Source: Massilia violaceinigra (lineage in GTDB: Bacteria > Pseudomonadota > Gammaproteobacteria > Burkholderiales > Burkholderiaceae_D). From it: a stretch of 64,000 nucleotides of DNA. The stretch spans positions 23,121 through 87,120 of the forward strand of contig NZ_CP024609.1 of assembly GCF_002752675.1 (NCBI RefSeq), given 5' to 3'. Below, one piece after another: positions 1-64,000 of the stretch (positions are counted from its first letter, which is position 1; each line of letters begins with the position of its first letter). The notes below the pieces were generated by a model. The model saw only the letters and a list, made by a program, of their open reading frames with translations. It did not search any database and was not told where the DNA came from. The position numbers and the translations under genes are program-made.

Positions 1-87
1 TGGTTCGGCCGCCGCGAAGACAAGGACATCGGCGAGCTGGCGCGCGACGCGGCCGCGATCGTCCACAACGCGCGAGGTCGCCCATGA
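1..87 (+). CDS. 3' end of an unidentified phage gene
   Basis: Only the last 28 codons are in the window, read in frame from base 1 to the TGA at 85-87. The tail is charged and hydrophilic. The stop overlaps the ATG of the endolysin gene in an ATGA arrangement, so the two are translationally coupled. The place directly before an endolysin often holds a holin, but no membrane segment is visible in this fragment, so that is only positional inference. Confidence 0.6.
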   Translation, partial: WFGRREDKDIGELARDAAAIVHNARGRP

Positions 88-614
88 CGCTCGACCAGCT
101 GGTGCGCATCCTTCCCTTTGCCCGGCCGCGCGCGGCCAAGTACCTTGGCTGGCTCAATGCGACCATGAACGAGTTCGACATCACCACGCCGGCACGCCAG
201 GCGTCGTTTATCTCCCAGCTGGGGCATGAATCGGCACACCTGCGCTATGTCGAGGAACGGGCGTCCGGCGCCGCCTACGATACCGGCCGGCTGGCCTTCC
301 GGCTGGGTAACACCCCCGAGGCGGATGGCGACGGCCAGAAGTGGAAAGGGCACGGGTTCATGCAGGTGACGGGTGCGGTCAACCACGCGGCGTGCGCCGC
401 CTACTTCGGCATTCCGGTCGAGCGCATTTCGGCCTGGCTGGTCACACCGGAGGGCGCCAGCCGTTCGGCCGGCTGGTTCTGGAAAGAACACGGGCTTAAC
501 GAGCTGGCCGACGCCGGCGACCAGGTCGCTGTAACGCGCCGCATCAACGGCGGCATCAACGGTCTGGCCGACCGCCTCGCCCTGTTCAACACGGCGCGCA
601 AGGTGCTGGCATGA
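84..614 (+). CDS. GH19-family endolysin
   Basis: A 176-residue protein, the usual size for a single-domain phage glycoside hydrolase family 19 (chitinase-like) lysin. The motif GHESAHLRYVEE (residues 48-59) holds the expected catalytic Glu at 49. The block KWKGHGFMQVTGAVNH near residue 87 matches the family's substrate-groove motif, and TRRINGGINGLADR near the C-terminus is typical of the phage branch. Family knowledge: these enzymes cut peptidoglycan glycan strands at lysis. There is no signal peptide, so release would need a holin. The gene overlaps its upstream neighbour by four bases and the Rz-like gene downstream by four, giving a compact lysis cassette. Confidence 0.92.
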   Translation: MTLDQLVRILPFARPRAAKYLGWLNATMNEFDITTPARQASFISQLGHESAHLRYVEERASGAAYDTGRLAFRLGNTPEADGDGQKWKGHGFMQVTGAVNHAACAAYFGIPVERISAWLVTPEGASRSAGWFWKEHGLNELADAGDQVAVTRRINGGINGLADRLALFNTARKVLA

Positions 615-1150
615 CGGGCGCGCTCCTGACGCCTGTTCCGGTGTGGGCCCGCTGCCTGCTGCTGCTGGCGGCGTGCTGGTGCCTCTTCTTGCTCGGCCAG
701 TTGCGCGGCGAACGCAAGGCAGGAGAGGCCCATATCGCCTATATCGAGCAGCAGGCCGCCCAGGTGGTCAAGGTGGCCAAGGCCCAAATCCAGGTTCTGG
801 TGAAAACCGAGACGAAATATCGGGACCGCATCGAAAAAATCTATGTCAAAGGTGACGAAATTGAAAAGCAAGTACCTGTTTATGTATCGGCTGCTGATAG
901 CCGTGCTTATGGCGTTAACGCTGGCTTCGTGCGCAACTACAACGCCGCCTGGACCAATGAGCCTGCCGGACCTGCCGCCGACGCTGACCGCGAACCCGCC
1001 GCCGTTCCGCTTATTGACATCGCCGAAGCAGACGCCCACAACGCGCGATCCTGTTTCGCCTGGCGCGAACAGGCCATCGGACTGCGCGAAGCCTATATCA
1101 ACCTGCAGGCCGTAACGAATGGACTATCAGTGAAGGACGATCCCCAGTGA
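611..1150 (+). CDS. Rz-like inner-membrane spanin
   Basis: A 179-residue protein with one N-terminal membrane helix (about residues 12-30, CLLLLAACWCLFLLGQ) followed by a charged Glu/Lys/Gln-rich stretch likely to form a coiled coil (about 32-90). This is the layout of i-spanins, which span the periplasm and act with an outer-membrane lipoprotein in the last step of Gram-negative lysis. Sequence identity in the family is low, so the call rests on topology, position after the endolysin, and the embedded Rz1-like lipoprotein gene. The start overlaps the endolysin stop as ATGA. Confidence 0.8.
   Translation: MTGALLTPVPVWARCLLLLAACWCLFLLGQLRGERKAGEAHIAYIEQQAAQVVKVAKAQIQVLVKTETKYRDRIEKIYVKGDEIEKQVPVYVSAADSRAYGVNAGFVRNYNAAWTNEPAGPAADADREPAAVPLIDIAEADAHNARSCFAWREQAIGLREAYINLQAVTNGLSVKDDPQ
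882..1115 (+). CDS. Rz1-like spanin lipoprotein, nested in Rz
   Basis: This frame is nested inside the Rz-like gene, the classical Rz/Rz1 arrangement. From the ATG at 882 it reads MYRLLIAVLMALTLASC, a short signal peptide ending in a lipobox (LASC), followed by a proline-rich mature part (PPGP, LPDLPPTL, NPPP) typical of o-spanins. An upstream in-frame ATG at 843 adds 13 charged residues; 882 was preferred because it places the hydrophobic helix at the N-terminus. No clear ribosome binding site distinguishes the two starts. Confidence 0.82.
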   Translation: MYRLLIAVLMALTLASCATTTPPGPMSLPDLPPTLTANPPPFRLLTSPKQTPTTRDPVSPGANRPSDCAKPISTCRP

Positions 1151-2907
1151 CCCCGCCCATCAACTTGCGCAAATTCGGCGGTCTGCTTCCACGCGTGCCG
1201 CTGACCGACCTGCCGATCAACGCCGCGGCGGTCGCCGAAAACATCGACTTCGGCTACAACGAACTGCGCTCGCTGCGCGGCGATTTCAAATTGCGCGACC
1301 TGGCGATCGTGGCGCGGTCGGTGTTCAGCGTCGACGGGCTGCGCTTCTACGTGTGGCCCGAGGACGTCGACGCCGTGATCAGCCCCCTGCAGAATGGCCC
1401 CGCCAGCGACCGGCTTTACTACACCACCGCGAGCGACTTCCGGGTGACGCCGATCTCGCTGGCCACCATCGCCGGCGCGCCGCCATCGACCAGTTTTCGC
1501 GTCGGCGTGCCGCGGCCGACCACGCCGCCCCGCATCAACGTCGAGCACCCGGTTGCACCAAAAGGGCCCATCGCCACCGTCGAGGCCACGCCGGCGGATA
1601 CTTACCAGGCGCGCCTGACGGCCGCACAGTTGGCCGCCGACGCAACCTTCAAGTCGTCCGTCGTCACCGGCACGGAAAATCGCACCTACACCTACACGTA
1701 CGCCAACGTGTACCAGGAGCAGGGCCCGCCCAGCGAAGCGGCCATGATCGAGGTGAAGGCGATCACGGTCAGCGGCGTGACCACGTACAGCAAGGTGACG
1801 GTCGAAGTGACGTTCGACGGTACCGCCGATTACGTGCCCATCACCGGGGCGCGGCTGTACCGCCAAGGCGGGGCAAGCGACGAATACTTTTTTGTGAAGA
1901 CCATCAGCGGCACCGAAGGCAAGGTGCAAACGGTCGACACGACCGGCGCCGGCGCGCTGAACGAGGTCCTGCAAAGCGAGAACGCCTACCCTCCCAGTCC
2001 GCAGCTTACCGGCCTATTCAACATCGGGAACGGCATCCTGTGCGCATGGAAGGGCCGCGAATTGTGGTTCAGCGACGCTTACCGCCCTTGGTCATGGCCG
2101 CCGGCTTACATGATCACGGTCCCGCACACGATCGTCGGTGCCCACCTGCACGCCGCCGGCGCGCTGGTCACGACGGTCGCCGAGCCGTCGCTGATATCCG
2201 GGGTCAGCCCGGACGCGATGGCCGAAATCCCGCTCGATATCGCGCACGCCGGCGCGTCGAAGTGGTCGGTAATCAGCATCGCCGGGCGTGCGCTGTACGC
2301 CTGCCACGACGGCATCGTGGCGGTGGAAGGCAGTTCCCCCAGCATGGCGCTGTCCGATCGCTTTTTTACGCGCGAGGTGTGGCGCGAGCGGTGCGGCGCC
2401 GGCCTGGCCAGCATGCAGTTTGCGCGTTATGACGGCAAGTTGATCGTCTTTTCCAAAACCGGCGCCTTCGTGCCCTTCATGATCGACCTGTCCGAGGGCG
2501 GGGAAATGACCGACTTGCCGCAGCTGGTGGCCAGCACCGCCGCCGTCCTCACGACGTCGGATCAGATGTACGTCGTCAGTGGGACGACGCTGCGCCAGTT
2601 CGGCGGCGGCAGCATGCTTCCCCTGCGCTGGGCGACCGGCGACATCGTGCTTGCCGCGCCGGCCGCGCTGGCGGTCGCCCAGGTTGAATGCACTGGCGAC
2701 TTCACGATCCGGTTCTACCAGAAAGACAAGCTGGGATACACCAAGACCGTCGGGAGCGGGGAGACGATTTTCTATCTCCCTACCGAACCGCGCGACGGCC
2801 ATTCCGGCCTTGAGCCCTCCGACAGGTGGAAGTTCGAGATTTCCGGCACCGGCCGATTCAAACGACTACGGGCGGCATCGTCCATCCGTGGCTTGAAGGA
2901 CATCTAA
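1147..2907 (+). CDS. Phage structural protein, possible tail-tube or stabilisation protein
   Basis: A 586-residue protein starting four bases inside the Rz-like gene. The N-terminus (INLRKFGGLLPRV, AENIDFGYNELRSLRGD) resembles large proteins of podovirus-like tail modules that begin with a short hook and continue as repeated beta-rich units. The middle part (TYTYTYANVYQEQGPPSEA, RLYRQGG) looks like an Ig or fibronectin-like fold. No catalytic motif is visible. Its position between lysis genes and a tail-tip protein indicates a virion role. The exact component (tail nozzle, stabilisation protein or adsorption protein) cannot be settled from sequence alone. Confidence 0.6.
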   Translation: MTPPINLRKFGGLLPRVPLTDLPINAAAVAENIDFGYNELRSLRGDFKLRDLAIVARSVFSVDGLRFYVWPEDVDAVISPLQNGPASDRLYYTTASDFRVTPISLATIAGAPPSTSFRVGVPRPTTPPRINVEHPVAPKGPIATVEATPADTYQARLTAAQLAADATFKSSVVTGTENRTYTYTYANVYQEQGPPSEAAMIEVKAITVSGVTTYSKVTVEVTFDGTADYVPITGARLYRQGGASDEYFFVKTISGTEGKVQTVDTTGAGALNEVLQSENAYPPSPQLTGLFNIGNGILCAWKGRELWFSDAYRPWSWPPAYMITVPHTIVGAHLHAAGALVTTVAEPSLISGVSPDAMAEIPLDIAHAGASKWSVISIAGRALYACHDGIVAVEGSSPSMALSDRFFTREVWRERCGAGLASMQFARYDGKLIVFSKTGAFVPFMIDLSEGGEMTDLPQLVASTAAVLTTSDQMYVVSGTTLRQFGGGSMLPLRWATGDIVLAAPAALAVAQVECTGDFTIRFYQKDKLGYTKTVGSGETIFYLPTEPRDGHSGLEPSDRWKFEISGTGRFKRLRAASSIRGLKDI

Positions 2908-4458
2908 ATGACCGTATCAGTACCTCCGATTTCAACGGCATCCATCCTGGCCGTCAAGGACCCGCAAACGCGCGAAGTGCTGCGCGCCATGGCGAGCGGC
3001 ATCGCGGTGCGCAACGGCGACGTCGGTTCGGGCGACGAGGCATTTCTGACCTTGGGCGACCTACAAAACGATCCGTCCATCGCTGGAAAGCTGGCAAAGT
3101 CGCTGGCCGGCCCGATCATCGAGGGAGTGGGCAAGCCGGGCAGCCCCATGTTCGACCTAGCCGAAAAGCTGCAGGATAAAATCATGGCGTCGCCGGCGTG
3201 GATCAACATGTTCTCGGCCGTCACCCTCATCCAGGCGCCCGACTCGGTGCCCGGCAGCGCGGCGTGGCTTCTGCAGCAGGAAGCCAAGGCACGCGGCGCT
3301 GCGGTCACGCGCGTGGACACGGTCATCAAGGAAACCAACCTGTCTCTCGCGAAGACGACGGAAACGCTCACATCGTCTATCGGCGCGGCCGGCGCGGCGA
3401 TCAAGGAAGAACGCGAGGTGCGCGCCACGCAAAACGAGGCGATGACGCAGCACCTGCAGCAGGTCGTTACGTGGACCAATCAGTCCTTTGTCGGCGTCCA
3501 GAACGAACTGACCACCCGCACCAACAACGATAACGCCCTGGCCAGCGCGATCAATACCATGTGGGCGCGCGTGGGTCTTAATCAGGCGCTGGTCCAGACG
3601 GGAACCCAAATCGCCGTCAACCCGGTAGGCAGCGCGCTGACGAAGTTCGAGCAGCTGCAGGCGACCGTCACCGATCCGGCGACCGGCTTGGTCAAGAGCT
3701 ACGCGGCCCTGCGCCAGGAAGTGAACCTCACGAACGACAAGGTACAAGGCCTGTCGGGCAAGTGGGGCGTCAAGCTCGATCTGAACGGCTATATCGCCGG
3801 CGTCACGCTCAATTCCAGCGTTTCGACGGGGGGCGTGGCCAAATCGTCCTTCCTTGTGCTGGCCGATACTTTCGCGGTCGGCGCGCCTGGCCGGCCGGGA
3901 ATCGTGCCGTTCGCGATCGACGCCAGAACCGGGCTCGTCGCCGTGCGCGGCGATCTGGTCGCCCAAGGCAGCATCACCGGCTATCAGCTGGGGGCGTACT
4001 CGATCTCGCGCGACAAGCTGGCCTTAAAGGTGGTGGGCGGCGCGCAGATTGACGACCTGGCCGTCGATACGTTCAAACTCGGCCCCAACTCCGTCACCGT
4101 CCCGCTGTACCTGTCGGGCCAAGGCAGCGGCGGGATCTCGGCCGGAACGACACGCATGGTGGGGCAGATCGCCGCCTACTACCCGGCCGAGGTCGACATC
4201 GTTGCGCTCGTCACCTGGAAGGCGGCGGCCTGGAACATTGGCGGAAACACCGGCGTCATCCTGCACGTCGACGGCCGCCAGTTCCACTACCAGTCCGATT
4301 CCAACATCAACACCTTCGCGTTGTCGCACGCGACATCGGCCCGGGTTCGGCTGAGCCAGGGCTACCACACGTTCACGGTCACGTTCAATAACGAATGGCA
4401 CCAGGGCACTTACGACCTCGGCGACTGGTCCGTCACCTTACTTGGAGTAATGAAATGA
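2908..4458 (+). CDS. Tail-tip / host-specificity protein, J C-terminal-like
   Basis: A 516-residue protein starting at the base after the preceding stop. The middle is helical and coiled-coil-like (about residues 125-265, rich in Ala, Thr and Glu). The segment SSVSTGGVAKSSFLVLADTF (about 297-316) and its continuation VGAPG..VPFAIDARTGLVAVRGDLVAQGSI matches the domain seen after the coiled coil of lambda J-type central tail fibre proteins (DUF1983 type). The C-terminal 120 residues are beta-rich and probably receptor-facing. It is translationally coupled by ATGA to the next small gene. Confidence 0.75.
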   Translation: MTVSVPPISTASILAVKDPQTREVLRAMASGIAVRNGDVGSGDEAFLTLGDLQNDPSIAGKLAKSLAGPIIEGVGKPGSPMFDLAEKLQDKIMASPAWINMFSAVTLIQAPDSVPGSAAWLLQQEAKARGAAVTRVDTVIKETNLSLAKTTETLTSSIGAAGAAIKEEREVRATQNEAMTQHLQQVVTWTNQSFVGVQNELTTRTNNDNALASAINTMWARVGLNQALVQTGTQIAVNPVGSALTKFEQLQATVTDPATGLVKSYAALRQEVNLTNDKVQGLSGKWGVKLDLNGYIAGVTLNSSVSTGGVAKSSFLVLADTFAVGAPGRPGIVPFAIDARTGLVAVRGDLVAQGSITGYQLGAYSISRDKLALKVVGGAQIDDLAVDTFKLGPNSVTVPLYLSGQGSGGISAGTTRMVGQIAAYYPAEVDIVALVTWKAAAWNIGGNTGVILHVDGRQFHYQSDSNINTFALSHATSARVRLSQGYHTFTVTFNNEWHQGTYDLGDWSVTLLGVMK

Positions 4459-4799
4459 CTACATTTGCGAAATATGACGCAGACGGCCGCGTGCAGTTCC
4501 ATGGCGACGTGCCCGAATCGATGCTTTCCCTGCAGGGCGACCGGGTGTTCGTGGGGGACATTGACGGGCGGACCCACTACGTGCGCGACGGGCACAAGCA
4601 CGCGCGGCCGGAAAGCCCCGCTGTGCTTGCCGAACGCGAACTGACCCGGTTGCCCATGCCGTGCAAGGTAATCATCAACGACAAGACCTATCCATGCGGG
4701 GAAGGGCGCGCGACGCTGAGCTTCAACTTGCCGGGCCTGTACCGCGTACGGGTAGTGGCATTCCCTTTCCTTGATGCACATTTTGAGATCCAGGCATGA
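4455..4799 (+). CDS. Small tail-associated protein, function unknown
   Basis: The start chosen is the ATG at 4455 (MTTFAKYDADGRVQFHG), which overlaps the upstream stop and has GGAG about eight bases before it; the longer open frame from 4395 only adds shadow sequence. The 114-residue product has two cysteines (PCKVI, YPCGEG) and a C-terminal beta pattern (LYRVRVVAFPFLDAHFEIQA). No family was recognised. Its place directly after the tail-tip gene suggests a tail accessory or capping protein. Confidence 0.75.
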   Translation: MTTFAKYDADGRVQFHGDVPESMLSLQGDRVFVGDIDGRTHYVRDGHKHARPESPAVLAERELTRLPMPCKVIINDKTYPCGEGRATLSFNLPGLYRVRVVAFPFLDAHFEIQA

Positions 4800-4963
4800 T
4801 CATTTACCACAATGAAGACGTTGACCAGCTGCGCCGCGCGGCATATCCGCCACTTGCCGACCTGGCCGATGCGATGTACTGGCAAAGCCGGGGGCAGAGC
4901 GGCAAGATGGATGAATATAACGCCGCAGTCGAGGCGGTAAAGGCGCGGTACCCCAAGCCGTGA
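4796..4963 (+). CDS. Small conserved-looking tail-module protein
   Basis: A 55-residue frame, starting ATG at 4796 in ATGA overlap with the preceding gene and ending at TGA 4961-4963. It reads MIIYHNEDVDQLRRAAYPPL and continues LADLADAMYWQ..G, ending AVEAVKARYPKP. The pattern YP.L.DLADA.YW resembles short phage proteins found next to tail-tip genes. Coupled translation and phage-like codon use support a real gene. No catalytic motif is visible. Confidence 0.75.
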   Translation: MIIYHNEDVDQLRRAAYPPLADLADAMYWQSRGQSGKMDEYNAAVEAVKARYPKP

Positions 4964-5078
4964 AGGCCTTAGCCGCTGGCGGGTGCGATAGAAAATTTGC
5001 CTATTTCAGTCGGAATAACGTTCTGCTCACGCCGCCCTGGTATAGAATTCTTGGCTGAATTATGATCGAGAAATATAC

Positions 5079-5201
5079 ATGAACCGAACTAATAGTAACA
5101 ACAGCAACGAAAGTGCCGTCTGGATCTCTGAGACACTCTTGGTCGTAGTTGGCGTCACGTTCTGCCGGTTCATTAATGGTATTACTGAGGAAATTAAGTG
5201 A
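5079..5201 (+). CDS. 40-residue membrane peptide
   Basis: The ATG at 5079 opens a 40-codon frame with a polar Asn/Ser-rich N-terminus and one hydrophobic helix (VWISETLLVVVGVTFCRF). Its TGA at 5199-5201 overlaps the GTG start of the next membrane protein at 5198. The coupling and the membrane helix suggest a two-gene membrane unit, perhaps a holin-like or superinfection-related pair, but no family was recognised. Confidence 0.55.
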   Translation: MNRTNSNNSNESAVWISETLLVVVGVTFCRFINGITEEIK

Positions 5202-5497
5202 GCTCCGATTCTGAACTGTTCTTGGTTATTGGTTTCCTCGCTCTGTCGGCCGGATTGTGCCTGGCCGTTTTCCAGGAATGGGGCTGGAAGATTGGCGTAT
5301 GGATGGGGGCGTTTTCTACTCCCTCCTTAGTCCCAGCAATTCGTGACTGCGCATTAATGCCGTCAGTGCGGTCGGGCGCGCAGTTTGGGGGGTATGAAGA
5401 GGTGACCAGAGCATGGTGGGGGCACGGATTCTTCATGTTCGGAGCTTTTGTCGTGGTTTTAGGTATTGCATGGCTTATAACGAAGGGCAAGTACTAA
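5198..5497 (+). CDS. Small membrane protein, two predicted helices
   Basis: A GTG start at 5198 is supported by GAGGA about seven bases upstream (near 5186-5190). The 99-residue product has hydrophobic segments at about residues 7-25 (LFLVIGFLALSAGLCLAVF) and 75-94 (FFMFGAFVVVLGIAWLI) joined by a loop of about 50 residues. The GC content is lower than in the surrounding late genes, which suggests a separately acquired moron-type gene. Membrane topology is the only functional clue. Confidence 0.7.
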   Translation: MSSDSELFLVIGFLALSAGLCLAVFQEWGWKIGVWMGAFSTPSLVPAIRDCALMPSVRSGAQFGGYEEVTRAWWGHGFFMFGAFVVVLGIAWLITKGKY

Positions 5498-5640
5498 AAA
5501 CCGCTACATCGCACTGCCATTGTTGCCCCCTTCATGGGGCTTTTTACGCTTGATTTTTCCGCTAAGAGCGCGCCACCTAAATTCTAAGTTTTCCGAAAAC
5601 CGGCCATATGATCCCGCCTCAATCACAGCGGGGGAATCGA

Positions 5641-6219
5641 ATGGCAAGTTTTCAACACATCGCAACAGGCATCGAGGTCGCGGCGCTGCTCGCCGCGCTG
5701 GAGGCAAAACCCCACCTGTTCGGCCTGCACACTGCACGTGCGAGCGCCTACGATTCCCCGCACCGGGCGATGACGGACATCTGGGTCCGCTTCAACGACA
5801 TCGCCAATCTGGGCCCCCGTTTCACCGATGAGCACGATTCGGTTTGGTATCCGGCTTACGCCGAGCTGCCCGAGCTGACCCCGATTATCTTCGGGCTGAT
5901 GGCCCACGTCCATGGCGAGCGACTCGGCGGCGTGTTGATCACGAAGATTCCCGCCGGCGGCCGCATCGAGCCCCACATCGACCAGTGCTGGCACGCCGAC
6001 TACTACGACAAGTTTTACATCCCCCTGCGCAACGACCCGGGCGCCCTGTTCCACTTCCCCGAAGGCGACATCGTCGCCAGTCCGGGCGACTGCTACTGGT
6101 TCGACAACGGCGTGACGCACAGCGTGACCAACGACAGCCAGGCAGACCGGATTTCGCTGATCGTCTGCATCAAAACCGATAACTTTAAGGAACTGAAACG
6201 TGATCGACTTGAAGATTAA
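5641..6219 (+). CDS. Aspartyl/asparaginyl beta-hydroxylase-like Fe(II)/2OG dioxygenase
   Basis: The ATG at 5641 follows a GGGGGA purine run and gives 192 residues; an in-frame ATG at 5608 would add 11. The double-stranded beta-helix signature is visible: H112-x-D114 in RIEPHIDQCWHADYYDKFY and the distal His160 in FDNGVTHSVTND, which would bind iron. The family hydroxylates protein side chains using 2-oxoglutarate. It overlaps the cupin gene downstream by 20 bases, so the two are probably made together. A phage copy may modify a virion or host protein; the substrate is unknown. Confidence 0.85.
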   Translation: MASFQHIATGIEVAALLAALEAKPHLFGLHTARASAYDSPHRAMTDIWVRFNDIANLGPRFTDEHDSVWYPAYAELPELTPIIFGLMAHVHGERLGGVLITKIPAGGRIEPHIDQCWHADYYDKFYIPLRNDPGALFHFPEGDIVASPGDCYWFDNGVTHSVTNDSQADRISLIVCIKTDNFKELKRDRLED

Positions 6220-6508
6220 GCATCATTTCTCCGGCCGCGAGTACGCCAAGGAGATGACCCTGCCAGCCCGGCACTACGCCGAAACGCACTCGCATAACTT
6301 CGACCACCTGAGCATTCTGGCACGCGGCACCGTGACCGTGACCATCGACGGTGTCGAGGAAATGCACGTCGGGCCGACCTGCATCACGATCCGTGCCGGG
6401 CAGGTGCACCACATCGAGGCGCTCACCGACTCGGTGTGGTTCTGCGTGCATGCGCACGAAGGCACCGACCCCGACAAGGTCGATAGCGTCCTGATCAAGG
6501 AGGCTTGA
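6200..6508 (+). CDS. Small single-domain cupin
   Basis: The start is GTG at 6200, with AAGGA about eight bases upstream. The 102-residue product has the first cupin motif (ETHSHNFDHLSILARGTVTV, about residues 28-47) and the second (GQVHHIEALTDSVWFCVH), with His residues suited to metal binding. It overlaps the end of the dioxygenase gene, so they form a coupled pair. Cupins of this size may be sugar or small-molecule binding proteins or isomerases; nothing here fixes the ligand. Confidence 0.8.
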   Translation: MIDLKIKHHFSGREYAKEMTLPARHYAETHSHNFDHLSILARGTVTVTIDGVEEMHVGPTCITIRAGQVHHIEALTDSVWFCVHAHEGTDPDKVDSVLIKEA

Positions 6509-6509
6509 T

Positions 6510-7220
6510 ATGCCATGGGCAGCAGCGGCAGCAATTGGAAGCGCACTTATTGGCGCGAACGCATCGAGCAGAGCCAGCAAGAAAGCGGCGGCATCCGCAA
6601 ATAAGGCCATCGATGCGAACGCCTATCAGGGGGAGATCGCCATGGACCAGTACGAGGACTACAAGAACTTCGCCCGTCCGGTGGAGCACTCGGTCTATGC
6701 GGACGCCATGAATACCGACACGCCGGAAGCGTACGACAAGGCGGCCGGCGACGCGCAGGCGTCGGTGTCGAGCCAGCTGGGCATGGCGCGCGAGCGCATG
6801 GCCCGCACGCCTGGCTTGGACCCGTCGAGCGCCGCCGCCCAGGCCGCCAGCACGAGCATGGAACTGAAAGGCGCCGCCATGGGCGCGGCGGCGGCAAACA
6901 AGGCCCGTGACGGAATCAAGGACAAGGCATTCGCCCGCAAGCTCGATGCGGTCGGCATCGGCAAGGGGCTTGTCTCGAACGCGTCGAGCGGCCTGGCCAG
7001 CGCTGCCGCGACCGCCAGCAACATCGCCGGCCAGCAGTCGGCGCAAGCGGGCCAAACGGCCGCCGGCGTGGGGAACATGGTCAGCGGGATCGCAAACGGC
7101 CTCTCGAAAGTCAACTGGGGCGGCACCGGCACCAGCGACTACAGCAAATGGGAATCCAACAACGCCGGCACGATGCAGAGCACCGGCCTGTCCTCATCTG
7201 AATTAGCCGGCGCATTTTAA
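6510..7220 (+). CDS. Putative internal virion / ejection protein (small)
   Basis: A 236-residue, Ala- and Gly-rich protein beginning MPWAAAAAIGSALIGANASS, a short hydrophobic segment, followed by long helical Ala/Lys/Asp stretches. It is the first of three consecutive genes of rising size (236, 567, 5555 aa). This is the order of the podovirus ejection proteins gp14, gp15 and gp16 of T7, and of P22-like sets. Sequence similarity to a named family is not evident. The role is inferred from composition and position. Confidence 0.6.
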   Translation: MPWAAAAAIGSALIGANASSRASKKAAASANKAIDANAYQGEIAMDQYEDYKNFARPVEHSVYADAMNTDTPEAYDKAAGDAQASVSSQLGMARERMARTPGLDPSSAAAQAASTSMELKGAAMGAAAANKARDGIKDKAFARKLDAVGIGKGLVSNASSGLASAAATASNIAGQQSAQAGQTAAGVGNMVSGIANGLSKVNWGGTGTSDYSKWESNNAGTMQSTGLSSSELAGAF

Positions 7221-7231
7221 AGGATCGATCA

Positions 7232-8935
7232 ATGACAAATTGGAGCGGCATGGCCGCTGGATTTCAAGGCTATCAGGACGGACAGCGCCGCATCGCCGAA
7301 GACGAGCAGCGCGCAGCCGCCGAAGCGCGTCGCGCCAAAGCGGACAAGCGCGCCGACAGCGACGCGGCGTTTCAGGAAGAGGCACGCAGCCGCCAGCGCT
7401 ATGACTGGAACGAGGTCGACCGCATCAAAGCGGCCGACAAGAAGGACATGGCCGAAATCCGGGAACAGCTCGCCAGCGAGGCCGACGCTGCCCAGGGCGG
7501 TGCAAGCTTGGCTGAGGCGCCGGGCCAGGCCCCGGCCGACAAAATTCAGACGGAAATCGACAAGGCCATGGCGCCCCCGGCGGACTTGCTGCCGGGCGTG
7601 GCCGCCGGACCGGCGTCGATGGTGAAGAATCCGGGCGCCCTGAATCTGGCGCCCGCAGCCGCGGCACTGACCACACCGCCAGTGCCCAAGAAAATGGGCG
7701 CGATCGGCGCCCCGGCCGGAACTATCCACAAAGGCGACTTCAACAGCGTGCTTGAGGTGCAAACCGCGTTTCTCCGTCGCAAGAATGCGCGGGGCGACCT
7801 CACGCTCGAAGAGCTGGCCCAAAAAAAGGGGTTGCTGAGCAAGATGAAAAACGAGGGCATTGCCGATGCGTTGTCGCTCATGGGGCAAGGGCGCTACGGC
7901 GATGCGATGGAAGCGTACAACGCCGCCGGCGCCATGAAAGGCGCGCGCATCGTCAAAGGTGAGGCGAGTACGACCAAGATCAATGGCGAGGAACACCCCA
8001 CCCATATGGTCACGATCCGGAACCGCGACGGCAGCGAAGTCACGATGGACGTCGCCAAGGCCCGGTACCAGCTGCTCGACTTCGAGACGCAGCTGGCACA
8101 GTCCGCACGGGCCGGGCAGGCCGCCATGCAGCGCGAACACTACCAAGGGACACGCGAGGACAACAAGGCCGCGCGTGCCCAACAGGCTCGCGATTCCGCC
8201 GCCGGCCGCGCCATTCAAATGGCACATCTCAACATGTCGCGGGAACAGCACACGCAGTCAACGCCGCTCGGCCAGATCCAGGCCAAGGAAAAGGCGCTCG
8301 GCCGCGCGCTGTCGACTGTCGAGCGCGCCGCCCTGCTGGGCGTGGACTCGATGAACCCGGCCACCCGCGCCCAGCTGGGGAGCTTGCTGAAAGATCAGGA
8401 CCAGATCTCGGCCGCGATGACCAAGTCGCAGGCGGAGGGTACCTGGGCGCCCGAGTCCCTTGGCGCGAAGAGCCTGCACACGCGCTCAGCCATGCTTAAC
8501 CAGCAGGTTTCCGACTTGCTCGGCGACGCGCGCGGTGCGGCAGACCCGCTCAACCTGAACGGCTCTGCCAAGGGCGCGGCGCCCGCTGCCGCTCCCCCTG
8601 CAGCGGCCACGGGTCCGGCACCGTCCGCCCTCAAGGCGCCTGCAGGCGTGCGCGCGCCAGCGGCACCGAAGCAGAGCCCGCTTTTGGAGCTGATCGGGAT
8701 GTCTTCTGGCAACTCGGCGTGGAACCAGGTTGCGATCGAGAAGGCGGCCACCCTCGAAGCGGCGGCGGCAAAGTACCAGGAAGCGAAATTTGTCCTGAAT
8801 GCAACAGTCCCGTCTGGCGACATCGCCGCCACTGACGCCGCGCTAAAACGCGTGAACGCTGCGCGCGCCGTTGTGGAAGACAACATCGGCCCGGCTCTCA
8901 ACAAAACCGCAATGCTCGAAGCGCTCGGCATGTAA
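7232..8935 (+). CDS. Putative internal virion / ejection protein (middle)
   Basis: A 567-residue, strongly helical and charged protein (AEDEQRAAAEARRAKADKRA near the N-terminus) with an Ala/Pro linker at about residues 450-490. The central part (KGDFNSVLEVQTAFLRRKNA, GIADALSLMGQGRYGDAMEAY) resembles middle-sized podovirus internal proteins. It sits 11 bases after the preceding gene and 23 before the giant gene. The inferred role is part of the ejectosome delivered with the DNA. No enzyme motif was seen. Confidence 0.6.
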   Translation: MTNWSGMAAGFQGYQDGQRRIAEDEQRAAAEARRAKADKRADSDAAFQEEARSRQRYDWNEVDRIKAADKKDMAEIREQLASEADAAQGGASLAEAPGQAPADKIQTEIDKAMAPPADLLPGVAAGPASMVKNPGALNLAPAAAALTTPPVPKKMGAIGAPAGTIHKGDFNSVLEVQTAFLRRKNARGDLTLEELAQKKGLLSKMKNEGIADALSLMGQGRYGDAMEAYNAAGAMKGARIVKGEASTTKINGEEHPTHMVTIRNRDGSEVTMDVAKARYQLLDFETQLAQSARAGQAAMQREHYQGTREDNKAARAQQARDSAAGRAIQMAHLNMSREQHTQSTPLGQIQAKEKALGRALSTVERAALLGVDSMNPATRAQLGSLLKDQDQISAAMTKSQAEGTWAPESLGAKSLHTRSAMLNQQVSDLLGDARGAADPLNLNGSAKGAAPAAAPPAAATGPAPSALKAPAGVRAPAAPKQSPLLELIGMSSGNSAWNQVAIEKAATLEAAAAKYQEAKFVLNATVPSGDIAATDAALKRVNAARAVVEDNIGPALNKTAMLEALGM

Positions 8936-8958
8936 TTACAACTAATTCAAGGATCGCA

Positions 8959-11900
8959 ATGACTGGTTTGACCGAAGCACGCAAGAAACTCCCTGCACTG
9001 GGCACCCTCGACGACGCGGCGTTCGTGGATGCCGTCCACACGATGTACTACCCGGGAATGGACAAGGCGGAACTGTCCGCCAAGCTGGGCTATCAGCCGC
9101 CGGCAGCGCCGTCGGAATCGGCCGGGCTGGTGCGCACCGCCGGCGACGTGGGAATCAAACTCGGACAGGGCGTGGTCGACCTGGGCTCGGCGGTTGTCGG
9201 GCTCGGCAGCTTGGCAACGGGCGGCATGGTCGGCAAGGGCATGCGTGCGGCGGGCTACGACCCGAAACGAACCAATGAATTCCTGGGCGAGTTCCTGAGC
9301 GACAGTCAAAAAGCATCCGACGAGAAGGTCGCCCAAGCCGATGGTTTTGTGGGGACCATCGCCGAGTCGGTCAAAAACCCGCGCGCGATTCTTGGCTCGA
9401 TCGCCCAGTCAGCACCTGGCATGCTGGGCGGCATGGGCGTCACTGGCGCGCTGGCGCGCAAGGTGGCGACGCGCGCGGCGCTCGCCACTGGCGAAGGCGC
9501 GGCCGCGAGCGCAGCCAGCCTGGCGGCCGGCAAATCCGCGGCCGAAGCGACGGCGGCCGCCATGGCGACCGGCGCCGGCAGGAAGGCGGCCGCCGAAGCG
9601 GTCAACGCCGCCGGGACCAAGCTGATCGGCGCTGGCGCCCTGACGGAAGGTGCGCAGACCGCCGGCAATATCGCCGACCGGGCGCAGGCCGAGGGGCGGG
9701 AATACAGCGACTACGCTTTGCCAGCAGTTGGCGCCGGCCTGGGGACCGCCCTGATCGGACTCGGCGCAGGCAAAGTCATGGGCGACGCGGCCACGCAGAT
9801 CGCCACCCGTTCGGCCGGTGCCGAGGTGCGCAGCACGCTTGCTGGCCGGGTAGGCAAAGGCGTGCTGAGCGAGGGCGTGCTGGAGGAAATGCCGCAATCG
9901 GCGCAAGAGCAGGTATTTACCAATATCGCCATGGGCGAAGAAGACTTGGCCAAGGGCGTCAGCAACGCAGCCGGTACCGGCCTTGTCACTGGTATGGCCA
10001 TGGGCGGCGGCATGGCCGCGCTGCAAGGGGGACAGGCGGCCGCGCCAACGCCTGCACCAGTCGCGGGACCCGCTCCCGCTCCGACGCGGTTACCAGATAC
10101 CGGGCCGCTGTCGCGCGCGGCGAATGCCGGCCAGGCAGCGCTGGCACAACAACAAGCCGCTACGGCCGCCGCCACGCCACCAGCTGCGGCAGCTCATGCG
10201 TCATCGCTGGGCCAGATCGACGGCCGCCTGGCGGAACTGATTGCTATCGGGCACGGCTCGGTGGCGCAGCGCGTCAGGGGAGCAGACGGCCAGGTGAGCG
10301 CAGCACCCGCGGTGCCGGGACGCCGCCTCACCCCCGACGAGATCGCGGAATTCAATTCGCTGAAGCAGGCGCGGAAGGCACGCACCGAGATTCCGGCGGA
10401 TCAACAGGCGGAGTTTGCCGCCCTGCTGGCTGAGGAAGAAGCCGCAATCAACGCCAAGTTCGAGCCGGCCAAAGCGGCCGCCGCCGAGGCGCGCTCGCTG
10501 GCCGATGAAAGGCAGATCGCCGAGATGCTGGAAGAGGAAGCGCGCGCGCAGCGCTCGGCGGCCGCCGAGCGCGAAGCCCAGGAAGCACTGACCACCAACG
10601 CCATCATCGAGCACGAGCGCGCCGAACGCGCCGCTGCCAATCGCGCCGCGCTACGCGCCGAGGTGCTGGCCAACGCCGCCATCCCGGCCGAGCACAAGAA
10701 ACCTGCCTTCCTGGCCGCGCTCAAGCGCGACGGCTACGTGAACCCGGCCCTGACCGCCGACGATCACGCGGACATCGACGATGCGACCGCCCCGGTCCCC
10801 AGTCTGCCAAACGAGCTGGTCGACGCCGTTCCGGAGCGTTTAGCACCGGCGCCGGCACCGGCCGCGACGAATACGCGTGCCGTCGACGATGCGATCGCGG
10901 CCGGCATGCGCCTGAAAACGGCCAACGGCGCGATGCTACACAAGCCTGGCTCAAGCAAGGTTTTCAAGCTGAGCACCGCACAAAAAGCCTACTATCAGAA
11001 AGTGATGGCCCGCCTGGCCCGTGACGCGGCGCCCATCGCGGAGACGCCTGCTGTGCCGCAGGCTGCGGCTGAGATCGCGCCGGTGCTAACCACCGACCAA
11101 GCGCCTACCGTCGCCAAAACCACCCTGGACATCGCCGCCCATGAATCGGCCACGTCGCCGCTTAACGAGCTGGCCCAGCCGACCGCGGCGCAAAAAGAAG
11201 CGGGCAACTACAAGCTTGGCCGCGTCAAACTGCACGGCCTGGACCTCTCGATCGAGAACCCGGCCGGCTCGACCCGCTCGGGCGTGGACGGCCAGGGCAA
11301 CGCTTGGGAAGCCAAAATGGCGCACCACTACGGCTACATTCGCGGCACCATGGGCGCCGACAAGGATCACGTCGACGCGTTCATCGGCCCGAACCCCGAC
11401 AGCGACAAGGTGTTCGTCGTGGACCAAATCCACCCGAAATCGGGCAAGTTCGATGAACACAAGGTCATGTTCGGGTTCGACTCCCTGGATGACGCGCGCG
11501 ACGGCTACGAAGCCAACTACGCCGCCGGCTGGAAAGGCGGCCGCCACATCACCGAAACGGACACGTCCGTCTTCAAGACCTGGCTCGCATCCGGAAAAAC
11601 CCGGCGCCCGTTCGCGGAAAGCGCCCGGCGCCGGGGTATTCGTGCCGTGGAAGACATGCAGGCGGAAGCAACGCTGCTGGGCGCCACGCCCGAGCAGGTC
11701 GACGGGATCGCCTCCGTTGAAGAACTCTGGCGCAAGCAGTTTCCGAATACCTACGGCAATACGCCCGAGGAACGCAAGGGCGCGCCGCTCCTGGGCAAGC
11801 AGGAATTGAACCGGATGACGACTCGGGAGATGACCGACGAGCAGCTGCTGCAGGCGAAAATTGTGTTCGCCGGCCAGGCGCGTGCGCCGAAGATCGACAA

Positions 11901-14900
11901 GGAGATCGCCGCGCGTCGCTTGAATGTACCCGCGCCGCAGGCGGCACCTGAGCCAGCCGCCCAGGATGCGGTTCCCGCCGATCCCCCCGCAGCCGGACCG
12001 ATCGCCAACGCCACGGCCCCCGAGCACGTGCAGATCGGCGTGGACGACCGCGAACTGGGGCAGATCGTGGAGGAATTCAACGGTGCGCAAGCCGAAATGA
12101 TGGAAGGGGACCACCCCGTTACCAACATTTTCCAGCCGCCGGCCAAGGGCGAGGTGGTGCGCCTGAACGACAAGGCGAAGGTGTATCACAAGGAGCACGG
12201 CTGGATGACGCCGGCCGAAGCGCGAGTCACGATCGAGGCGTGGAAGGCGCGCGTGCAGGACCAGGGCGATAACGACGATATCCGGAGCGTCAACAGCAAG
12301 CGCGTCGTGCTGTCGCTGTTCGACCTGTCCGGCGAATGGTCCCGACCTTGGGAAGAGGCGGGCTATCAGGTGTACCGTTTCGACATTCAGGCCGATCCGG
12401 ATGTCGGCGACGTCAATAAATTCTCTTCCGACTTCTTCGGCGACTGGTTCGGCGACTTCGACGGGCTCGACATCTATGCGATCCTGGCGGCGACGCCGTG
12501 CACGGACTTCGCGGTGTCCGGTGCGCGTCACTTTGCCGCAAAGGACGAGGATGGCCGCACAGTAGCCAGCGTCAAGCTGGTGCACCAGACCCTGCGTACC
12601 ATCGAGTACTTCAAGCCGGCCGTGTGGGCTCTGGAGAACCCTGTCGGCCGTATCGAACGTCTCGGCGGCCTGCCGGCATGGCGTCTGTCGTTCGACCCAA
12701 ACCACCTGGGCGACCCATACACCAAGAAAACGCTCATTTGGGGCCGCTTTAACGGCGATCTGCCCGTCGCCCCGGTCAAGCCGACCGAGGGCAGCAAGAT
12801 GCACAAGCTGTACGGCGGCAAGAGCATGGCAACGAAGAACGCGCGCAGTGTGACGCCCGAAGGGTTCTCGTACGGCTTCTTCATGGCGAACAACGCGCAT
12901 GACAATCCCGTCATGGCCATCGCTAACAAATACGACCGCCTGGACCGCGACCTCATCGCGCGCGCAGTGGACGCCGGCGTGACCGAAGGCCAGATCAATA
13001 ACGCGGTCGAGGACTCCTACTACATGGATATGGACGACGAAGCGGCCAACGCAGCGATCGCCAACCTGATTGAAGAAAACAGCGCGCCCGATCCGGAGCC
13101 AACGCCGCTGCCCAAGAAGGGCAAAAAAGCGCCGAAGCCGACAGCACCGGCGGAATCGCAAGTTACGCCAGCCCGGCCGGCCGACATCAAGAGCTACACC
13201 GAGAAGGAGGCGCAGGCCGAATGGGAAGCGTCGCGTGAATACAAGCGCGGCGCGATCATGAGCCGCGTTGACCGCCGCGACCTGGCGCAGAAGGCGTGGG
13301 CGGACCTGACGGCCGACGAGCGCAAGATGGTGCGAGAAGCGCTGGACGGCGATTTCGATGCGCCGATGTGGTACATCAACAGCCAGGGCCAGAAGATCGA
13401 CAAGTTCCCCACGCTGGCGGCGCCGGTAAAGTCGGAAGCCCAGCTGGCTGAAGAACGCGGCTCGCAGCGCTGGGCGGACCTTTCCTTCAAGGGCCGCTAC
13501 AACCTTCTGCTGAATAACGGCATTGGCGGGGTCAATGCGGAGCAGGGCCAGTACAGCACCTGGACCGAACTCGCCGGCGCCTTGCGCACCCGGATCCTCG
13601 CGGGATTCGAGGCGGCCGCCGCCCCAAAGGCAGATGTGCAAGCGCCGGCGGCCGTCGATCCGTCCCCCAAGATCGACGCAGCCAAGGACACCGTCAAAGC
13701 GGCGCCAAAAGCGAAGCGCTCCACCGATATTATTCTACGCAACGACTGGGGCGTAAGCGACATCAACGGCTGGACCGAGATCGAGGGCGGCACCAACGAG
13801 CCTACCGACTACGGCCTTGTGGGTGGAATGAAAGACGCGTTCCTGGCAGATGCCCAAAACTTCCTGCGCAAGGTATCGAGCGCGCTACAGGCGCAGGGAT
13901 TCGTTCCGTACAAGGACGACAAGGGCAGGCTGGTCAAGGCCGTCCAGGTGAATAAATCCGGTGTGGCCGACGCCGGCGAGGTCTCTATGACCATCTTCCA
14001 TCCGGAAAAAGGACACGGCGTCTACCTGAAAATCAATGCGAGCATGCTGCGCGGCATCGTGCCGACCACCAAGTCGGGCGTTTCCATCATGATGCGCATC
14101 GGCACCCAAACCAACCAGCTGGGCACCAGAGATCGCAACCGCTTTATGCCGGTCGATCTGTCCGCCGTTGAGCTGGCCGAGCTGGCCGCTCAGGCAGTCC
14201 ACGCCGCAGCGATACCGCGTGCCGAAGTTGCCAAATCAGACGCAAACACCGATACTGATCCCACTCCCGCGCCTGCGGAAACGAAAGAGCAAACCAATGA
14301 TTCCACCACTGCAACAAGTGCGCCTGCGATCGATTCGCCGGTGGCTGACGGACAACGACCAGCAGGCGACGCTGTCACCCGAGGTGCTCGACCGCCGCGC
14401 ATCCGAGCTGGACGAAGCGATGCTGGAAGCGTTCGAGAGCCGCGAGGACGAGATCAAGTCACAGATGATGCAAGCGCAGACGTGGGGCACGGACGAGGGG
14501 CTGACCCAGTTCCCGACCGCGCGCCTGACGCTGTGGAGCGAGGTGACAAGCGAGTTCCTGCCGACTTCCGTCCCGGCATAGGCGGCCTGACCCGCGAAGG
14601 GTCATGGCTTGACACCGCAGGGCGCAACGTCGACCTGATTGAACTGGCCCTCAAGATCGAGGGTGAAAACCGCCCGGCAACCCCCAGCGAGCAGGAGCAG
14701 CTGGCGAAATACGTCGGCTTTGGCGCCTCCGCGATACGCAACAAGCTGTTCCCGATCCCACCCGCTCACGCCAAGCTGCAAGAACCCGCTCGCCTCATCT
14801 GGCCGGGCCTGATCGCCGAGGCCAGCTGGCGCGCCCTGGCGGAACGCATGGAGGCGCTGCCGGCCGCCTGGCAGCGCTCGGTCCTGCAATCGTCCCAGTA

Positions 14901-17900
14901 TGCCCATTACACCAGCGAAGGCATCATTCGTTCAACGTGGAGCGCAATGCAGCGTCTCGGCTTCACGGGCGGCAAGGTATTCGAGCCGGGCATGGGAATC
15001 GGTTCGTTTTCGATGCTGATGCCCGACAGCGTGCGTCAGACGTCGCGCTATACCGGTATCGAATTCGACGGCCCGACCGCGCTCATCGCGCGTTTGCTGT
15101 CGCCCGAGCAGAACATGCTGCACGATGACTTCATCAAGCGGAAATTCCCGCGCGACTACTTCGACGTCGCCATCGGCAACCCGCCCTTCTCGCAAACGCA
15201 GATTTTTGCCGATCCGGACTACGAAAAGCACGGCTTCATGCTGCACGACTTCTTCTTCGCCAAGTCGATCGACCGCGTGCGGCCGGGCGGTCTGCTCGCA
15301 TTCGTCACCAGCAAGGGCACCATGGACAAGCAGACCGACAAGGCCCGCAAGTACCTGGCCGCGCGCGCCGACCTGCTTGGCGCAATCCGTCTGCCGTCGA
15401 CCGCCTTCGAGGACAACGCCGGCACGTCGGTCGTAACCGATGTCATCTTCCTGCGCAAGCGCCTGGAGGGCGAGGCGCCAGCGGGCCAGCCGTGGGCCAA
15501 TGTCGCTACCGTCGACACCAAGGACGGCCCGACGGTCATCAATGAATACTTTGCCAGGCATCCGGAGATGGTGCTGGGGCAGAACCGCCTGTCCGGCAAT
15601 GTTGACGACATGGGCCGCCGGATCCACAGCAATGGCCGCGGCGAGGCCAGGTACACCGTTGTGTCCTATGACGACACGCCGGCGGAGCTGGATGCCAAAT
15701 TCGCGGCCGCGGTCGAGCGCCTGCCGGCAAACGCCTATTCGGTCTTAACGCAGTCGACCGAGAGCGTGCGCCGCGAGACGGCCAAGGTCGATTTTGACCC
15801 GAGCGTCAAGCGTGAAGGCGTCGTCTATCTGGCCGAGGATGGCACGATCATGCGCGTGGAAAACGGTGTTGGCCACCCGCTCGCATCCGGCATGAAGATG
15901 ACCGAGAGCGACAAGGCATGGTTCGCAGGCTATGTCGGCATCCGCGACCTCGTGAACGAGGCGCGCCTGGCGCAGTCCACCGGCGGCAAGTGGGAAGCGG
16001 CCCTGAAGAAGCTGAACAAAGCCTACGATGCCTTCCGCGCCGAGCATGGCCCGATCAATGATTTCCGGGTCCAGGTGCGCAAGTCCACCGACGAGGAAGG
16101 CAATGTGGTGGAAACCGAGTCGCGCGTGTTTAAAAACCGCCGGCGCTTCCGCGAGGACTACGACTCGGCCATCCTGACCCAGCTCGAAACCATCAATGAA
16201 GCCGGCGACATCGTCAAATCGGCGTTTCTGCTCGGCCGCACGATCGGCAAGCCGCTCAGCCGTGACATCAAGACTATTGGCGACGCCCTGGCAGTGTCGC
16301 TGGACGAAACCGGCCACCTGAATCTGGATGACGTGGGCCGCCGGCTCGGCCTGTCGCGCGACGAAGCGATCGAGGCGCTTGGCAATCAGGTGTATCGGGC
16401 GCCCGCCGGCGACTGGCAGCTGGCCGACGAGTACCTGTCGGGCGACGTGGTCAGCAAGCTGGAGGAAGCCGAGCATGCCGCGCGCCTGGACGCGAGCCTG
16501 GCCCGTAACATCGAAGCCCTGACGGCGGCGCAACCGGAAAAACTGGGTCCGTCGCAAATCAGCGCCAAACTCGGTGCTTCCTGGATTCCGGCGGAGCACG
16601 TCAACGCCTTTGCGGCCGAGATCGGCGCCGGCGCCGTTTCTTTTGACCCGAAAACCGAGACGTGGCAGGTTGACGGCGGCAATCTGCGCAGCGAGCGCCG
16701 CGCCGGCGCCGAATACGGCACCGGCGCCCGATCGCCGTCCGAGCTGCTGGAATCGGCCCTGAACAGCCGTTCACTCAAAGTCACCTTCAAGGTCGACGGC
16801 AAGACCGTGACCGATGCCGAGGCGACCACGGCCGCCAACGAAATGCGCAAGAAAATCAAGGACAAGTTCAAGGGCTGGATCTGGACCGACTCCGAGCGCG
16901 CAAGCGAGCTGGTCGAGTCGTACAACAAGCGCTACAACAACATCGCGCCGCGGCGCTTCGACGGCGCCTACCTGACGTTGCCGGGCGTGTCGATGCGCTA
17001 TACCCTGCACCCGCACCAGAAGAACGGTATCGCGCGCATCATCCACACGGGCGACACCTACCTGGCGCACGCCGTCGGATCGGGCAAGACCATCGAAATG
17101 ATTGCCGCGGGCATGGAGCAAAAGCGCCTGGGCCTGATCAGCAAGCCTATGTACGTGGTTCCGAACCACATGCTCGAGCAATTTTCCAACGAGTTCATGG
17201 AGCTGTACCCTCTGGCGAACATCATGGTGGCCGACGACGAGAATTTTTCCGCCGAGCGCCGCAAAGCCTTCATCGCCAGTGCAACCCTGAACAACCCGGA
17301 CGCGGTCATCATCACTCACGATGCCTTCCAGCGCATCGGCGTCAAGGAAGAATCGGTGGCGCCGATCCGCGACGAGATTTTGGCCGACCTGGAAATCGAA
17401 CTGTCGGAAACGGCCAAAGACAACGGCGCCCGCGTGCGCCGCAGCCAGCTGGAACAGCAGATCGAGGCGGTCACCCAGCGCTTCGACCGGATCGTCGCTG
17501 CAGGCGGCAAGGACTCGACGCTCAAATTCGAGGATATCGGGGTCGATTTCATCTTCGCCGACGAAGCGCACGTATTCCGCAAGCTCGACTTCCACACCGC
17601 CCAGCAGATCAAGGGAATCGACCCGAACGGATCGAAACGCGCGCTGGACATGTACGTCAAGAAACGGTGGCTGCAGCAGCAGCGCCCTGGCCGCGCCATG
17701 GTCTTCGCATCGGGCACCCCGGTGACGAACACCATGGGCGAGCTGTACACGATCATGCGCTTCTTCGCGCCGGAAGAAATGGACCGCGCAGGCATCGCCA
17801 CGTTCGACGCCTGGGCGCGCCAATTCGGCGAAGTCACGCCGGCGCTCGAACCAAACGCCGCGGGTAAATACGAGTTGATCGAGCGCTTTGCCAAGTTCGA

Positions 17901-20900
17901 CAACGTGCCCGAGTTGATGAGCCGCGTTCGCCAGTTCATGGACGTGCTCACGTCAGAACACCTGGGTGCCTTGGTCAAGCGCCCGGACTTGATCGGCGGC
18001 AAGCCAAACCTGAACATCGTGACGTCGGGGGCGGACCTTGAGCATTACATGAAAAACGTGCTCGGCCCCCGCATCGAGACATCGAAGCGCTGGAAGCCCA
18101 CGAAAGAGGAGCCGAACAACCCGGACCCAGTCGTGTCGATCATCACCGACGGCCGCTTCGCCGCCATCGACCCGCGCTTTTTCGGCGGCAACGTCGGCGA
18201 AGAGGGCAGCATCATCACCCTCATGGGCGACAAGGTGGCCGCGGCCTATCATGCCGGCAAGGACAATGTCTATCAGGACAAGAACGGCAAGGATGAGCCG
18301 ATCAAGGGCAGCACGCAGATCGTGTTCTACAACATGGGCTTCGGCGAGCAGTCGCAAAGAAACCGCGGTTTCGACGCGCGCGGCGCCTTCACCAAGCGCC
18401 TGACCGACGGGGGAATCCCGCGCAAGCAGATCGCGTGGTTCGACGACGCCAACACCGACGCCAAGAAGGAAGCGGTCTTCAAGGACATGCGCAGCGGCAA
18501 GTTGCGCGTGCTGATCGGTTCGGCAAAGAAAATGGGCACCGGCGTGAATGTGCAAAAACGCCTGGCGGTTCTGCACTATCAGGACCCGCCATGGTTTCCG
18601 GCCGACGTCGAGCAGCCGCACGGCCGCATTATCCGCCAGGGCAACCAGAATGCGGAAGTGACGATCGAGTGGTACACCACCAAGGGTACCTACCAGTCCA
18701 CCATGTGGCAGATGGTGGGGCGCAAGCAGCGCTTCATCGACCAGGCGTTTTCCGGCGATAAAACGCTGCGCAGCATGGACGATATGGGAGAGGCATCGCT
18801 GTTCGAGCAGGCTGCGGCCGTGGCGTCTGGCGATCCGCGCGCAATCCAGCTGGCTGGCTTGAAACAGGAGGTCGAGCGCTTCGAGCGCCTGCAGGCGGCG
18901 CACGCCAACGAACAGATCGGCGTGCGCTCGGCATTGCGCGGGGCGCAATGGGAGGTCGAACATGCCGGCAAAGTGATCAACCACTATAGCGCCGCCTTCA
19001 AGATCATCGGGGAACGCATCTATACCTTCACTGCGGGCAAAGTGGGGAAGGCCGTGTTCGACAAGGTGGGCGAGTTCGGCCAGGCCGTCAAGGACGCGTT
19101 CAACCGGGTGGCGGCGGATTCGATTACCGGCCCGGCCGCGCGTGACCAGCAGATCGGCGCCCTGGGCGATGATCTGCCCATCACCGTCGACGCCGAGTCG
19201 TTCGGCGGCAAGCTCAATGGTGAATTTACCCTGTATGTGCACGTGGGCGACCTGCCGCTGACTGTCACCACCACGAGCGCAATGGGCGAGAACGTCGATG
19301 CCGTCGGGCTTGGACGCCGAATCGTGAACCAGGTCAACAGCATCAGCCAGGACTTGGCCAAGGCCAAGGCAAAGCTGTCGTCCGGCCAAACGGACCTTGT
19401 TCGTCTGCGCAAGAAATTCGGCGCGCCATTCGAGTATCAACAGGAGATGGCAGAAAAGTACGGCGACCTCAAGCGCCTTGAGGAAGAACTGCGCCTGGAA
19501 GGAATGGCGCCGCCTGCCGTGCCGGTCGTGATCGATGCGGCCGGGATGACGGCCGCGGAAGCTGCATCGAGCCCTGGCGCGCAGGACGAGCCGCCGGCGC
19601 CGGACGGTTTGATGTTTAGCCGGGCCCGCATCGACACGGATGCGCCGCTGGTGAACATCTTTTCGCAGATCGCGACGGACGACGCCGCTTTCCGCATGCC
19701 GGACAGCGACGCCAAAACCCTTGCCGGCATCCTGGCCGACATGGCGCCGGCGCTTTCGGTTGATGAGTTCGTTGGCGAGGGCGATCTGGAGGATGCGGCC
19801 GCGCCGGTCGACCGCGCCTGGCACATTATGTCGCCGACCGGCGAGCAGGCCAGCGTGTACCACAACAACCGCAACAAGGAAATCTGGCTCGATATCTCGA
19901 ACTGGAAGGAAGGTCGCACCGGCTCGGTGGTTTATCAGGCCGTGGCCACGCTCGCCCACAATACCGGCCACGTCTTCATTGGCGACCCCGCTGGGCTGTC
20001 CGACAAGGCGCTGTACCGCCGCACGGAGCACATGATTTCCTCCGCGCTGCGCCATGGCACCACCAAGCACCTGGCGCCGCATGCGCGCCAGGTTGAGGCG
20101 ACCGGAACCGCCGGCGGCGCCGACGTGCGTCCCATCGACTGGCAAGAGGGCGACGATGCCCATAACTTGCAGGAAATGCTGGTTTCGTCCTACACTAACA
20201 TCCTGCACCTTTTCCCCGAGATCGCCGATGTCACCTACAACTTCGCCCGCGCCCGCTTCGAGCGCGCACCCGTTCGGGCATCTGCCGGGGCACTACGAGC
20301 TGACCAATCCGATCTCGGAGAATGGTCTGATGAGCAAGGGCTGGGACCAGCCGACGGTGGAAGCACTGCCGGACGCGGAACTGACCGCGCTGATGAAGGC
20401 GCACGGGACGTCGGCCGAGTGGATGCAGTACCTTTCACGGACGCGGATTTTGTCGCTGCTGCAGAATCGGTACGAAGCGCTTTTGACGTCTTCTTCCCAA
20501 CCGCAAGAGGAAAGTACACGCCGCCGATTGGGGTGTCTGATATTAAGAGAGCGGTTCTTACCCAGTCAGTTTTACAAGAGGTTGGACGAGACGGAGGGCG
20601 AGAAGTTCTGGATCACGTTTCAGAGCGGCTCCTACAACGTGTAAGCCCCCAGCTCGCGCGCCTGCTGTATAGCCGCGACGCGGAATACTTCCGCGACGAT
20701 GGCGTTTCTTCCGTGCCAACACTTCCCGCCGGCGCCGATGCCGGCACGGCCGCGCCGCTCGACCTGAGCGGCGTCGATTTCCTGCGCGCCATGAAGGCGA
20801 CGGAACAGCTAAACCGCGAGCTGGCCAAGGCCGACATGGCGCCCGTGCGTGCGCTGCGCACCGCTCCCAACGCGCAGTTCGCCCTGGCGCGCCAGGTTGG

Positions 20901-23900
20901 TAAGGCGCTGGGCATCGATGTCAATTTCGTGAGCAAGAACGCGGAGTTCGAGGGTGTGGCCTACAACGGCGTCGCCTATCTCACCGAAGGCATGCGCAAT
21001 GCCGAACTGGCGATCGCCGGCCACGAAACGCTGCACGCGCTCGAACAGTCGAATCCGGAGCTGGGCGCCAAGCTGCGCACGCAGATCCGCGCCTACCTGA
21101 AAGAGGGGGTCGTGGAAGACCGCCAGGCGCGCGAATTCGCGGCAAACGGGTTCCAGGATGTCACGGAGGATCAGGCCGAAGCCGAAGTCATCGCCGATAT
21201 CAACGGCGGCATGTGGTTGGACCCGGTGTTCTGGTCCGACCTGGCCAAGGTCGACCGCTCGCTGTTCCGGAGCGTGGCCTACAAGTTCATGGAAGTGGCG
21301 GCCAAGCTGATCAAGAGCCTGCGCGGCTCGCGCTTCGACGTGGCCGCGCTGGTGCGCGACGTCGACGCCGTGCGCGCCATCATGGTCGCTACCTGGGCGG
21401 AAAACAACGCCACGCGCGACGCCGCGGCGCCGGCGCCAGTGGTCAGCCGGGCCATGCGCGAATCCTCAGTCGCACTGCCGAGCGCGAAATGGCTTTCGGA
21501 CGAGGCGATAGCCAAAGAAGTTGAAAACCGCATTGGCAAATTTGAACACCAGCCCGTGATCCGTATCCGCGACAGCGCTTTCGGCGTCCTCCCGGGTGTC
21601 GCACGTGATGAGCGGGTGTCCGGTGCGGTGTACGAAGGCGTCATCTACCTGTTCCGGGACGCCCTGCCCACCCTGCGGGAGGTCCAGCGGACGCTGTTCC
21701 ACGAAATGATGCACTACGGACTCCAAAGGTTTCTTCCAAGCGACGAGTATATCACCCGCATGAACATGCTTTACCAGCGCGACGGCGCTTTCCGGGCCGA
21801 GGCAGACCGCTGGGTGAAGACCGAGCAGGGCCAGCTAGCCGTGAAGGAGGGCGGGCAGAAGCACGCGACCGCGCGCGGCATTGACGAAGCGCTTGCGGTG
21901 CTGGCCGAACCGAACGCCGGCGCTTTTACGAGGATGGACGTACGCGCCAAGGTGGAACGCGCCGTACAGCGCTGGCTGGCGAACCTGGCCGAGTGGATGG
22001 GCATGGCCGAGGCGGCCGCCTACTGGCGCGGCATGAAGAATGAAGAGGCACGCGCCCTGATCGAGCAGATTTTCCGCAGGACCGCGACCGACTTCCCGCC
22101 GGCGGACCCATGGGCGGGCGCCGGCCGCGCGGCGCTGCGCAAGGGCAAGGCGGCATCGAGCGGCGCCGCTGCGCCTGGCAACTCGCCGGCGTTCAAGGCA
22201 TGGTTTGGCGACAGCAAAGTGGTCAACGACGACGGCACGCCGCTGGTCGTCTACCACGGCACGAGCGCGGACATTCGTGTCTTTAACACGTCGGCTGGCT
22301 GGTACGGCCGCGGAATCTATTTCGCCCACGACCCGGCATGGGCAAGCGAATTCGCCGAGGAAAGCGGGCTCGATAATGACGGAGGCGACAATGTCGTGCC
22401 GGCGTACTTGAGCCTTCAACGCCCGTTTATCTTCCGTGACAAGGCCAATGACGAAGCGTCCAACATCGAACTGATGAGGGAACTAGGGATCAGTGAGCGA
22501 AAAATCAACAAGGCCATCGGCGCCGACGATAATGCGGCGGACGTGATCACGGCCGCGCTTGAAGGCATGGGGCACGATGGCTTGATCGTCATGTCGCGTG
22601 ACGGGAACGAGTACATGGCCCTTTACCCGCAACAGATCAAGTCGGCCGTCGGCAATTCGGGCGAGTTCGACGGAGGAAACCCGGACATCGCATTTAGCCG
22701 CGCCGGCCTGGGCGACGCGCTGGCCAGCGCCGCCAACAGCATCGCCGAGGTGCGCCTACCGGCGAACTATCGCGTCGGCGACCTGTTCAACGGCACGGGT
22801 AAGCTGAGCTGGTGGCACAAGTCGATCGGCACGATGGACAACCTGGCAAAACGCCAGCCGGCCTTCGCCGCTGTCTATGGCGCCGTGCAGCGCTTCCTGG
22901 GCGACGTTTCGCGCTACGCCGTGGTGGCGGCCGACCTGGCGCCGACCCTGCTTCCAAAGCTGGAAAACGTGGCCGATATCGTGGGTAAAAACCGCAAAAA
23001 GGCGCTGACGGCCGCCGATACCAAGGCGATCGGCGCGCCGATCTTCGAGGGCACGCTGGCCTGGGCGCGCGATGCGCACGGGAAGCCGGTTAAGATCGAT
23101 GCACTTGAGGAGCAGGCAAAGGCGATGTCGACCGCCGACAAGGCGCGCATCCTGCTGGAAAAGGGGATTATTGACGACCAGCAGAATCGCGCCTGGCAGC
23201 ACAACCCGCTCGATGTTTACGATTCCATCATCGACAGCCGCTTCAAGGATAGCCAACTGCGCGCCGGCGTGGTCTGGACCGATGCCGAGCTGCAGTCGAT
23301 GTTCGGCCTGTCGGCCGACCAGGTCGTGCTGTACCGCCAGTTCCGCGCGGCGCTCGACAAGAGCCTCACGAATCTGACAATCAGCGAAATGGTCAAACTG
23401 GGCGGCAAGGACGCCAAGGGCATGCTGGAGCAGGCCGTGGCGGCGCCGGATCTGCCAGCAGCGGCCGCACTGCTGCGCGACCATTTTATTGCCCTGGCCA
23501 AGCTGGACCCGGAAAAGATGGACATGCACCTCGACACGGCCAGGCAGATCATGAACGTGTCGGACAAGGGCCGCGACCTGATGGACCGCGGCTACGCGCC
23601 GCTGTCGCGCTTCGGCAAGCACACCGTGTACGTGCAGGAGGGCGAGGATCAGGTGTACTTCGGCATGTTCGAGACGCAGTACGAGGCGTCGAAGATGGCG
23701 CGCGACATGCGCGCCGAGCATCCGGCCGCGCAGGTGTCGCAAGGCACTGTCTCGGCCGACGCCTATAAGCTGTTCGCCGGCGTCTCTCCGGAGACGATCG
23801 AGCTGTTCGGCTCGATGGTAAGGCTCGACAGCCAGGCGAGCGCCGCCAGCACGGAGGTGTATCAGACCTACCTGAAACTGGCGAAGAACAACCGCAGCTC

Positions 23901-25626
23901 GATGAAGCGCATGATCCAGCGCAAGGGTATCGCGGGCTTTTCAGAGGATGCCGGCCGGGTGCTGGCCGGTTTTATTTACAGCAACGCCCGCCTGACCGCC
24001 GGCAACGCGCACCTGGGCGAGATCGATGAAGCCGTCACCGAGATCCCGAAACAGCAGGGCGAATTGACGGACGCGGCCATGCAGCTGCGCGAGCATATCC
24101 GTCATCCCGACGCCGGCGCGCCGCTGGGCGGCCTGATGTTCGCGCAGTTCCTGGGCGGCTCGGTGGCATCGGCGATGGTCAACCTTACCCAGCCGTTCAC
24201 AATGACCTTGCCCTACCTGAGCCAGTTCGGGGGCCTGACGAAAGCGGGGGCGCGCCTGGCGGCCGCCGTGAAGGACGCCGGCAAGGATGCGACCGGCGAC
24301 GCGCAGCTCGACGCCGCGATGCAATGGGCGATCGAGGAAGGGATCGTCGCGCCGCAAGAGGTCCACTACCTGCAGGCGCAGGCGTCGGGCAAGGGCGCGC
24401 TGCGCGCCGGCGACGGCACCAAGGCCGGCAACACCCGGGCCCACCTGAACAATGCGATGGCAAAGGTCACGCTGGGCTGGGGCAAGCTGTTTGCGATGGC
24501 CGAGCTGGCCAACCGCCGCATTACCTTTATCGCGGCCTACCGCACGGCCGTGGCCGAAGGGTTGGGAGATCCGGCCAGATTCGCCCAGGAGGCGGTAGCG
24601 CAGACGCAGGGCACCTACAATTCGGGCAACAAGCCGCAGTGGGCGCGCGGCGCGGTCGGCTCGCTGCTGCTGACGTTCAAGCAGTATTCGATCGGCTACC
24701 TTGAGCTGCTGTCGCGCATGGCATTCGCCGGCACGCCTGGCTCGAAAGAGCGCGCGGCCGGGCGCCGCGCGGCGCTGTACATGCTGGCCGTGCTGCTGCT
24801 GATGGGCGGCGCCGACGGCCTGCCGTTCGAGCAGGATCTTGAAGACGCGATCGATGGCATCCTGCAGCGGCTCGGCTACAACTTTTCGAGCAAGCGCTCG
24901 AAGCAAGCGTTCCTGACCGATACGCTTGGCCAGGGCGGTGCCGACTTCGTGCTGAAAGGCGTATCGAGCATGCCAGGCATGCCGATCGACGTCGCCGGCC
25001 GGTTCGGGATGGGCAACCTGATCCCCGGTACCGGGCTGCTGACGAAGAAGGATTCGTACACGCGCGACCTGGGCGAGCTGACCGGGCCTGCCGGCGACGT
25101 CGCCAAGCGCGCGTTCACCGGCGCCGGCAAGCTCCTGGGCGGTGACGTGGCCGGCGCCGTGCTCGACATCACGCCGGCGGCCGTGCGCAACGTCGCCAAG
25201 GGAGCCGACATGCTGGCCACCGGCGCCTACCGGGACGCGCGCGGCTACAACGTGAACGAAACCAGTGGCGCCGAAGCGGTGATGAAGATGATCGGCTTCC
25301 AGCCGAACAGCACCGCCGACGTCCAGGATGCCAAGGGCCAGGCCCTAAACATGGTGGGCCAGAACCGCATGCGCTCGATGGAGATCGCCGAGCACTGGGC
25401 GCAGGGCCTGGCCGACGGCGACATGGCGAGGGTGGATGAGGCGCGCGCCTGGCGCGACGACTGGAATGCGAAAAATCCCGCGACGCCGATCAGGGTCAGC
25501 ATGCCGGGCGTCATCAAGCGCGTAAAGGCGATGAGACAGGACGCTTTGAACCGGACGCAGAAGACCGCGCCGGCCGCCCTGAGACAGACCGTCCGGCGCG
25601 AGCTGGCGGAAACGCGGGCCGAATAG
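8959..25626 (+). CDS. 5555-residue polyvalent ejection protein (DarB-like, PLxRFG)
   Basis: One open frame of 5555 codons. Domains in order: an Ala/Gly-rich membrane-active N-terminal part (1-400); a coiled coil (460-620); a pyrophosphatase-like domain (750-885); a cytosine-5 methyltransferase-like domain (1113-1313) with the PC motif in ATPCTDFAVSG and ENP in ALENPVGR; an unassigned globular domain (1587-1750); an adenine-N6 methyltransferase-like domain (1884-2150) with FEPGMGIGSF near 2005 and NPPF near 2072; an SNF2-type helicase (2680-3290) with GSGKT near 2705 and DEAH near 2867; zinc-peptidase-like HETLH near 4021 and HEMMH near 4248; an ADP-ribosyltransferase-like domain (4408-4580) with YHGTSADIRVF and GRGIYFAHDP; and a PLxRFG motif (APLSRFG, about 4878). 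A hydrophobic segment lies near 5273. P1 DarB and related proteins are packaged and injected against restriction. That role is inferred here. Confidence 0.88.
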   Translation: MTGLTEARKKLPALGTLDDAAFVDAVHTMYYPGMDKAELSAKLGYQPPAAPSESAGLVRTAGDVGIKLGQGVVDLGSAVVGLGSLATGGMVGKGMRAAGYDPKRTNEFLGEFLSDSQKASDEKVAQADGFVGTIAESVKNPRAILGSIAQSAPGMLGGMGVTGALARKVATRAALATGEGAAASAASLAAGKSAAEATAAAMATGAGRKAAAEAVNAAGTKLIGAGALTEGAQTAGNIADRAQAEGREYSDYALPAVGAGLGTALIGLGAGKVMGDAATQIATRSAGAEVRSTLAGRVGKGVLSEGVLEEMPQSAQEQVFTNIAMGEEDLAKGVSNAAGTGLVTGMAMGGGMAALQGGQAAAPTPAPVAGPAPAPTRLPDTGPLSRAANAGQAALAQQQAATAAATPPAAAAHASSLGQIDGRLAELIAIGHGSVAQRVRGADGQVSAAPAVPGRRLTPDEIAEFNSLKQARKARTEIPADQQAEFAALLAEEEAAINAKFEPAKAAAAEARSLADERQIAEMLEEEARAQRSAAAEREAQEALTTNAIIEHERAERAAANRAALRAEVLANAAIPAEHKKPAFLAALKRDGYVNPALTADDHADIDDATAPVPSLPNELVDAVPERLAPAPAPAATNTRAVDDAIAAGMRLKTANGAMLHKPGSSKVFKLSTAQKAYYQKVMARLARDAAPIAETPAVPQAAAEIAPVLTTDQAPTVAKTTLDIAAHESATSPLNELAQPTAAQKEAGNYKLGRVKLHGLDLSIENPAGSTRSGVDGQGNAWEAKMAHHYGYIRGTMGADKDHVDAFIGPNPDSDKVFVVDQIHPKSGKFDEHKVMFGFDSLDDARDGYEANYAAGWKGGRHITETDTSVFKTWLASGKTRRPFAESARRRGIRAVEDMQAEATLLGATPEQVDGIASVEELWRKQFPNTYGNTPEERKGAPLLGKQELNRMTTREMTDEQLLQAKIVFAGQARAPKIDKEIAARRLNVPAPQAAPEPAAQDAVPADPPAAGPIANATAPEHVQIGVDDRELGQIVEEFNGAQAEMMEGDHPVTNIFQPPAKGEVVRLNDKAKVYHKEHGWMTPAEARVTIEAWKARVQDQGDNDDIRSVNSKRVVLSLFDLSGEWSRPWEEAGYQVYRFDIQADPDVGDVNKFSSDFFGDWFGDFDGLDIYAILAATPCTDFAVSGARHFAAKDEDGRTVASVKLVHQTLRTIEYFKPAVWALENPVGRIERLGGLPAWRLSFDPNHLGDPYTKKTLIWGRFNGDLPVAPVKPTEGSKMHKLYGGKSMATKNARSVTPEGFSYGFFMANNAHDNPVMAIANKYDRLDRDLIARAVDAGVTEGQINNAVEDSYYMDMDDEAANAAIANLIEENSAPDPEPTPLPKKGKKAPKPTAPAESQVTPARPADIKSYTEKEAQAEWEASREYKRGAIMSRVDRRDLAQKAWADLTADERKMVREALDGDFDAPMWYINSQGQKIDKFPTLAAPVKSEAQLAEERGSQRWADLSFKGRYNLLLNNGIGGVNAEQGQYSTWTELAGALRTRILAGFEAAAAPKADVQAPAAVDPSPKIDAAKDTVKAAPKAKRSTDIILRNDWGVSDINGWTEIEGGTNEPTDYGLVGGMKDAFLADAQNFLRKVSSALQAQGFVPYKDDKGRLVKAVQVNKSGVADAGEVSMTIFHPEKGHGVYLKINASMLRGIVPTTKSGVSIMMRIGTQTNQLGTRDRNRFMPVDLSAVELAELAAQAVHAAAIPRAEVAKSDANTDTDPTPAPAETKEQTNDSTTATSAPAIDSPVADGQRPAGDAVTRGARPPRIRAGRSDAGSVREPRGRDQVTDDASADVGHGRGADPVPDRAPDAVERGDKRVPADFRPGIGGLTREGSWLDTAGRNVDLIELALKIEGENRPATPSEQEQLAKYVGFGASAIRNKLFPIPPAHAKLQEPARLIWPGLIAEASWRALAERMEALPAAWQRSVLQSSQYAHYTSEGIIRSTWSAMQRLGFTGGKVFEPGMGIGSFSMLMPDSVRQTSRYTGIEFDGPTALIARLLSPEQNMLHDDFIKRKFPRDYFDVAIGNPPFSQTQIFADPDYEKHGFMLHDFFFAKSIDRVRPGGLLAFVTSKGTMDKQTDKARKYLAARADLLGAIRLPSTAFEDNAGTSVVTDVIFLRKRLEGEAPAGQPWANVATVDTKDGPTVINEYFARHPEMVLGQNRLSGNVDDMGRRIHSNGRGEARYTVVSYDDTPAELDAKFAAAVERLPANAYSVLTQSTESVRRETAKVDFDPSVKREGVVYLAEDGTIMRVENGVGHPLASGMKMTESDKAWFAGYVGIRDLVNEARLAQSTGGKWEAALKKLNKAYDAFRAEHGPINDFRVQVRKSTDEEGNVVETESRVFKNRRRFREDYDSAILTQLETINEAGDIVKSAFLLGRTIGKPLSRDIKTIGDALAVSLDETGHLNLDDVGRRLGLSRDEAIEALGNQVYRAPAGDWQLADEYLSGDVVSKLEEAEHAARLDASLARNIEALTAAQPEKLGPSQISAKLGASWIPAEHVNAFAAEIGAGAVSFDPKTETWQVDGGNLRSERRAGAEYGTGARSPSELLESALNSRSLKVTFKVDGKTVTDAEATTAANEMRKKIKDKFKGWIWTDSERASELVESYNKRYNNIAPRRFDGAYLTLPGVSMRYTLHPHQKNGIARIIHTGDTYLAHAVGSGKTIEMIAAGMEQKRLGLISKPMYVVPNHMLEQFSNEFMELYPLANIMVADDENFSAERRKAFIASATLNNPDAVIITHDAFQRIGVKEESVAPIRDEILADLEIELSETAKDNGARVRRSQLEQQIEAVTQRFDRIVAAGGKDSTLKFEDIGVDFIFADEAHVFRKLDFHTAQQIKGIDPNGSKRALDMYVKKRWLQQQRPGRAMVFASGTPVTNTMGELYTIMRFFAPEEMDRAGIATFDAWARQFGEVTPALEPNAAGKYELIERFAKFDNVPELMSRVRQFMDVLTSEHLGALVKRPDLIGGKPNLNIVTSGADLEHYMKNVLGPRIETSKRWKPTKEEPNNPDPVVSIITDGRFAAIDPRFFGGNVGEEGSIITLMGDKVAAAYHAGKDNVYQDKNGKDEPIKGSTQIVFYNMGFGEQSQRNRGFDARGAFTKRLTDGGIPRKQIAWFDDANTDAKKEAVFKDMRSGKLRVLIGSAKKMGTGVNVQKRLAVLHYQDPPWFPADVEQPHGRIIRQGNQNAEVTIEWYTTKGTYQSTMWQMVGRKQRFIDQAFSGDKTLRSMDDMGEASLFEQAAAVASGDPRAIQLAGLKQEVERFERLQAAHANEQIGVRSALRGAQWEVEHAGKVINHYSAAFKIIGERIYTFTAGKVGKAVFDKVGEFGQAVKDAFNRVAADSITGPAARDQQIGALGDDLPITVDAESFGGKLNGEFTLYVHVGDLPLTVTTTSAMGENVDAVGLGRRIVNQVNSISQDLAKAKAKLSSGQTDLVRLRKKFGAPFEYQQEMAEKYGDLKRLEEELRLEGMAPPAVPVVIDAAGMTAAEAASSPGAQDEPPAPDGLMFSRARIDTDAPLVNIFSQIATDDAAFRMPDSDAKTLAGILADMAPALSVDEFVGEGDLEDAAAPVDRAWHIMSPTGEQASVYHNNRNKEIWLDISNWKEGRTGSVVYQAVATLAHNTGHVFIGDPAGLSDKALYRRTEHMISSALRHGTTKHLAPHARQVEATGTAGGADVRPIDWQEGDDAHNLQEMLVSSYTNILHLFPEIADVTYNFARARFERAPVRASAGALRADQSDLGEWSDEQGLGPADGGSTAGRGTDRADEGARDVGRVDAVPFTDADFVAAAESVRSAFDVFFPTARGKYTPPIGVSDIKRAVLTQSVLQEVGRDGGREVLDHVSERLLQRVSPQLARLLYSRDAEYFRDDGVSSVPTLPAGADAGTAAPLDLSGVDFLRAMKATEQLNRELAKADMAPVRALRTAPNAQFALARQVGKALGIDVNFVSKNAEFEGVAYNGVAYLTEGMRNAELAIAGHETLHALEQSNPELGAKLRTQIRAYLKEGVVEDRQAREFAANGFQDVTEDQAEAEVIADINGGMWLDPVFWSDLAKVDRSLFRSVAYKFMEVAAKLIKSLRGSRFDVAALVRDVDAVRAIMVATWAENNATRDAAAPAPVVSRAMRESSVALPSAKWLSDEAIAKEVENRIGKFEHQPVIRIRDSAFGVLPGVARDERVSGAVYEGVIYLFRDALPTLREVQRTLFHEMMHYGLQRFLPSDEYITRMNMLYQRDGAFRAEADRWVKTEQGQLAVKEGGQKHATARGIDEALAVLAEPNAGAFTRMDVRAKVERAVQRWLANLAEWMGMAEAAAYWRGMKNEEARALIEQIFRRTATDFPPADPWAGAGRAALRKGKAASSGAAAPGNSPAFKAWFGDSKVVNDDGTPLVVYHGTSADIRVFNTSAGWYGRGIYFAHDPAWASEFAEESGLDNDGGDNVVPAYLSLQRPFIFRDKANDEASNIELMRELGISERKINKAIGADDNAADVITAALEGMGHDGLIVMSRDGNEYMALYPQQIKSAVGNSGEFDGGNPDIAFSRAGLGDALASAANSIAEVRLPANYRVGDLFNGTGKLSWWHKSIGTMDNLAKRQPAFAAVYGAVQRFLGDVSRYAVVAADLAPTLLPKLENVADIVGKNRKKALTAADTKAIGAPIFEGTLAWARDAHGKPVKIDALEEQAKAMSTADKARILLEKGIIDDQQNRAWQHNPLDVYDSIIDSRFKDSQLRAGVVWTDAELQSMFGLSADQVVLYRQFRAALDKSLTNLTISEMVKLGGKDAKGMLEQAVAAPDLPAAAALLRDHFIALAKLDPEKMDMHLDTARQIMNVSDKGRDLMDRGYAPLSRFGKHTVYVQEGEDQVYFGMFETQYEASKMARDMRAEHPAAQVSQGTVSADAYKLFAGVSPETIELFGSMVRLDSQASAASTEVYQTYLKLAKNNRSSMKRMIQRKGIAGFSEDAGRVLAGFIYSNARLTAGNAHLGEIDEAVTEIPKQQGELTDAAMQLREHIRHPDAGAPLGGLMFAQFLGGSVASAMVNLTQPFTMTLPYLSQFGGLTKAGARLAAAVKDAGKDATGDAQLDAAMQWAIEEGIVAPQEVHYLQAQASGKGALRAGDGTKAGNTRAHLNNAMAKVTLGWGKLFAMAELANRRITFIAAYRTAVAEGLGDPARFAQEAVAQTQGTYNSGNKPQWARGAVGSLLLTFKQYSIGYLELLSRMAFAGTPGSKERAAGRRAALYMLAVLLLMGGADGLPFEQDLEDAIDGILQRLGYNFSSKRSKQAFLTDTLGQGGADFVLKGVSSMPGMPIDVAGRFGMGNLIPGTGLLTKKDSYTRDLGELTGPAGDVAKRAFTGAGKLLGGDVAGAVLDITPAAVRNVAKGADMLATGAYRDARGYNVNETSGAEAVMKMIGFQPNSTADVQDAKGQALNMVGQNRMRSMEIAEHWAQGLADGDMARVDEARAWRDDWNAKNPATPIRVSMPGVIKRVKAMRQDALNRTQKTAPAALRQTVRRELAETRAE
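14297..14581 (+). CDS. Nested gene in the +1 frame of the giant gene (94 aa)
   Basis: Inside the giant gene, between its unassigned domain and its methyltransferase, the +1 frame is open from ATG 14297 to TAG 14579-14581. It reads as ordinary protein (RRWLTDNDQQATLSPEVLDR, ELDEAMLEAFESREDEIKSQ, ARLTLWSEVTSEF). Its codons end mostly in G or C, as in neighbouring genes. The giant frame over the same bases is an Arg/Gly/Asp-rich linker full of CGA, GGA and GCA codons that are rare elsewhere. So selection seems to act on the +1 frame. AAAGAG about seven bases upstream is a weak ribosome binding site. No family was recognised. Confidence 0.65.
   Translation: MIPPLQQVRLRSIRRWLTDNDQQATLSPEVLDRRASELDEAMLEAFESREDEIKSQMMQAQTWGTDEGLTQFPTARLTLWSEVTSEFLPTSVPA
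20330..20644 (+). CDS. Second nested gene in the +1 frame of the giant gene (104 aa)
   Basis: The ATG at 20330, with GGAG at 20317-20320, opens a 104-residue +1 frame ending TAA 20642-20644. It reads MSKGWDQPTVEALPDAELTA, then HGTSAEWMQYLSRTRILSLL and KRLDETEGEKFWITFQSGSY. The first half has the G/C-ending codon habit of the phage, while the giant frame there is a low-complexity Gly/Asp/Arg linker. In the second half (about 20430-20640) both frames look protein-like, so that stretch may be truly dual-coding. The +1 frame also looks coding for about 60 bases before the ATG (GHYELTNPISENGL), so an upstream non-ATG start or a frameshift is possible. Confidence 0.6.
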   Translation: MSKGWDQPTVEALPDAELTALMKAHGTSAEWMQYLSRTRILSLLQNRYEALLTSSSQPQEESTRRRLGCLILRERFLPSQFYKRLDETEGEKFWITFQSGSYNV

Positions 25627-25639
25627 CGGCGTATTAAAG

Positions 25640-25671
25640 AAAAGGCCCCGGGTTGAAATCTGGGGCCTTTT
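25640..25671 (+). terminator. Rho-independent terminator after the late block
   Basis: Fourteen bases after the stop of the giant gene, AAAGGCCCC (25641-25649) pairs with GGGGCCTTT (25662-25670) around a 12-base loop, followed by a short T-rich run. It would end the long + strand late transcript. Confidence 0.85.
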
Positions 25672-25882
25672 CGATTTAATGAATCCGCCCCCACAACTCG
25701 GAGTGGAACTGGCGGAAGCGCAAAAACAGCGATTGCGGGTGGCTATAGGTTTCGGTCAGGCTAATGGGTAGAAAGAATAACTGCCTGTCTACGGAATCGG
25801 ATAAACCCCGGGCAATAAATAGCTGACCCGCTCGATGGCGGCACTTAATTTTTGTTCCACAGGGATTTCGCCGGTAGTGGAA

Positions 25883-26191
25883 TTACACCTTGGCGCTATC
25901 GAGCGTACCGGCTTCCGCCATAGCTTTTACCCAAGCTGGAGAGCGCCCACGGCCCGTCCATTCATTGCTCGGATCGGCCGGGTTACGGTATTTCACCGCC
26001 GCCTTGTTTTTGACTTCCGTCTTGCCGGCTTTGCCCATCAGCTCTCCGAGTGGAAGGCCTACACGGGCCGCGATCGCGGTAATTTCCGCGCGCGCGTTCT
26101 CGATCGCTTTGCTTTCACGCGTTTTCATTTCGACTGCGATTTGATCATACAGTGCTTTTAATTCAACAAAAGATAAATTTGACAAGTTCAT
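25883..26191 (-). CDS. H-NS-like nucleoid protein
   Basis: A 102-residue protein with an N-terminal helical oligomerisation region (LSFVELKALYDQIAVEMKTR). Its C-terminal DNA-binding motif YRNPADPSNEWTGRGRSPAW (about residues 68-87) contains the GRGR loop that H-NS family proteins insert into the minor groove of AT-rich DNA. This short two-part form is common in betaproteobacteria and on their plasmids and prophages. It points left, convergent with the late operon. Its promoter holds a palindrome (26213-26231) nearly the same as the one between cI and cro. The likely role is xenogeneic silencing, perhaps of the AT-rich segments in this element. Confidence 0.88.
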   Translation of the reverse strand: MNLSNLSFVELKALYDQIAVEMKTRESKAIENARAEITAIAARVGLPLGELMGKAGKTEVKNKAAVKYRNPADPSNEWTGRGRSPAWVKAMAEAGTLDSAKV

Positions 26192-26212
26192 AGAGGTCCG
26201 TTTGGTTAGTTT

Positions 26213-26231
26213 TTACAATAAACTGTTGTAA
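26213..26231. promoter_or_regulatory. Candidate phage-repressor operator upstream of the H-NS-like gene
   Basis: TTACAATA AAC TGTTGTAA, a near-perfect 8-3-8 palindrome 22 bases upstream of the H-NS-like start. It matches 17 of 19 positions of the perfect palindrome at 50455-50473 between the CI-like and Cro-like genes. Binding by the same repressor is inferred. Confidence 0.5.
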
Positions 26232-26498
26232 CAATAACCGCCAGTCGTCCGGCGTGTCAAAATAATTTTAAACAAATTGGCACAATCGATCCGTGATATA
26301 ACTCAATTTCATGGCGGCTACCCACACAGCCTGGATAAAGCGGAGGCGGTTTTTTTGAAACCGCCCCGGAGGAAGCAGAAATATATTAGGACGAAAATAG
26401 CCCCATCCGCAAGTCGTGACAACCTAATAGGGAGTGCGGCATGCGATGCGTGCCGTGCTGGCCGGACTCCGCCCAGCGGCTATTTGGGAGAAAGTGCA

Positions 26499-26696
26499 AT
26501 GCGTATGCGGCCAATTAAGTTTTTAACGACGTGTTTTGACATGCTGCTGACGAGTGGTGCGGCAGTCGATCTGGTACATGCCATGGAAGCAAGCCCCCAT
26601 GGTGGAGTACTGTTTGCCGTGATAGTCGGAACAGTGGTGGCTGGGGTAGTGGTGTGCTGCGCCATTAAGCACCGTGATGGTCCGCCAGCACCGTAA
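26499..26696 (+). CDS. Small membrane protein (65 aa), one helix
   Basis: The ATG at 26499 has GGGAG about ten bases upstream and gives MRMRPIKFLTTCFDMLLTSG, then a hydrophobic helix (GGVLFAVIVGTVVAGVVVCC, about residues 35-54) and a short charged tail. A longer open frame from 26277 has no such start signal. A diverged, frameshifted copy of the same protein lies at 28469-28604, which supports a real gene family. Function unknown; a membrane-acting moron or toxin-like peptide is possible. Confidence 0.6.
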   Translation: MRMRPIKFLTTCFDMLLTSGAAVDLVHAMEASPHGGVLFAVIVGTVVAGVVVCCAIKHRDGPPAP

Positions 26697-26790
26697 GCGA
26701 AAAGGACAGGCCGCCGTTCTTTCCGTAACGGGCGGCCCTGGGAAGCTTGGCCACAGCGCTTCCCCAAAAATTCAACATCTGTTGCGCGAA

Positions 26791-27858
26791 CTACGGGTCG
26801 AGCCGATCCGGGCTGGGCCGATTCTCCAGCCGCGCCCTCGACAGCGCCACCGCCTCATTCAGCTTTTGCTCTAGCAATTGCCGGGACGGCAAGCCAGTCA
26901 GGTACTCGGCGACGTGAATGCCGCTTTGCCCCAGTTCCAGCAATTCTATCTGTTCACGGTTCTTGCCTGTGCAAAGGATAATGCCCAGTGGCGGCGCTTC
27001 GCCCGGCTCTTGTTCATGTTTGGCTAGCCACCGCAGATAGAGCTCCATCTGGCCTTTGTCGGCCGCCTTGAATTCGCCAAGCTTGAGTTCGATGGCGACC
27101 AGGCGCCGCAAGCGGCGGTTGTAGAACAGCAGGTCGATGTAAAAATCGTTGTTGTCGATTTGCAGCCGTTTTTGACGGGCGACAAAACTGAAGCCGGTTC
27201 CCAGCTCCAACAGGAAATTTTCCAGTTCGCGCAGGATGGCGTCTTCGAGATCTTTTTCAAGGTAGTGATCGCGCAACCCCAGAAAGTCCAGCACGTAGGG
27301 GTCCTTCAGCACGAGGTTCGGGCCGAGCACCCCCTTATCGCGCAAGGTCGCCAGTTCGCTCGTCAGCAATTCGTCGGGCTTGCGCGAAAGAGCCGTGCGC
27401 TCGAACAGCATGGAATCGAGCCGGCCCTGCAAGGTGCGCGTGCTCCAGCCCTCGTCGCGGCACATCTCCAGGTAGAACTCCCGCTTGAGGGGATCGTCGA
27501 TGTAGATCAGGCTGCGCAAATGGGTCCAGCTCAATTGTCTACTCAGTGCGTAGACAATCTCCTCGGCCTCGAACACCTCGCCAAAACGCAGCATGTGACG
27601 CAAGTTTTTGGCGCCGAAGCCGCGCCCGTGCTCAGCTTCCAATTGGCCCGCCAGCAATGCGACGATCTGTTCGCCGTAGCCTGCCCGTTCCCCTTGAAGC
27701 ACCTCGGCGCGTATGCGCCGGCCAATGCGCCAGTAAAGCATGGTCAGGGCCGAATTGACCGTACTGGCCAGTCCGGCCCGTGCCTCGCCGATCAGGACGC
27801 GGATGTCGCCGGCCAAGCCGGTTGTCACTGCTGCAGCTTGCATGTCTTGCGGTTCCAC
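26791..27858 (-). CDS. YhcG-type (DUF1016) PDDEXK nuclease
   Basis: A 355-residue protein with the two-part layout of the YhcG/DUF1016 family. The helical N-terminal half carries ALTMLYWRIGRRIRAEVLQG, GYGEQIVALLAGQL and the motif LSWTHLRSLIYIDDPLKREF. The C-terminal half is a PDDEXK-type nuclease domain with the core D-FYIDLLFYNRRLRRLVAIELKLG (the Asp and the E-x-K pair are present) and QMELYLRWLAKHEQEPGE. The length is normal, so it appears intact. Family members are often found beside restriction-modification and toxin loci and in defence islands, but their target is poorly known. No methylase or toxin partner is adjacent. Confidence 0.88.
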   Translation of the reverse strand: MEPQDMQAAAVTTGLAGDIRVLIGEARAGLASTVNSALTMLYWRIGRRIRAEVLQGERAGYGEQIVALLAGQLEAEHGRGFGAKNLRHMLRFGEVFEAEEIVYALSRQLSWTHLRSLIYIDDPLKREFYLEMCRDEGWSTRTLQGRLDSMLFERTALSRKPDELLTSELATLRDKGVLGPNLVLKDPYVLDFLGLRDHYLEKDLEDAILRELENFLLELGTGFSFVARQKRLQIDNNDFYIDLLFYNRRLRRLVAIELKLGEFKAADKGQMELYLRWLAKHEQEPGEAPPLGIILCTGKNREQIELLELGQSGIHVAEYLTGLPSRQLLEQKLNEAVALSRARLENRPSPDRLDP

Positions 27859-28468
27859 GAGCTCGCTCCTCGATATAGCGCGTTCAGCACAAACCTGTTG
27901 TCAATGACAATCATCATGCAATAACTCTACGCACCATGTAAAGCCTTAGGAAGGGTGTATGGCCCCATTTTCATGCGCGCACAGGTAACCGGCTAACAAA
28001 TATATTTGTTAGTCGATTGGTTGGGGGCGCCAACGGCAATCTCACGAGTTGCAGTGTTAATTGACTGATCAATAGTAGCCCAGTCGTTTTCGCTCAATTC
28101 GACTCGGGCCTGTGTTACTTGAGCGATTGATTCCCGAAAAATTTGATACTCATGTATTACCTGATCCGGACGAAATGATGTCATACGCGCCGTTCATCTC
28201 CATGAACGGCAGCTGCATTCGTATTACTGGTTGCATCCTGGCGTGGATGGGCAGTACTCAGCGCTTCTGCAATATTATCGAAACAGCCAGGGCGGCAAAG
28301 TCGACATGCCGCTCCATCACGACGAGTGCATCGCCGAGCTTGTTCAGCTTGGCTTCGCGCTCTTAGTCGGCAAACAGACTGGTCTTGATCATGAAAAATT
28401 ACGTCAGAGTCGAGGTACCGATATCATGCCAGATTCACGAGGGTTTTTCGAGGTGCCCGTACGTTGAA

Positions 28469-28604
28469 ATGCTGCTGACGAGTGGCGCCGTAGATCTGGT
28501 ATATGTCATTGGAAGCGAACCCGCGCCGTGGAGTGCTGGTTGTGGTGATTGTAGGGATGGTGGCGGTCAGCGTTGTGGGATGGCGCGCTTACGCGCCGCA
28601 ATAA
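28469..28604 (+). pseudogene. Degenerate, frameshifted copy of the small membrane gene
   Basis: From ATG 28469 the frame reads MLLTSGAVDLVYVIGSEPA, matching MLLTSGAAVDLVHAMEASPH of the intact copy. The similarity then continues in another frame as RGVLVVVIVGMVAVSVVGWR and ends at TAA 28602-28604, matching the membrane helix GVLFAVIVGTVVAGVVV. A single indel near 28527 separates the halves. Nucleotide identity is also visible over the first 40 bases. Confidence 0.65.
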
Positions 28605-28778
28605 TCCGCCGGCACCTTAAGAAAATAGATAGGGCTCCAAACATCAGGTTCTAACCGGCATCGCCGAGGCAAGGCGTGTTCTGTCGAGGCGGGGACAGGC
28701 CAACGCGCCTCCCAGCTCGCGCGTTCCGCGGCGCGGTGCATCGATACTGGGCACGCGGCCCTGTCGAATCAGCTACCT

Positions 28779-28934
28779 GTGGCGGTTGGCCAGGGCGTAT
28801 TGGTCTATCTGCTGGTCCAACAAACGAGGATCGCAGAAATGCGGCTGGTGGCCCCTGCACTTGTACAAGTCGCGAAGCGCCGGGTGGTCCGGCTGCAGCC
28901 GCCGCAAACGCTCGCCCCGTCGGGCATGGGTGGA
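28779..28934 (-). pseudogene. Short coding remnant, unknown family
   Basis: On the minus strand one frame between two stops reads ARRGERLRRLQPDHPALRDL, then YKCRGHQPHFCDPRLLDQQI and DQYALANRHR before TAG. The codons have the G/C-ending bias of real genes, but there is no start codon and the fragment is only about 50 codons. It is probably the 3' end of a lost gene. Confidence 0.3.
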
Positions 28935-29230
28935 TCAAAAGTAAGAGCGGATCAGACGCGCTGTGGGCCGCAACGCGACGACAGCTGTTTATTCCCCTGA
29001 GCGAGCGTCGAGTTATCCTGTCAGGCCCGCCGTTCTGCCCCACCCCATCCACAAAAAGCATTTCCATCGTGCGCTGGGCACAACCCGGCAAAAAATGGCA
29101 ACGAAGCAAAATGTCAACATATATAAGTTTCAATTAAACAACATTAATTTGCCATAATTGTTGTCGAATTTTAAAATTTGTTGAGGCAACATGAGATAAT
29201 TCTGCAACTTTAAAAAATCAAAGGTATGAC

Positions 29231-31939
29231 ATGGCTTTTCCCTTCGCAGGCGCACCGTTTTTATCGCGGCTATCGCCCCACCGCATTTTTTTCGTACTAA
29301 TCACGGCAATTTCCCTGTGTGTCACGCTCCCTGCGCGGGCCGCTGAGCCTACGCCTAGACCCGACACCTTTGGTCCGTATAAATATACTATTTTTGGCGG
29401 AAGTGAGGACCTGGATGAGGCGGGCGCAATCAAAACAGCGATCGCGCGTGTAAAAGCCCTGGACGTGAATAAAGACTATTGTAAAATAAATTTTGTGTCA
29501 CCCCCATCGTCAATTTACGGGGCTGAAATTGTAGATGCCGATGCAATGCGCGGCTATTCACACAAGTCGATATCCGCATACTACTATGGTGTGGTAAATG
29601 GCGTATGCGTCGAGACAATAAAATTAGAACCTAATCCCTTGCCTATGAAGCGCTGGCGATTGGTATGCCACGCAGCGAAAAACTATCGCTATTCCGCTGA
29701 GGAAGATAAATGCGTCTATTTCACACCTGAGTCAAACAAGGACGCGGACGGAAAAAATATTGGCATTGGATGTCCTGAAGCACCCGGACCGACCGTCGGC
29801 AAACCGATTCAGCCAGCCACAGGCAATATGTGGCACATCATCACGGATTACCAGGCCCCGCAGAGCGCGAGTAGCCTGACGCTGAGCCGTTTCTATAACA
29901 GTGCGCCCACCTATCCGGATCCCTACGTGGTTCGTGGCTTTGGCGTGCGCTGGACCCATTCGTATAACAAATCGCTCAGGCCTGAAAAACAATACTCTAA
30001 CGGAAGCACTTGCTGGCGTTCCCCGGTAGACGGCTCGTTCGATTGCTCGTCCGGTTTCCAGAGCGATGAGCCGATTCCAAGCAGGGTATCCGTCAGCCAT
30101 CCTGACGGCAGGCAAACGATGTTCACACGTTCCACCAATGGCAATTACACCAGTTCGCCCGACGTGTGCGACAGGCTGTCGCCAGTCATGGCGGGAGACA
30201 ATTTGGCCGTAAAAGAGTGGATACTCACCAGTGCACAGCATGACCGCACGGAACGTTTCGACGCTAAAGGTTTGCTGTTGTCCGTAACGGAACGCAGCGG
30301 GCTCAAGCAAGTATTCACGTATAGCGACGGCGTCAGTAATAACACTAGCGTCAGTCATTTTCCAGCAGCCGCACCCGCTTGTGCCAACGTGCATCCGGAT
30401 GACGTACTTCCGGCCGGCCGCCTGCTTTGTGTGACGAACAACTGGGGACGCCAGCTCCAGTTCAGGTATGACGTGAAAGGCCGCATTGCCGAAATGATCG
30501 ATCCTGCGGGTAAGTCCACGCTCTACGAATATGACGGCGCATCGGGTGGCTGCATTCCAGGCAATGAAGCCAGCGTCGCCTGCAAGGCAAACAATCTGAC
30601 CAAGGTGACTTACCCTGACGGAAAAAGCCAGACGTACTGGTATAACGAGGCAAGCAAAATCCAGATCAATGACGACGCGGAATGCAAATTGCTGACCAAA
30701 ACAACCGGAAATGGTTTTGGCCCCACGGCTTTCAGAAACCTGATGACTGGCCTGGTCGATGAAAATGAAGATCGCCACATCAGCTGGACGTACGACTGCG
30801 CCGGGCGGGCGACGTCCTCGCAACTCGGCGAAGACATCGACAAGGTCACGGTCGCCTATGTCGCTAAGCCTGATACAGGGGGGCCGCCATTGGCAATTGT
30901 GACCCACTATGTGGGGCCGAAGGAAAAACCGGTGACGTCGGTGAGCTACTTTGAAAAGGATTATGTGCAAGGGGTTGCTAAAACTACCAACATTTACGCA
31001 CCCTGCGTGGAGTGCGGCTCGATCGCCCAACGTAAATATGACGCCATCGGCAATGTCACCATGACGAAGGATTTCAACGGCAACTACAGCTGCTTCCAAT
31101 ATGAGGCCGGGCGCAATCTGGAAACGGCGCGGGTCGAAGGCGCGTCAACTGCCGATTGTACGTCGCTGCTGGCCGCGCAGACACTTGCTTCGCCAGCACG
31201 TAAAACCACGACCAAATGGCACGCGGAATTCCGCCTGCCGGAGACCATCGCCGAACCCAAGCGTATTACGAAATACCAGTACGACTTCAAAACCGGCAAT
31301 ATAACCAAGACCGAGCAGGCCACCACCGACCTGACGGGCGCGCAGGGAGTGAACGCGCCTCTGACGGGAAGCGTCCGGAAATGGGCATACGCATACGATA
31401 AAGGGCAATTGACAACCGTGACCGGTCCGCGTAGCGACATCGTCGACGTCACCAAGTACGGCTATGACTCGAAGACGGGCGACTTGATCACAGTAACGAA
31501 CGCCGTCGGCAAAGCGACGACTTACGGGAGCTATGACGACCATGGCCGGGTTCACACGATTCGCGCGCCTGACGGCGTTACGACAGAGCTGGCTTACACC
31601 GAGCGCGGATGGGTCAAGTCGAAAATCGTATCAAGCGGCATAGACGCAAATAAGCCCCCACAGACGACCACATACGCCTACACGCCGTCAGGTCAGATCG
31701 AGATGGTCACGTTTCCCGACAACAGCGTGACGAAGTATACCTACGATGCGGCGCACCGGCTCACTTCGGTCGTCAGCGGCCGTGACGAGAGCCTCGAAAG
31801 CATCATTTATACACTCGACCTCACCGGCAACAGGATCAAGGAAGAAGTGCGCGACCACAAAGGCAACCTTGTGCGCCAGATTACCCGTACCTATGACAAA
31901 ACCGGCCGTCTGACGAGCCAAACCGGAGCTGCACGATGA
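29231..31939 (+). CDS. Exported Rhs-repeat protein, N-terminal part of a split Rhs
   Basis: A 902-residue protein with a signal peptide (hydrophobic FFVLITAISLCVTLPARA, cleavage likely near residue 38). Next come a region of about 150 residues unique to this protein, a DUF6531-like segment (PIQPATGNMWHIITDYQAP, about 196-214), and many YD/RHS repeats (YDVKGRIAEMIDPAGKSTLY, YDAAHRLTSV). It lacks the hyperconserved Rhs core and toxin tip. The next gene overlaps it by ATGA and carries them, so the pair together equals one Rhs shell plus tip. Rhs repeats form a beta-cocoon that encloses a toxin. A Sec-type signal on an Rhs component points to periplasmic or outer-surface routing rather than a T6SS-loaded cytoplasmic effector. 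Confidence 0.85.
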   Translation: MAFPFAGAPFLSRLSPHRIFFVLITAISLCVTLPARAAEPTPRPDTFGPYKYTIFGGSEDLDEAGAIKTAIARVKALDVNKDYCKINFVSPPSSIYGAEIVDADAMRGYSHKSISAYYYGVVNGVCVETIKLEPNPLPMKRWRLVCHAAKNYRYSAEEDKCVYFTPESNKDADGKNIGIGCPEAPGPTVGKPIQPATGNMWHIITDYQAPQSASSLTLSRFYNSAPTYPDPYVVRGFGVRWTHSYNKSLRPEKQYSNGSTCWRSPVDGSFDCSSGFQSDEPIPSRVSVSHPDGRQTMFTRSTNGNYTSSPDVCDRLSPVMAGDNLAVKEWILTSAQHDRTERFDAKGLLLSVTERSGLKQVFTYSDGVSNNTSVSHFPAAAPACANVHPDDVLPAGRLLCVTNNWGRQLQFRYDVKGRIAEMIDPAGKSTLYEYDGASGGCIPGNEASVACKANNLTKVTYPDGKSQTYWYNEASKIQINDDAECKLLTKTTGNGFGPTAFRNLMTGLVDENEDRHISWTYDCAGRATSSQLGEDIDKVTVAYVAKPDTGGPPLAIVTHYVGPKEKPVTSVSYFEKDYVQGVAKTTNIYAPCVECGSIAQRKYDAIGNVTMTKDFNGNYSCFQYEAGRNLETARVEGASTADCTSLLAAQTLASPARKTTTKWHAEFRLPETIAEPKRITKYQYDFKTGNITKTEQATTDLTGAQGVNAPLTGSVRKWAYAYDKGQLTTVTGPRSDIVDVTKYGYDSKTGDLITVTNAVGKATTYGSYDDHGRVHTIRAPDGVTTELAYTERGWVKSKIVSSGIDANKPPQTTTYAYTPSGQIEMVTFPDNSVTKYTYDAAHRLTSVVSGRDESLESIIYTLDLTGNRIKEEVRDHKGNLVRQITRTYDKTGRLTSQTGAAR

Positions 31940-34335
31940 CCCGCCGTATTTTCAGCCGTTTGACTTCCGGCGCATTGATTGTTGTGATGACGTATACCCC
32001 GCTGCTGGGTGCCTATACCGGCACCGTCGCATCGGCGCAGTCGGTGCCGGAAGCGGCCACCAGTTACAAGTACGACCTTGTCGGCAATCTGAAGGAAATT
32101 ACCGACCCGCTGGGACGGGTGACGAACCTCACCTACGATCCACTCGACCGTGTAAAACAGGTGGAACAGCCGCTGACTAACGGCGCCCGCCCGACCATCA
32201 AGTATGGTTACGACGGCATCGACCAAGTCGCGACGGTGACCGATCCGCGTAACCTGGAGACGCGTTATGGCGTTGACGGACTGGGTAACCGCAACGAGCT
32301 GGGAAGCCCCGACACGGGCCTGACCAAGTCAACCTACGATGCCGCCGGCAACCTGAAAACGCGCATCGACGGCCGCGGTAAGACGAATACCTATTTTTAT
32401 GATGCGCTCAACCGCCTGACCCGGATCGACTATACGGGCACCGTCGGAACCACGTTCGAGTACGACGGCGACGCCAAGCTGACACCGACTGCCGCTGGCA
32501 AAATAACGCGGATGACGGATGAATCGGGTTATACGACCTATACCTATGACGCATTCGGGCGGCTAGCGACCAAAGCCCAGACCACGACCGGCTTGGGGAC
32601 CTACACCAACACGCATACGCTTGCCTATGAGTACGATGCGGCCGGCCGGCTGGCGAGCGTGACCTACCCGAGCGGGAACCGCGTTAACTATGGCTACAAC
32701 CCTGCGGGCCAGGTCGCCAGCATCACGCTGAACCCAGTGGCAGCCAATGGTACCGGCACCAACATCAACATCAACAGCAGTATTGTTTTGCTGAACAATA
32801 TCACCTACTCACCGTTTGGCGGCACCACCGGCTGGACATGGGGCAATAGCGTTCCAGCAAACCAGTACGCGCATGTGCGCACCTACGACCTCGATGGCCG
32901 GATCAGCAGCTATACGATGGGAAGCCCTTCGGCGAACGGCGTTGTACGCACGGTCAATTACGACGCCGCCAGCCGCATCAAGGGATACACCCATACTGGT
33001 ACAGGAACGGCGCCCAGCCCTGCCAGCTTGAACCAGACCTTTGGCTACGACGAGTTGAATCGCCTGACCAGCTACAATGGCAACGGCACCAGCCAGACCT
33101 ACGCCTACGACGCCAGCGGTAACCGCGTCAAGGCTGGGTTCGGAGCGAACAGCTACACGAACACCATCGACCCGCTCAGCAACAAGCTGAGCGCGACCAC
33201 CGGCCCGGGGCCGGCAAAGACGAATCTCTATAACGGCGCGGGTGATCTGATGACGGGTGGCACGCACGTCGTCACCTATAGCGGCCGGGGCCGCCCGTAC
33301 AGGAACGAGAATGGTGCCGTCACCACCCACCAGCTGTTCAACGGCCTGGATCAGCGTGTATTCCAGACTTACGGTGGTGGTATATTCGTCTATGACGAGC
33401 AAGGACAGTTGGTAGGTGAGTACAGCTATCTCAACGGCAAGGCGATGCGCGAGACGGTGTACCTGGGCAATCTGCCGGTGGCAGTGCTGACGCAGACAGT
33501 GACAGGAACGGCACCTGCCCAAAGCACGGCGATTAACGTGTTCCATATTCATCCGGATCATTTGGGATCGCCACGGATGATCACGCGCACGCTCGACAAC
33601 AAGATTGTCTGGCGCTGGGACAACGGTGATCCGTTCGGGCTGACACCGCCGACCGAATATTTCAACGGATCAGGTACCTTTACATTTAACTTGCGCATGC
33701 CAGGCCAGTACTACGACCGAAGCACGAATCTGTTTCACAACTACCACAGGGACTATGATCCGCAGACGGGACGGTACATCCAAAGCGATCCGATCGGACT
33801 GGCGGGCGGCATTAATACCTATGCCTATGTCGGCGGAAATCCCGTATCGTCAATCGATCCTGCCGGGCTAGCTGACTACACGTACGACTTTTCGATTTAT
33901 TCCAAGCAGAACCCTGTCCTGCAGCTATGGAACGTGACCGCAGAGAAGCTCGCTGACACGCTCCGTGGGCCCGACTATGTATCGGCGTCGGCGAACTTGT
34001 ATATTGTGTCTGGTGGGGTAGCGATGAATCTCCATAATGGTAATGTCTATGCGCAAGGTAGCCTGTTAAGGAGCTATCCTGCGCCAAGTGGTAAGCTGGG
34101 ATTCTGCGCAGTAGCGGGGAGCATCGTTGGATCTGGTGTGGACGGAGCCCAGACCGATTCGTTTTTAGGCGGGGCCGGCAATCAGATCGGCTATTTTGCT
34201 CCGGTTGGGACTCCTTTTATTGGAGTGGGCGGAGGGATGAGTCACGCCTATGGCGGTGCTTATTCTTTCGAGTATGGTGTTGGCACTCCAGGCGCTAGCG
34301 TTTCGCCAGCGACATATGGCTGGGTAAAAAAATGA
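31936..34335 (+). CDS. Exported Rhs protein with core and variable C-terminal tip
   Basis: A 799-residue protein starting in ATGA overlap with the previous gene and having its own signal peptide-like start (LTSGALIVVMTYTPLLGAYT). RHS repeats fill residues 35-530. The hyperconserved core is complete: HIHPDHLGSPRMITR (about 537), YDRSTNLFHNYHRDYDPQTG (about 594) and RYIQSDPIGLAGGINTYAYV (about 614). After DPAGL (about 645) comes a variable tip of about 155 residues, Gly/Ser/Ala-rich and beta-like (SASANLYIVSGGVAMNLHNG, GGGMSHAYGGAYSFEYGVG). By family rule this tip is the toxin or effector. I cannot name its class; its composition hints at membrane action. Confidence 0.85.
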   Translation: MTRRIFSRLTSGALIVVMTYTPLLGAYTGTVASAQSVPEAATSYKYDLVGNLKEITDPLGRVTNLTYDPLDRVKQVEQPLTNGARPTIKYGYDGIDQVATVTDPRNLETRYGVDGLGNRNELGSPDTGLTKSTYDAAGNLKTRIDGRGKTNTYFYDALNRLTRIDYTGTVGTTFEYDGDAKLTPTAAGKITRMTDESGYTTYTYDAFGRLATKAQTTTGLGTYTNTHTLAYEYDAAGRLASVTYPSGNRVNYGYNPAGQVASITLNPVAANGTGTNININSSIVLLNNITYSPFGGTTGWTWGNSVPANQYAHVRTYDLDGRISSYTMGSPSANGVVRTVNYDAASRIKGYTHTGTGTAPSPASLNQTFGYDELNRLTSYNGNGTSQTYAYDASGNRVKAGFGANSYTNTIDPLSNKLSATTGPGPAKTNLYNGAGDLMTGGTHVVTYSGRGRPYRNENGAVTTHQLFNGLDQRVFQTYGGGIFVYDEQGQLVGEYSYLNGKAMRETVYLGNLPVAVLTQTVTGTAPAQSTAINVFHIHPDHLGSPRMITRTLDNKIVWRWDNGDPFGLTPPTEYFNGSGTFTFNLRMPGQYYDRSTNLFHNYHRDYDPQTGRYIQSDPIGLAGGINTYAYVGGNPVSSIDPAGLADYTYDFSIYSKQNPVLQLWNVTAEKLADTLRGPDYVSASANLYIVSGGVAMNLHNGNVYAQGSLLRSYPAPSGKLGFCAVAGSIVGSGVDGAQTDSFLGGAGNQIGYFAPVGTPFIGVGGGMSHAYGGAYSFEYGVGTPGASVSPATYGWVKK

Positions 34336-34484
34336 AAAAAACGTGGCGGCAATTGGTAAAAGAATCGTTGACGAAAACCCGTGACGAGAGATATGCCGAA
34401 ATGTCCAGAAATGAAAAAATCGGATATTGGATTTTCGGTTTTGTAGTGTTCATCATAATGCTGCTAATATGGAACTCAGCCTAG
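34332..34484 (+). CDS. 50-residue membrane protein, candidate Rhs immunity partner
   Basis: The ATG at 34332 overlaps the Rhs stop (ATGA), the same coupling as between the two Rhs genes. The product has a basic N-terminus (MKKTWRQLVKESLTKTRDER) and one C-terminal helix (IGYWIFGFVVFIIMLLIW). Genes directly after Rhs tips usually encode the cognate immunity protein; this one is very short, so it is either a membrane-type immunity protein or a truncated one. The IS6-family element begins 17 bases after its stop. Confidence 0.55.
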   Translation: MKKTWRQLVKESLTKTRDERYAEMSRNEKIGYWIFGFVVFIIMLLIWNSA

Positions 34485-34500
34485 GGCAGCACTGATTTAT

Positions 34501-35324
34501 GGTTCTGTCGCATTAGCGAACGTCGGCGGGGCAATCATGTAAACTGCGGCGCCCGAACCCAGGACGAATCGACATGCTCAATTTCAAAGGGATGCGCTTT
34601 CCTATCGATGTGATCCTCGTCTGCCTCCGCTGGTATGCCGGCTATCCGCTGCGCTACCGGCACCTCGAGGAAATGATGGAAGAGCGCGGCATGTCGCTCG
34701 ACCATTCGTCAATTAACCGGTGGGCGATTCGCTTCCTGCCGCTCATCGAGAAGATGGCCTGGAAACACAAGCGCCCGGTCGGCTGCAGCTGGCACATGGA
34801 TGAGACCTACATCAAGGTCAAGGGCGTCTGGAAATACCTCTACCGCGCAGTCGACAATCAGGGCAAGACCGTCGACTTCTTGCTGGCGGCCAAGCGCGAC
34901 ATGGCCGCAGCGAAGCGCTTCTTCGACAAGGCCATCGGTGCGAACGGCGATCCGGATAAGATCGCGATGAACAAGAGCGGCGCCAACAAGGCGGCGATCG
35001 ATGCGATCAACGCCGGCCGCGACGTCCCGATCGTAGTACGCCAGGTCAAATACCTCAACAACATTGTCGAGCAGGACTATCGCGCCATCGAGCGGGTGAC
35101 CAAGCCCATGCTCAACTTCAAATCGGTCCGGTCCGCCGGCACGGTGCTCGCTGGAATCGAGCTGATGCACATGATCCGCAAGGGTCAGTTCGAGATCGAC
35201 GACGCCGATGCGATGTCGTTCGCCGAACAATTTTTTACGCTGACAGGGCCGGTCCGTCCAGTTTGAGGCCCACAGTGCCGTTCCAGGGAAAATTCCATCG
35301 TTTGATCAACAATGCGACAGAACC
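34501..35324 (+). mobile_element. IS6-family insertion sequence
   Basis: 824 bp bounded by 14-bp perfect inverted repeats (GGTTCTGTCGCATT at 34501-34514, its complement at 35311-35324), with one transposase gene filling it. The flanking 8-mers (TGATTTAT left, GATTACAT right) differ, so no target duplication remains. The right end abuts a copy of the GATTA-type repeat that precedes the HTH genes. Confidence 0.9.
34574..35266 (+). CDS. IS6-family transposase with a Asp-to-Asn change in the DDE triad
   Basis: 230 residues, full length for the family. The first catalytic Asp (D76 in HMDETYIKVKG) and the Glu (E166 in NIVEQDYRAIERVTKPM) are present. The second position, normally Asp in the motif DKSGAN, is Asn133 here (KIAMNKSGAN), from one GAC to AAC change. 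This should abolish strand transfer. IS6 elements move by copy-in and cointegrate formation, so this copy could now move only with help in trans. Confidence 0.92.
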   Translation: MLNFKGMRFPIDVILVCLRWYAGYPLRYRHLEEMMEERGMSLDHSSINRWAIRFLPLIEKMAWKHKRPVGCSWHMDETYIKVKGVWKYLYRAVDNQGKTVDFLLAAKRDMAAAKRFFDKAIGANGDPDKIAMNKSGANKAAIDAINAGRDVPIVVRQVKYLNNIVEQDYRAIERVTKPMLNFKSVRSAGTVLAGIELMHMIRKGQFEIDDADAMSFAEQFFTLTGPVRPV

Positions 35325-35374
35325 GATTACATTCCTAGTGCGGCGCCAGGTACCGATGAGTTCTATACTAGGAA

Positions 35375-35386
35375 TTTACGCGTAAA
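35375..35386. promoter_or_regulatory. Palindrome and promoter of HTH gene copy 1
   Basis: TTTACGCGTAAA, a perfect palindrome 10 bases before the start, with TATACT (35364-35369) as a possible -10 box just upstream. The same palindrome precedes copy 2 at 38271-38282. The placement suggests autoregulation by the HTH product. Confidence 0.5.
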
Positions 35387-35826
35387 AATTTCTATAATGA
35401 AAAGTCTTACCGCCGAGGACGAGCGAACGCTGTTCGGGCAACGCCTGGTTAGCGCCATGAAGTCCGTAGAAATATGCTGCTCTCCCACACAAGTTGCCCG
35501 CGGCTTTAATCTTCGAGCTAGCGGGGCGACAGTCACGTCGCACGCAGCGCGTAAATGGTTGTTGGGTCAAGCCATCCCGACTCAGGGCAACATACAAGTG
35601 TTAGCGGATTGGACGGGAGTGAATGCGGCCTGGCTTAGATTTGGCGAAGGGGAACGGTGCCGAAGTATTTCGGCGATGTCGCCAGACTCCCCTACGGATG
35701 CGCGCATGGTTAGCATGGTCAATGATCTACGGTCTTTGCCGCAGCAAAGTAAGCGTCCGGCCCCTCCACCTATGAATTCCTGATCGCCCAAGCCAAACTA
35801 TCCGCTCATTCTTTCAGGAGGTGATA

Positions 35827-36120
35827 GTGTCAAATTCGGAACGTGAGAAGGTATGGGAAGAGCGCGTCGCGCAGTGGCAGGCCAGCGGCCTTTCGCAGCG
35901 GGCCTACGCAATCGAGCAAGGCTTTCCGGTACGCCAGGTTGGCTACTGGGTACGGCGTTTGACCAAGCGGGAAGCGATGCCTACACTGCTCCCGGTGCGG
36001 GTGGCACAGGCGGGTCCGGTGGCGGTTGCGATCAGCTTGCGCAACGAGCACGGTTGGACCTTGAGCTTGCCGACCGATATGCGGGCCAGTTGGCTGGCGG
36101 AATTGATGCGTGCGTTGTGA
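35827..36120 (+). CDS. tnpA: IS66 TnpA-like accessory protein
   Basis: 97 residues from the GTG at 35827, chosen because AGGAGG (35815-35820) lies six bases upstream; an in-frame GTG at 35821 is too close to it. The helix-turn-helix-like start (WQASGLSQRAYAIEQGFPVR) is typical of the first IS66 protein. Its TGA overlaps the ATG of tnpB. Confidence 0.9.
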   Translation: MSNSEREKVWEERVAQWQASGLSQRAYAIEQGFPVRQVGYWVRRLTKREAMPTLLPVRVAQAGPVAVAISLRNEHGWTLSLPTDMRASWLAELMRAL

Positions 36121-36461
36121 TGCAGCTGTCGGCCGATACGATCTGGCTGGCGACGGCGGCGGTGGACATGCGCACGGGCATCGACGGACTCTCCCTGCAC
36201 GTGCAGCAGGCGTTAGGGCGAGCGCCGTGCGACGGCACGGCCTACGTGTTTGCCAATCGCCGCCGGACGCGCATGAAGCTGGTGTGCTGGGACGGCACCG
36301 GCGTCTGGATGTGCTTGCGCCGGCTGCACCGTGGCCAGTTCGTCTGGCCGCAGGCAGACGAGGCAAGTTGGCAGATGAGTGCCGAGCAATGGCAGTGGTT
36401 GGTGGCCGGTGTGGACTGGCAGCGCTTGTCGGCCACAGCGCCGGTGCAGTGGCGCCTGTGA
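36120..36461 (+). CDS. tnpB: IS66 TnpB-like (Orf2) accessory protein
   Basis: 113 residues starting in ATG/TGA overlap with tnpA. The motifs VDMRTGIDGLSLHVQQ and TRMKLVCWDGTGVWMCLRRL are characteristic of the IS66 Orf2 family. The protein is needed for transposition in studied IS66 members; its biochemical role is not firmly known. Confidence 0.93.
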   Translation: MQLSADTIWLATAAVDMRTGIDGLSLHVQQALGRAPCDGTAYVFANRRRTRMKLVCWDGTGVWMCLRRLHRGQFVWPQADEASWQMSAEQWQWLVAGVDWQRLSATAPVQWRL

Positions 36462-36516
36462 GGACGTAAACTGTTTCGCTTGTAACCATTATCCATGCTC
36501 GGTAAACTACCGAGCC

Positions 36517-38037
36517 ATGGATCTGCTTAACGAACTTGCCCTCACTAACATCGACCCAGCTATGCTGGCGCAGGTGCGGGCCTTGTTCGAACAGCAGCGG
36601 ACGAAGCTGGCCGAGAACGACTTTAAGATCAAGGCGCTGACGTTCGAGCTGGCCTATTACAAACGGGTCCGCTTCGGCAAGGCCAGCGAAGCGCTGGTCG
36701 GCGAACAGCGCATGCTATTTGACGAGGCAGTCGATATGGACCTCGCCGCCATCGACGAGGAACTCCACAGTCAGGCGCCGACCAAGCAAGCGCGCAAGCG
36801 TGCCGGCCGTCAGCCACTGCCGCCGGAACTGCCGCGCATCGAGCACCGCCATGAGCCGGAATCGTGCCAGTGCGGGCAATGCGGCGCAGGCCTGGTCAAG
36901 ATCGGCGAGGACGTCAGCGAACAGCTGGACGTGGAACCGGCGCGCTTCTTCGTGCATCGCCATATCAGGCCGCAGTACGCCTGCAGGCCTTGCGAAACGG
37001 TGACGGCAGCGCCAATCCCGTCGGCCGTCATCGACGGCGGCCTGGCTGCAGTCGGTCTGCTGGCGTGGATCGCCGTCTGCAAGTACTTGGACCATCTGCC
37101 GCTATACCGGATCGAACAGATCGCCGCGCGCCAGGGCGTGCCGCTGGCACGCTCTACGCTGGGCGAATGGATCGGCCGCATCGGCGTGGCCCTGCAGCCG
37201 CTGGCCGACCGGCTGGCCGAACTGCTCAGGGAGCGAAGTTGCCTGCATGCTGACGAAACACCAGTACGCCAGCTTGATCCCGGCAGCGGCAAGACCAAGC
37301 ACGCCTATCTGTGGGCCTACCGTTCGAACGCGCTCGACGACGGGCCGTCAGTGGTCGTGTTTGACTACCGGACGAGTCGTGCTGGCGCGCATGCGCGCGC
37401 CTTCCTGCAGGACTGGCGCGGTCACCTGATGGTCGACGACTACGCCGGCTACAAGGCAATGTTTGCCACGGGTCCGACCGAACTCGCATGCCTGGCCCAC
37501 ATCCGCCGCAAGTTCTTCGACGTGCACGCCGCCAGCGGCAGTCCGGTGGCTGAGGAAGCGTTGCGCCGTATCGCCCAGCTGTACGCCATCGAGCAGCAGA
37601 CAACAGGCATGACGTCGTCGCAGCGCCTCGCCTTGCGCGAGCAGCATGCCATCCCGGCCTTGGCCGAGATGCATACCTGGTTACTGACTACGCAGCGCAG
37701 CGTCGCCGCCGGCAGCGGCACTGCCAAGGCCATTGAACATGCCCTCAAACGCTGGCCAGCGCTGCAGCGCTACGCCAGTTCGGGCAGCCTGCCCATCGAT
37801 AACAACCCGGTCGAGAACGCGATACGGCCGATCGCTATCGGCAAGAAGAACTGGCTGTTTGCCGGGTCGGAACGGGCCGGCCGCCGCGCCGCTGCCATCC
37901 AAAGCCTGTTCGCGACCGCCAAACTGAATGGACTCGATCCTGCGCGCTGGCTAGCCGACACACTTGAAAAACTTCCAACCTGCCCGAACAGCAGGATCGA
38001 CTCGCTGCTACCGTTCGCAAACTCTACACAGGCCTAA
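36517..38037 (+). CDS. tnpC: IS66 transposase TnpC
   Basis: 506 residues from ATG 36517 (MDLLNELALTNIDPAML); the open frame extends upstream to 36379 but only through tnpB shadow. It has the N-terminal coiled coil and zinc-ribbon part (CQCGQCG ... CRPCE) and a DDE catalytic core: Asp in LHADETPVR, Asp in LMVDDYAGYKAMF and Glu in IDNNPVENAIRPIAIGKKN. It appears intact and potentially active. Confidence 0.95.
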   Translation: MDLLNELALTNIDPAMLAQVRALFEQQRTKLAENDFKIKALTFELAYYKRVRFGKASEALVGEQRMLFDEAVDMDLAAIDEELHSQAPTKQARKRAGRQPLPPELPRIEHRHEPESCQCGQCGAGLVKIGEDVSEQLDVEPARFFVHRHIRPQYACRPCETVTAAPIPSAVIDGGLAAVGLLAWIAVCKYLDHLPLYRIEQIAARQGVPLARSTLGEWIGRIGVALQPLADRLAELLRERSCLHADETPVRQLDPGSGKTKHAYLWAYRSNALDDGPSVVVFDYRTSRAGAHARAFLQDWRGHLMVDDYAGYKAMFATGPTELACLAHIRRKFFDVHAASGSPVAEEALRRIAQLYAIEQQTTGMTSSQRLALREQHAIPALAEMHTWLLTTQRSVAAGSGTAKAIEHALKRWPALQRYASSGSLPIDNNPVENAIRPIAIGKKNWLFAGSERAGRRAAAIQSLFATAKLNGLDPARWLADTLEKLPTCPNSRIDSLLPFANSTQA

Positions 38038-38212
38038 GCGCTTACGGAAGGTGGGGCCGCTGGCTGCTTACGCAGCAAAGCCGGGAACTGGTACGTGGGC
38101 TGATAAATGTACTGATGGACGCACAAGCGTGCAACCAAGACGGCGACCTGAAATTGTAGAGTCCTTCACTGGCATCGCCTTGATAACCTGTCCGACCGTG
38201 CTGAAAGTTCGT

Positions 38213-38226
38213 GAACGCGTGATTAG
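38213..38226 (+). repeat. 14-bp repeat GAACGCGTGATTAG, site A
   Basis: The left arm of the full palindrome at 39897-39928, followed by CTCC and CTAG. It lies between the two HTH gene copies. A truncated version (GATTACATTCCTAG) begins at 35325 directly at the IS6 right end. Confidence 0.7.
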
Positions 38227-38270
38227 CTCCCTAGTACGGCGCCCGGCACCGATGAGTTCTATACTAGGAA

Positions 38271-38282
38271 TTTACGCGTAAA
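38271..38282. promoter_or_regulatory. Palindrome before HTH gene copy 2
   Basis: TTTACGCGTAAA, extended to AATTTACGCGTAAATT (38269-38284), seven bases before the ATG, with TATACT upstream as a possible -10 box. It is conserved with copy 1 while the bases next to the start codon differ, which suggests an operator. Confidence 0.5.
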
Positions 38283-38290
38283 TTTTCATT

Positions 38291-38722
38291 ATGAAAAGTT
38301 CTATCGCCGATGAAGAGCGCACGCTGTTCGCGCAACGCCTGGTCAGCGCCATGAAGTCCGCAGAAATATGCTGCTCTCCCGCACAAGTTGCCCGCGGCTT
38401 TAATCTTCGAGCTAGCGGGGCAACAGTGACGTTGCACGCAGCGCGTAAATGGTTGTTGGGTCAAGCCATCCCGACTCAGGGCAACGTACAAGTATTAGCG
38501 GATTGGACGGGTGTGAATGCGGCCTGGCTGCGCTTCGGCGAGGGTGAACGGTGCCGAAATATGTCGTCGATGTCGCCAGACTCCCGTACGGATGCGCGCA
38601 TGGTTAGCATGGTCAACGATCTACGGTCTTTGCCGCAGCAAAGCCGGAAGCTGGTACGGGGTCTGATAGATGTACTGATGGACGCACAAGCGTTCAAGCA
38701 AGACGGCGACCTGAAATTGTAG
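38291..38722 (+). CDS. HTH regulator, intact copy 2
   Basis: 143 residues. QVARGFNLRASGATVTLHAA (about residues 29-48), with the following RKWLLGQAIPTQGNVQVLAD, forms a helix-turn-helix of the kind seen in phage CI/Cro-type and plasmid regulators that end in a WLRFGEG segment. The C-terminal helix (LVRGLIDVLMDAQAF) may dimerise. It is a tandem duplicate of the IS66-interrupted gene at 35397, with shared upstream palindrome and downstream sequence, so a unit of about 550 bp was duplicated. Targets are unknown; autoregulation is likely. Confidence 0.8.
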   Translation: MKSSIADEERTLFAQRLVSAMKSAEICCSPAQVARGFNLRASGATVTLHAARKWLLGQAIPTQGNVQVLADWTGVNAAWLRFGEGERCRNMSSMSPDSRTDARMVSMVNDLRSLPQQSRKLVRGLIDVLMDAQAFKQDGDLKL

Positions 38723-39071
38723 AGACCTTCTCCGGCATCGCCTTGATATCCTGTACGACCGTGCCGAAAGTCCGTGAACGCGTGATTAGATCCCTATCCG
38801 CGCGTGTGTTACTCACGCTGCGTGTTTAGCAGGAATAATTTTTCGATCTCCTGCTAAATAAATTGCCACATTCTAGTGGTGGTGCTGCCCACAGGCGCGC
38901 CGAAGGGGAGGTTTAGGTCTTTGCCGACATTGGTAACGTTGTGTTCAACGTAGGCGGGGAAGCCAAGGATGGAGCGGGACCGGCTCTAGCCAAGACGGGC
39001 GCAAAGCGGAAAACGGCCACCAAGTAGGGCGGGCGCCGGGGCGCAGCGGTCGATCTATCTGAGTTCCAGCC
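38723..39071. other. Intergenic stretch with a possible 3' gene remnant
   Basis: This holds the repeat at 38776-38789. At 38917-39027 a frame ends in VGGEAKDGAGPALAKTGAKR and KTATK before a TAG. It looks like the basic C-terminal tail of a lost protein, but it is preceded by a stop and has no start. No intact gene is visible. Confidence 0.4.
38776..38789 (+). repeat. 14-bp repeat GAACGCGTGATTAG, site B
   Basis: Identical to the arm at 38213-38226 and to the left arm of the palindrome at 39897. It is followed by ATCC and CTAT and lies after the second HTH copy, within sequence duplicated along with the gene. Confidence 0.7.
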
Positions 39072-39788
39072 TCAGCCCTTGCGACGGGCTTTGGCCCGTG
39101 CGACCGCCCCCACGGTCAGCAGGCCGGCGGCCAGCATCGCGTAGCTGGCAGGCTCCGGTACCGGGGAAGGCGGCCGCACGGCGAGCGAAGTCAGGGTTCC
39201 CCAGGTGCTCAGGCTGTCGCCGTTTTGGTCCGGGTAATACCCGTAGAGAATTTGCGACCATTCGGCGGCCGCAAAGTTCAGGAACTGCGGTGGCGCATCA
39301 GTGGCCAGCAGATCGCCATTGGTGTCGCCCAGGCTGATCCGCATATACTCGCTGCCGTAGTGCCCGCTCGTGCCATTACGGTACGTGCTGCCCATAAAGC
39401 TGAAGGAGTCGCCATACGGCTGATTCGATACGCTGAAACCGGACTCGTAGAGGGAACCTTCGGAGGCGAAGCTATAGCCGCTCCGGTCCACGCTTACACT
39501 GCCGATATTGTTCAGCGATCCGCGGTATTCAACCGTCGAATACTCCGGCCGCCAGTCATAGGTTGGTGTATCGAGGTCGATGGTGAACGAGCCGCGCTGC
39601 GTGTCACCCGCCACGATCTCCTTGCCATCGATGGAAATCGAAGGCACGTCGATGGTGGCGTACCCGGTGCTGGCCCCGTAGCGGGTGGTTTTATCGACCA
39701 CGGCGGTGTAGTCGAAGGTAACCAGTTTGGCGTGCGCCTGGCTGGTGGCAACGCCGGCCAGGAACATCGTGACGAGATAAGCGCGCAT
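39072..39788 (-). CDS. PEP-CTERM-sorted exported protein
   Basis: The start at 39788 (MRAYLVTMFLAGVATSQAHA) is preferred over an in-frame ATG at 39812 because AAGGA lies six bases before it. It has a signal peptide, a beta-rich body of about 180 residues with several Gly/Ser/Tyr repeats, and a C-terminal PEP-CTERM signal: VPEPASYAMLAAGLLTVGAV followed by basic ARAKARRKG. The signal is processed by exosortase in organisms that make extracellular polysaccharide. The protein is probably a surface or matrix protein. It suggests the host has an exosortase system. Confidence 0.9.
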   Translation of the reverse strand: MRAYLVTMFLAGVATSQAHAKLVTFDYTAVVDKTTRYGASTGYATIDVPSISIDGKEIVAGDTQRGSFTIDLDTPTYDWRPEYSTVEYRGSLNNIGSVSVDRSGYSFASEGSLYESGFSVSNQPYGDSFSFMGSTYRNGTSGHYGSEYMRISLGDTNGDLLATDAPPQFLNFAAAEWSQILYGYYPDQNGDSLSTWGTLTSLAVRPPSPVPEPASYAMLAAGLLTVGAVARAKARRKG

Positions 39789-39896
39789 GGGCATTCCTTG
39801 AATGGTAATCAAAATTGTCAGTTTAACTATCTACTCTTGGCAGAGTCAAGTGACCTACGCCGTAATATATTACATTGGAAATTTTCTTGAACCACT

Positions 39897-39928
39897 GAAC
39901 GCGTGATTAGTACCCTAATCACGCGTTC
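39897..39928. repeat. Perfect palindrome, 14-bp arms with TACC spacer
   Basis: GAACGCGTGATTAG, TACC, CTAATCACGCGTTC. The left arm recurs at 38213 and 38776. It lies upstream of the KfrA and recombinase genes. It could be a recombination or resolution site, a protein-binding site or a small terminator; there is no T-run. Confidence 0.6.
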
Positions 39929-40005
39929 ATAAACCCGCCGAAACACGGGTAAACCGGGCTACACTTGCGACTCAAGAAAGACGCAAAGTCGCTTGCCTGT
40001 CGATT

Positions 40006-40040
40006 ATTCGTATCATATCATTCGTATCATATCGTATCAT
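40006..40040. promoter_or_regulatory. Tandem 14-bp repeats before the KfrA gene
   Basis: ATTCGTATCATATC occurs twice in perfect tandem (40006-40019 and 40020-40033), with a partial third unit GTATCAT up to 40040, 20 bases before the KfrA start. KfrA proteins repress their own promoters through repeats of this kind, so this is a likely operator. Confidence 0.65.
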
Positions 40041-40059
40041 CACAAATGGGGAACAATCG

Positions 40060-41019
40060 ATGGGTAGAGAAGCGAGCATCACACTGGCCCAAGTAGCCGC
40101 CATTGCGGACGCCATGGTTGCGGCCGGAACCACGCCGGCCTTGCGCACTGTGCGTGAGCGCCTGGGAAACATGGGGAGCCTGGGCACGATCAGCAAGCTG
40201 TTGCAGCAATGGCGGGCGGATCGGGAAAAGAAGATCGCTAGCGCGTTGACCCTGCCGGCGGGCGTACAGCGCGCCATCCTTGAATTCATGGGTCAGGAAC
40301 TGTCCAGCGCAAAAGCCACGCTGGAAATCGAGCTGGCTGAGCAGCAGCAGGAGGCGGCCGATCTCGCCACCGAGAACGAGCGCCAGGCTGCCGAGATCGA
40401 GCGTCAGGTCGACGCGCTGACGGCGCTGCAGGTGGACCTGGCTACCGTGCAGGGCAAGGCGGGTCAATTAGAGCTCGACTGGCAGGCCGGCCAGGTCGAA
40501 ATGGAACGCGAACGCAAGGCGGCCGAGTCGGCGCGTACGGAGTTGGCCAAGGCCCAGTTGCGCCTCGAGGCGATGCCGCGGCTGGAAGCGGATCTCGTCG
40601 CGGTGCGCGAGGAACTGGCCGTCGAACGCACCGCCCGCGTGGTGGCCGAGCAAGCGGCGGCGGTCGCGGCGGCCAGGTTCGATGCGAGCGAGCGCCGCGC
40701 CGGCGAGATCGAGGCGCGCGAGCAAGCAGCTGTCAGCCACATCACCGAACTGGAGCGGATGGCGCAGCAAGCGGCGCGCGAGCTGGCATCGGCCAACCTG
40801 GCTGTGCAGGCCAGCCAGGCGCGGTTCGAAAGTGCGGCACGCGAGCTGGAACAAGCGCGGACTCTGGTCGCCGCCACGCGCGATGAATCCAAACGCGCCA
40901 GCGAGGAAGCGGCTGAGCTGCGCGGCCAGGTTCGTGCCGATGCGCTCGCCGCTCAGGATGCCGCCAAGCGCGTCAATGAGGACGAGCATCGCGCAAAGAC
41001 CCCGCCGTCCAAGAAGTAA
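40060..41019 (+). CDS. kfrA: KfrA-like plasmid DNA-binding coiled-coil protein
   Basis: 319 residues: an N-terminal KfrA-type DNA-binding domain (ITLAQVAAIADAMVAAGTTP, then LGNMGSLGTISKLLQQWR, residues 7-53) followed by about 240 residues of uninterrupted Ala/Glu/Arg coiled coil (85-300). Known members bind their own promoter and support plasmid maintenance and segregation. Six bases separate it from the recombinase gene, so they likely form an operon. Confidence 0.9.
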   Translation: MGREASITLAQVAAIADAMVAAGTTPALRTVRERLGNMGSLGTISKLLQQWRADREKKIASALTLPAGVQRAILEFMGQELSSAKATLEIELAEQQQEAADLATENERQAAEIERQVDALTALQVDLATVQGKAGQLELDWQAGQVEMERERKAAESARTELAKAQLRLEAMPRLEADLVAVREELAVERTARVVAEQAAAVAAARFDASERRAGEIEAREQAAVSHITELERMAQQAARELASANLAVQASQARFESAARELEQARTLVAATRDESKRASEEAAELRGQVRADALAAQDAAKRVNEDEHRAKTPPSKK

Positions 41020-41025
41020 ACAACT

Positions 41026-42204
41026 GTGTCCATCCCCCTGCCCTTCCCCGCGCAAGGGGGTGACATCGACAGCGTTCCAGCCGTGCACGCGCCACATCGT
41101 CCGCTTGCCGCCGGTGGCCCGCCTCCCCTCCCCTCTGGGTCCCTGACCCGTGCCACCAACGATGAAGAGTTGATCGCGCTTTGGCTGCGCCGGCCGAACC
41201 TGTCGCCGCGCACCGTACGCAATTGCCGCAAGGAGGCCGACCGCTTCCTGTACTGGATTCGCGCACACGGCAAACAGTTGGTCGACGTCCGCTACGAAGA
41301 CCTGCTGGCGTTCGCCGCTTTCATCGCCGATCCGCAGCCGGCCGACCAGTGGATCAGCGCAACGCGGTTCCCGCGCGTCGACCCGCGCTGGCGGCCATTC
41401 TGCGGCCGGCTGGCCGACGTGTCGCAGCTGCAGGCGCTGACCGTCATCAAGAGCCTGTTTCGCTGGGGGTACGCGGCCGAGTACCTGGCCGCCAATCCGG
41501 CCCAGCTGCTCACCGGCATGCGCGCCATCGGCGGCGACGCGGTCGTGCGCCATCTGCCGCCGGCCGCGATATCTCTGCTGCTCGACGCGGCCGACGTCCT
41601 GCAGGACGACACGCCCGGCGCCGCGCTGCGCCGCGCGCGCGCGCGCTTCCTGGTGCAGGCGTATTACCTGACGGCGGCGCGTCTGGGCGAGCTGGCCAGC
41701 GCGGACATGCGCAGCATTCGCCGCGACGACAGCGGCGCGTGGTGGCTGCATGTCCTTGGTAAGGGCAGCAAGCGCGGGAAGGTGCCGGTGACGCCGGCGC
41801 TCCTGGCCGAGTTCCGCCAGTACCGCCAGGCGTTCGGCCTGCCCGCGCTGCCGGCGCCTGGCGACACAACGTCGCTCGTGCTGGCGACCCGCGGCCCCCA
41901 GCGCGGCGCCAGCCATTACGCGATCGCCGCCGCGCTCAAGAGCGTCATCGAGCGCGCCCGCGTCATGGCCGTGCAAGCCGGCTTGATCGAGATCGCCGAC
42001 CGCTTGTCGCGCGCGTCGACCCACTGGCTGCGCCATTCGTCCGTCACGCATCAGGCCAACAGCGGCGTACCGCTCAAGACCGTCCAGCTCAATGCGCGCC
42101 ATGCCTCGATCAAGACCACCGGGCGGTACCTGCACAAGGACGACGCCGAGCGCCATGCGGAAACCGTCGCGACAATCGCGATTCGTCTTCCGGATGCCGG
42201 ATAG
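41026..42204 (+). CDS. Tyrosine recombinase of plasmid type
   Basis: 392 residues from a GTG at 41026. The first 40 are Pro/Gly-rich and of uncertain value. A SAM-like core-binding domain (about 45-160) precedes the catalytic domain with R219 (TAARLGELA), K246 (VLGKGSKRGKVPV), H333 and R336 (HWLRHSSVTH), H359 (NARHASIKTTGRYLH) and nucleophile Y368. All catalytic residues are present. KfrA, recombinase, Rep and ParBA together are a recurring backbone of betaproteobacterial plasmids, where the recombinase probably resolves multimers. The palindrome at 39897 is a possible target. Confidence 0.88.
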   Translation: MSIPLPFPAQGGDIDSVPAVHAPHRPLAAGGPPPLPSGSLTRATNDEELIALWLRRPNLSPRTVRNCRKEADRFLYWIRAHGKQLVDVRYEDLLAFAAFIADPQPADQWISATRFPRVDPRWRPFCGRLADVSQLQALTVIKSLFRWGYAAEYLAANPAQLLTGMRAIGGDAVVRHLPPAAISLLLDAADVLQDDTPGAALRRARARFLVQAYYLTAARLGELASADMRSIRRDDSGAWWLHVLGKGSKRGKVPVTPALLAEFRQYRQAFGLPALPAPGDTTSLVLATRGPQRGASHYAIAAALKSVIERARVMAVQAGLIEIADRLSRASTHWLRHSSVTHQANSGVPLKTVQLNARHASIKTTGRYLHKDDAERHAETVATIAIRLPDAG

Positions 42205-42224
42205 CGGCCGTGCGCGCACCCGGA

Positions 42225-43223
42225 TCACTCGACCACTTCCCGCAAATTGCCGTTGGCGATCCCCCTGTACAAGCCCTGCATTTGCTCGCCGGCATACAGT
42301 TCGCAATTGCTGTCACGAGTCACCTCCGCGGTGCCGTCGAAGAACCGCACGCGCATGCCGTTGCTGACGTGGTAGTAGCGCTTGAAACGGCACGCCCTGG
42401 CGATGTTGGTCAGCTCATGTGCTGGATCTGGTTCGCACTTGCGGCGTTCCTGGTCGGCTTTGCCGGCGTAGTCGACCTTCTTCGGGTTCACCAGCATGGC
42501 GTGCAGGTAGCGATAGCATCGCGCGGCATTGGCACCGATTTTATCGAGGTAGCGCTTGGCGACCAGGTACACGTCTTCGAGCTTGTAGTCGTTGCGACGA
42601 GCGACCCCGAGCAGCTTGCAAACACCAGTCGCCAGCATGCCGGTTTCCTCTGGAATTCGTGCCACTGTGGGAGGAAGGGTTGGGGGTTGCCCTTCTCGAT
42701 TTTTGATCGAGATCTCCTGTAGATCTTTTTTCAAACTAAGATCAACGTATATAGCACCGTCGGACATTTCTGTCTCCTGGGCTACAGTTGGGGCCGGTTT
42801 GCTCTTCGTCGGCAAGTCGATCAGCTCGCACAAGCCTGGCGTGAAGACATAGCGCTTCGACTCGAAGACCCCGTATTCCGACCTGCCTTCCGTTGCCGGA
42901 AGGACCCACTCGAATTCGCGGAACGTGCGCATGGCCCGCTGAACCGTTTTGTAGCTGACGCACGCTTCGTCGGCCATCCTGTCCACGCGAGCGCGTATGA
43001 CCGCGGCCCCGTTTGTGGCGGATGCGCGGGTGACCAGGGCCTTGAGCACTGAGAGGGTACTTTTCGTCAGCGCGCGGAATGTAGGGTGAGTTTCAACCCT
43101 CATTAAGGCACTTTGAATAGCGGTAGGGAGGTGAAGGTATGGCTTTACAACATCATCTAGCGTAATTGCAGGCACGAGCGCTCTCCGTGGACCAATATGG
43201 CCACAAATGGTTTGACGTCGCAT
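42225..43223 (-). CDS. Putative plasmid replication initiator / HTH protein
   Basis: 332 residues. A winged-helix-like N-terminal part (STLSVLKALVTRASATNGAA, then RMADEACVSYKTVQRAMRTF) resembles initiator-type HTH domains. The C-terminal part (KLEDVYLVAKRYLDKIGANA, RCYRYLHAMLVNPKKVDYA) is helical. It lies next to parB, pointing away from the par repeats, in the usual place for rep. No catalytic motif for a relaxase or primase is visible. A replication role is inferred from context and HTH layout. Confidence 0.6.
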   Translation of the reverse strand: MRRQTICGHIGPRRALVPAITLDDVVKPYLHLPTAIQSALMRVETHPTFRALTKSTLSVLKALVTRASATNGAAVIRARVDRMADEACVSYKTVQRAMRTFREFEWVLPATEGRSEYGVFESKRYVFTPGLCELIDLPTKSKPAPTVAQETEMSDGAIYVDLSLKKDLQEISIKNREGQPPTLPPTVARIPEETGMLATGVCKLLGVARRNDYKLEDVYLVAKRYLDKIGANAARCYRYLHAMLVNPKKVDYAGKADQERRKCEPDPAHELTNIARACRFKRYYHVSNGMRVRFFDGTAEVTRDSNCELYAGEQMQGLYRGIANGNLREVVE

Positions 43224-43295
43224 TTCAGGGGGGCTAAGATGGAGTTCTCACGCAGCTCTTATTCACCCGAATGCATTATTTGTAGTTCAGAAAGC

Positions 43296-43327
43296 AAAAA
43301 ACCCCGGCCGGCAAGCTGGGGTTTTTT
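43296..43327. terminator. Bidirectional terminator between parB and rep
   Basis: AAAAAACCCC (43296-43305) pairs with GGGGTTTTTT (43318-43327) around a GGCCGGC-containing loop. With T-runs in both directions it insulates the parAB operon from the rep-like gene. Confidence 0.85.
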
Positions 43328-43380
43328 GTTTGTGGAGGCTATTTTTTCATAGCAGGCCTCGTTGTGAAATGCAGGCGGCA

Positions 43381-43421
43381 CAAAATATTCCAGTGGAATA
43401 TTTTGTAACCTGTTGATTTTA
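43381..43421. repeat. Par/ori repeat 1
   Basis: A perfect palindrome CAAAATATTCC AGT GGAATATTTTG (43381-43405), then TAACCTGTTGATTTTA. The same unit recurs at 43480-43520. It is a candidate ParB-binding site (parS) or Rep iteron. Confidence 0.7.
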
Positions 43422-43479
43422 AAGAGAAAATCACTTTATTCTATCCTTGCATAAAACACTACTGGGCAGTATTGATACG

Positions 43480-43520
43480 AATTATTCCAGTGGAATAATT
43501 TGTAACCTATTGATTTTAAA
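43480..43520. repeat. Par/ori repeat 2
   Basis: AATTATTCC AGT GGAATAATT (43480-43500), then TGTAACCTATTGATTTTAAA. It repeats the unit at 43381 with the same centre (ATTCCAGTGGAAT), 97 bases centre to centre, and lies 11 bases beyond the parB stop. Confidence 0.7.
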
Positions 43521-43531
43521 GAAGAATTCAC

Positions 43532-44593
43532 TTATTCAACTTCCGTCGGCTTGGACGTAGCAGTGGCTATAGCATTCGCTTTATTCTGAAAATATTCGAC
43601 CATAAGCGCTAACTCTTCTACTGGATCAAGCTCCATCGCACTGACGCGCAGTGTAATTACCCTGCCTTCGAGCTTCGCTGTATAGAGCTGTCTGTTCCTC
43701 GGGTCCGTGATGACTTTCGGCTTACTGTCAGTTCGCTTTTTTTCATGCACTTTGTTTCGCGATTGGACCATCTGCGCAACCCATGCACGTACCGAATTTT
43801 CCGGGGCGTTTTGCTCCTTGATGCGCTCGACCGCCTTCACCACAAGATCAATTTCCCCAGGAAGTTCTTCGACAAGCTCATGTATTGTTTTTGCTGTTCC
43901 CATACCAATCAGATCAGGCTTTGCGTCAAGCATCTTTAGGATGGGTTCTGGAAGGGTCAGCATGGCAAGCCGCTTAGAAACCGAGCCTTGCTTCGTAGCA
44001 AACATGTGCGCGAGCTCATCCTGCGTCCTGGCATAGCCTTTTGCTTTGGCGCGCGCGTATAGCTTTGCCTTTTTGTAATCGGTGTTTTCCTTACGTCCCT
44101 CGTTGTGGACCATCAGTCCCTTTTCCGCCGCGGTATCGTCCAGCTTGACGATTCGAGCTCGGATTTTCGTCCAGCCCATCGATCTTGCCGCTCTGATCCG
44201 CCGGTGGCCTGCAATCAGCTCGAATCGTCCGTTCACCCAACGAACCACGACTGGCTCTTGCTGACCGGCATTGGCCATCGTATGGGCCAATTCATCAATA
44301 CTCTCCGGGTCGTAACGCCCAATGGAATCTTCTTCTGTCTGGAACGGGCTGTCGTACACAAGATCGACGTCAACGTCGTGCAGCTCATCAATAACCACTT
44401 CCCATCGCATAGGACTTGCTGAGCTGGCTACTTGAAGGTGAGGACGTTGGCCCGCAATCTGTTCAATTTCTCCGCTATCAGGCAGGCTAGTAGGAACATC
44501 AAAAGCGCGAGACTCCTGCACCCCCTCTTTGGCGGAAACTTTGCCGCTGGAGATCAGTCCTGAAACCTTAATACCTGGTCGTGAATTGCTCAT
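43532..44593 (-). CDS. parB: ParB-family partition protein
   Basis: 353 residues. The ParB/Srx-type N-terminal domain shows DPESIDELAHTMANAGQQEP, VVVRWVNGRFELIAGHRRIR (the GHRR box) and MVHNEGRKE. A HTH follows (ARTQDELAHMFATKQGSVSK) and then a C-terminal dimerisation part. The first 70 residues are a flexible tail that could contact ParA. The start overlaps the parA stop (ATGA). It likely binds the palindromic repeats directly downstream. Confidence 0.92.
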   Translation of the reverse strand: MSNSRPGIKVSGLISSGKVSAKEGVQESRAFDVPTSLPDSGEIEQIAGQRPHLQVASSASPMRWEVVIDELHDVDVDLVYDSPFQTEEDSIGRYDPESIDELAHTMANAGQQEPVVVRWVNGRFELIAGHRRIRAARSMGWTKIRARIVKLDDTAAEKGLMVHNEGRKENTDYKKAKLYARAKAKGYARTQDELAHMFATKQGSVSKRLAMLTLPEPILKMLDAKPDLIGMGTAKTIHELVEELPGEIDLVVKAVERIKEQNAPENSVRAWVAQMVQSRNKVHEKKRTDSKPKVITDPRNRQLYTAKLEGRVITLRVSAMELDPVEELALMVEYFQNKANAIATATSKPTEVE

Positions 44594-45708
44594 ACAGTCG
44601 CCTCAGATCCAGCCACGCGATAGTCCAAACGAATATCATATCGTTTGATAAGTGTTTTTGTTAGGTCAATAATGTCTCGTGCACCAACAGAATTTGGCTC
44701 TTTCTCTAACACAGTCCCGTTTGTGCTCGTGTTGTTCGGATCGGCTTCGCGTAAGAATCCGACGAAGTCGCGCACGATGACATCGTTAATTCGGCTCGGG
44801 TATTGCGCTAACAGCGTGGCGAGCATATCGTTGTGGGGCTTCTTGGTCTGATTATATTTATTGACAACGATATGTACTTCCAAATTGGCATCTCGGTTTT
44901 TGAATGCAGAGTTGATTTCGTGTACGTTTGACGCCAGTACGTCCATAGCAGCTATGGAATGAGGTTCTGGTGTGACGACAGCCAACAGCAGCTTGCATGC
45001 CAGCATGAATGTAGTAGCCAGAAGTGATGATCCTGGCGCAGAGTCAACAATGATCACGTCGTATTGGCTAAAAAATGCGACCTCTTCCTCAAGTAGCCGT
45101 ACAAACGCTTGTTCGCGGTTCAAGGTGCCAATCAGCCATGAGTCGTTGGCCATGGTGATGTCCGCAGGAATCAGATCGAGCATTCCTCCTTCGTAGATGG
45201 GCCGCACGGCATCTGAGATCCGTGTTGGCTCATTTCGCGCAGCTCGCTTCATTAAGTCGCCAACATGCGTAATGTTCTCGGTCAGTGGGTTGATGCCGAA
45301 CAGCCCCGTGAGCGTGCCTTGAGGGTCGCCGTCTATCAGCAGAACTTTGTAACCAGACAGCGCCAGACATGTACCGGTATTGCCCGCAATCGTTGTCTTC
45401 CCGACGCCGCCCTTCGCGGTACGGTCAACGATGAGAGGGGGAAGTTTTACGGGGCGGGGATGATCCGGGTGGATATCCAGCAACTTCATGCGAATCTCAC
45501 GAATTTGTCGCGCACTATATAGTGCATGAACGTTATCGTCAGCATCACGAAATTTGGATCGGAACATCTTCGGCGTTCCATTAAACCCCGTAAGTTCCAG
45601 TGCTAATTTCGCTTTGACGCCTTGAAAAGTTCTAGTAACCATTGCCATGCTATGCCCAGGCTGAATTATTGTGCTTAGGATCATAACGTTAACGTTGGAC
45701 GTTTTCAA
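44590..45708 (-). CDS. parA: ParA-family partition ATPase, type Ia
   Basis: 372 residues with an N-terminal extension of about 110 residues (SARQIREIRMKLLDIHPDHP) before the deviant Walker A motif KGGVGKTTIAGNTGTCLALS. Walker A' (LLIDGDPQGTLTGLFG) and Walker B (DVIIVDSAPGSSLLAT) follow. The extension is typical of type Ia ParA proteins, which also repress the par promoter. It is the first gene of the parAB operon. Confidence 0.93.
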   Translation of the reverse strand: MKTSNVNVMILSTIIQPGHSMAMVTRTFQGVKAKLALELTGFNGTPKMFRSKFRDADDNVHALYSARQIREIRMKLLDIHPDHPRPVKLPPLIVDRTAKGGVGKTTIAGNTGTCLALSGYKVLLIDGDPQGTLTGLFGINPLTENITHVGDLMKRAARNEPTRISDAVRPIYEGGMLDLIPADITMANDSWLIGTLNREQAFVRLLEEEVAFFSQYDVIIVDSAPGSSLLATTFMLACKLLLAVVTPEPHSIAAMDVLASNVHEINSAFKNRDANLEVHIVVNKYNQTKKPHNDMLATLLAQYPSRINDVIVRDFVGFLREADPNNTSTNGTVLEKEPNSVGARDIIDLTKTLIKRYDIRLDYRVAGSEATV

Positions 45709-45759
45709 AGTACTTTTGTGAAAAAATCGTCCATTGATAAAAATAGAGGCCTGAGCTGT

Positions 45760-46305
45760 TCAAAATGTGGCGTACGGAGCACTACAGGTGGTGAGGTGCT
45801 GGTCGACCGCATCGAGCCAGGTTGTGCCCCGCGTGAACTTCCGGATGATCGCCTTTGTTCCTTTGGTGCGCACGACCAGGTGCGGCTCGTTCTCGCTGTC
45901 GGCCGGCGTCCACAGCACCGACATTGCCCACTCAAGGCGTTCCGCGTTCCGCCGCTGTGCATGCAAGACAACTCGGATCTGGTCCAGTGCAGTGAGGGGA
46001 TTGAATCCTATGTGCGGTCCGATGCCGGCCGTGGCGGCGACGCGGTCGCAGATCAGCTCAAGGTACTGTTCAGCGGTCGTTTTGCCGACTTCGGCCAGCT
46101 GGCCGCGAATGCTGCTGATGCACGCCTCGGCCTGCGCTTCATCGATCCCGTTCGAGGATGCGATGGCTTCGACAAGCATGCTTGCCGCGCGGTCCATCAC
46201 GGTTTGTTGGGACGCGATGCGCTCGGTTAGCGCGGCGATGTGGTCGGCGGCCGCGTTGGCGGTCGGGTCATTGGCGAGGCGTAGGCGCGTGATCAAGTCG
46301 TTCAT
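45760..46305 (-). CDS. Hypothetical helical protein (181 aa)
   Basis: The N-terminal 50 residues (NDLITRLRLANDPTANAAAD, HIAALTERIASQQTVMDRAA) look like a helical oligomerisation segment. The rest includes YLELICDRVAATAGIGPHIG and LEWAMSVLWTPADSENEPHL. Codon use is gene-like and it ends 51 bases upstream of parA on the same strand. No family was recognised. It overlaps the next upstream small gene by 38 bases. Confidence 0.65.
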   Translation of the reverse strand: MNDLITRLRLANDPTANAAADHIAALTERIASQQTVMDRAASMLVEAIASSNGIDEAQAEACISSIRGQLAEVGKTTAEQYLELICDRVAATAGIGPHIGFNPLTALDQIRVVLHAQRRNAERLEWAMSVLWTPADSENEPHLVVRTKGTKAIIRKFTRGTTWLDAVDQHLTTCSAPYATF

Positions 46306-46504
46306 GTGGTGGAGTGTAAAGGTTGAGATAGTTGGCGATGGTGGCGTCGAGATCCTTGCGGTAGCCGCCCAGGGTGAGGGCGGTTATTGCATAGCCGTCG
46401 TTGCCGACAATGGCAAGCAGCTCGCGCAGGATCTGTGCGCCATCAGGAAAATTCGCGCACGCCACGCAATGGGTGGCATGGCGGCATGCGGGTGTAGTCT
46501 TCAT
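46268..46504 (-). CDS. Small Cys/His-containing protein (78 aa), unknown
   Basis: It reads MKTTPACRHATHCVACANFP, then DGAQILRELLAIVGNDGYAI and TALTLGGYRKDLDATIANYL. The N-terminal cysteines and histidines could bind zinc. Codon use is gene-like and it overlaps the downstream gene. Function unknown. Confidence 0.5.
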   Translation of the reverse strand: MKTTPACRHATHCVACANFPDGAQILRELLAIVGNDGYAITALTLGGYRKDLDATIANYLNLYTPPHERLDHAPTPRQ

Positions 46505-46589
46505 GTGCGCGATCTGGTAGGGCGGGCCAAGATCAGAGGGCCAGGTTCGGCGCCGTGACGTGCGTGGCGATTCGTGCGGACAAAAGCCT

Positions 46590-46855
46590 TTACGCTGGCG
46601 TGTCGTCAGAGGGCAATGGCGTAATAACGGCTGTCGGATCGATGGCTTTGTAGGCCGCCATCAGCGATGCGGGCATGGTGCCGTCCTTGTTCGGTGTCGC
46701 GTACAGGCAACCGTGCCCGTGTTCGGCGTAAGCGGGATGGCGAACGCGGCGATAGCGCAGATGTCGTGTTCCTTCAATAACTGTTCAATACGTCCCCACA
46801 GTGGATCGATTTCATTCTGGAACATTTTTTGCACACCCCGATAGTTAGGCGACAT
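46590..46855 (-). pseudogene. Frameshifted small gene, unknown family
   Basis: From the ATG at 46853-46855 one frame reads MSPNYRGVQKMFQNEIDPLW and EHDICAIAAFAIP, then dissolves into an Arg-rich tail (stop near 46661). Protein-like sequence continues in another frame: AYAEHGHGCLYATPNKDGTM, then PASLMAAYKAIDPTAVITPL, to a TAA at 46590-46592. A one-base indel near 46730 would join them into one protein of about 88 residues. It may be a true mutation, a programmed shift or a sequence error. Confidence 0.55.
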
Positions 46856-46863
46856 GTGGGGCC

Positions 46864-47049
46864 TTACTGGGACAGCTCGGCGCGGCAGCCGAGGGGGGCG
46901 GGCGAGGAGTGCGCGACGTTGAGATAGACGACTGCGCAGACGAGCACGACCAGGGCCGCGATGTAATGACGTTTCACTGATGGTTCCATTGGCTGGGCGC
47001 ACGGCAGCAGGAAGAAATCCGGCGTGCGATTGTTGTTGAGTTCTTTCAT
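46864..47049 (-). CDS. Small single-helix membrane protein (61 aa)
   Basis: The start at 47049 (MKELNNNRTPDFFLLPCAQP) has GGAG five bases upstream. One hydrophobic helix (HYIAALVVLVCAVVYLNVA) is followed by a short tail with a cysteine. No family was recognised. Confidence 0.55.
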   Translation of the reverse strand: MKELNNNRTPDFFLLPCAQPMEPSVKRHYIAALVVLVCAVVYLNVAHSSPAPLGCRAELSQ

Positions 47050-47251
47050 AGGGCTCCGGGGTGCGCTTTGGGGGAAATGGCGCCGGCTCGTCGCCAGCAC
47101 TTGCAACATAATATTGCAATTTAGCGTGTTTGTTGTAATTTTTTATTTCATCAAAAAATGTGAGAATTCGTGATAAATGCTCTTATCCAACATTGGCCTT
47201 TTTTGTAACTTCATTCCGCTATATACTGAAAAGCCGTCCGAGGAGACATGC

Positions 47252-48253
47252 ATGCCAGTCCAGTTGCCGCTTTACCGTCATCCGACAATGACGGTTGTGA
47301 TTGATGATGATCGTTCTTCACTGGCCATACTGGATTTCCACCTCGAAAAAAGCCTGGCGACGACCGCCTTCAACCGGGCTCGCGCGGCGCTCGATTGGGT
47401 GTCGGATATTTTCAGCAGGGTGGACCTAGGTGGACCCCAACTGTTGGGCTTTGAAGATGAGTGCGGTGAAGGGGGCACGACCGCCGAAACGGACCTGGAG
47501 CGGATCTATCACTTTGTCGGCGATCCCAAGCGTTTTTCGCTGCCCACCGTCGTGGTGATCGATTACGCGATGCCGGACATGGATGGGCTGGAGTTTTGCG
47601 AGGCGGCCGCCGATCTGCCCTGTAAGAAAATCATGTTCACTGCGCGCGCCGACGCGAGCTTTGCCGTGGCGGCCTTTAATCGCGGCCTCATCCATCGGTT
47701 TATTCGCAAGCAGGAGCCCGATGCGCTCGACCAGCTGGAGACGGCCATCGACGCTCTGCAGAACACCTACTTCCTCGATCAATCACGCAGCCAGGCCAGT
47801 CAGCTGGACGCCCACGAGTTTGGATTTTTGCGCGACCCGGCTGCGGCCGCCATGGTCCAGGGCCTGTGTGATCGCTACGGATTCGTTGAATACTATCTTT
47901 TTACCAATCCCCACGGCTTTCTGTTCTTTGACGCAGAAGGAGCGCCCACGCTCGTCCCGATGATGAACGCCAGAAGCCTTGAATGGCACGCCGATATCGC
48001 TGAAGAGGAGGGGGCACCGGCGGAGCTGTCGGCCGCGCTGCGTGAGCGTCGCGTGGTGCCGTTTTTCCATACTGGCGACGGATGCTGGTCCCCCGATCTG
48101 CCAGGCGACCCGCTGAAATACTGCAAGCCACCGCAGGTCACGCGGGGCAGGGAAGACTACTACTGGGCGATGTTCGATCTACCCGACCACTATCGCAAGC
48201 GCGAACCGTATTCGCACGCCAGGTTCCTGCGCGAGCACATCGATCGCGCCTGA
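47252..48253 (+). CDS. Receiver-domain protein with unusual insertion and novel C-terminus
   Basis: The ATG at 47252 has AGGAG seven bases upstream and gives 333 residues. The receiver part has the acidic cluster VVIDDD (15-20), the phospho-acceptor Asp104 in VVIDYAMPDMDGLEF and the Thr in MFTARAD, but about 40 extra residues (55-95) sit between the first strands and the phosphorylation site. The C-terminal half (about 175-333) is not a known output domain to my eye: no HTH, GGDEF, EAL or kinase motif. It ends one base before the convergent LuxR-type gene. A cognate kinase is not adjacent. Confidence 0.8.
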   Translation: MPVQLPLYRHPTMTVVIDDDRSSLAILDFHLEKSLATTAFNRARAALDWVSDIFSRVDLGGPQLLGFEDECGEGGTTAETDLERIYHFVGDPKRFSLPTVVVIDYAMPDMDGLEFCEAAADLPCKKIMFTARADASFAVAAFNRGLIHRFIRKQEPDALDQLETAIDALQNTYFLDQSRSQASQLDAHEFGFLRDPAAAAMVQGLCDRYGFVEYYLFTNPHGFLFFDAEGAPTLVPMMNARSLEWHADIAEEEGAPAELSAALRERRVVPFFHTGDGCWSPDLPGDPLKYCKPPQVTRGREDYYWAMFDLPDHYRKREPYSHARFLREHIDRA

Positions 48254-49423
48254 TTACCCTGTAACGGGAAGCATGCCGTGCAGCCGGGCCTTGTTGATCG
48301 CATCGATGCTGGACTTGGCTTTCAATTCGACCTTGAACGACTTGATATGCCGGTCCAATGCAGACAGGCTCATCCTCATGCGGTCGGCGATCTCCTTGCG
48401 CTGCAGGCCATCGTGCATGTGAAGCAGAATCGTCCTCTCGATATCCGATAGAACCGCGCCCGCGGCGGTTTGGGTGTCGGCGGGCGCGCGCAGCTGGTGC
48501 CGCATCATGCTATGCGCGAACCGGGCAATCTCGATCAGACTGGGCTCGATCAGGCGCAGTTCCCTTTCCGTGACAGCTTCTCCCTTGCGTGACAGAACAA
48601 GCGTGGCCAGGCCATCGTCGGACGTCATCAGCCAGCCGTGCTCGATGCCTTGTTCGATAGCTGCGGTCCAGAACGCCGGGTCTTCGGCGTGCCATTGCTC
48701 GGCGTGCCAGGTATGGGCGCCGCGCTGCATGTGCAGGCGTGGATCGCGCATCGCTAGTTCTTCCGTCGCATACACCTCGCGCCAGGCCGGCCGGTGATTT
48801 TCTTCGAGCACGTAGATGTAGGCATCTTCCTTGCAGCGGGCGTAGGCGAGGGTCTGGTCGAAGGAGAACTTCTGCCTGGCCAGCTTGGCGATCTGCGCGA
48901 ACTGGTCCGCCGGCGGGAGGCAGGCCAGTTCGCGCGCGGTCTTTCTGCCCCAGGTCGCGGTTCCGTCGCGGTGGACGGGCCGCATGGCAATCGGCATGGG
49001 CCGTAACGCGGCACGCATGGGCGGCAGCTGCGGATCGTCGCGCACGCCCTGCGCTTCGGGGTTGAGCTTCACATAAGGTTGCCAGTCGAGCCGCCGTCGA
49101 AGGCGGCGCATCAGCATGCGGTAGAAAGTGGACCGGGACAGATCGTGTTTGAAGGGGGTAACAAGGACGATGTTCGTGCTTACGCCCTGGGCCGGCACGA
49201 CAAAATCGTTGCGTACCTCATCAAAATACCAGTGGAAACGGACCCACACTTCGGGATCATGTTGGCCGCGCCATTCGCTGAAGCCAGCGACTTTGGCGGG
49301 GACGATACGCTGGATCTCGCGCAGCAAGGTTTCGTCGGCCTGTATGGTCGTGGCGAGGTGAGCGACCGCGCGCAGCTGGGCCGTGGTCATTCTCACTTCG
49401 GGAAACGGGGTGCTACAAGCCAT
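48254..49423 (-). CDS. LuxR-type receptor/regulator with an extra N-terminal domain
   Basis: 389 residues. The C-terminal 65 form a LuxR-type HTH (LSDIERTILLHMHDGLQRKE, IADRMRMSLSALDRHIKSFK). Before it lies an autoinducer-binding-like domain (about 205-320), with YATEELAMRDPRLHMQRGAH and the Trp/Tyr pattern of the ligand pocket. The first 150 residues (EWRGQHDPEVWVRFHWYFDE, SRSTFYRMLMRRLRRRLDW) are an added domain I do not recognise. An in-frame ATG 33 bases into the gene is an alternative start. No luxI is nearby, so it is a solo receptor, lying beside the phage immunity region. Confidence 0.82.
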   Translation of the reverse strand: MACSTPFPEVRMTTAQLRAVAHLATTIQADETLLREIQRIVPAKVAGFSEWRGQHDPEVWVRFHWYFDEVRNDFVVPAQGVSTNIVLVTPFKHDLSRSTFYRMLMRRLRRRLDWQPYVKLNPEAQGVRDDPQLPPMRAALRPMPIAMRPVHRDGTATWGRKTARELACLPPADQFAQIAKLARQKFSFDQTLAYARCKEDAYIYVLEENHRPAWREVYATEELAMRDPRLHMQRGAHTWHAEQWHAEDPAFWTAAIEQGIEHGWLMTSDDGLATLVLSRKGEAVTERELRLIEPSLIEIARFAHSMMRHQLRAPADTQTAAGAVLSDIERTILLHMHDGLQRKEIADRMRMSLSALDRHIKSFKVELKAKSSIDAINKARLHGMLPVTG

Positions 49424-49785
49424 TTAATTCCGCATTGCAATAAGCGGTGGCAAGTGTAGCGCAGATTGTTAATCTTAGCTATTGGGCAAAGTTGAGAGGG
49501 GCCGTACCAGGCCCGGCAGCAGCGGCAGGCGCTACTTCACACAGACCGCATCGTCACCGCATTTTGACATGCTAGTCTGTCGGCAATAAAAATTTTCCAA
49601 ATGTAACAATTGACAATCTCATAATTTGATATGCTGTTCAGCTTGTGACTGACAGTTTACTGTCAAACGTTAATTATTACTTCGGCGAAAGGTGATAGTT
49701 AACTTCGGTTGCCATGAGCCCTACGCTCTGGCAAAGTGTCACTACAGTTTCCATGTTGTAACATTATTGTTAACGGATTAATACC
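49424..49785. other. AT-rich regulatory stretch, no gene
   Basis: About 360 bases with no supportable gene. It is much more AT-rich than its flanks, with several TTGTAAC/TTGTTAAC-like half sites (for example near 49744-49765) resembling half of the phage operator. It probably carries the promoters for the LuxR-type gene and the small gene at 49786. Confidence 0.4.
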
Positions 49786-50034
49786 ATGTCCACCCTAAGC
49801 GCCGCTGAATTGAACCTGCCACTACCAGAAGTGCCTATCGAGAACGCCTCGTCCAACCAGGCGCGCAATGCCTGGATGGGTTTGTTCGACTCCGCCTCGA
49901 CCGCGTCAAAAGCGTATCTGTTGAACGTCGCGCGTTCGCTCGCCATCGAAGATACCATCGCCGCCTTGTCGGCGGCCCACGCCACTTCGGAACGGCAATT
50001 GCGGCTAGTCCGAAGCCGCACCTTTTGCAGGTAA
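49786..50034 (+). CDS. Small hypothetical protein (82 aa)
   Basis: It begins MSTLSAAELNLPLPEVPIEN and continues QARNAWMGLFDSASTASKAY, helical and Ala/Ser-rich, with codons ending mostly in G or C as expected for a real gene. The last 15 residues (QLRLVRSRTFCR) look unlike the rest and overlap the 3' end of the CI-like gene on the other strand, so it may be a fusion-truncated gene. Function unknown. Confidence 0.5.
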   Translation: MSTLSAAELNLPLPEVPIENASSNQARNAWMGLFDSASTASKAYLLNVARSLAIEDTIAALSAAHATSERQLRLVRSRTFCR

Positions 50035-50415
50035 TTTTTCTGGAGGCAGCTTCTCGGCATGCGTCGATGAGATCATCATCTGCTGTTGGCCTTTCTCCGT
50101 CGACTCTCGAAAGTTTGTCAGTAGCTTGGCTTCAAGCGGCTTCACGTACATCAGGATAAGGCTATCTGCAGTTGGCGGTGGGCGTATCGTAGGCGTGCCA
50201 AATTTGAGGTATTCGGGAGTCACGTTAAGAAACTCTGCAACCAATCTGAGAGCTTCGTCTCGCGGAAACTGCGTTCCATTGAGCCACTTGGAGACGGATT
50301 GCGGGACCATGTTCGCGTAGCGCGCAAGTTCTGATGCGTTGCCGCCATTTTTCCGCTGCAACGCGTCGCGAAGGCGCTTGGCGCGATCCTGGACGTCTTT
50401 TTCCGCTCTTGTCAT
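50005..50415 (-). CDS. CI-like phage repressor
   Basis: 136 residues with an HTH of the XRE/CI kind (NASELARYANMVPQSVSKWL, about residues 26-45, then NGTQFPRDEALRLVAEFLNV and TPEYLKFG). There is no LexA-type self-cleaving peptidase domain; the C-terminal 60 residues are short and helical. So induction may not use RecA-driven self-cleavage. It is divergent from the Cro-like gene, with a perfect palindrome between them. It probably maintains lysogeny. Confidence 0.83.
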   Translation of the reverse strand: MTRAEKDVQDRAKRLRDALQRKNGGNASELARYANMVPQSVSKWLNGTQFPRDEALRLVAEFLNVTPEYLKFGTPTIRPPPTADSLILMYVKPLEAKLLTNFRESTEKGQQQMMISSTHAEKLPPEKLPAKGAASD

Positions 50416-50454
50416 CTTGATCTTTTTACCGAAATAGTTTCTTAATAGTACTAA

Positions 50455-50473
50455 TTACAATAAATTATTGTAA
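50455..50473. promoter_or_regulatory. Palindromic operator between cI-like and cro-like genes
   Basis: TTACAATA AAT TATTGTAA, a perfect 8-3-8 palindrome in the 106-base AT-rich gap between the divergent repressor genes. A related half-site (CTGTAATATT) lies about 20 bases on. This is the expected place for CI/Cro operators. A near copy occurs at 26213-26231. Confidence 0.7.
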
Positions 50474-50521
50474 AAAAAGGAAAATAACTGTAATATTTTA
50501 TAAAATAATTTATTTAAGGCA

Positions 50522-50749
50522 ATGATGATTGAGGTTGAGGAAACTGGAATTGCCTTCGCAGTGCGGCTGTGTGGTACGCAGTCCGCGCTTGCCAGGCTCA
50601 TCAAGCACACCCCCCAAGCCGTCCAGCGCTGGATGGCGGCGGGCAAGCCGTCGAAGGTCGGATGCAAACTTATTGCGCTTGCGCTTGGTGGAAAAGTTAC
50701 TCGCGCCCAGCTCGATCCCGATCTTTTCGGCCCTCTCGTTTCTGTCTAA
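50522..50749 (+). CDS. Cro-like HTH protein (YdaS type)
   Basis: 75 residues; an ATG three bases later is an alternative start. GTQSALARLIKHTPQAVQRW (about residues 18-37) is the HTH, followed by MAAGKPSKVGCKLIALALGG. This layout is that of the Cro/YdaS family found divergent from CI. It probably represses the lysogeny promoter. Confidence 0.8.
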   Translation: MMIEVEETGIAFAVRLCGTQSALARLIKHTPQAVQRWMAAGKPSKVGCKLIALALGGKVTRAQLDPDLFGPLVSV

Positions 50750-50796
50750 CGCCGGTACTTTATCAATTTTTTATCCATAGAGCATAAGATTTCCCC

Positions 50797-51108
50797 ATGC
50801 CAATCAGTCCTGTCATGGATACCGACCCGTCCGATGCCGAGTTCAGCAAGAGCTTACTTTCCGACCTGGCCCAAGTATCCCCGGAAATTGCCGACCAGTC
50901 ACGCAAGAATTTCACAACAATCTTGCATTTTATCAATAACGCAACGGCTACCGCTATCGCGGAACGAATGGGTATGCACGAATCGTCTATTTCTCGTGCG
51001 AAATCGGGCGGGCAACTCAATTACTGCGCGCGCTTGCTCGCAGCCGCGGGACTCAAGGTCGTGCCGGTCGACGCCATCGTCTACTTGCAACCGGACGAGT
51101 ACCGATGA
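50797..51108 (+). CDS. CII-like transcriptional activator
   Basis: 103 residues, close to lambda CII in length. NNATATAIAERMGMHESSIS followed by RAKSGGQLNYCARLLAAAGL matches the CII family core (HTH with SxISR/xK and a conserved Leu-rich helix). It is the second gene of the rightward operon, as in lambdoid phages. It would favour lysogeny by activating repressor and integrase promoters. Confidence 0.82.
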   Translation: MPISPVMDTDPSDAEFSKSLLSDLAQVSPEIADQSRKNFTTILHFINNATATAIAERMGMHESSISRAKSGGQLNYCARLLAAAGLKVVPVDAIVYLQPDEYR

Positions 51109-51250
51109 AAACCTAGTGCCCCGCATTTGACCTCCTAATCGAGTCCGCCGGCAAGAAGTACGCAAGTCTGCATTTTGAGCGGGCGGCGTTGTGCCGCCCC
51201 TACTGTCTGTCCGCGTGACTGGAAACATGATCTCCAATAAAGAAGACCGA

Positions 51251-51529
51251 ATGAATGCATTTCAACACTTTGCGGCCCAGCACGCTGCGCTGCACGCCAG
51301 GCATGTGCTTGATGAACCTGCGCGGCGCGCGGGACGGCGCCCGCCCAGCGACATCGAGCGCAAGACGTTTGAGCACGTACGCGCGCATGGCGGCCGCACT
51401 GTGGCCGAGATCGCCAACGCACTCGGCGTCAAATCGCCCGAGCTGTATGCGCCCCTGCAGCGCTTGAAAACACTTGGCCATATCAAGCCAAACGGCACAA
51501 GCGGCGCCATTACCTGGAGAGCGGCGTGA
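51251..51529 (+). CDS. Small winged-helix phage protein (92 aa)
   Basis: The ATG at 51251 (MNAFQHFAAQHAALHARHVL) was chosen over an upstream in-frame ATG at 51191, which adds unconserved-looking sequence. The C-terminal half (ERKTFEHVRAHGGRTVAEIA, NALGVKSPELYAPLQRLKTL) is a winged-helix of the MarR or replication-helper type. The stop overlaps a GTG start (GTGA) of the next gene. Probably a regulator in the early operon. Confidence 0.65.
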   Translation: MNAFQHFAAQHAALHARHVLDEPARRAGRRPPSDIERKTFEHVRAHGGRTVAEIANALGVKSPELYAPLQRLKTLGHIKPNGTSGAITWRAA

Positions 51530-51717
51530 CGTGGACGGTCGGAAGTCGGATCGGCTCCGACATGTTCAGCGAGCGTACGCGGGCGTCCAAGCCCGCGCCG
51601 GTACTGCGGCCGAAGAAATGCGCCTGCGGGAAGAACGCGTTTGCCAAGCAGTTGGCCCAATACGGCAAATGCGTCCAGTGCGTTCGCGCGGCCCAGGCGG
51701 GCGGTAGCGCCGAATGA
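51526..51717 (+). CDS. Small zinc-ribbon-like phage protein (63 aa)
   Basis: A GTG start at 51526 overlaps the upstream stop. The product has CACGKNAFAKQLAQYGKCVQC, two close Cys pairs able to bind zinc. Coupling and position in the early operon support a real gene; role unknown. Confidence 0.6.
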   Translation: MTWTVGSRIGSDMFSERTRASKPAPVLRPKKCACGKNAFAKQLAQYGKCVQCVRAAQAGGSAE

Positions 51718-51848
51718 CATCCGATGAGTGAACCCAGACTTCTTGGCGGCACTTGTCGCCCAGGTCGCCCAGCAGAGACTGCGTGGCCAACACCGTATCG
51801 AACCCATGGCGGGCGGCGCGCCGTTCTGATGCAGCACATAGGATTCAA

Positions 51849-52796
51849 ATGAGTATTAGTTTAATGACAGCAGCATGGAAGTCGCCGTTGCCGTCGGGGC
51901 AGAAATTTGTGTTGATCGCGCTATGCGATAACGCCAACGACCAGGGCGAGTGTTATCCGTCGATCGCGACGATAGCGTACAAATGCAGCATGGGCGAGCG
52001 TACCGTTCAGGGCCACATCACGGCCTTGGAAGCGCTCGGCATCCTTCGGCGCGAAATGCGGCGTGGCCGCAGCACGAATTACCACATCTATTCGGCCCAT
52101 TTCGACGCCCCCGCAGAATCCGCACCCCCGCAGAATCCGCACCCAACCCCCGCAAAATCTGCACCCCCACCCCCGCAGATTCTGCCAAAAACCCCCGCAG
52201 ATCTCGCACCCATAACCACCAGTAAACCATCAATTGAATCATCAGTTAACCGGAACACGGCAACCGGTACCCGTTTGCCCAAAGATTTTGCACTTCCGAA
52301 ATCATGGGGTGACTGGGCGCTGGCGAAGTTTCCAGATTGGACCGAAGACCATGTTCGCGAGGTGGCTGCGACGTTCCGGGACCACTGGGTGCCGATGGCA
52401 GGTTCCCGTGGCGTCAAGCTCGAATGGGAAGGCCCGTGGCGCAACTGGTGTCGCAATGCCCGAGGTCCGGAACGCGCGACTGGCGCGCGGGCCAGCCAAG
52501 CTTGGTGGGCGTCGGACGCCAGCGTCGCGGCCGAAGCTGCGCGGCTGGGACTGCAACCGGCGCAAGCCGGCGAGTCCTCCCTGGCGTTCAAGGGCCGGGT
52601 GCAGGCTGCGATCGACAACGGCGGGGTCCCGCCGGCACCACCGCGCCAGAGCCGCGTGGGAATCATCGATCCGACCGTGGCGCCTCCCCGCGCCAAAAAA
52701 GGAATGCCGGCCGGTGCCGTGGCCGGCATGAAAGCGATTTTGAAAGCATCACGAGCACGAAAAAACCAACCTACCACCGATGAGGACGACGTATGA
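51849..52796 (+). CDS. O-like phage replication initiator
   Basis: 315 residues from ATG 51849 (MSISLMTAAWKSPLPSGQKF); the open frame runs upstream to 51753 without coding character. The N-terminal winged helix (CYPSIATIAYKCSMGERTVQ, GHITALEALGILRREMRRGR) is the initiator-type HTH of phage O proteins. A Pro-rich linker (about 87-125) is encoded by five 17-bp iterons. The C-terminal part (DFALPKSWGDWALAKFPDWT, then WEGPWRNWCRNARG) resembles the domain that recruits the helicase loader. It is the first gene of a tightly coupled operon reaching 54318. Confidence 0.83.
   Translation: MSISLMTAAWKSPLPSGQKFVLIALCDNANDQGECYPSIATIAYKCSMGERTVQGHITALEALGILRREMRRGRSTNYHIYSAHFDAPAESAPPQNPHPTPAKSAPPPPQILPKTPADLAPITTSKPSIESSVNRNTATGTRLPKDFALPKSWGDWALAKFPDWTEDHVREVAATFRDHWVPMAGSRGVKLEWEGPWRNWCRNARGPERATGARASQAWWASDASVAAEAARLGLQPAQAGESSLAFKGRVQAAIDNGGVPPAPPRQSRVGIIDPTVAPPRAKKGMPAGAVAGMKAILKASRARKNQPTTDEDDV
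52108..52208. repeat. Five origin iterons inside the O-like gene
   Basis: Five 17-bp direct repeats of the form CCCCCGCAGAATCYGCA at 52108, 52125, 52147, 52170 and 52192 (the last two diverged in the second half). Lambdoid phages place their replication origin inside the initiator gene in the same way, so this is the likely phage ori. Confidence 0.8.
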
Positions 52797-53065
52797 GCAC
52801 CACCACCACCGATAGAAAATTCGTGACGATCGACGTCAACAACCCGGCCTACAACGTTGGCGAGCTGCTCGACACTGTCATGGCGAAGCTCGCCGTCAAG
52901 AACGACGCCGCCCTGTCGCGCGAACTGGGCGTCTCCCCGACGATCGTGAGCAATATCCGGAACGTCAAGGTCGCGTTGAGCGCGGCGATGATGATCCGCA
53001 TCCACGACGTAGCGGACATGTCGATCACCACGATTCGCAGCTTCCTCATCGCCCCGCCCAAGTGA
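52793..53065 (+). CDS. Small HTH protein (90 aa)
   Basis: The ATG overlaps the stop of the O-like gene (ATGA). ALSRELGVSPTIVSNIRNVK (about residues 40-59) is an XRE/Cro-like HTH; the rest is helical. It is a second small repressor-like protein in the early operon, possibly regulating early-gene shut-off. Confidence 0.75.
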   Translation: MSTTTTDRKFVTIDVNNPAYNVGELLDTVMAKLAVKNDAALSRELGVSPTIVSNIRNVKVALSAAMMIRIHDVADMSITTIRSFLIAPPK

Positions 53066-53418
53066 GCTGCGAGTTCTGCGCGGCGCCGTCGGGCCGCTTC
53101 AATGCCCACCGGGAATGCTGCCGAGTCCGCCTTTTGGCGGGCACCCCGCAGCATGTGCGCCAGGTCGCTTACGACCAGGTCAGGCGCGAGGACGGCGAAA
53201 CGGCGCTGGCCGGACTCAAGGCGAAACTGCGTGCGGAAGTGCAGCGTCAGCGCGAGCTGGCCTATGCGCAAATGGAAAACCGTCTCAACCAGGAGGCGGC
53301 CATAGGGCGGGCGGCCGCAACAGCACTGCTTACGAAAATGAAAGACGAAAAAATGAACGTAGCACCGCTTGAGCGCGCGAATGCACGCCGGCAGGAATTT
53401 TTGCTGGAGCACGCATAA
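53062..53418 (+). CDS. Small phage protein with N-terminal Cys motif (118 aa)
   Basis: A GTG start at 53062 overlaps the previous stop. MSCEFCAAPSGRFNAHRECC carries a CxxC plus CC arrangement that may bind zinc. The rest is a helix with GETALAGLKAKLRAEVQRQR. The stop TAA shares its last A with the next ATG (TAATG). Typical of uncharacterised genes between initiator and late regulator. Confidence 0.65.
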   Translation: MSCEFCAAPSGRFNAHRECCRVRLLAGTPQHVRQVAYDQVRREDGETALAGLKAKLRAEVQRQRELAYAQMENRLNQEAAIGRAAATALLTKMKDEKMNVAPLERANARRQEFLLEHA

Positions 53419-53978
53419 TGGCCAGCAAACACGGATCGCCGAAGCGTCGCGTCAAGGCGTATCGCGAGAAAAAGTGTGCTGTCGGCGGCGGCCTGCAGGT
53501 GATCGCCGCCGGCGTATCCCGGCATGACATGCGCATGATGAATGCGTTGCCGATCGAGGGGGAAGAGGCGACCCTCGTTTGCGTAAAATATTGGCGTGCA
53601 TTCGAGGATATCAAGCTGGGCGATGCAACCGAGACGTCGTATGTCTATCTCTGCACGGCTATGAACATAACGCTCTGTCTCGCCGAAACGGGCATTGGCG
53701 AAGAGTACGTTCCGGAAATGATACCCGCCCTGGAGGCGATGGCGCGGGCGGCGAAACGCGGCGCCAGGACCGGCCAGTACCGGCTCGACGGGCCGGGCAT
53801 GGACGCGGTGAGCAATGCGCTGGCGATTCACGAGGCGCAGTGCGCCGTTGCGACTCGAGAAGACCTGTTCGCCGCCGAAACGATGATCGCCGCAAGGATC
53901 GCCGCTGGCCAGGTCCACCAGACACCGGCCAAAACCCACCGGCGAGCGCCTGCAGGAGCTGGGCATGAAATTTCCTGA
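53418..53978 (+). CDS. Phage early-region protein (186 aa), unknown
   Basis: It starts at the A of the preceding stop. A basic N-terminus (MASKHGSPKRRVKAYREKKC) precedes a helical body (CVKYWRAFEDIKLGDATETS, IPALEAMARAAKRGARTGQY). No enzyme motif is visible. Conserved position in the operon and good codon use support it; function unknown. Confidence 0.65.
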   Translation: MASKHGSPKRRVKAYREKKCAVGGGLQVIAAGVSRHDMRMMNALPIEGEEATLVCVKYWRAFEDIKLGDATETSYVYLCTAMNITLCLAETGIGEEYVPEMIPALEAMARAAKRGARTGQYRLDGPGMDAVSNALAIHEAQCAVATREDLFAAETMIAARIAAGQVHQTPAKTHRRAPAGAGHEIS

Positions 53979-54318
53979 GAAAAATTCACGCAGCGAGCAG
54001 ATCCTGAAAGCATTCCTCAAGGGGCCAATGACGATCTACCAGGGCGCCGAGGTGCATGGCGATTTCGTCACGCGCAAGCTCCCGGCCGGCATCGACCACT
54101 GCAAGATGGTCGAGCTTTACTGCGATCTAGTCGAACGCGGCTGTCTGATCCGCGAGGGGATCAAGTACAAACTGACGACACGCGCCCGGCATCAGCTCGA
54201 AAAGGAGAACGCACCGGAAGCGCCGCGCTCGATCGTCCCGCCGCGCGTGCGCAACTTCTTCGCCAAGCCCCTGTTCCTCGGCTATTCGCCGGCGTTTCCT
54301 TGGCGCCGCGCGCTTTAA
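53965..54318 (+). CDS. Phage early-region protein (117 aa), winged-helix-like
   Basis: It overlaps the previous gene by 14 bases and starts MKFPEKNSRSEQILKAFLKG. The segment MVELYCDLVERGCLIREGIK followed by YKLTTRARHQLEKE has the look of a winged helix. Last gene of the coupled operon begun at 51849. A regulatory role is possible. Confidence 0.65.
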   Translation: MKFPEKNSRSEQILKAFLKGPMTIYQGAEVHGDFVTRKLPAGIDHCKMVELYCDLVERGCLIREGIKYKLTTRARHQLEKENAPEAPRSIVPPRVRNFFAKPLFLGYSPAFPWRRAL

Positions 54319-54459
54319 GGGCCGAGCTCAGCATTCGAAAAAATAGCATGTTAAGGTGACAGCACCGCCGTCCGACCGTCCGGTTTCGCCCCAAAGCCGC
54401 CATTGGTGAATGAAAACGCTAGGCTACTGTTGCTCTAGCTAGCAGTGCTCAGAACTAGG

Positions 54460-55179
54460 TCAACGAGGAAAATCACGAATCGGGGAGACGCCATCTTCGA
54501 ATAGCACACGCCGTCGGCGAAACGGTGTGCCCAAGATGCATTCCGGTTTGCTGATCCGGTCCATTCGAAAATGACGGAAGTCCTCGCGCGCGGGATCCCA
54601 AGCCACTAAATACCAGAGCGGAGGCAAGATTAGCATGGCTTGCGGTTCGACAAGGCGGCTGGTTACGCCCCCTTTTGCGTCGCGATATTGGAAACCTAGG
54701 TGCAGCCGCTGGAGAAAAGCTTGCTCAAACGCGGGCAGCAGGGCAGGCTCCATCGCTTCCATATTTGATATATCCACCAGTGGTGAAAGCTGCCCGACAT
54801 ACAGGCAATCCAGAAACCTGCGCAGGTCGCGCACGTTGTCGGACGGCAGAGCCTGCTCAATCTTAGCCAGCCCGGCATCTGCAAGACCTGAAAAAGGTAT
54901 ATTCATGGCGGCTCGCATAGATGCGACGCTGATCAGCAGCGCAAACACCTCGGCGACCGAGAGGCGCGGCGTGGTCTGAACCGATTGCAGATTAAGTTGC
55001 AGGCCACCGCCGCGACCCGGTTCGGAATATATGACGAAGCCCTCATCGCGCAGCGCGCTGATGTCACGCAACACCGTACGCCTAGATACGCCAATCTCCT
55101 CCGCCAAGGCTCCGACTGTCGAAGTACTGTTGCGGCGAAGGCTGCGTACGATGGCGTCATGTCTAAGGCGAAGATTCAT
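54460..55179 (-). CDS. DeoR/YafY-type regulator with WYL domain
   Basis: 239 residues. The N-terminal HTH (TSTVGALAEEIGVSRRTVLR, then DISALRDEGFVIYSEPGRGG) is of the HTH_11/DeoR kind. The C-terminal part contains the WYL core as LPPLWYLVAWDPAREDFRHF and RMDRISKPECILG. Family members are ligand-responsive repressors or activators. It is divergent from the alpha/beta hydrolase gene, with a perfect 10-bp-arm palindrome between them, so it most likely controls that gene and itself. Confidence 0.88.
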   Translation of the reverse strand: MNLRLRHDAIVRSLRRNSTSTVGALAEEIGVSRRTVLRDISALRDEGFVIYSEPGRGGGLQLNLQSVQTTPRLSVAEVFALLISVASMRAAMNIPFSGLADAGLAKIEQALPSDNVRDLRRFLDCLYVGQLSPLVDISNMEAMEPALLPAFEQAFLQRLHLGFQYRDAKGGVTSRLVEPQAMLILPPLWYLVAWDPAREDFRHFRMDRISKPECILGTPFRRRRVLFEDGVSPIRDFPR

Positions 55180-55196
55180 GTCTCATCCTACCTTTT

Positions 55197-55221
55197 AATG
55201 GTGCCAGTATTTGGCACCATT
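55197..55221. promoter_or_regulatory. Operator between WYL regulator and hydrolase genes
   Basis: AATGGTGCCA GTATT TGGCACCATT, a perfect palindrome with 10-base arms in the divergent intergenic region, 18 bases upstream of the regulator start. This is the natural binding site for the WYL regulator. Confidence 0.75.
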
Positions 55222-55351
55222 GGATTTTAATATGTCAATGGCCGTCGAAATTGCCGCGCACACCCATTAAATTTTAGAGCGGGAAGAGCGGGCACTCCAA
55301 AACGGAATGAGTCGCTTGTTCACCCGCGACGATCACATAAAGGAAATACCA

Positions 55352-56296
55352 ATGTCAACCACAAACAATTTTCCCAAGCCTACGTTTATTCCACTCAATG
55401 GCGTGGTACTGGAAGTCTTTGAAGCAGGCCGCGAAAACGGTGGCGATCCCATTGTTCTCTGTCATGGCTGGCCAGAGCACGCCTTCACTTGGCGCCATCA
55501 AATTCCGGCCCTTCTCGCGGCGGGCTACCATGTCATCATCCCCAACCAGCGGGGCTACGGCAACTCGTCCTGTCCGACCGAAGTGATGGACTACGACATC
55601 CGAAATCTGTCGGGCGATCTTGTCGCTCTTCTCGATCACTATGGATACCAGAATGCGACCTTCGTTGGTCATGACTGGGGTGCAATGGTCGTTTGGGGCT
55701 TGACCCTGCTCTATCCGGACCGCGTAAACAAAGTGATAAATCTGAGCCTGCCTTACCAGGAGCGTGGCGAAAGACCCTGGATCGAGGCCTTGGAGCAAAT
55801 CTTGGGCAGCGACTATTACCTTGTCCATTTCAATCGAAAGCCGGGTGTCGCGGACGCTATATTGGACGAGAATACGTTCCGGTTCCTGCGCAATCTGTAC
55901 CGGAAAAGCATGCCACTGAAAGAGGCCGAGCCGGGCATGGCAATGATCAATCTGGCCAGAGCAGAAACGCCACTTGGCGAGCCTTTGATGAGCGATAGCG
56001 AGTTAGCCGTTTTCGTCTCCGCCTTCGAAAAAACTGGGTTCACGGGCAGTATTAACTGGTACAGGAATCTCGACCGCAACTGGCACCTATTGGCGGATGT
56101 GGACCCTGTCATCCAACAACCTACGCTCATGATTTATGGGGACCGTGATGTGGTCCCTAAATCAGAAAGACTGGCGGAGTTCGTGCCCAACGTGGACGTG
56201 ATCAGTCTGGATTGCGGTCACTGGATCCAGCAGGAAAAGCCAAACGAAACCAACCAGGCGATATTGAATTGGCTGGCACGGCAGAGTTTAACCTGA
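55352..56296 (+). CDS. Epoxide-hydrolase-like alpha/beta hydrolase
   Basis: 314 residues from the ATG at 55352, which has AAGGAA a few bases upstream. The oxyanion motif HGWPEH is at 38-43, the nucleophile Asp108 is in VGHDWGAMVVWG, and the catalytic His290 is in DCGHWIQQEKP. The acidic partner is probably in IYGDRDVVP (about 262-270). An Asp nucleophile fits epoxide hydrolases or haloalkane dehalogenases rather than esterases. Cargo gene: not phage-like, and paired with a divergent WYL regulator. Substrate unknown. Confidence 0.88.
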   Translation: MSTTNNFPKPTFIPLNGVVLEVFEAGRENGGDPIVLCHGWPEHAFTWRHQIPALLAAGYHVIIPNQRGYGNSSCPTEVMDYDIRNLSGDLVALLDHYGYQNATFVGHDWGAMVVWGLTLLYPDRVNKVINLSLPYQERGERPWIEALEQILGSDYYLVHFNRKPGVADAILDENTFRFLRNLYRKSMPLKEAEPGMAMINLARAETPLGEPLMSDSELAVFVSAFEKTGFTGSINWYRNLDRNWHLLADVDPVIQQPTLMIYGDRDVVPKSERLAEFVPNVDVISLDCGHWIQQEKPNETNQAILNWLARQSLT

Positions 56297-56751
56297 TCGT
56301 AGGGCCGGTTCAAGGGTGCTCTCTGGCCTAGCCGGAGGGCGAAATGGCACGCCGAAAGCTACCAGTGACCGGTACGCCGTCAAGCGCACGAATACCTATG
56401 CTGAGGAAATCCACGAGCGTATGCGGCGACTAAAATCAACGCAAATGCCGCCGCCAAAACCATCTCTTTTTCGCAGCGTCAGTCATATCGCCAGTCTCCC
56501 TTCACTTTGCGAACTAACCATTCCACATCCCAAGTGGCCGCTATTGGCGAATGGCGGCTCTTGGCCGAAAGCAGTTTGTCGGAAAGGGTATTTTAGACCA
56601 TTTCCTTCACCTCCCAAGATGCTCAGCTGTAATTTTTGAGCTCGGTGTACTACTTTTCCAAATTTTGTGTTTGCCCCTTGAAGATAAAAATCTAAGTTAA
56701 TCATTAACCGGCTTTAGACTGCCCCGCGAATTGACCACGGAGGCAGGGCAG
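56297..56751. other. Intergenic stretch, no gene supported
   Basis: About 455 bases between the hydrolase and the HTH protein. Open frames here lack coding codon use and start signals. The last 130 bases are AT-rich and may hold the promoter for the integrase operon. Nothing else was seen. Confidence 0.4.
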
Positions 56752-57213
56752 ATGAAAAATCGGGATGTAGTAGCGGAATATTGTGACGAGTGGGTGCGCT
56801 GGTGCGAGACGCGCAGTTTTTACATGCGGCCGGCGACCAGCGGGACCCTTGGGCGCCTGCAGCCGGCCAAGGTGGGGAAGGAGCCGAACGCTCGCAACCA
56901 CCCTGACATGCAGTATTTCAACATGGCGATCCATACGCTTGCCGACATGAAGAAATGGAAGGGCAAGTTCCTGGCTTTCAAGGCGTATTACGTCGGCGAC
57001 GCCGCGCTGGCCAAGCAGGCGGCCGCCGTGCTCGGCATCAGCGAGCGTACCTATTATTACCACGTGAAAAGCTTTGGGCACGCCGCCTACAGCATGAGCC
57101 ACAGCATCAAGAAGGCCCACGAAGCGATGGCCGCGCCGGCGCCGGCGCTGTCACCGGAACCGCCGCCGGCGCCGATGCTGCACAAGCTCGGTTCGTTCAT
57201 CCCCCCAGCCTGA
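56752..57213 (+). CDS. HTH protein preceding the integrase
   Basis: The start at 56752 (MKNRDVVAEYCDEWVRWCET) has GGAGG eight bases upstream; an in-frame ATG at 56731 lies before it. 153 residues. The motif KQAAAVLGISERTYYYHVKS (about 90-109) is a sigma-region-4-like HTH. The C-terminus is Pro/Ala-rich. Eleven bases separate it from the integrase start. It may be a late-gene or antitermination-type regulator, or an excision-control factor. Confidence 0.65.
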   Translation: MKNRDVVAEYCDEWVRWCETRSFYMRPATSGTLGRLQPAKVGKEPNARNHPDMQYFNMAIHTLADMKKWKGKFLAFKAYYVGDAALAKQAAAVLGISERTYYYHVKSFGHAAYSMSHSIKKAHEAMAAPAPALSPEPPPAPMLHKLGSFIPPA

Positions 57214-57224
57214 CCGGGGGCAGC

Positions 57225-58289
57225 ATGTCCAGCACCCTGTTCAAGGTTGGCAAGTATTACCACTACCGCTTCCGGCTCGCCGGTGGCGCGCGGCGCCAGC
57301 GCACCACCCACGAGGTGAACCACAAGCGCGCCCACGCGATCATGTCCAAGGCGTACGCCGATGCCGTCCTGCTCGCGAGCGGCATGCAGCCGGTCCCGAC
57401 GCTGGAGGAATTGATCGAGCAATGGGAGGACCTGCGCGCGCCGATCGCCAGCAAGTCGCATCGCCGCGGGATCGACGTTTTCAAGCGCCGGCACCTTCAC
57501 GGGCTGGGCCAGCTGCTGATTAGCGATCTCGGCACGGAGATCATCGAGAAAGCGCGTAACGCGCACTTGGCCACGCGCAAGTCGGCCACCGCGAACCACT
57601 GGCTGCGCAAGCTCAAGCTGCTGGTGAACTGGGCCGTCAAGCGCAAGATCATTCCCAAGCTGCCGTGGGACGTGCCCATGCTGTCGGTCCAGAAGATCCC
57701 GCGCGCCACCTTGCCCACCACGTCCACCGACGACTGGCTGGCCGAAATCGACAAGGCGACCATGCGCTCGCCGTCTGTCGCCATCGCTGTGCGTCTAATG
57801 TACGGCCTGGGCCTGCGCGAGTCGGAAGCGGCCAGCGCCTGCTGGGAGTGGATCGACTGGGAGCGGCGAACTTTCACGCCCGGCATCACCAAGGGGAAAG
57901 AGGCGGTCCCAGTGCCGATGCCGCGCTGGCTGGTTGCATACCTGGCGCCCGAACGACGACCGCAGGGCCTTATCGCGCCAGGTAAGCAGGGCAGGGAGCT
58001 GCCGGATGGGTTCGCCCGATACGCGATGCGTCGCGCCAACGCCGCCACCTCTCTCACCGGCATCACGCCCCACCGCCTGCGCGGCACCTGTGCCACGCTC
58101 ATGTCGGAGGAAGGCACGCCCATTCAGACCATACAGGCCATCATGCGCCACAAGGACCCCAAGACCACGATGGGCTACCTAGAAGTGAACATGGACATCG
58201 CAAGCCGCGCGCAGGACCGGATCGAGGACAAGATCTATGGCGGGCGGAAAATGGGCGACGGGCGTAAAACCGGCCCTAGCGGCGCTTGA
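57225..58289 (+). CDS. int: Phage integrase (tyrosine recombinase)
   Basis: 354 residues from ATG 57225 (MSSTLFKVGKYYHYRFRLAG), preceded by a GGGGG run; the open frame upstream is shadow. An arm-binding N-terminal part precedes a core-binding domain (about 60-160) and the catalytic domain with R198 (GLGLRESEAA), Lys near 223-225 (TKGKEAVPV), H283 and R286 (TPHRLRGTCATLM), H309 (MRHKDPKTTMGYLEV) and nucleophile Tyr318. All residues are present. As the last phage gene it implies an attachment site just downstream, though no tRNA or duplicated core is visible. Confidence 0.93.
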   Translation: MSSTLFKVGKYYHYRFRLAGGARRQRTTHEVNHKRAHAIMSKAYADAVLLASGMQPVPTLEELIEQWEDLRAPIASKSHRRGIDVFKRRHLHGLGQLLISDLGTEIIEKARNAHLATRKSATANHWLRKLKLLVNWAVKRKIIPKLPWDVPMLSVQKIPRATLPTTSTDDWLAEIDKATMRSPSVAIAVRLMYGLGLRESEAASACWEWIDWERRTFTPGITKGKEAVPVPMPRWLVAYLAPERRPQGLIAPGKQGRELPDGFARYAMRRANAATSLTGITPHRLRGTCATLMSEEGTPIQTIQAIMRHKDPKTTMGYLEVNMDIASRAQDRIEDKIYGGRKMGDGRKTGPSGA

Positions 58290-59035
58290 CTCTCGTGACA
58301 ACACCCAATCCTCAGTATCAATCTGCGGCCCTTCGTCGCCTCGAAGACATATCGCCGGTTTCGCGCCCGGTTGCGACGGCTGGCCAGCGTCGAAATGCAA
58401 CCGGATCGGCGCCACCGGCCGGCATGTTCCACGGGTGCGCAGTCGTTCATTCCGCAGCGCCACGAGTGCCAAATATCCTTATAAAAATCAACGAGTTACA
58501 CGCGCATCGCCACGCCGCGCCGAGTAGCTGCGGAACCAGCTCGCGACTAGGCCATTCGGCCAAAATTCAGGCCCTGTTGAGGGTCCCCAAAAGTTACACA
58601 CAAGCAGGTTACCAGAAAAGTTGCGCCGGCCTTTTTGTGTAACCTCACCCCGATTCATGTAAGTGTTGCCCTTATGCAAGTACCAGACCTTCACGGCGTT
58701 CACCTCGACTATTCGACAGCGCAAGCCGCCATCGCCCGCCTTCCCCAACAGCTCGCAGCAGAGGCTAGCGAGGCGAACCGTTACTACCAACTCTGGCAGA
58801 CCCAGGTGGCGTGCTCGACCCCGCACCCTGCGTGGCCCGACTGGAGGCGTTCGCGCGAGGAATCCGCTGATCGATCTAGAAATGCCTCCACGTTAGATCA
58901 TTGACGCGGCGGCGGGGTCGGCCGTTGGTAGGCGTTCCCGCACACGATCAGCCTCATCAGGGTCATCCGAACGACTCGTTTTTACGTATAAGTCTTGGGT
59001 GGGCCACATGCGCAATGCTGACAGAAGGAGTAAAA
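58290..59035. other. Putative attachment-site side, no gene supported
   Basis: About 745 bases. GTTACACA (near 58596) and TGTGTAAC (near 58635) form a loose inverted repeat, and one could sit near an attP arm. Open frames of 60-110 codons on both strands lack good starts and consistent codon use. No tRNA gene is recognisable. Confidence 0.35.
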
Positions 59036-59278
59036 ATGACAATACGATGCGTAATATGTATTTTCAAGGGTTCAAGTAGCCACTACATCGAGGTCAATGC
59101 AAACAACCTTCATCAAATAGCGCTAGTGATGCCAGGGACAATAGTTAGTTACGAAATACAAGAAATTGTTGAATTAGTCGAACCAATAGCAGTGAATGAT
59201 GCGGACCTATTCGCGCAGCTAAATAGTATTATTTTTGAAACGTTATCATTTGAAAAGCTAATTCTTGGCAACAAATAA
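59036..59278 (+). CDS. AT-rich small protein (80 aa), unknown
   Basis: The ATG at 59036 follows an excellent site (GAAGGAG, five bases away). The product reads MTIRCVICIFKGSSSHYIEV, NANNLHQIALVMPGTIVSYE and LFAQLNSIIFETLSFEKLIL. It is far more AT-rich in codon use than its neighbours, a sign of foreign origin. No motif was recognised. Confidence 0.6.
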   Translation: MTIRCVICIFKGSSSHYIEVNANNLHQIALVMPGTIVSYEIQEIVELVEPIAVNDADLFAQLNSIIFETLSFEKLILGNK

Positions 59279-59297
59279 CTTGTGTATCGCAAAGTCG

Positions 59298-59639
59298 CTA
59301 GTGACGGTCCGTCGCCCGGCGTTCGCTGGTCGGTGCTCTTCGCGTAACGGCTAAACGACGTGACCAAATATAGGTGGAAGGGGGAGCGCGCCGTTCCCGC
59401 CGGACTCCCCCCATAAGAAATACCAACTCACGCCCTTGAGCCTGCGAAAGCTCGAGCATCACGAAATTTGTAATTGTTGATCGCTCGGGCTCGGGATTTT
59501 GCGCAATGCTCCAGACAACGCCTTGGAGCATCTGCATTCGCTCGAAATGTGGTTTCCCGCCCGCAGACCTGAATAACGCCGCGAGCAATTGCGCGTAGTG
59601 GGTGGCCCCGAGAGTGTTTGACGTGCCCGTAAAATTCAT
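59298..59639 (-). CDS. Doubtful small gene (113 aa)
   Basis: The first 70 residues (MNFTGTSNTLGATHYAQLLA, FERMQMLQGVVWSIAQNPEP) look protein-like. The last 40 are Arg/Ser-rich and shadow-like, so if real the gene is probably truncated or frameshifted. No ribosome binding site is clear. Confidence 0.3.
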   Translation of the reverse strand: MNFTGTSNTLGATHYAQLLAALFRSAGGKPHFERMQMLQGVVWSIAQNPEPERSTITNFVMLELSQAQGRELVFLMGGVRRERRAPPSTYIWSRRLAVTRRAPTSERRATDRH

Positions 59640-60175
59640 AAGAGTACTTTTTGGTGGTTTTGCAATTGGGAAAAATATTTTTCATGGGCATAATTTAACG
59701 TTATGCGGATGCTTTGTGGCTTGTGAACGAAGCCAGCGCTGCTTCGTCGCCAACAAACACTTGTAAGACCCTCCCGTGCCGGCATTCTCGGGGATCGAAG
59801 GGCCGATTCGCCAAGCTCACTCTCTCTTGCCGCTATATCGACGGCCACGCTTGAGCGATACCTACAGAGCTTATAAAAGTGACAGTGATAGCAGCTAAAC
59901 CTCCCCTTATATCGCCTTCAATGAAATCTGAAAAGGAAATTTACCAGAATATTCGCCAACATGTCGCAAGGACATTGAGTGTCCGTAAATAATGAATGTA
60001 AGTATTACTATGTGGGCAATTACCTACACGCACGGAGGAAAGACGCTGACAGTTGATCATAGTTTTTTGTAGTTTAATATTTAGAATAAATTTCCATTAA
60101 TGGCATGCATTATTTCTAGATTAGATTACATTGGCACATCAACGCTGCGGACTATAAGAATACAAGGAGGAAACT
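59640..60175. other. Intergenic stretch before the sensor kinase
   Basis: About 535 bases, AT-rich in the right half, with no gene I can support. The final bases carry the strong ribosome binding site of the kinase gene, and the kinase promoter is presumably here. Confidence 0.4.
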
Positions 60176-61375
60176 ATGATTTCTCACAAGTCATTAGAGG
60201 CAGCGAACGATTCGACTAACGTCAACCCTCTCAATTTGACACCGCAAAAGGGTGAAATATTTCCTTGGAGATTCGCTGATCGGCGAGCGGCTCTTCGCAT
60301 TCCCCTAATCAAGCGTTTGCCGGTTGCTGCGTTTTGTTGCGACTTGCAGGGGGCAGTGATCAGTTATAACGACGCTGCCGCCGAGCTGTGGGGCCGACTT
60401 CCCAATCCGGACGAAATTGGCCAATGGGGTGGGGCTCATGCAATGTTTGATCTCGAAGGGCGTATATTGTCTCGGTCCAGTTACCCTGCGGCACAAGCTG
60501 TAGCCTGCGGTCGCGACCTAGAAGCCATGGAGCTTTGGCTGGAGCGTCCAGACGGGTCGCGGCGGCGCGTCGAGGCCCATCCCAAACTTGCGCGGGGCCC
60601 CCAAGGCAGCGTTGGGGGCGCGCTGTGCTTTTTGATCGATACTACCGAACGCGAGCGCCTGGCCGAGGAGCTCAGACGCGCCGACGATGACCGGAATGCC
60701 TTTCTGTCCTTGCTGGCCCACGAGCTGCGCAATCCCCTTTCGCCCATCCTGAGTGCTGCGGGCGCCATGAAAATGGTTTCCACCGACTCGCAGATTTGTA
60801 AGATGGCAGAAGTCGTCGAGCGCCAAGTTAAACTGCTTTCGCGATTTGTCGGTGATCTCTTGGACGCTTCTAACCTTGCCGAGAACGGAATCTTGCTACG
60901 CCTCAAACCGGTGCCTCTATCCAAAGTAGTCGACACGGCGTTGGACGCCCTTTCGGCAAAGGCCCAGTCCCGAGGGCAAAATGTCAGCGTTGATTTCGAA
61001 GCGCGGGACAAGACGGTCTTTTGTGACCCGGAGCGCGTTTCGCAGGCGCTCGCCAACGTCCTTCTCAACGCCAGTGAGTTCACCGATAAGCGGGGCAGCA
61101 TTGCACTGCGAATAAAGGTGGACGGCACGCTGATGGAGGCGGAGGTCGAGGACAGCGGCATCGGCATCGCGCCTGGACAACTCGAGACGATCTTCAAGCC
61201 CTACACCCAGTTCGCCACCCACAGGGATAGGCTACGGGCTGGAGCTGGGTTGGGCCTAGCTATCGCCAAGGACATTTGCGAAAGGCACGGCGGTCTGATC
61301 ATTGCTACAAGCGGCGGAACCGGCCAAGGCAGTCGGTTCCGCCTCATCCTCCCAATCGTCCGGGATGAGGATTAA
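60176..61375 (+). CDS. PAS-containing soluble sensor histidine kinase
   Basis: 399 residues; the start has AAGGAGG eight bases upstream. A PAS-like sensor domain (about 42-155, KRLPVAAFCCDLQGAVISYN) is followed by HisKA with phospho-acceptor His182 (FLSLLAHELRNPLSPI). The ATPase domain has an N-box NVLLNASEFTDKRG, G1 VEDSGIGIAPGQLE and G2 GAGLGLAIAKDICERHGG. No membrane segment, so cytoplasmic. No response regulator is adjacent; the nearest receiver is in the broken hybrid kinase on the other strand. Confidence 0.9.
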   Translation: MISHKSLEAANDSTNVNPLNLTPQKGEIFPWRFADRRAALRIPLIKRLPVAAFCCDLQGAVISYNDAAAELWGRLPNPDEIGQWGGAHAMFDLEGRILSRSSYPAAQAVACGRDLEAMELWLERPDGSRRRVEAHPKLARGPQGSVGGALCFLIDTTERERLAEELRRADDDRNAFLSLLAHELRNPLSPILSAAGAMKMVSTDSQICKMAEVVERQVKLLSRFVGDLLDASNLAENGILLRLKPVPLSKVVDTALDALSAKAQSRGQNVSVDFEARDKTVFCDPERVSQALANVLLNASEFTDKRGSIALRIKVDGTLMEAEVEDSGIGIAPGQLETIFKPYTQFATHRDRLRAGAGLGLAIAKDICERHGGLIIATSGGTGQGSRFRLILPIVRDED

Positions 61376-61635
61376 GCTGCCACCTGCACCGTCTTTCTCA
61401 TTGTTTTGCCATTAGTGCAACCCGCTGCTTTGCCGTCGTCCAATTGAATCGGAGTCAGGGCGCTGTGGGATTACGCGCGGAAACCAGGACTTCATCCGAT
61501 CCTTTGTCGGGTACTATAAAATCAAATTATTCAGCCTAACCATTCGAGAGGCGCAAAAAAAGGATCCTCAGCCTGACGCAAGTCCGCGCTGGCCCCGCAG
61601 CCTTTGGACAAAGGCGGGAGGGCCTAGGGGGCTGC

Positions 61636-64000
61636 TCACCCCGGCCGAGAGCGCGGGGCGATCTCGGAGAGCAGCGCCAAGAGCTCCCCGAGATTGGCGG
61701 GCTTCACGAAATAATGATCGAAGCCTGCCGCCAAGGCTGCTGCACGTCCGTATTCCTTCCCTCGGCCGGTCACCGCCACCAAGGTGGCCGACGCGGCGCG
61801 CGGAATGGCCCTGATCGTCTGGGCTAGCTCATTGCCGTCCATCCCCGGCAGCCCGATGTCCAGCAGAAAAACGTCGATGTCCTCCTCTGCGGCGCGCGCG
61901 AGAACGCGGAAAGGATCCCACTCGACCCGCACGCGATGTCCGCCTTCCTCCAACACCATGCGCAGCATGCGCGCCGCGTCAAAATGGTCGTCGATAACCA
62001 AGATGTCCAGCGCGCGGGCCGCGGCCGCCGGAGCGAATGCCGGGAGAGGCTCGGGAGCGACGTCCTGCGGACCCGCCAAGGGCAGTTCGATGACGAAAGT
62101 GGACCCAGCGCGCGACCCCGCGCTGTGGCGGACACCGTTCCTCCGTGAAGGCTGACCAAGCTCTTGACGAGCGAAAGCCCCACCCCAAGCCGCCATGCGC
62201 GCGCTCCGACGAGCGTTCGCCCTGCGTAAACAGTTCGAAGACATGCGGCAGCAGGGCCGGCTCGATGCCAACGCCATTGTCCCGCACGCTTATCGTCGCC
62301 GCGACGCCATCACATGCCATCGAAAGCTCCACGCTCCCCCCCGGTGGAGTGAACTTGGCCGCGTTTTGAAGCAGATTCGCTACTGCCTGCACCAGCCGAT
62401 TTGCGTCGCCGCGCGCCACAACTGGCGCGTCTTCGGTCCCGAAGGCGAAGCTATGCCCGCGCGCGGCCATAGTTGGGCGGCCTGCTCGACGGCGTCGGCC
62501 AAGACTTGACGCAGGTCGATCGGCTGGATTCGAGGGCGATCAGGCCCGTGTTGAAGCGAGAGACGTCGAGCACGTCGTTGATCAGGCTGGCCATGTGCTC
62601 GGCTTGGCGCGCGACGATTGCCGCAGCCTTGCGGGCGCTTGCGTCACCAGCGCTGCGGACCTTTAAGATTTGGGCGGCCGAGATGATCGGCGCCAAGGGA
62701 TTTCGCAACTCGTGAGCGACCATCGCCACGAACTGGTCTTTGCGGCGGTCGGCGAAGCGCAACGCCTCCTCGGCGCGCTTGCGCTCGGTCACGTCGATCG
62801 ACACGCCTTGGATGCGGGCCGGGCGGCCGTCGTTCCCCGCCACCACCGTGCCGCGTACTTGTAGCCAGATCAGGTTTCCGTTGTCGAGGCGGTTGACACG
62901 GATCACATCCTCGTAGGTCCCCAAGGAGGCTAGGGCTGCGTCTCGACGGACGGCCATACTTGCCAAGTCGTCTGGGTGGACCGAGCGCCAAACGGCACCC
63001 ACATCCGTCCAGTCGCCGCCCAGCACTGCGACGGCGTTGTCGAAAAGACCGTCCTGTCCGTCAACAAGTCCCAGTCCCAAACGACCATACGCGCAGCGAG
63101 CATCCCCTGCTTCAAGCGGGCCTCGCTGGCCTCGCGGGCGGATATCGCGGTGCGGCGTTCAGTGACATCGAAACCCTCGACAAAAATGCCCGTGGTTCTA
63201 CCGTCGGCGCCGAACAGAGGCTGATACACGAAGTCGACAAACAGGGCCTCGGGTGGTGCGCCGGCTTCGCGCCGGATTGACAACGGCACGTCGCGAGCCA
63301 CAAAGGATTTCCCATCGGTACACCTCGTCAAGCTTCTCAAAGAATCCTTGTCCCTCCAAGTCCGATAGCGCCTCGCGCGCCGACTTCCAACGCAGATCGC
63401 GCCCGCCCACCAAGCGTGAGAACTCGGCGTTGGCGAACTCGAAAACGTGGTCCGGTCCATCGAGGATACACATGAAGCCCGGGGCCTGCCCGAACATCAT
63501 CTGCAGCCGCTGCAGCTGGGCCGTTTTGAGCTCATCGGCGCCACGTCGCGCCCTCGCCGCGTCTTCGGCCAAGTGCAGGTACTGGATGGCTTTAGCGGCG
63601 GAGGCGGCGCGCGCCTCCGTGACGTCCTCGCAAACCGCCATAACGCCCGCAACGCCCGCTCATCGAGCAAGGCAGCGCAGGCGTATGACCAGACGATGGT
63701 ATGGGGAACGTCATCTTCCGAGGACAGCTCCGTTCGGTCCGCGCAGCCCGACATCTCCCTGCCGGCCATGATCGCATCGACTTGCGCCGCGACCTTCCCT
63801 GACGGTGGCCCGGCCCAATGGACGAGCGATGCCAATTGCCCATAGGCATGGTTGTGCAGCTGAATGAGGCCCGCGCCCCACCAGATGACAGTGGGATGGT
63901 GGGAAGCTAGGGCCATGCGCATGGCCGTGTTGAGCACAGGCGGCCACGCCGCCGGATCCCCCAACGCGACAGGGGAGAATTGGCGGCAGTTAATCGGCCG
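61636..64000 (-). pseudogene. Hybrid sensor kinase broken by several frameshifts, 5' end outside window
   Basis: Read right to left, the pieces give one hybrid kinase: an N-terminal PAS-like part (GDPAAWPPVLNTAMRMALAS, TVIWWGAGLIQLHNHAYGQL), a PAS (MMFGQAPGFMCILDGPDHVF), another PAS (GIFVEGFDVTERR), a third PAS (GVSIDVTERKRAEEALRFAD), HisKA (FVAMVAHELRNPLAPIISAA), ATPase (NLLQNAAKFTPPGG, RDNGVGIEP) and a receiver (ILVIDDHFDAARMLRMVLEE, DVFLLDIGLPGMDGNELAQT). The frame changes near 63650, 63320, 63040, 62530, 62470, 62180 and 62100. Every catalytic motif is intact, so the shifts are recent or are sequence errors. The gene runs beyond the window. Confidence 0.8.

Follow-up and report, generated by a model that had tools for sequence, protein, structure and literature searches.

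A probable small gene overprinted in the +1 frame on the LPD37 end of a giant phage polyvalent gene

Nested and overprinted genes of viruses have been reviewed (PMC8227390). In such cases, as proposed for the locus described in the present study, a complete small gene occupies another frame of a longer one, with both frames under constraint. What sets the present case apart is that the putative nested gene goes with one particular domain of giant (about 3000–6000 aa) phage polyvalent proteins, that it recurs across distant phages and that a second, unrelated nested gene lies in the same giant gene. A further comparison is with programmed +1 frameshifting in phages (PMC5009743), which would likewise make use of a +1 frame behind a main-frame domain; here, however, a start is kept in the second frame and the one candidate shift site is not kept. 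The host gene, with its methylase, InPase and LPD37 domains, belongs to the class of polyvalent proteins described by Iyer et al. 2017 (PMC5512222), a paper that, in the portion used here, calls the function of LPD1–LPD40 elusive. The word ‘overlapping’ is absent from its main text, and the portion used here describes no second-frame gene. By name, LPD37 was not mentioned in the literature that we searched.

The stretch of DNA analysed (the window) comprises 64,000 nucleotides, read on the forward strand, of a Massilia violaceinigra contig (NZ_CP024609.1, positions 23,121–87,120). The whole contig measures 87,120 bases in a 7.5-Mb genome and, because podovirus-like virion genes (an internal virion protein, a DNA ejection match and a tail fibre) occur on it together with plasmid-type genes (ParA, KfrA and integrases), it looks like a phage-plasmid. 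The giant polyvalent gene is an ORF on the + strand at 8959–25626, the 5555 aa product of which has Pfam matches to InPase, DNA_methylase, LPD37 and Eco57I/N6_Mtase and an NCBIfam match to tail-700 PLxRFG; the Erwinia relatives are annotated DarB-like. The main part of LPD37 (PF18853) is read in the main frame at 19660–20265 (+ strand; profile positions 3–200), and its score of 216.5 bits against a curated cut-off of 27 places it within PF18853. Pfam also reports LPD37 as a single 304-residue match across the insert (profile positions 3–239), with the C-terminal end of the domain beyond 20265. Elsewhere in the window, an RHS-repeat protein at 31936–34332 has an Ntox22 match of 24.9 bits, just below the family cut-off of 25, so that this contig may also encode a polymorphic toxin.

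The nested reading frame and its conservation in close relatives

The sequence-only reading of this DNA had proposed an overprinted gene that starts at an ATG at 20330, behind a GGAG at 20317–20320, and is open in the +1 frame to 20644, and all of these elements are indeed present. They form part of a longer, complete ORF in the +1 frame, at 20228–20644 on the + strand, which encodes 138 aa and lies wholly inside 8959–25626 over the 3′ end of LPD37. Openness of the +1 frame alone proves nothing, because such open frames are common in this GC-rich giant gene, in which 17 +1 runs of 80 codons or more lack a stop, the two nested stretches included. From about 20265 to 20644 the GC content by codon position takes on the +1 phase, being flat around 20460–20579. 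In addition, a codon model trained on the giant gene with both suspected nested stretches masked favours the +1 over the main frame at two places only, 14239–14599 and around the 20228–20644 gene; in the latter, windows starting at 20239–20389 and at 20509–20569 favour +1, and those starting at 20419–20479 favour the main frame. Given these signals, the start, frame and stop kept in close relatives, the excess of +1 conservation and the AlphaFold2 model, we consider it highly probable that 20228–20644 constitutes a small gene of its own, lying in the +1 frame within the giant gene.

The other place picked out by the codon model corresponds to the first nested gene along the giant gene, a putative +1-frame gene of 94 aa at 14297–14581 (+ strand) in the linker before the methylase domain. 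With 76% identity and in the same +1 frame, it recurs in the contigs of L036 and Janthinobacterium S3T4, which were also the only two found in a scan of viral contigs; the stretches obtained for L034 and L039 begin too late to be informative. The earlier observation that both nested genes share one relative frame is borne out, as both are +1 and each is conserved in relatives. By eye, short +1 ORFs are also seen before the same methylase domain in L066 and L084.

A search with the main-frame protein returned 25 relatives, and the main frame aligns through all of the 15 closest, which were the ones aligned, with a nearly constant linker length and a longer insert in P0015. At the DNA level, the nearest relative, a genome of the same genus (G004), aligns gap-free over 19858–22195 with 92.4% identity; in this alignment 20265–20644 has 16 substitutions in 380 bases, nine silent in +1 and four in the main frame, and the flanking 300-base blocks at 19858–20157 and 20645–20944 have 26 each, of which 17 and 20 respectively are silent in the main frame. 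The close clade was examined as eight DNA sequences (the window plus L031, L032, L034 and L036–L039), all of which keep the +1 frame, with 125 residues from an HPF motif to the stop. As a near-duplicate of the window, L031 was left out of the stop-codon and selection analyses, and in the seven sequences checked the stop was TAA at the same place throughout. That no relative might keep the +1 frame had been named in the sequence-only reading as the finding that would count against it; relatives do keep this frame, and its conservation in them supports the overprinted gene.

Selection on both frames, a check that the same reading had called for, was assessed on the seven close sequences, and both frames came out above the null. 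With the main-frame protein held as given, +1 conservation reached z values of 13.3 at 20267–20329, 12.6 at 20330–20434 and 14.0 at 20435–20641 (23.1 overall), and with the +1 product as given the main-frame values over the same three segments were 3.7, 8.4 and 16.5. The +1 frame is open in all seven sequences, against a null mean of 0.45 of seven and a maximum of three. In 30-codon windows the +1 z was 11.5–18.2 inside the nested gene, 9.8 with about 30 bases inside and at most 8.6 wholly outside, values that ancestry inflates, since each codon is redrawn separately in the null; a control block spanning codons −30 to −20 gave 5.4. The z of the +2 frame is raised inside the gene as well (5.2–11.4), owing to a lower overall variability of the DNA there, and in every inside window the +1 z exceeds the +2 z. 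Judged against this null, which ignores ancestry, conservation of the +1 frame goes beyond what the main-frame protein would impose. Third positions of the +1 frame are commonest among the variable columns of the first half (16/21 and then 24/35), and third positions of the main frame among those of the second half (39/69). Because of these variable positions and the two-frame z values, we read the first half as serving mainly the nested gene and the second half as serving both, the main frame more strictly. The dual coding that had been suspected for the second half thus holds up, in that both frames exceed the null there and main-frame helices are predicted.

The probable start of the nested gene

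The proposed start is the ATG at 20228–20230 (+ strand), which is ATG or GTG in all eight close sequences and at which +1 conservation rises. Upstream of it lies a GAG at 20218–20220, with no strong Shine–Dalgarno sequence. The ATG at 20330–20332 (+ strand) that had been put forward as the start is probably an internal methionine codon instead, since it is replaced in three of seven close sequences (CTG, CTG and CTC in L036, L038 and L039 respectively) and conservation of the +1 frame extends further upstream. The nested gene therefore most likely begins at 20228 and not at 20330, as judged from these comparisons.

We surveyed the start region in 51 distinct loci anchored on the LPD37 motif Y[DN]xxTGxF, searching codons −18 to −2; L057 (anchor not found), six identical regions, L051 and L035 were left out. 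A +1 ATG occurs in 46 of the 51 loci, and an ATG or GTG in 48. In 2000 synonymous redraws of the main frame the expected number of loci with a +1 ATG was 25.4 (S.D. 3.1, maximum 37), an excess that overstates the certainty because related loci are not independent. The ATG is at −10 in 20 loci and at −7 in 14, never at both, and the −10 ATG of the window is that at 20228. There is also an excess at −17 (16 observed, 4.2 expected), with a stop before the conserved part in several loci; the remaining three loci have neither ATG nor GTG in the searched stretch, and in L041 a stop follows the −10 ATG. Shine–Dalgarno strength at the start was not above the null, the means being slightly weaker.

The profile of +1 conservation over the null gives a similar position in some clades. 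In the close clade z rises from 0.6 over codons −20 to −10 to 3.4 over −10 to −5, and in a distant clade of eight loci it stays around or under zero before −10 (−2.3 to 0.7) and reaches 2.1–3.1 at −9/−8 and 3–8 from −3. A second distant clade, of six loci, had a weak and patchy rise at the start (z −1.2 to 2.9), and for all distant loci together z climbs to 2–3. Translation would most likely be initiated from within the mRNA of the giant gene, at the ATG 20228, and the product of this start would be a 138 aa helical protein with a predicted disordered N-terminus. In the comparison with G004, 20158–20264 has one substitution in 107 bases and 20158–20329 has two in 172, below both flanks; this low divergence may possibly reflect a translation signal around the nested start.

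Distant phages and competing explanations

Scanning viral contigs for LPD37 gave 56 loci. In the +1 frame, 75 or more codons free of stops follow the LPD37 core in all 58 rows compared, these being 55 viral loci (L035 excluded) plus L029, L031 and L032, with several copies of one region among them; the +2 frame has long runs in some rows too (20–242 codons), and in three rows (L045, L050 and L051) the main frame stops within 300 codons past the core. A profile of the nested protein, built from 36 proteins, 35 of them from loci obtained here, and used with a match threshold of E below 0.1, matches 55 of the 56 viral loci, always in the +1 frame of LPD37. As 32 of these loci are members of the profile, the matches to 23 of the 24 others, several of which are copies, carry the weight; the one exception is L083, in which only visual inspection points to a similar ORF. 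A profile of the eight close sequences alone also picks up +1 ORFs in distant loci, for the most part with weak scores (E 1e-5 at best and 0.0006–0.06 for several), and a C-terminal motif of the +1 protein is shared across distant phages. Outside the viral contigs, a search of 398 genomes for LPD37 found six besides the source genome, and of the five loci complete at the 3′ end L095, L099 and L101 match the nested profile clearly, L096 weakly and L098 by eye; L100 is cut by a contig end, and the nested protein of L099 looks the same as that of the viral locus L074. On these comparisons the pairing of LPD37 with the putative nested gene is old, the two occurring together in almost all of the LPD37 loci examined.

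In the isolated Erwinia phages PEp14, Stean and Pavtok the nested gene lies inside a CDS annotated as one gene and is itself unannotated. Gene-finding programs tend to reject ORFs that sit within a longer one, and for this reason a small-protein family kept over dozens of phage loci, these three phages included, seems to be unannotated. Among the database proteins, P0029 begins in the LPD37 main frame and then runs on in the nested frame, perhaps owing to an error in sequencing or to frameshifting in nature.

A separate small gene is not the only reading of a conserved +1 frame. Were ribosomes programmed to shift into +1 at the LPD37 end, a shortened giant protein with a +1-encoded C-terminus would be made and no separate small protein, and two observations lean this way: the strong +1 conservation of the close clade starts at HPF, adjoining a CCC-GTT codon pair that resembles known +1 shift sites, and Shine–Dalgarno sequences are not enriched at the ATG. 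However, at this one candidate site the CCC-GTT of the window is TCC-GTT in L038 and L039, inspection by eye of the loci listed revealed no shared slippery motif, the excess of +1 conservation goes up at the position of the ATG both in the close clade and in one of the distant clades, and a second-frame start of its own is found far more often than codon use predicts; we therefore regard a frameshift as unlikely. It is very improbable, in our judgement, that the +1 frame is untranslated and owes its conservation to base composition, a DNA or RNA signal or shared ancestry. Long open +1 and +2 frames in a GC-rich gene, a null without ancestry and the raised +2 z inside the gene would all fit such an account, but it leaves aside the protein similarity and C-terminal motif across distant phages, which include the viral loci outside the profile, as well as the codon-position pattern, the lead of +1 over +2 in every inside window, the confidently predicted fold and the finding of no Rfam match over 19800–20900.

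The sequence-only reading had itself offered an alternative, namely that the giant gene is a fusion of formerly separate genes, with the small gene once independent between them. About 54 codons do appear, by eye, to be inserted in the close clade relative to distant LPD37 sequences such as P0016, which would speak for a fusion. Against this, the main frame aligns straight through the 15 closest database proteins, no nested copy was found outside LPD37 modules in the loci obtained, the source genome has no separate copy beyond a match with an E of 0.136, and all six database matches to the nested protein are on contigs of at most 2.9 kb without readable context. In addition, the overlap with LPD37 occurs in distant phages also and for that reason must be old. 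With no separate nested copy in the data searched, the fusion alternative is left unsupported, and we consider it extremely improbable.

Predicted structures and a possible role

For the product of the putative nested gene, AlphaFold2 predicted a compact all-helical protein with a floppy N-terminus, the best of five models having a pLDDT of 88.0 and a pTM of 0.80 (pLDDT range 67.5–88.0). The main-frame model has a mean pLDDT of 69.3, falls below 50 at residues 208–251 (window positions 20281–20412), which are predicted to be disordered, and has helices at residues 261–278 and 292–308 with moderate confidence. The disordered part is a low-complexity linker in LPD37 (20281–20412, + strand, under the first half of the nested gene), where A/G/R/S/Q/E/K/P/D make up 80–87% over a 55-residue stretch. 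In the proposed arrangement, the first half of the nested gene would thus overlie a disordered linker, and its second half would share its DNA with the LPD37 C-terminal helices, the dual-coding stretch at 20413–20641 (+ strand) carrying both these helices and the C-terminal motif of the nested protein. Such an arrangement would illustrate how coding capacity can be added to giant polyvalent genes within their linkers, and would be a naturally occurring example of one DNA stretch encoding two proteins that are both predicted to fold.

The family and structure searches run on the 138 aa protein gave no relative with a known function: the best Pfam match had an E of 0.18, no PHROG matched up to an E of 1, there was no PADLOC or NCBIfam match, the structure search gave no informative match, and family-profile matches for L032 and the distant nested forms all had E values of at least 0.11. 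The nested gene offers a handle on the role of the orphan domain LPD37. We would guess, tentatively, that its product is a dedicated partner of LPD37, whether a chaperone, a packaging aid or an antidote, as a partner role would explain why the nested gene was not found apart in the data searched and in places seemingly moves with the LPD37 3′ end. More broadly, and with similar reserve, the LPD37 3′ end is possibly a two-protein cassette that phages exchange and stockpile, with an antidote or packaging chaperone inside a giant virion-type gene; every copy would then specify both the C-terminus of the domain and its small partner, one in each of two frames. Polymorphic-toxin cassettes have been likened to polyvalent loci (PMC5512222, in the portion used here), and the displaced partial 3′ copies of the module in L050/L051 may be comparable; in contrast to such cassettes, the putative partner gene here overlaps and does not follow.

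The divergence of the nested stretch was compared with that of its flanks in 15 pairs of loci, where it was more divergent than both flanks in three, less than both in eight and between them in four. In the Erwinia phages PEp14 and Pavtok (L092/L094) it differs by 19.6% against 8.7 and 7.1% in the flanks, and in L068/L071 by 14.4% against 5.1 and 8.7%, so that in these two pairs its divergence is 1.7–2.8 times that of either flank; the third pair, L042/L044, is barely more divergent. The PEp14/Pavtok difference is the reverse of what double constraint would lead one to expect, and suggests module exchange. Among the 56 viral loci, displaced partial modules occur only in L050/L051, of which L051 is probably a near-copy with the same matches. 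There, at 5860–10330, an intact LPD37 with its nested gene is followed by three partial LPD37 3′ modules, each of which has its own nested ORF, one of them of a different subtype by eye.
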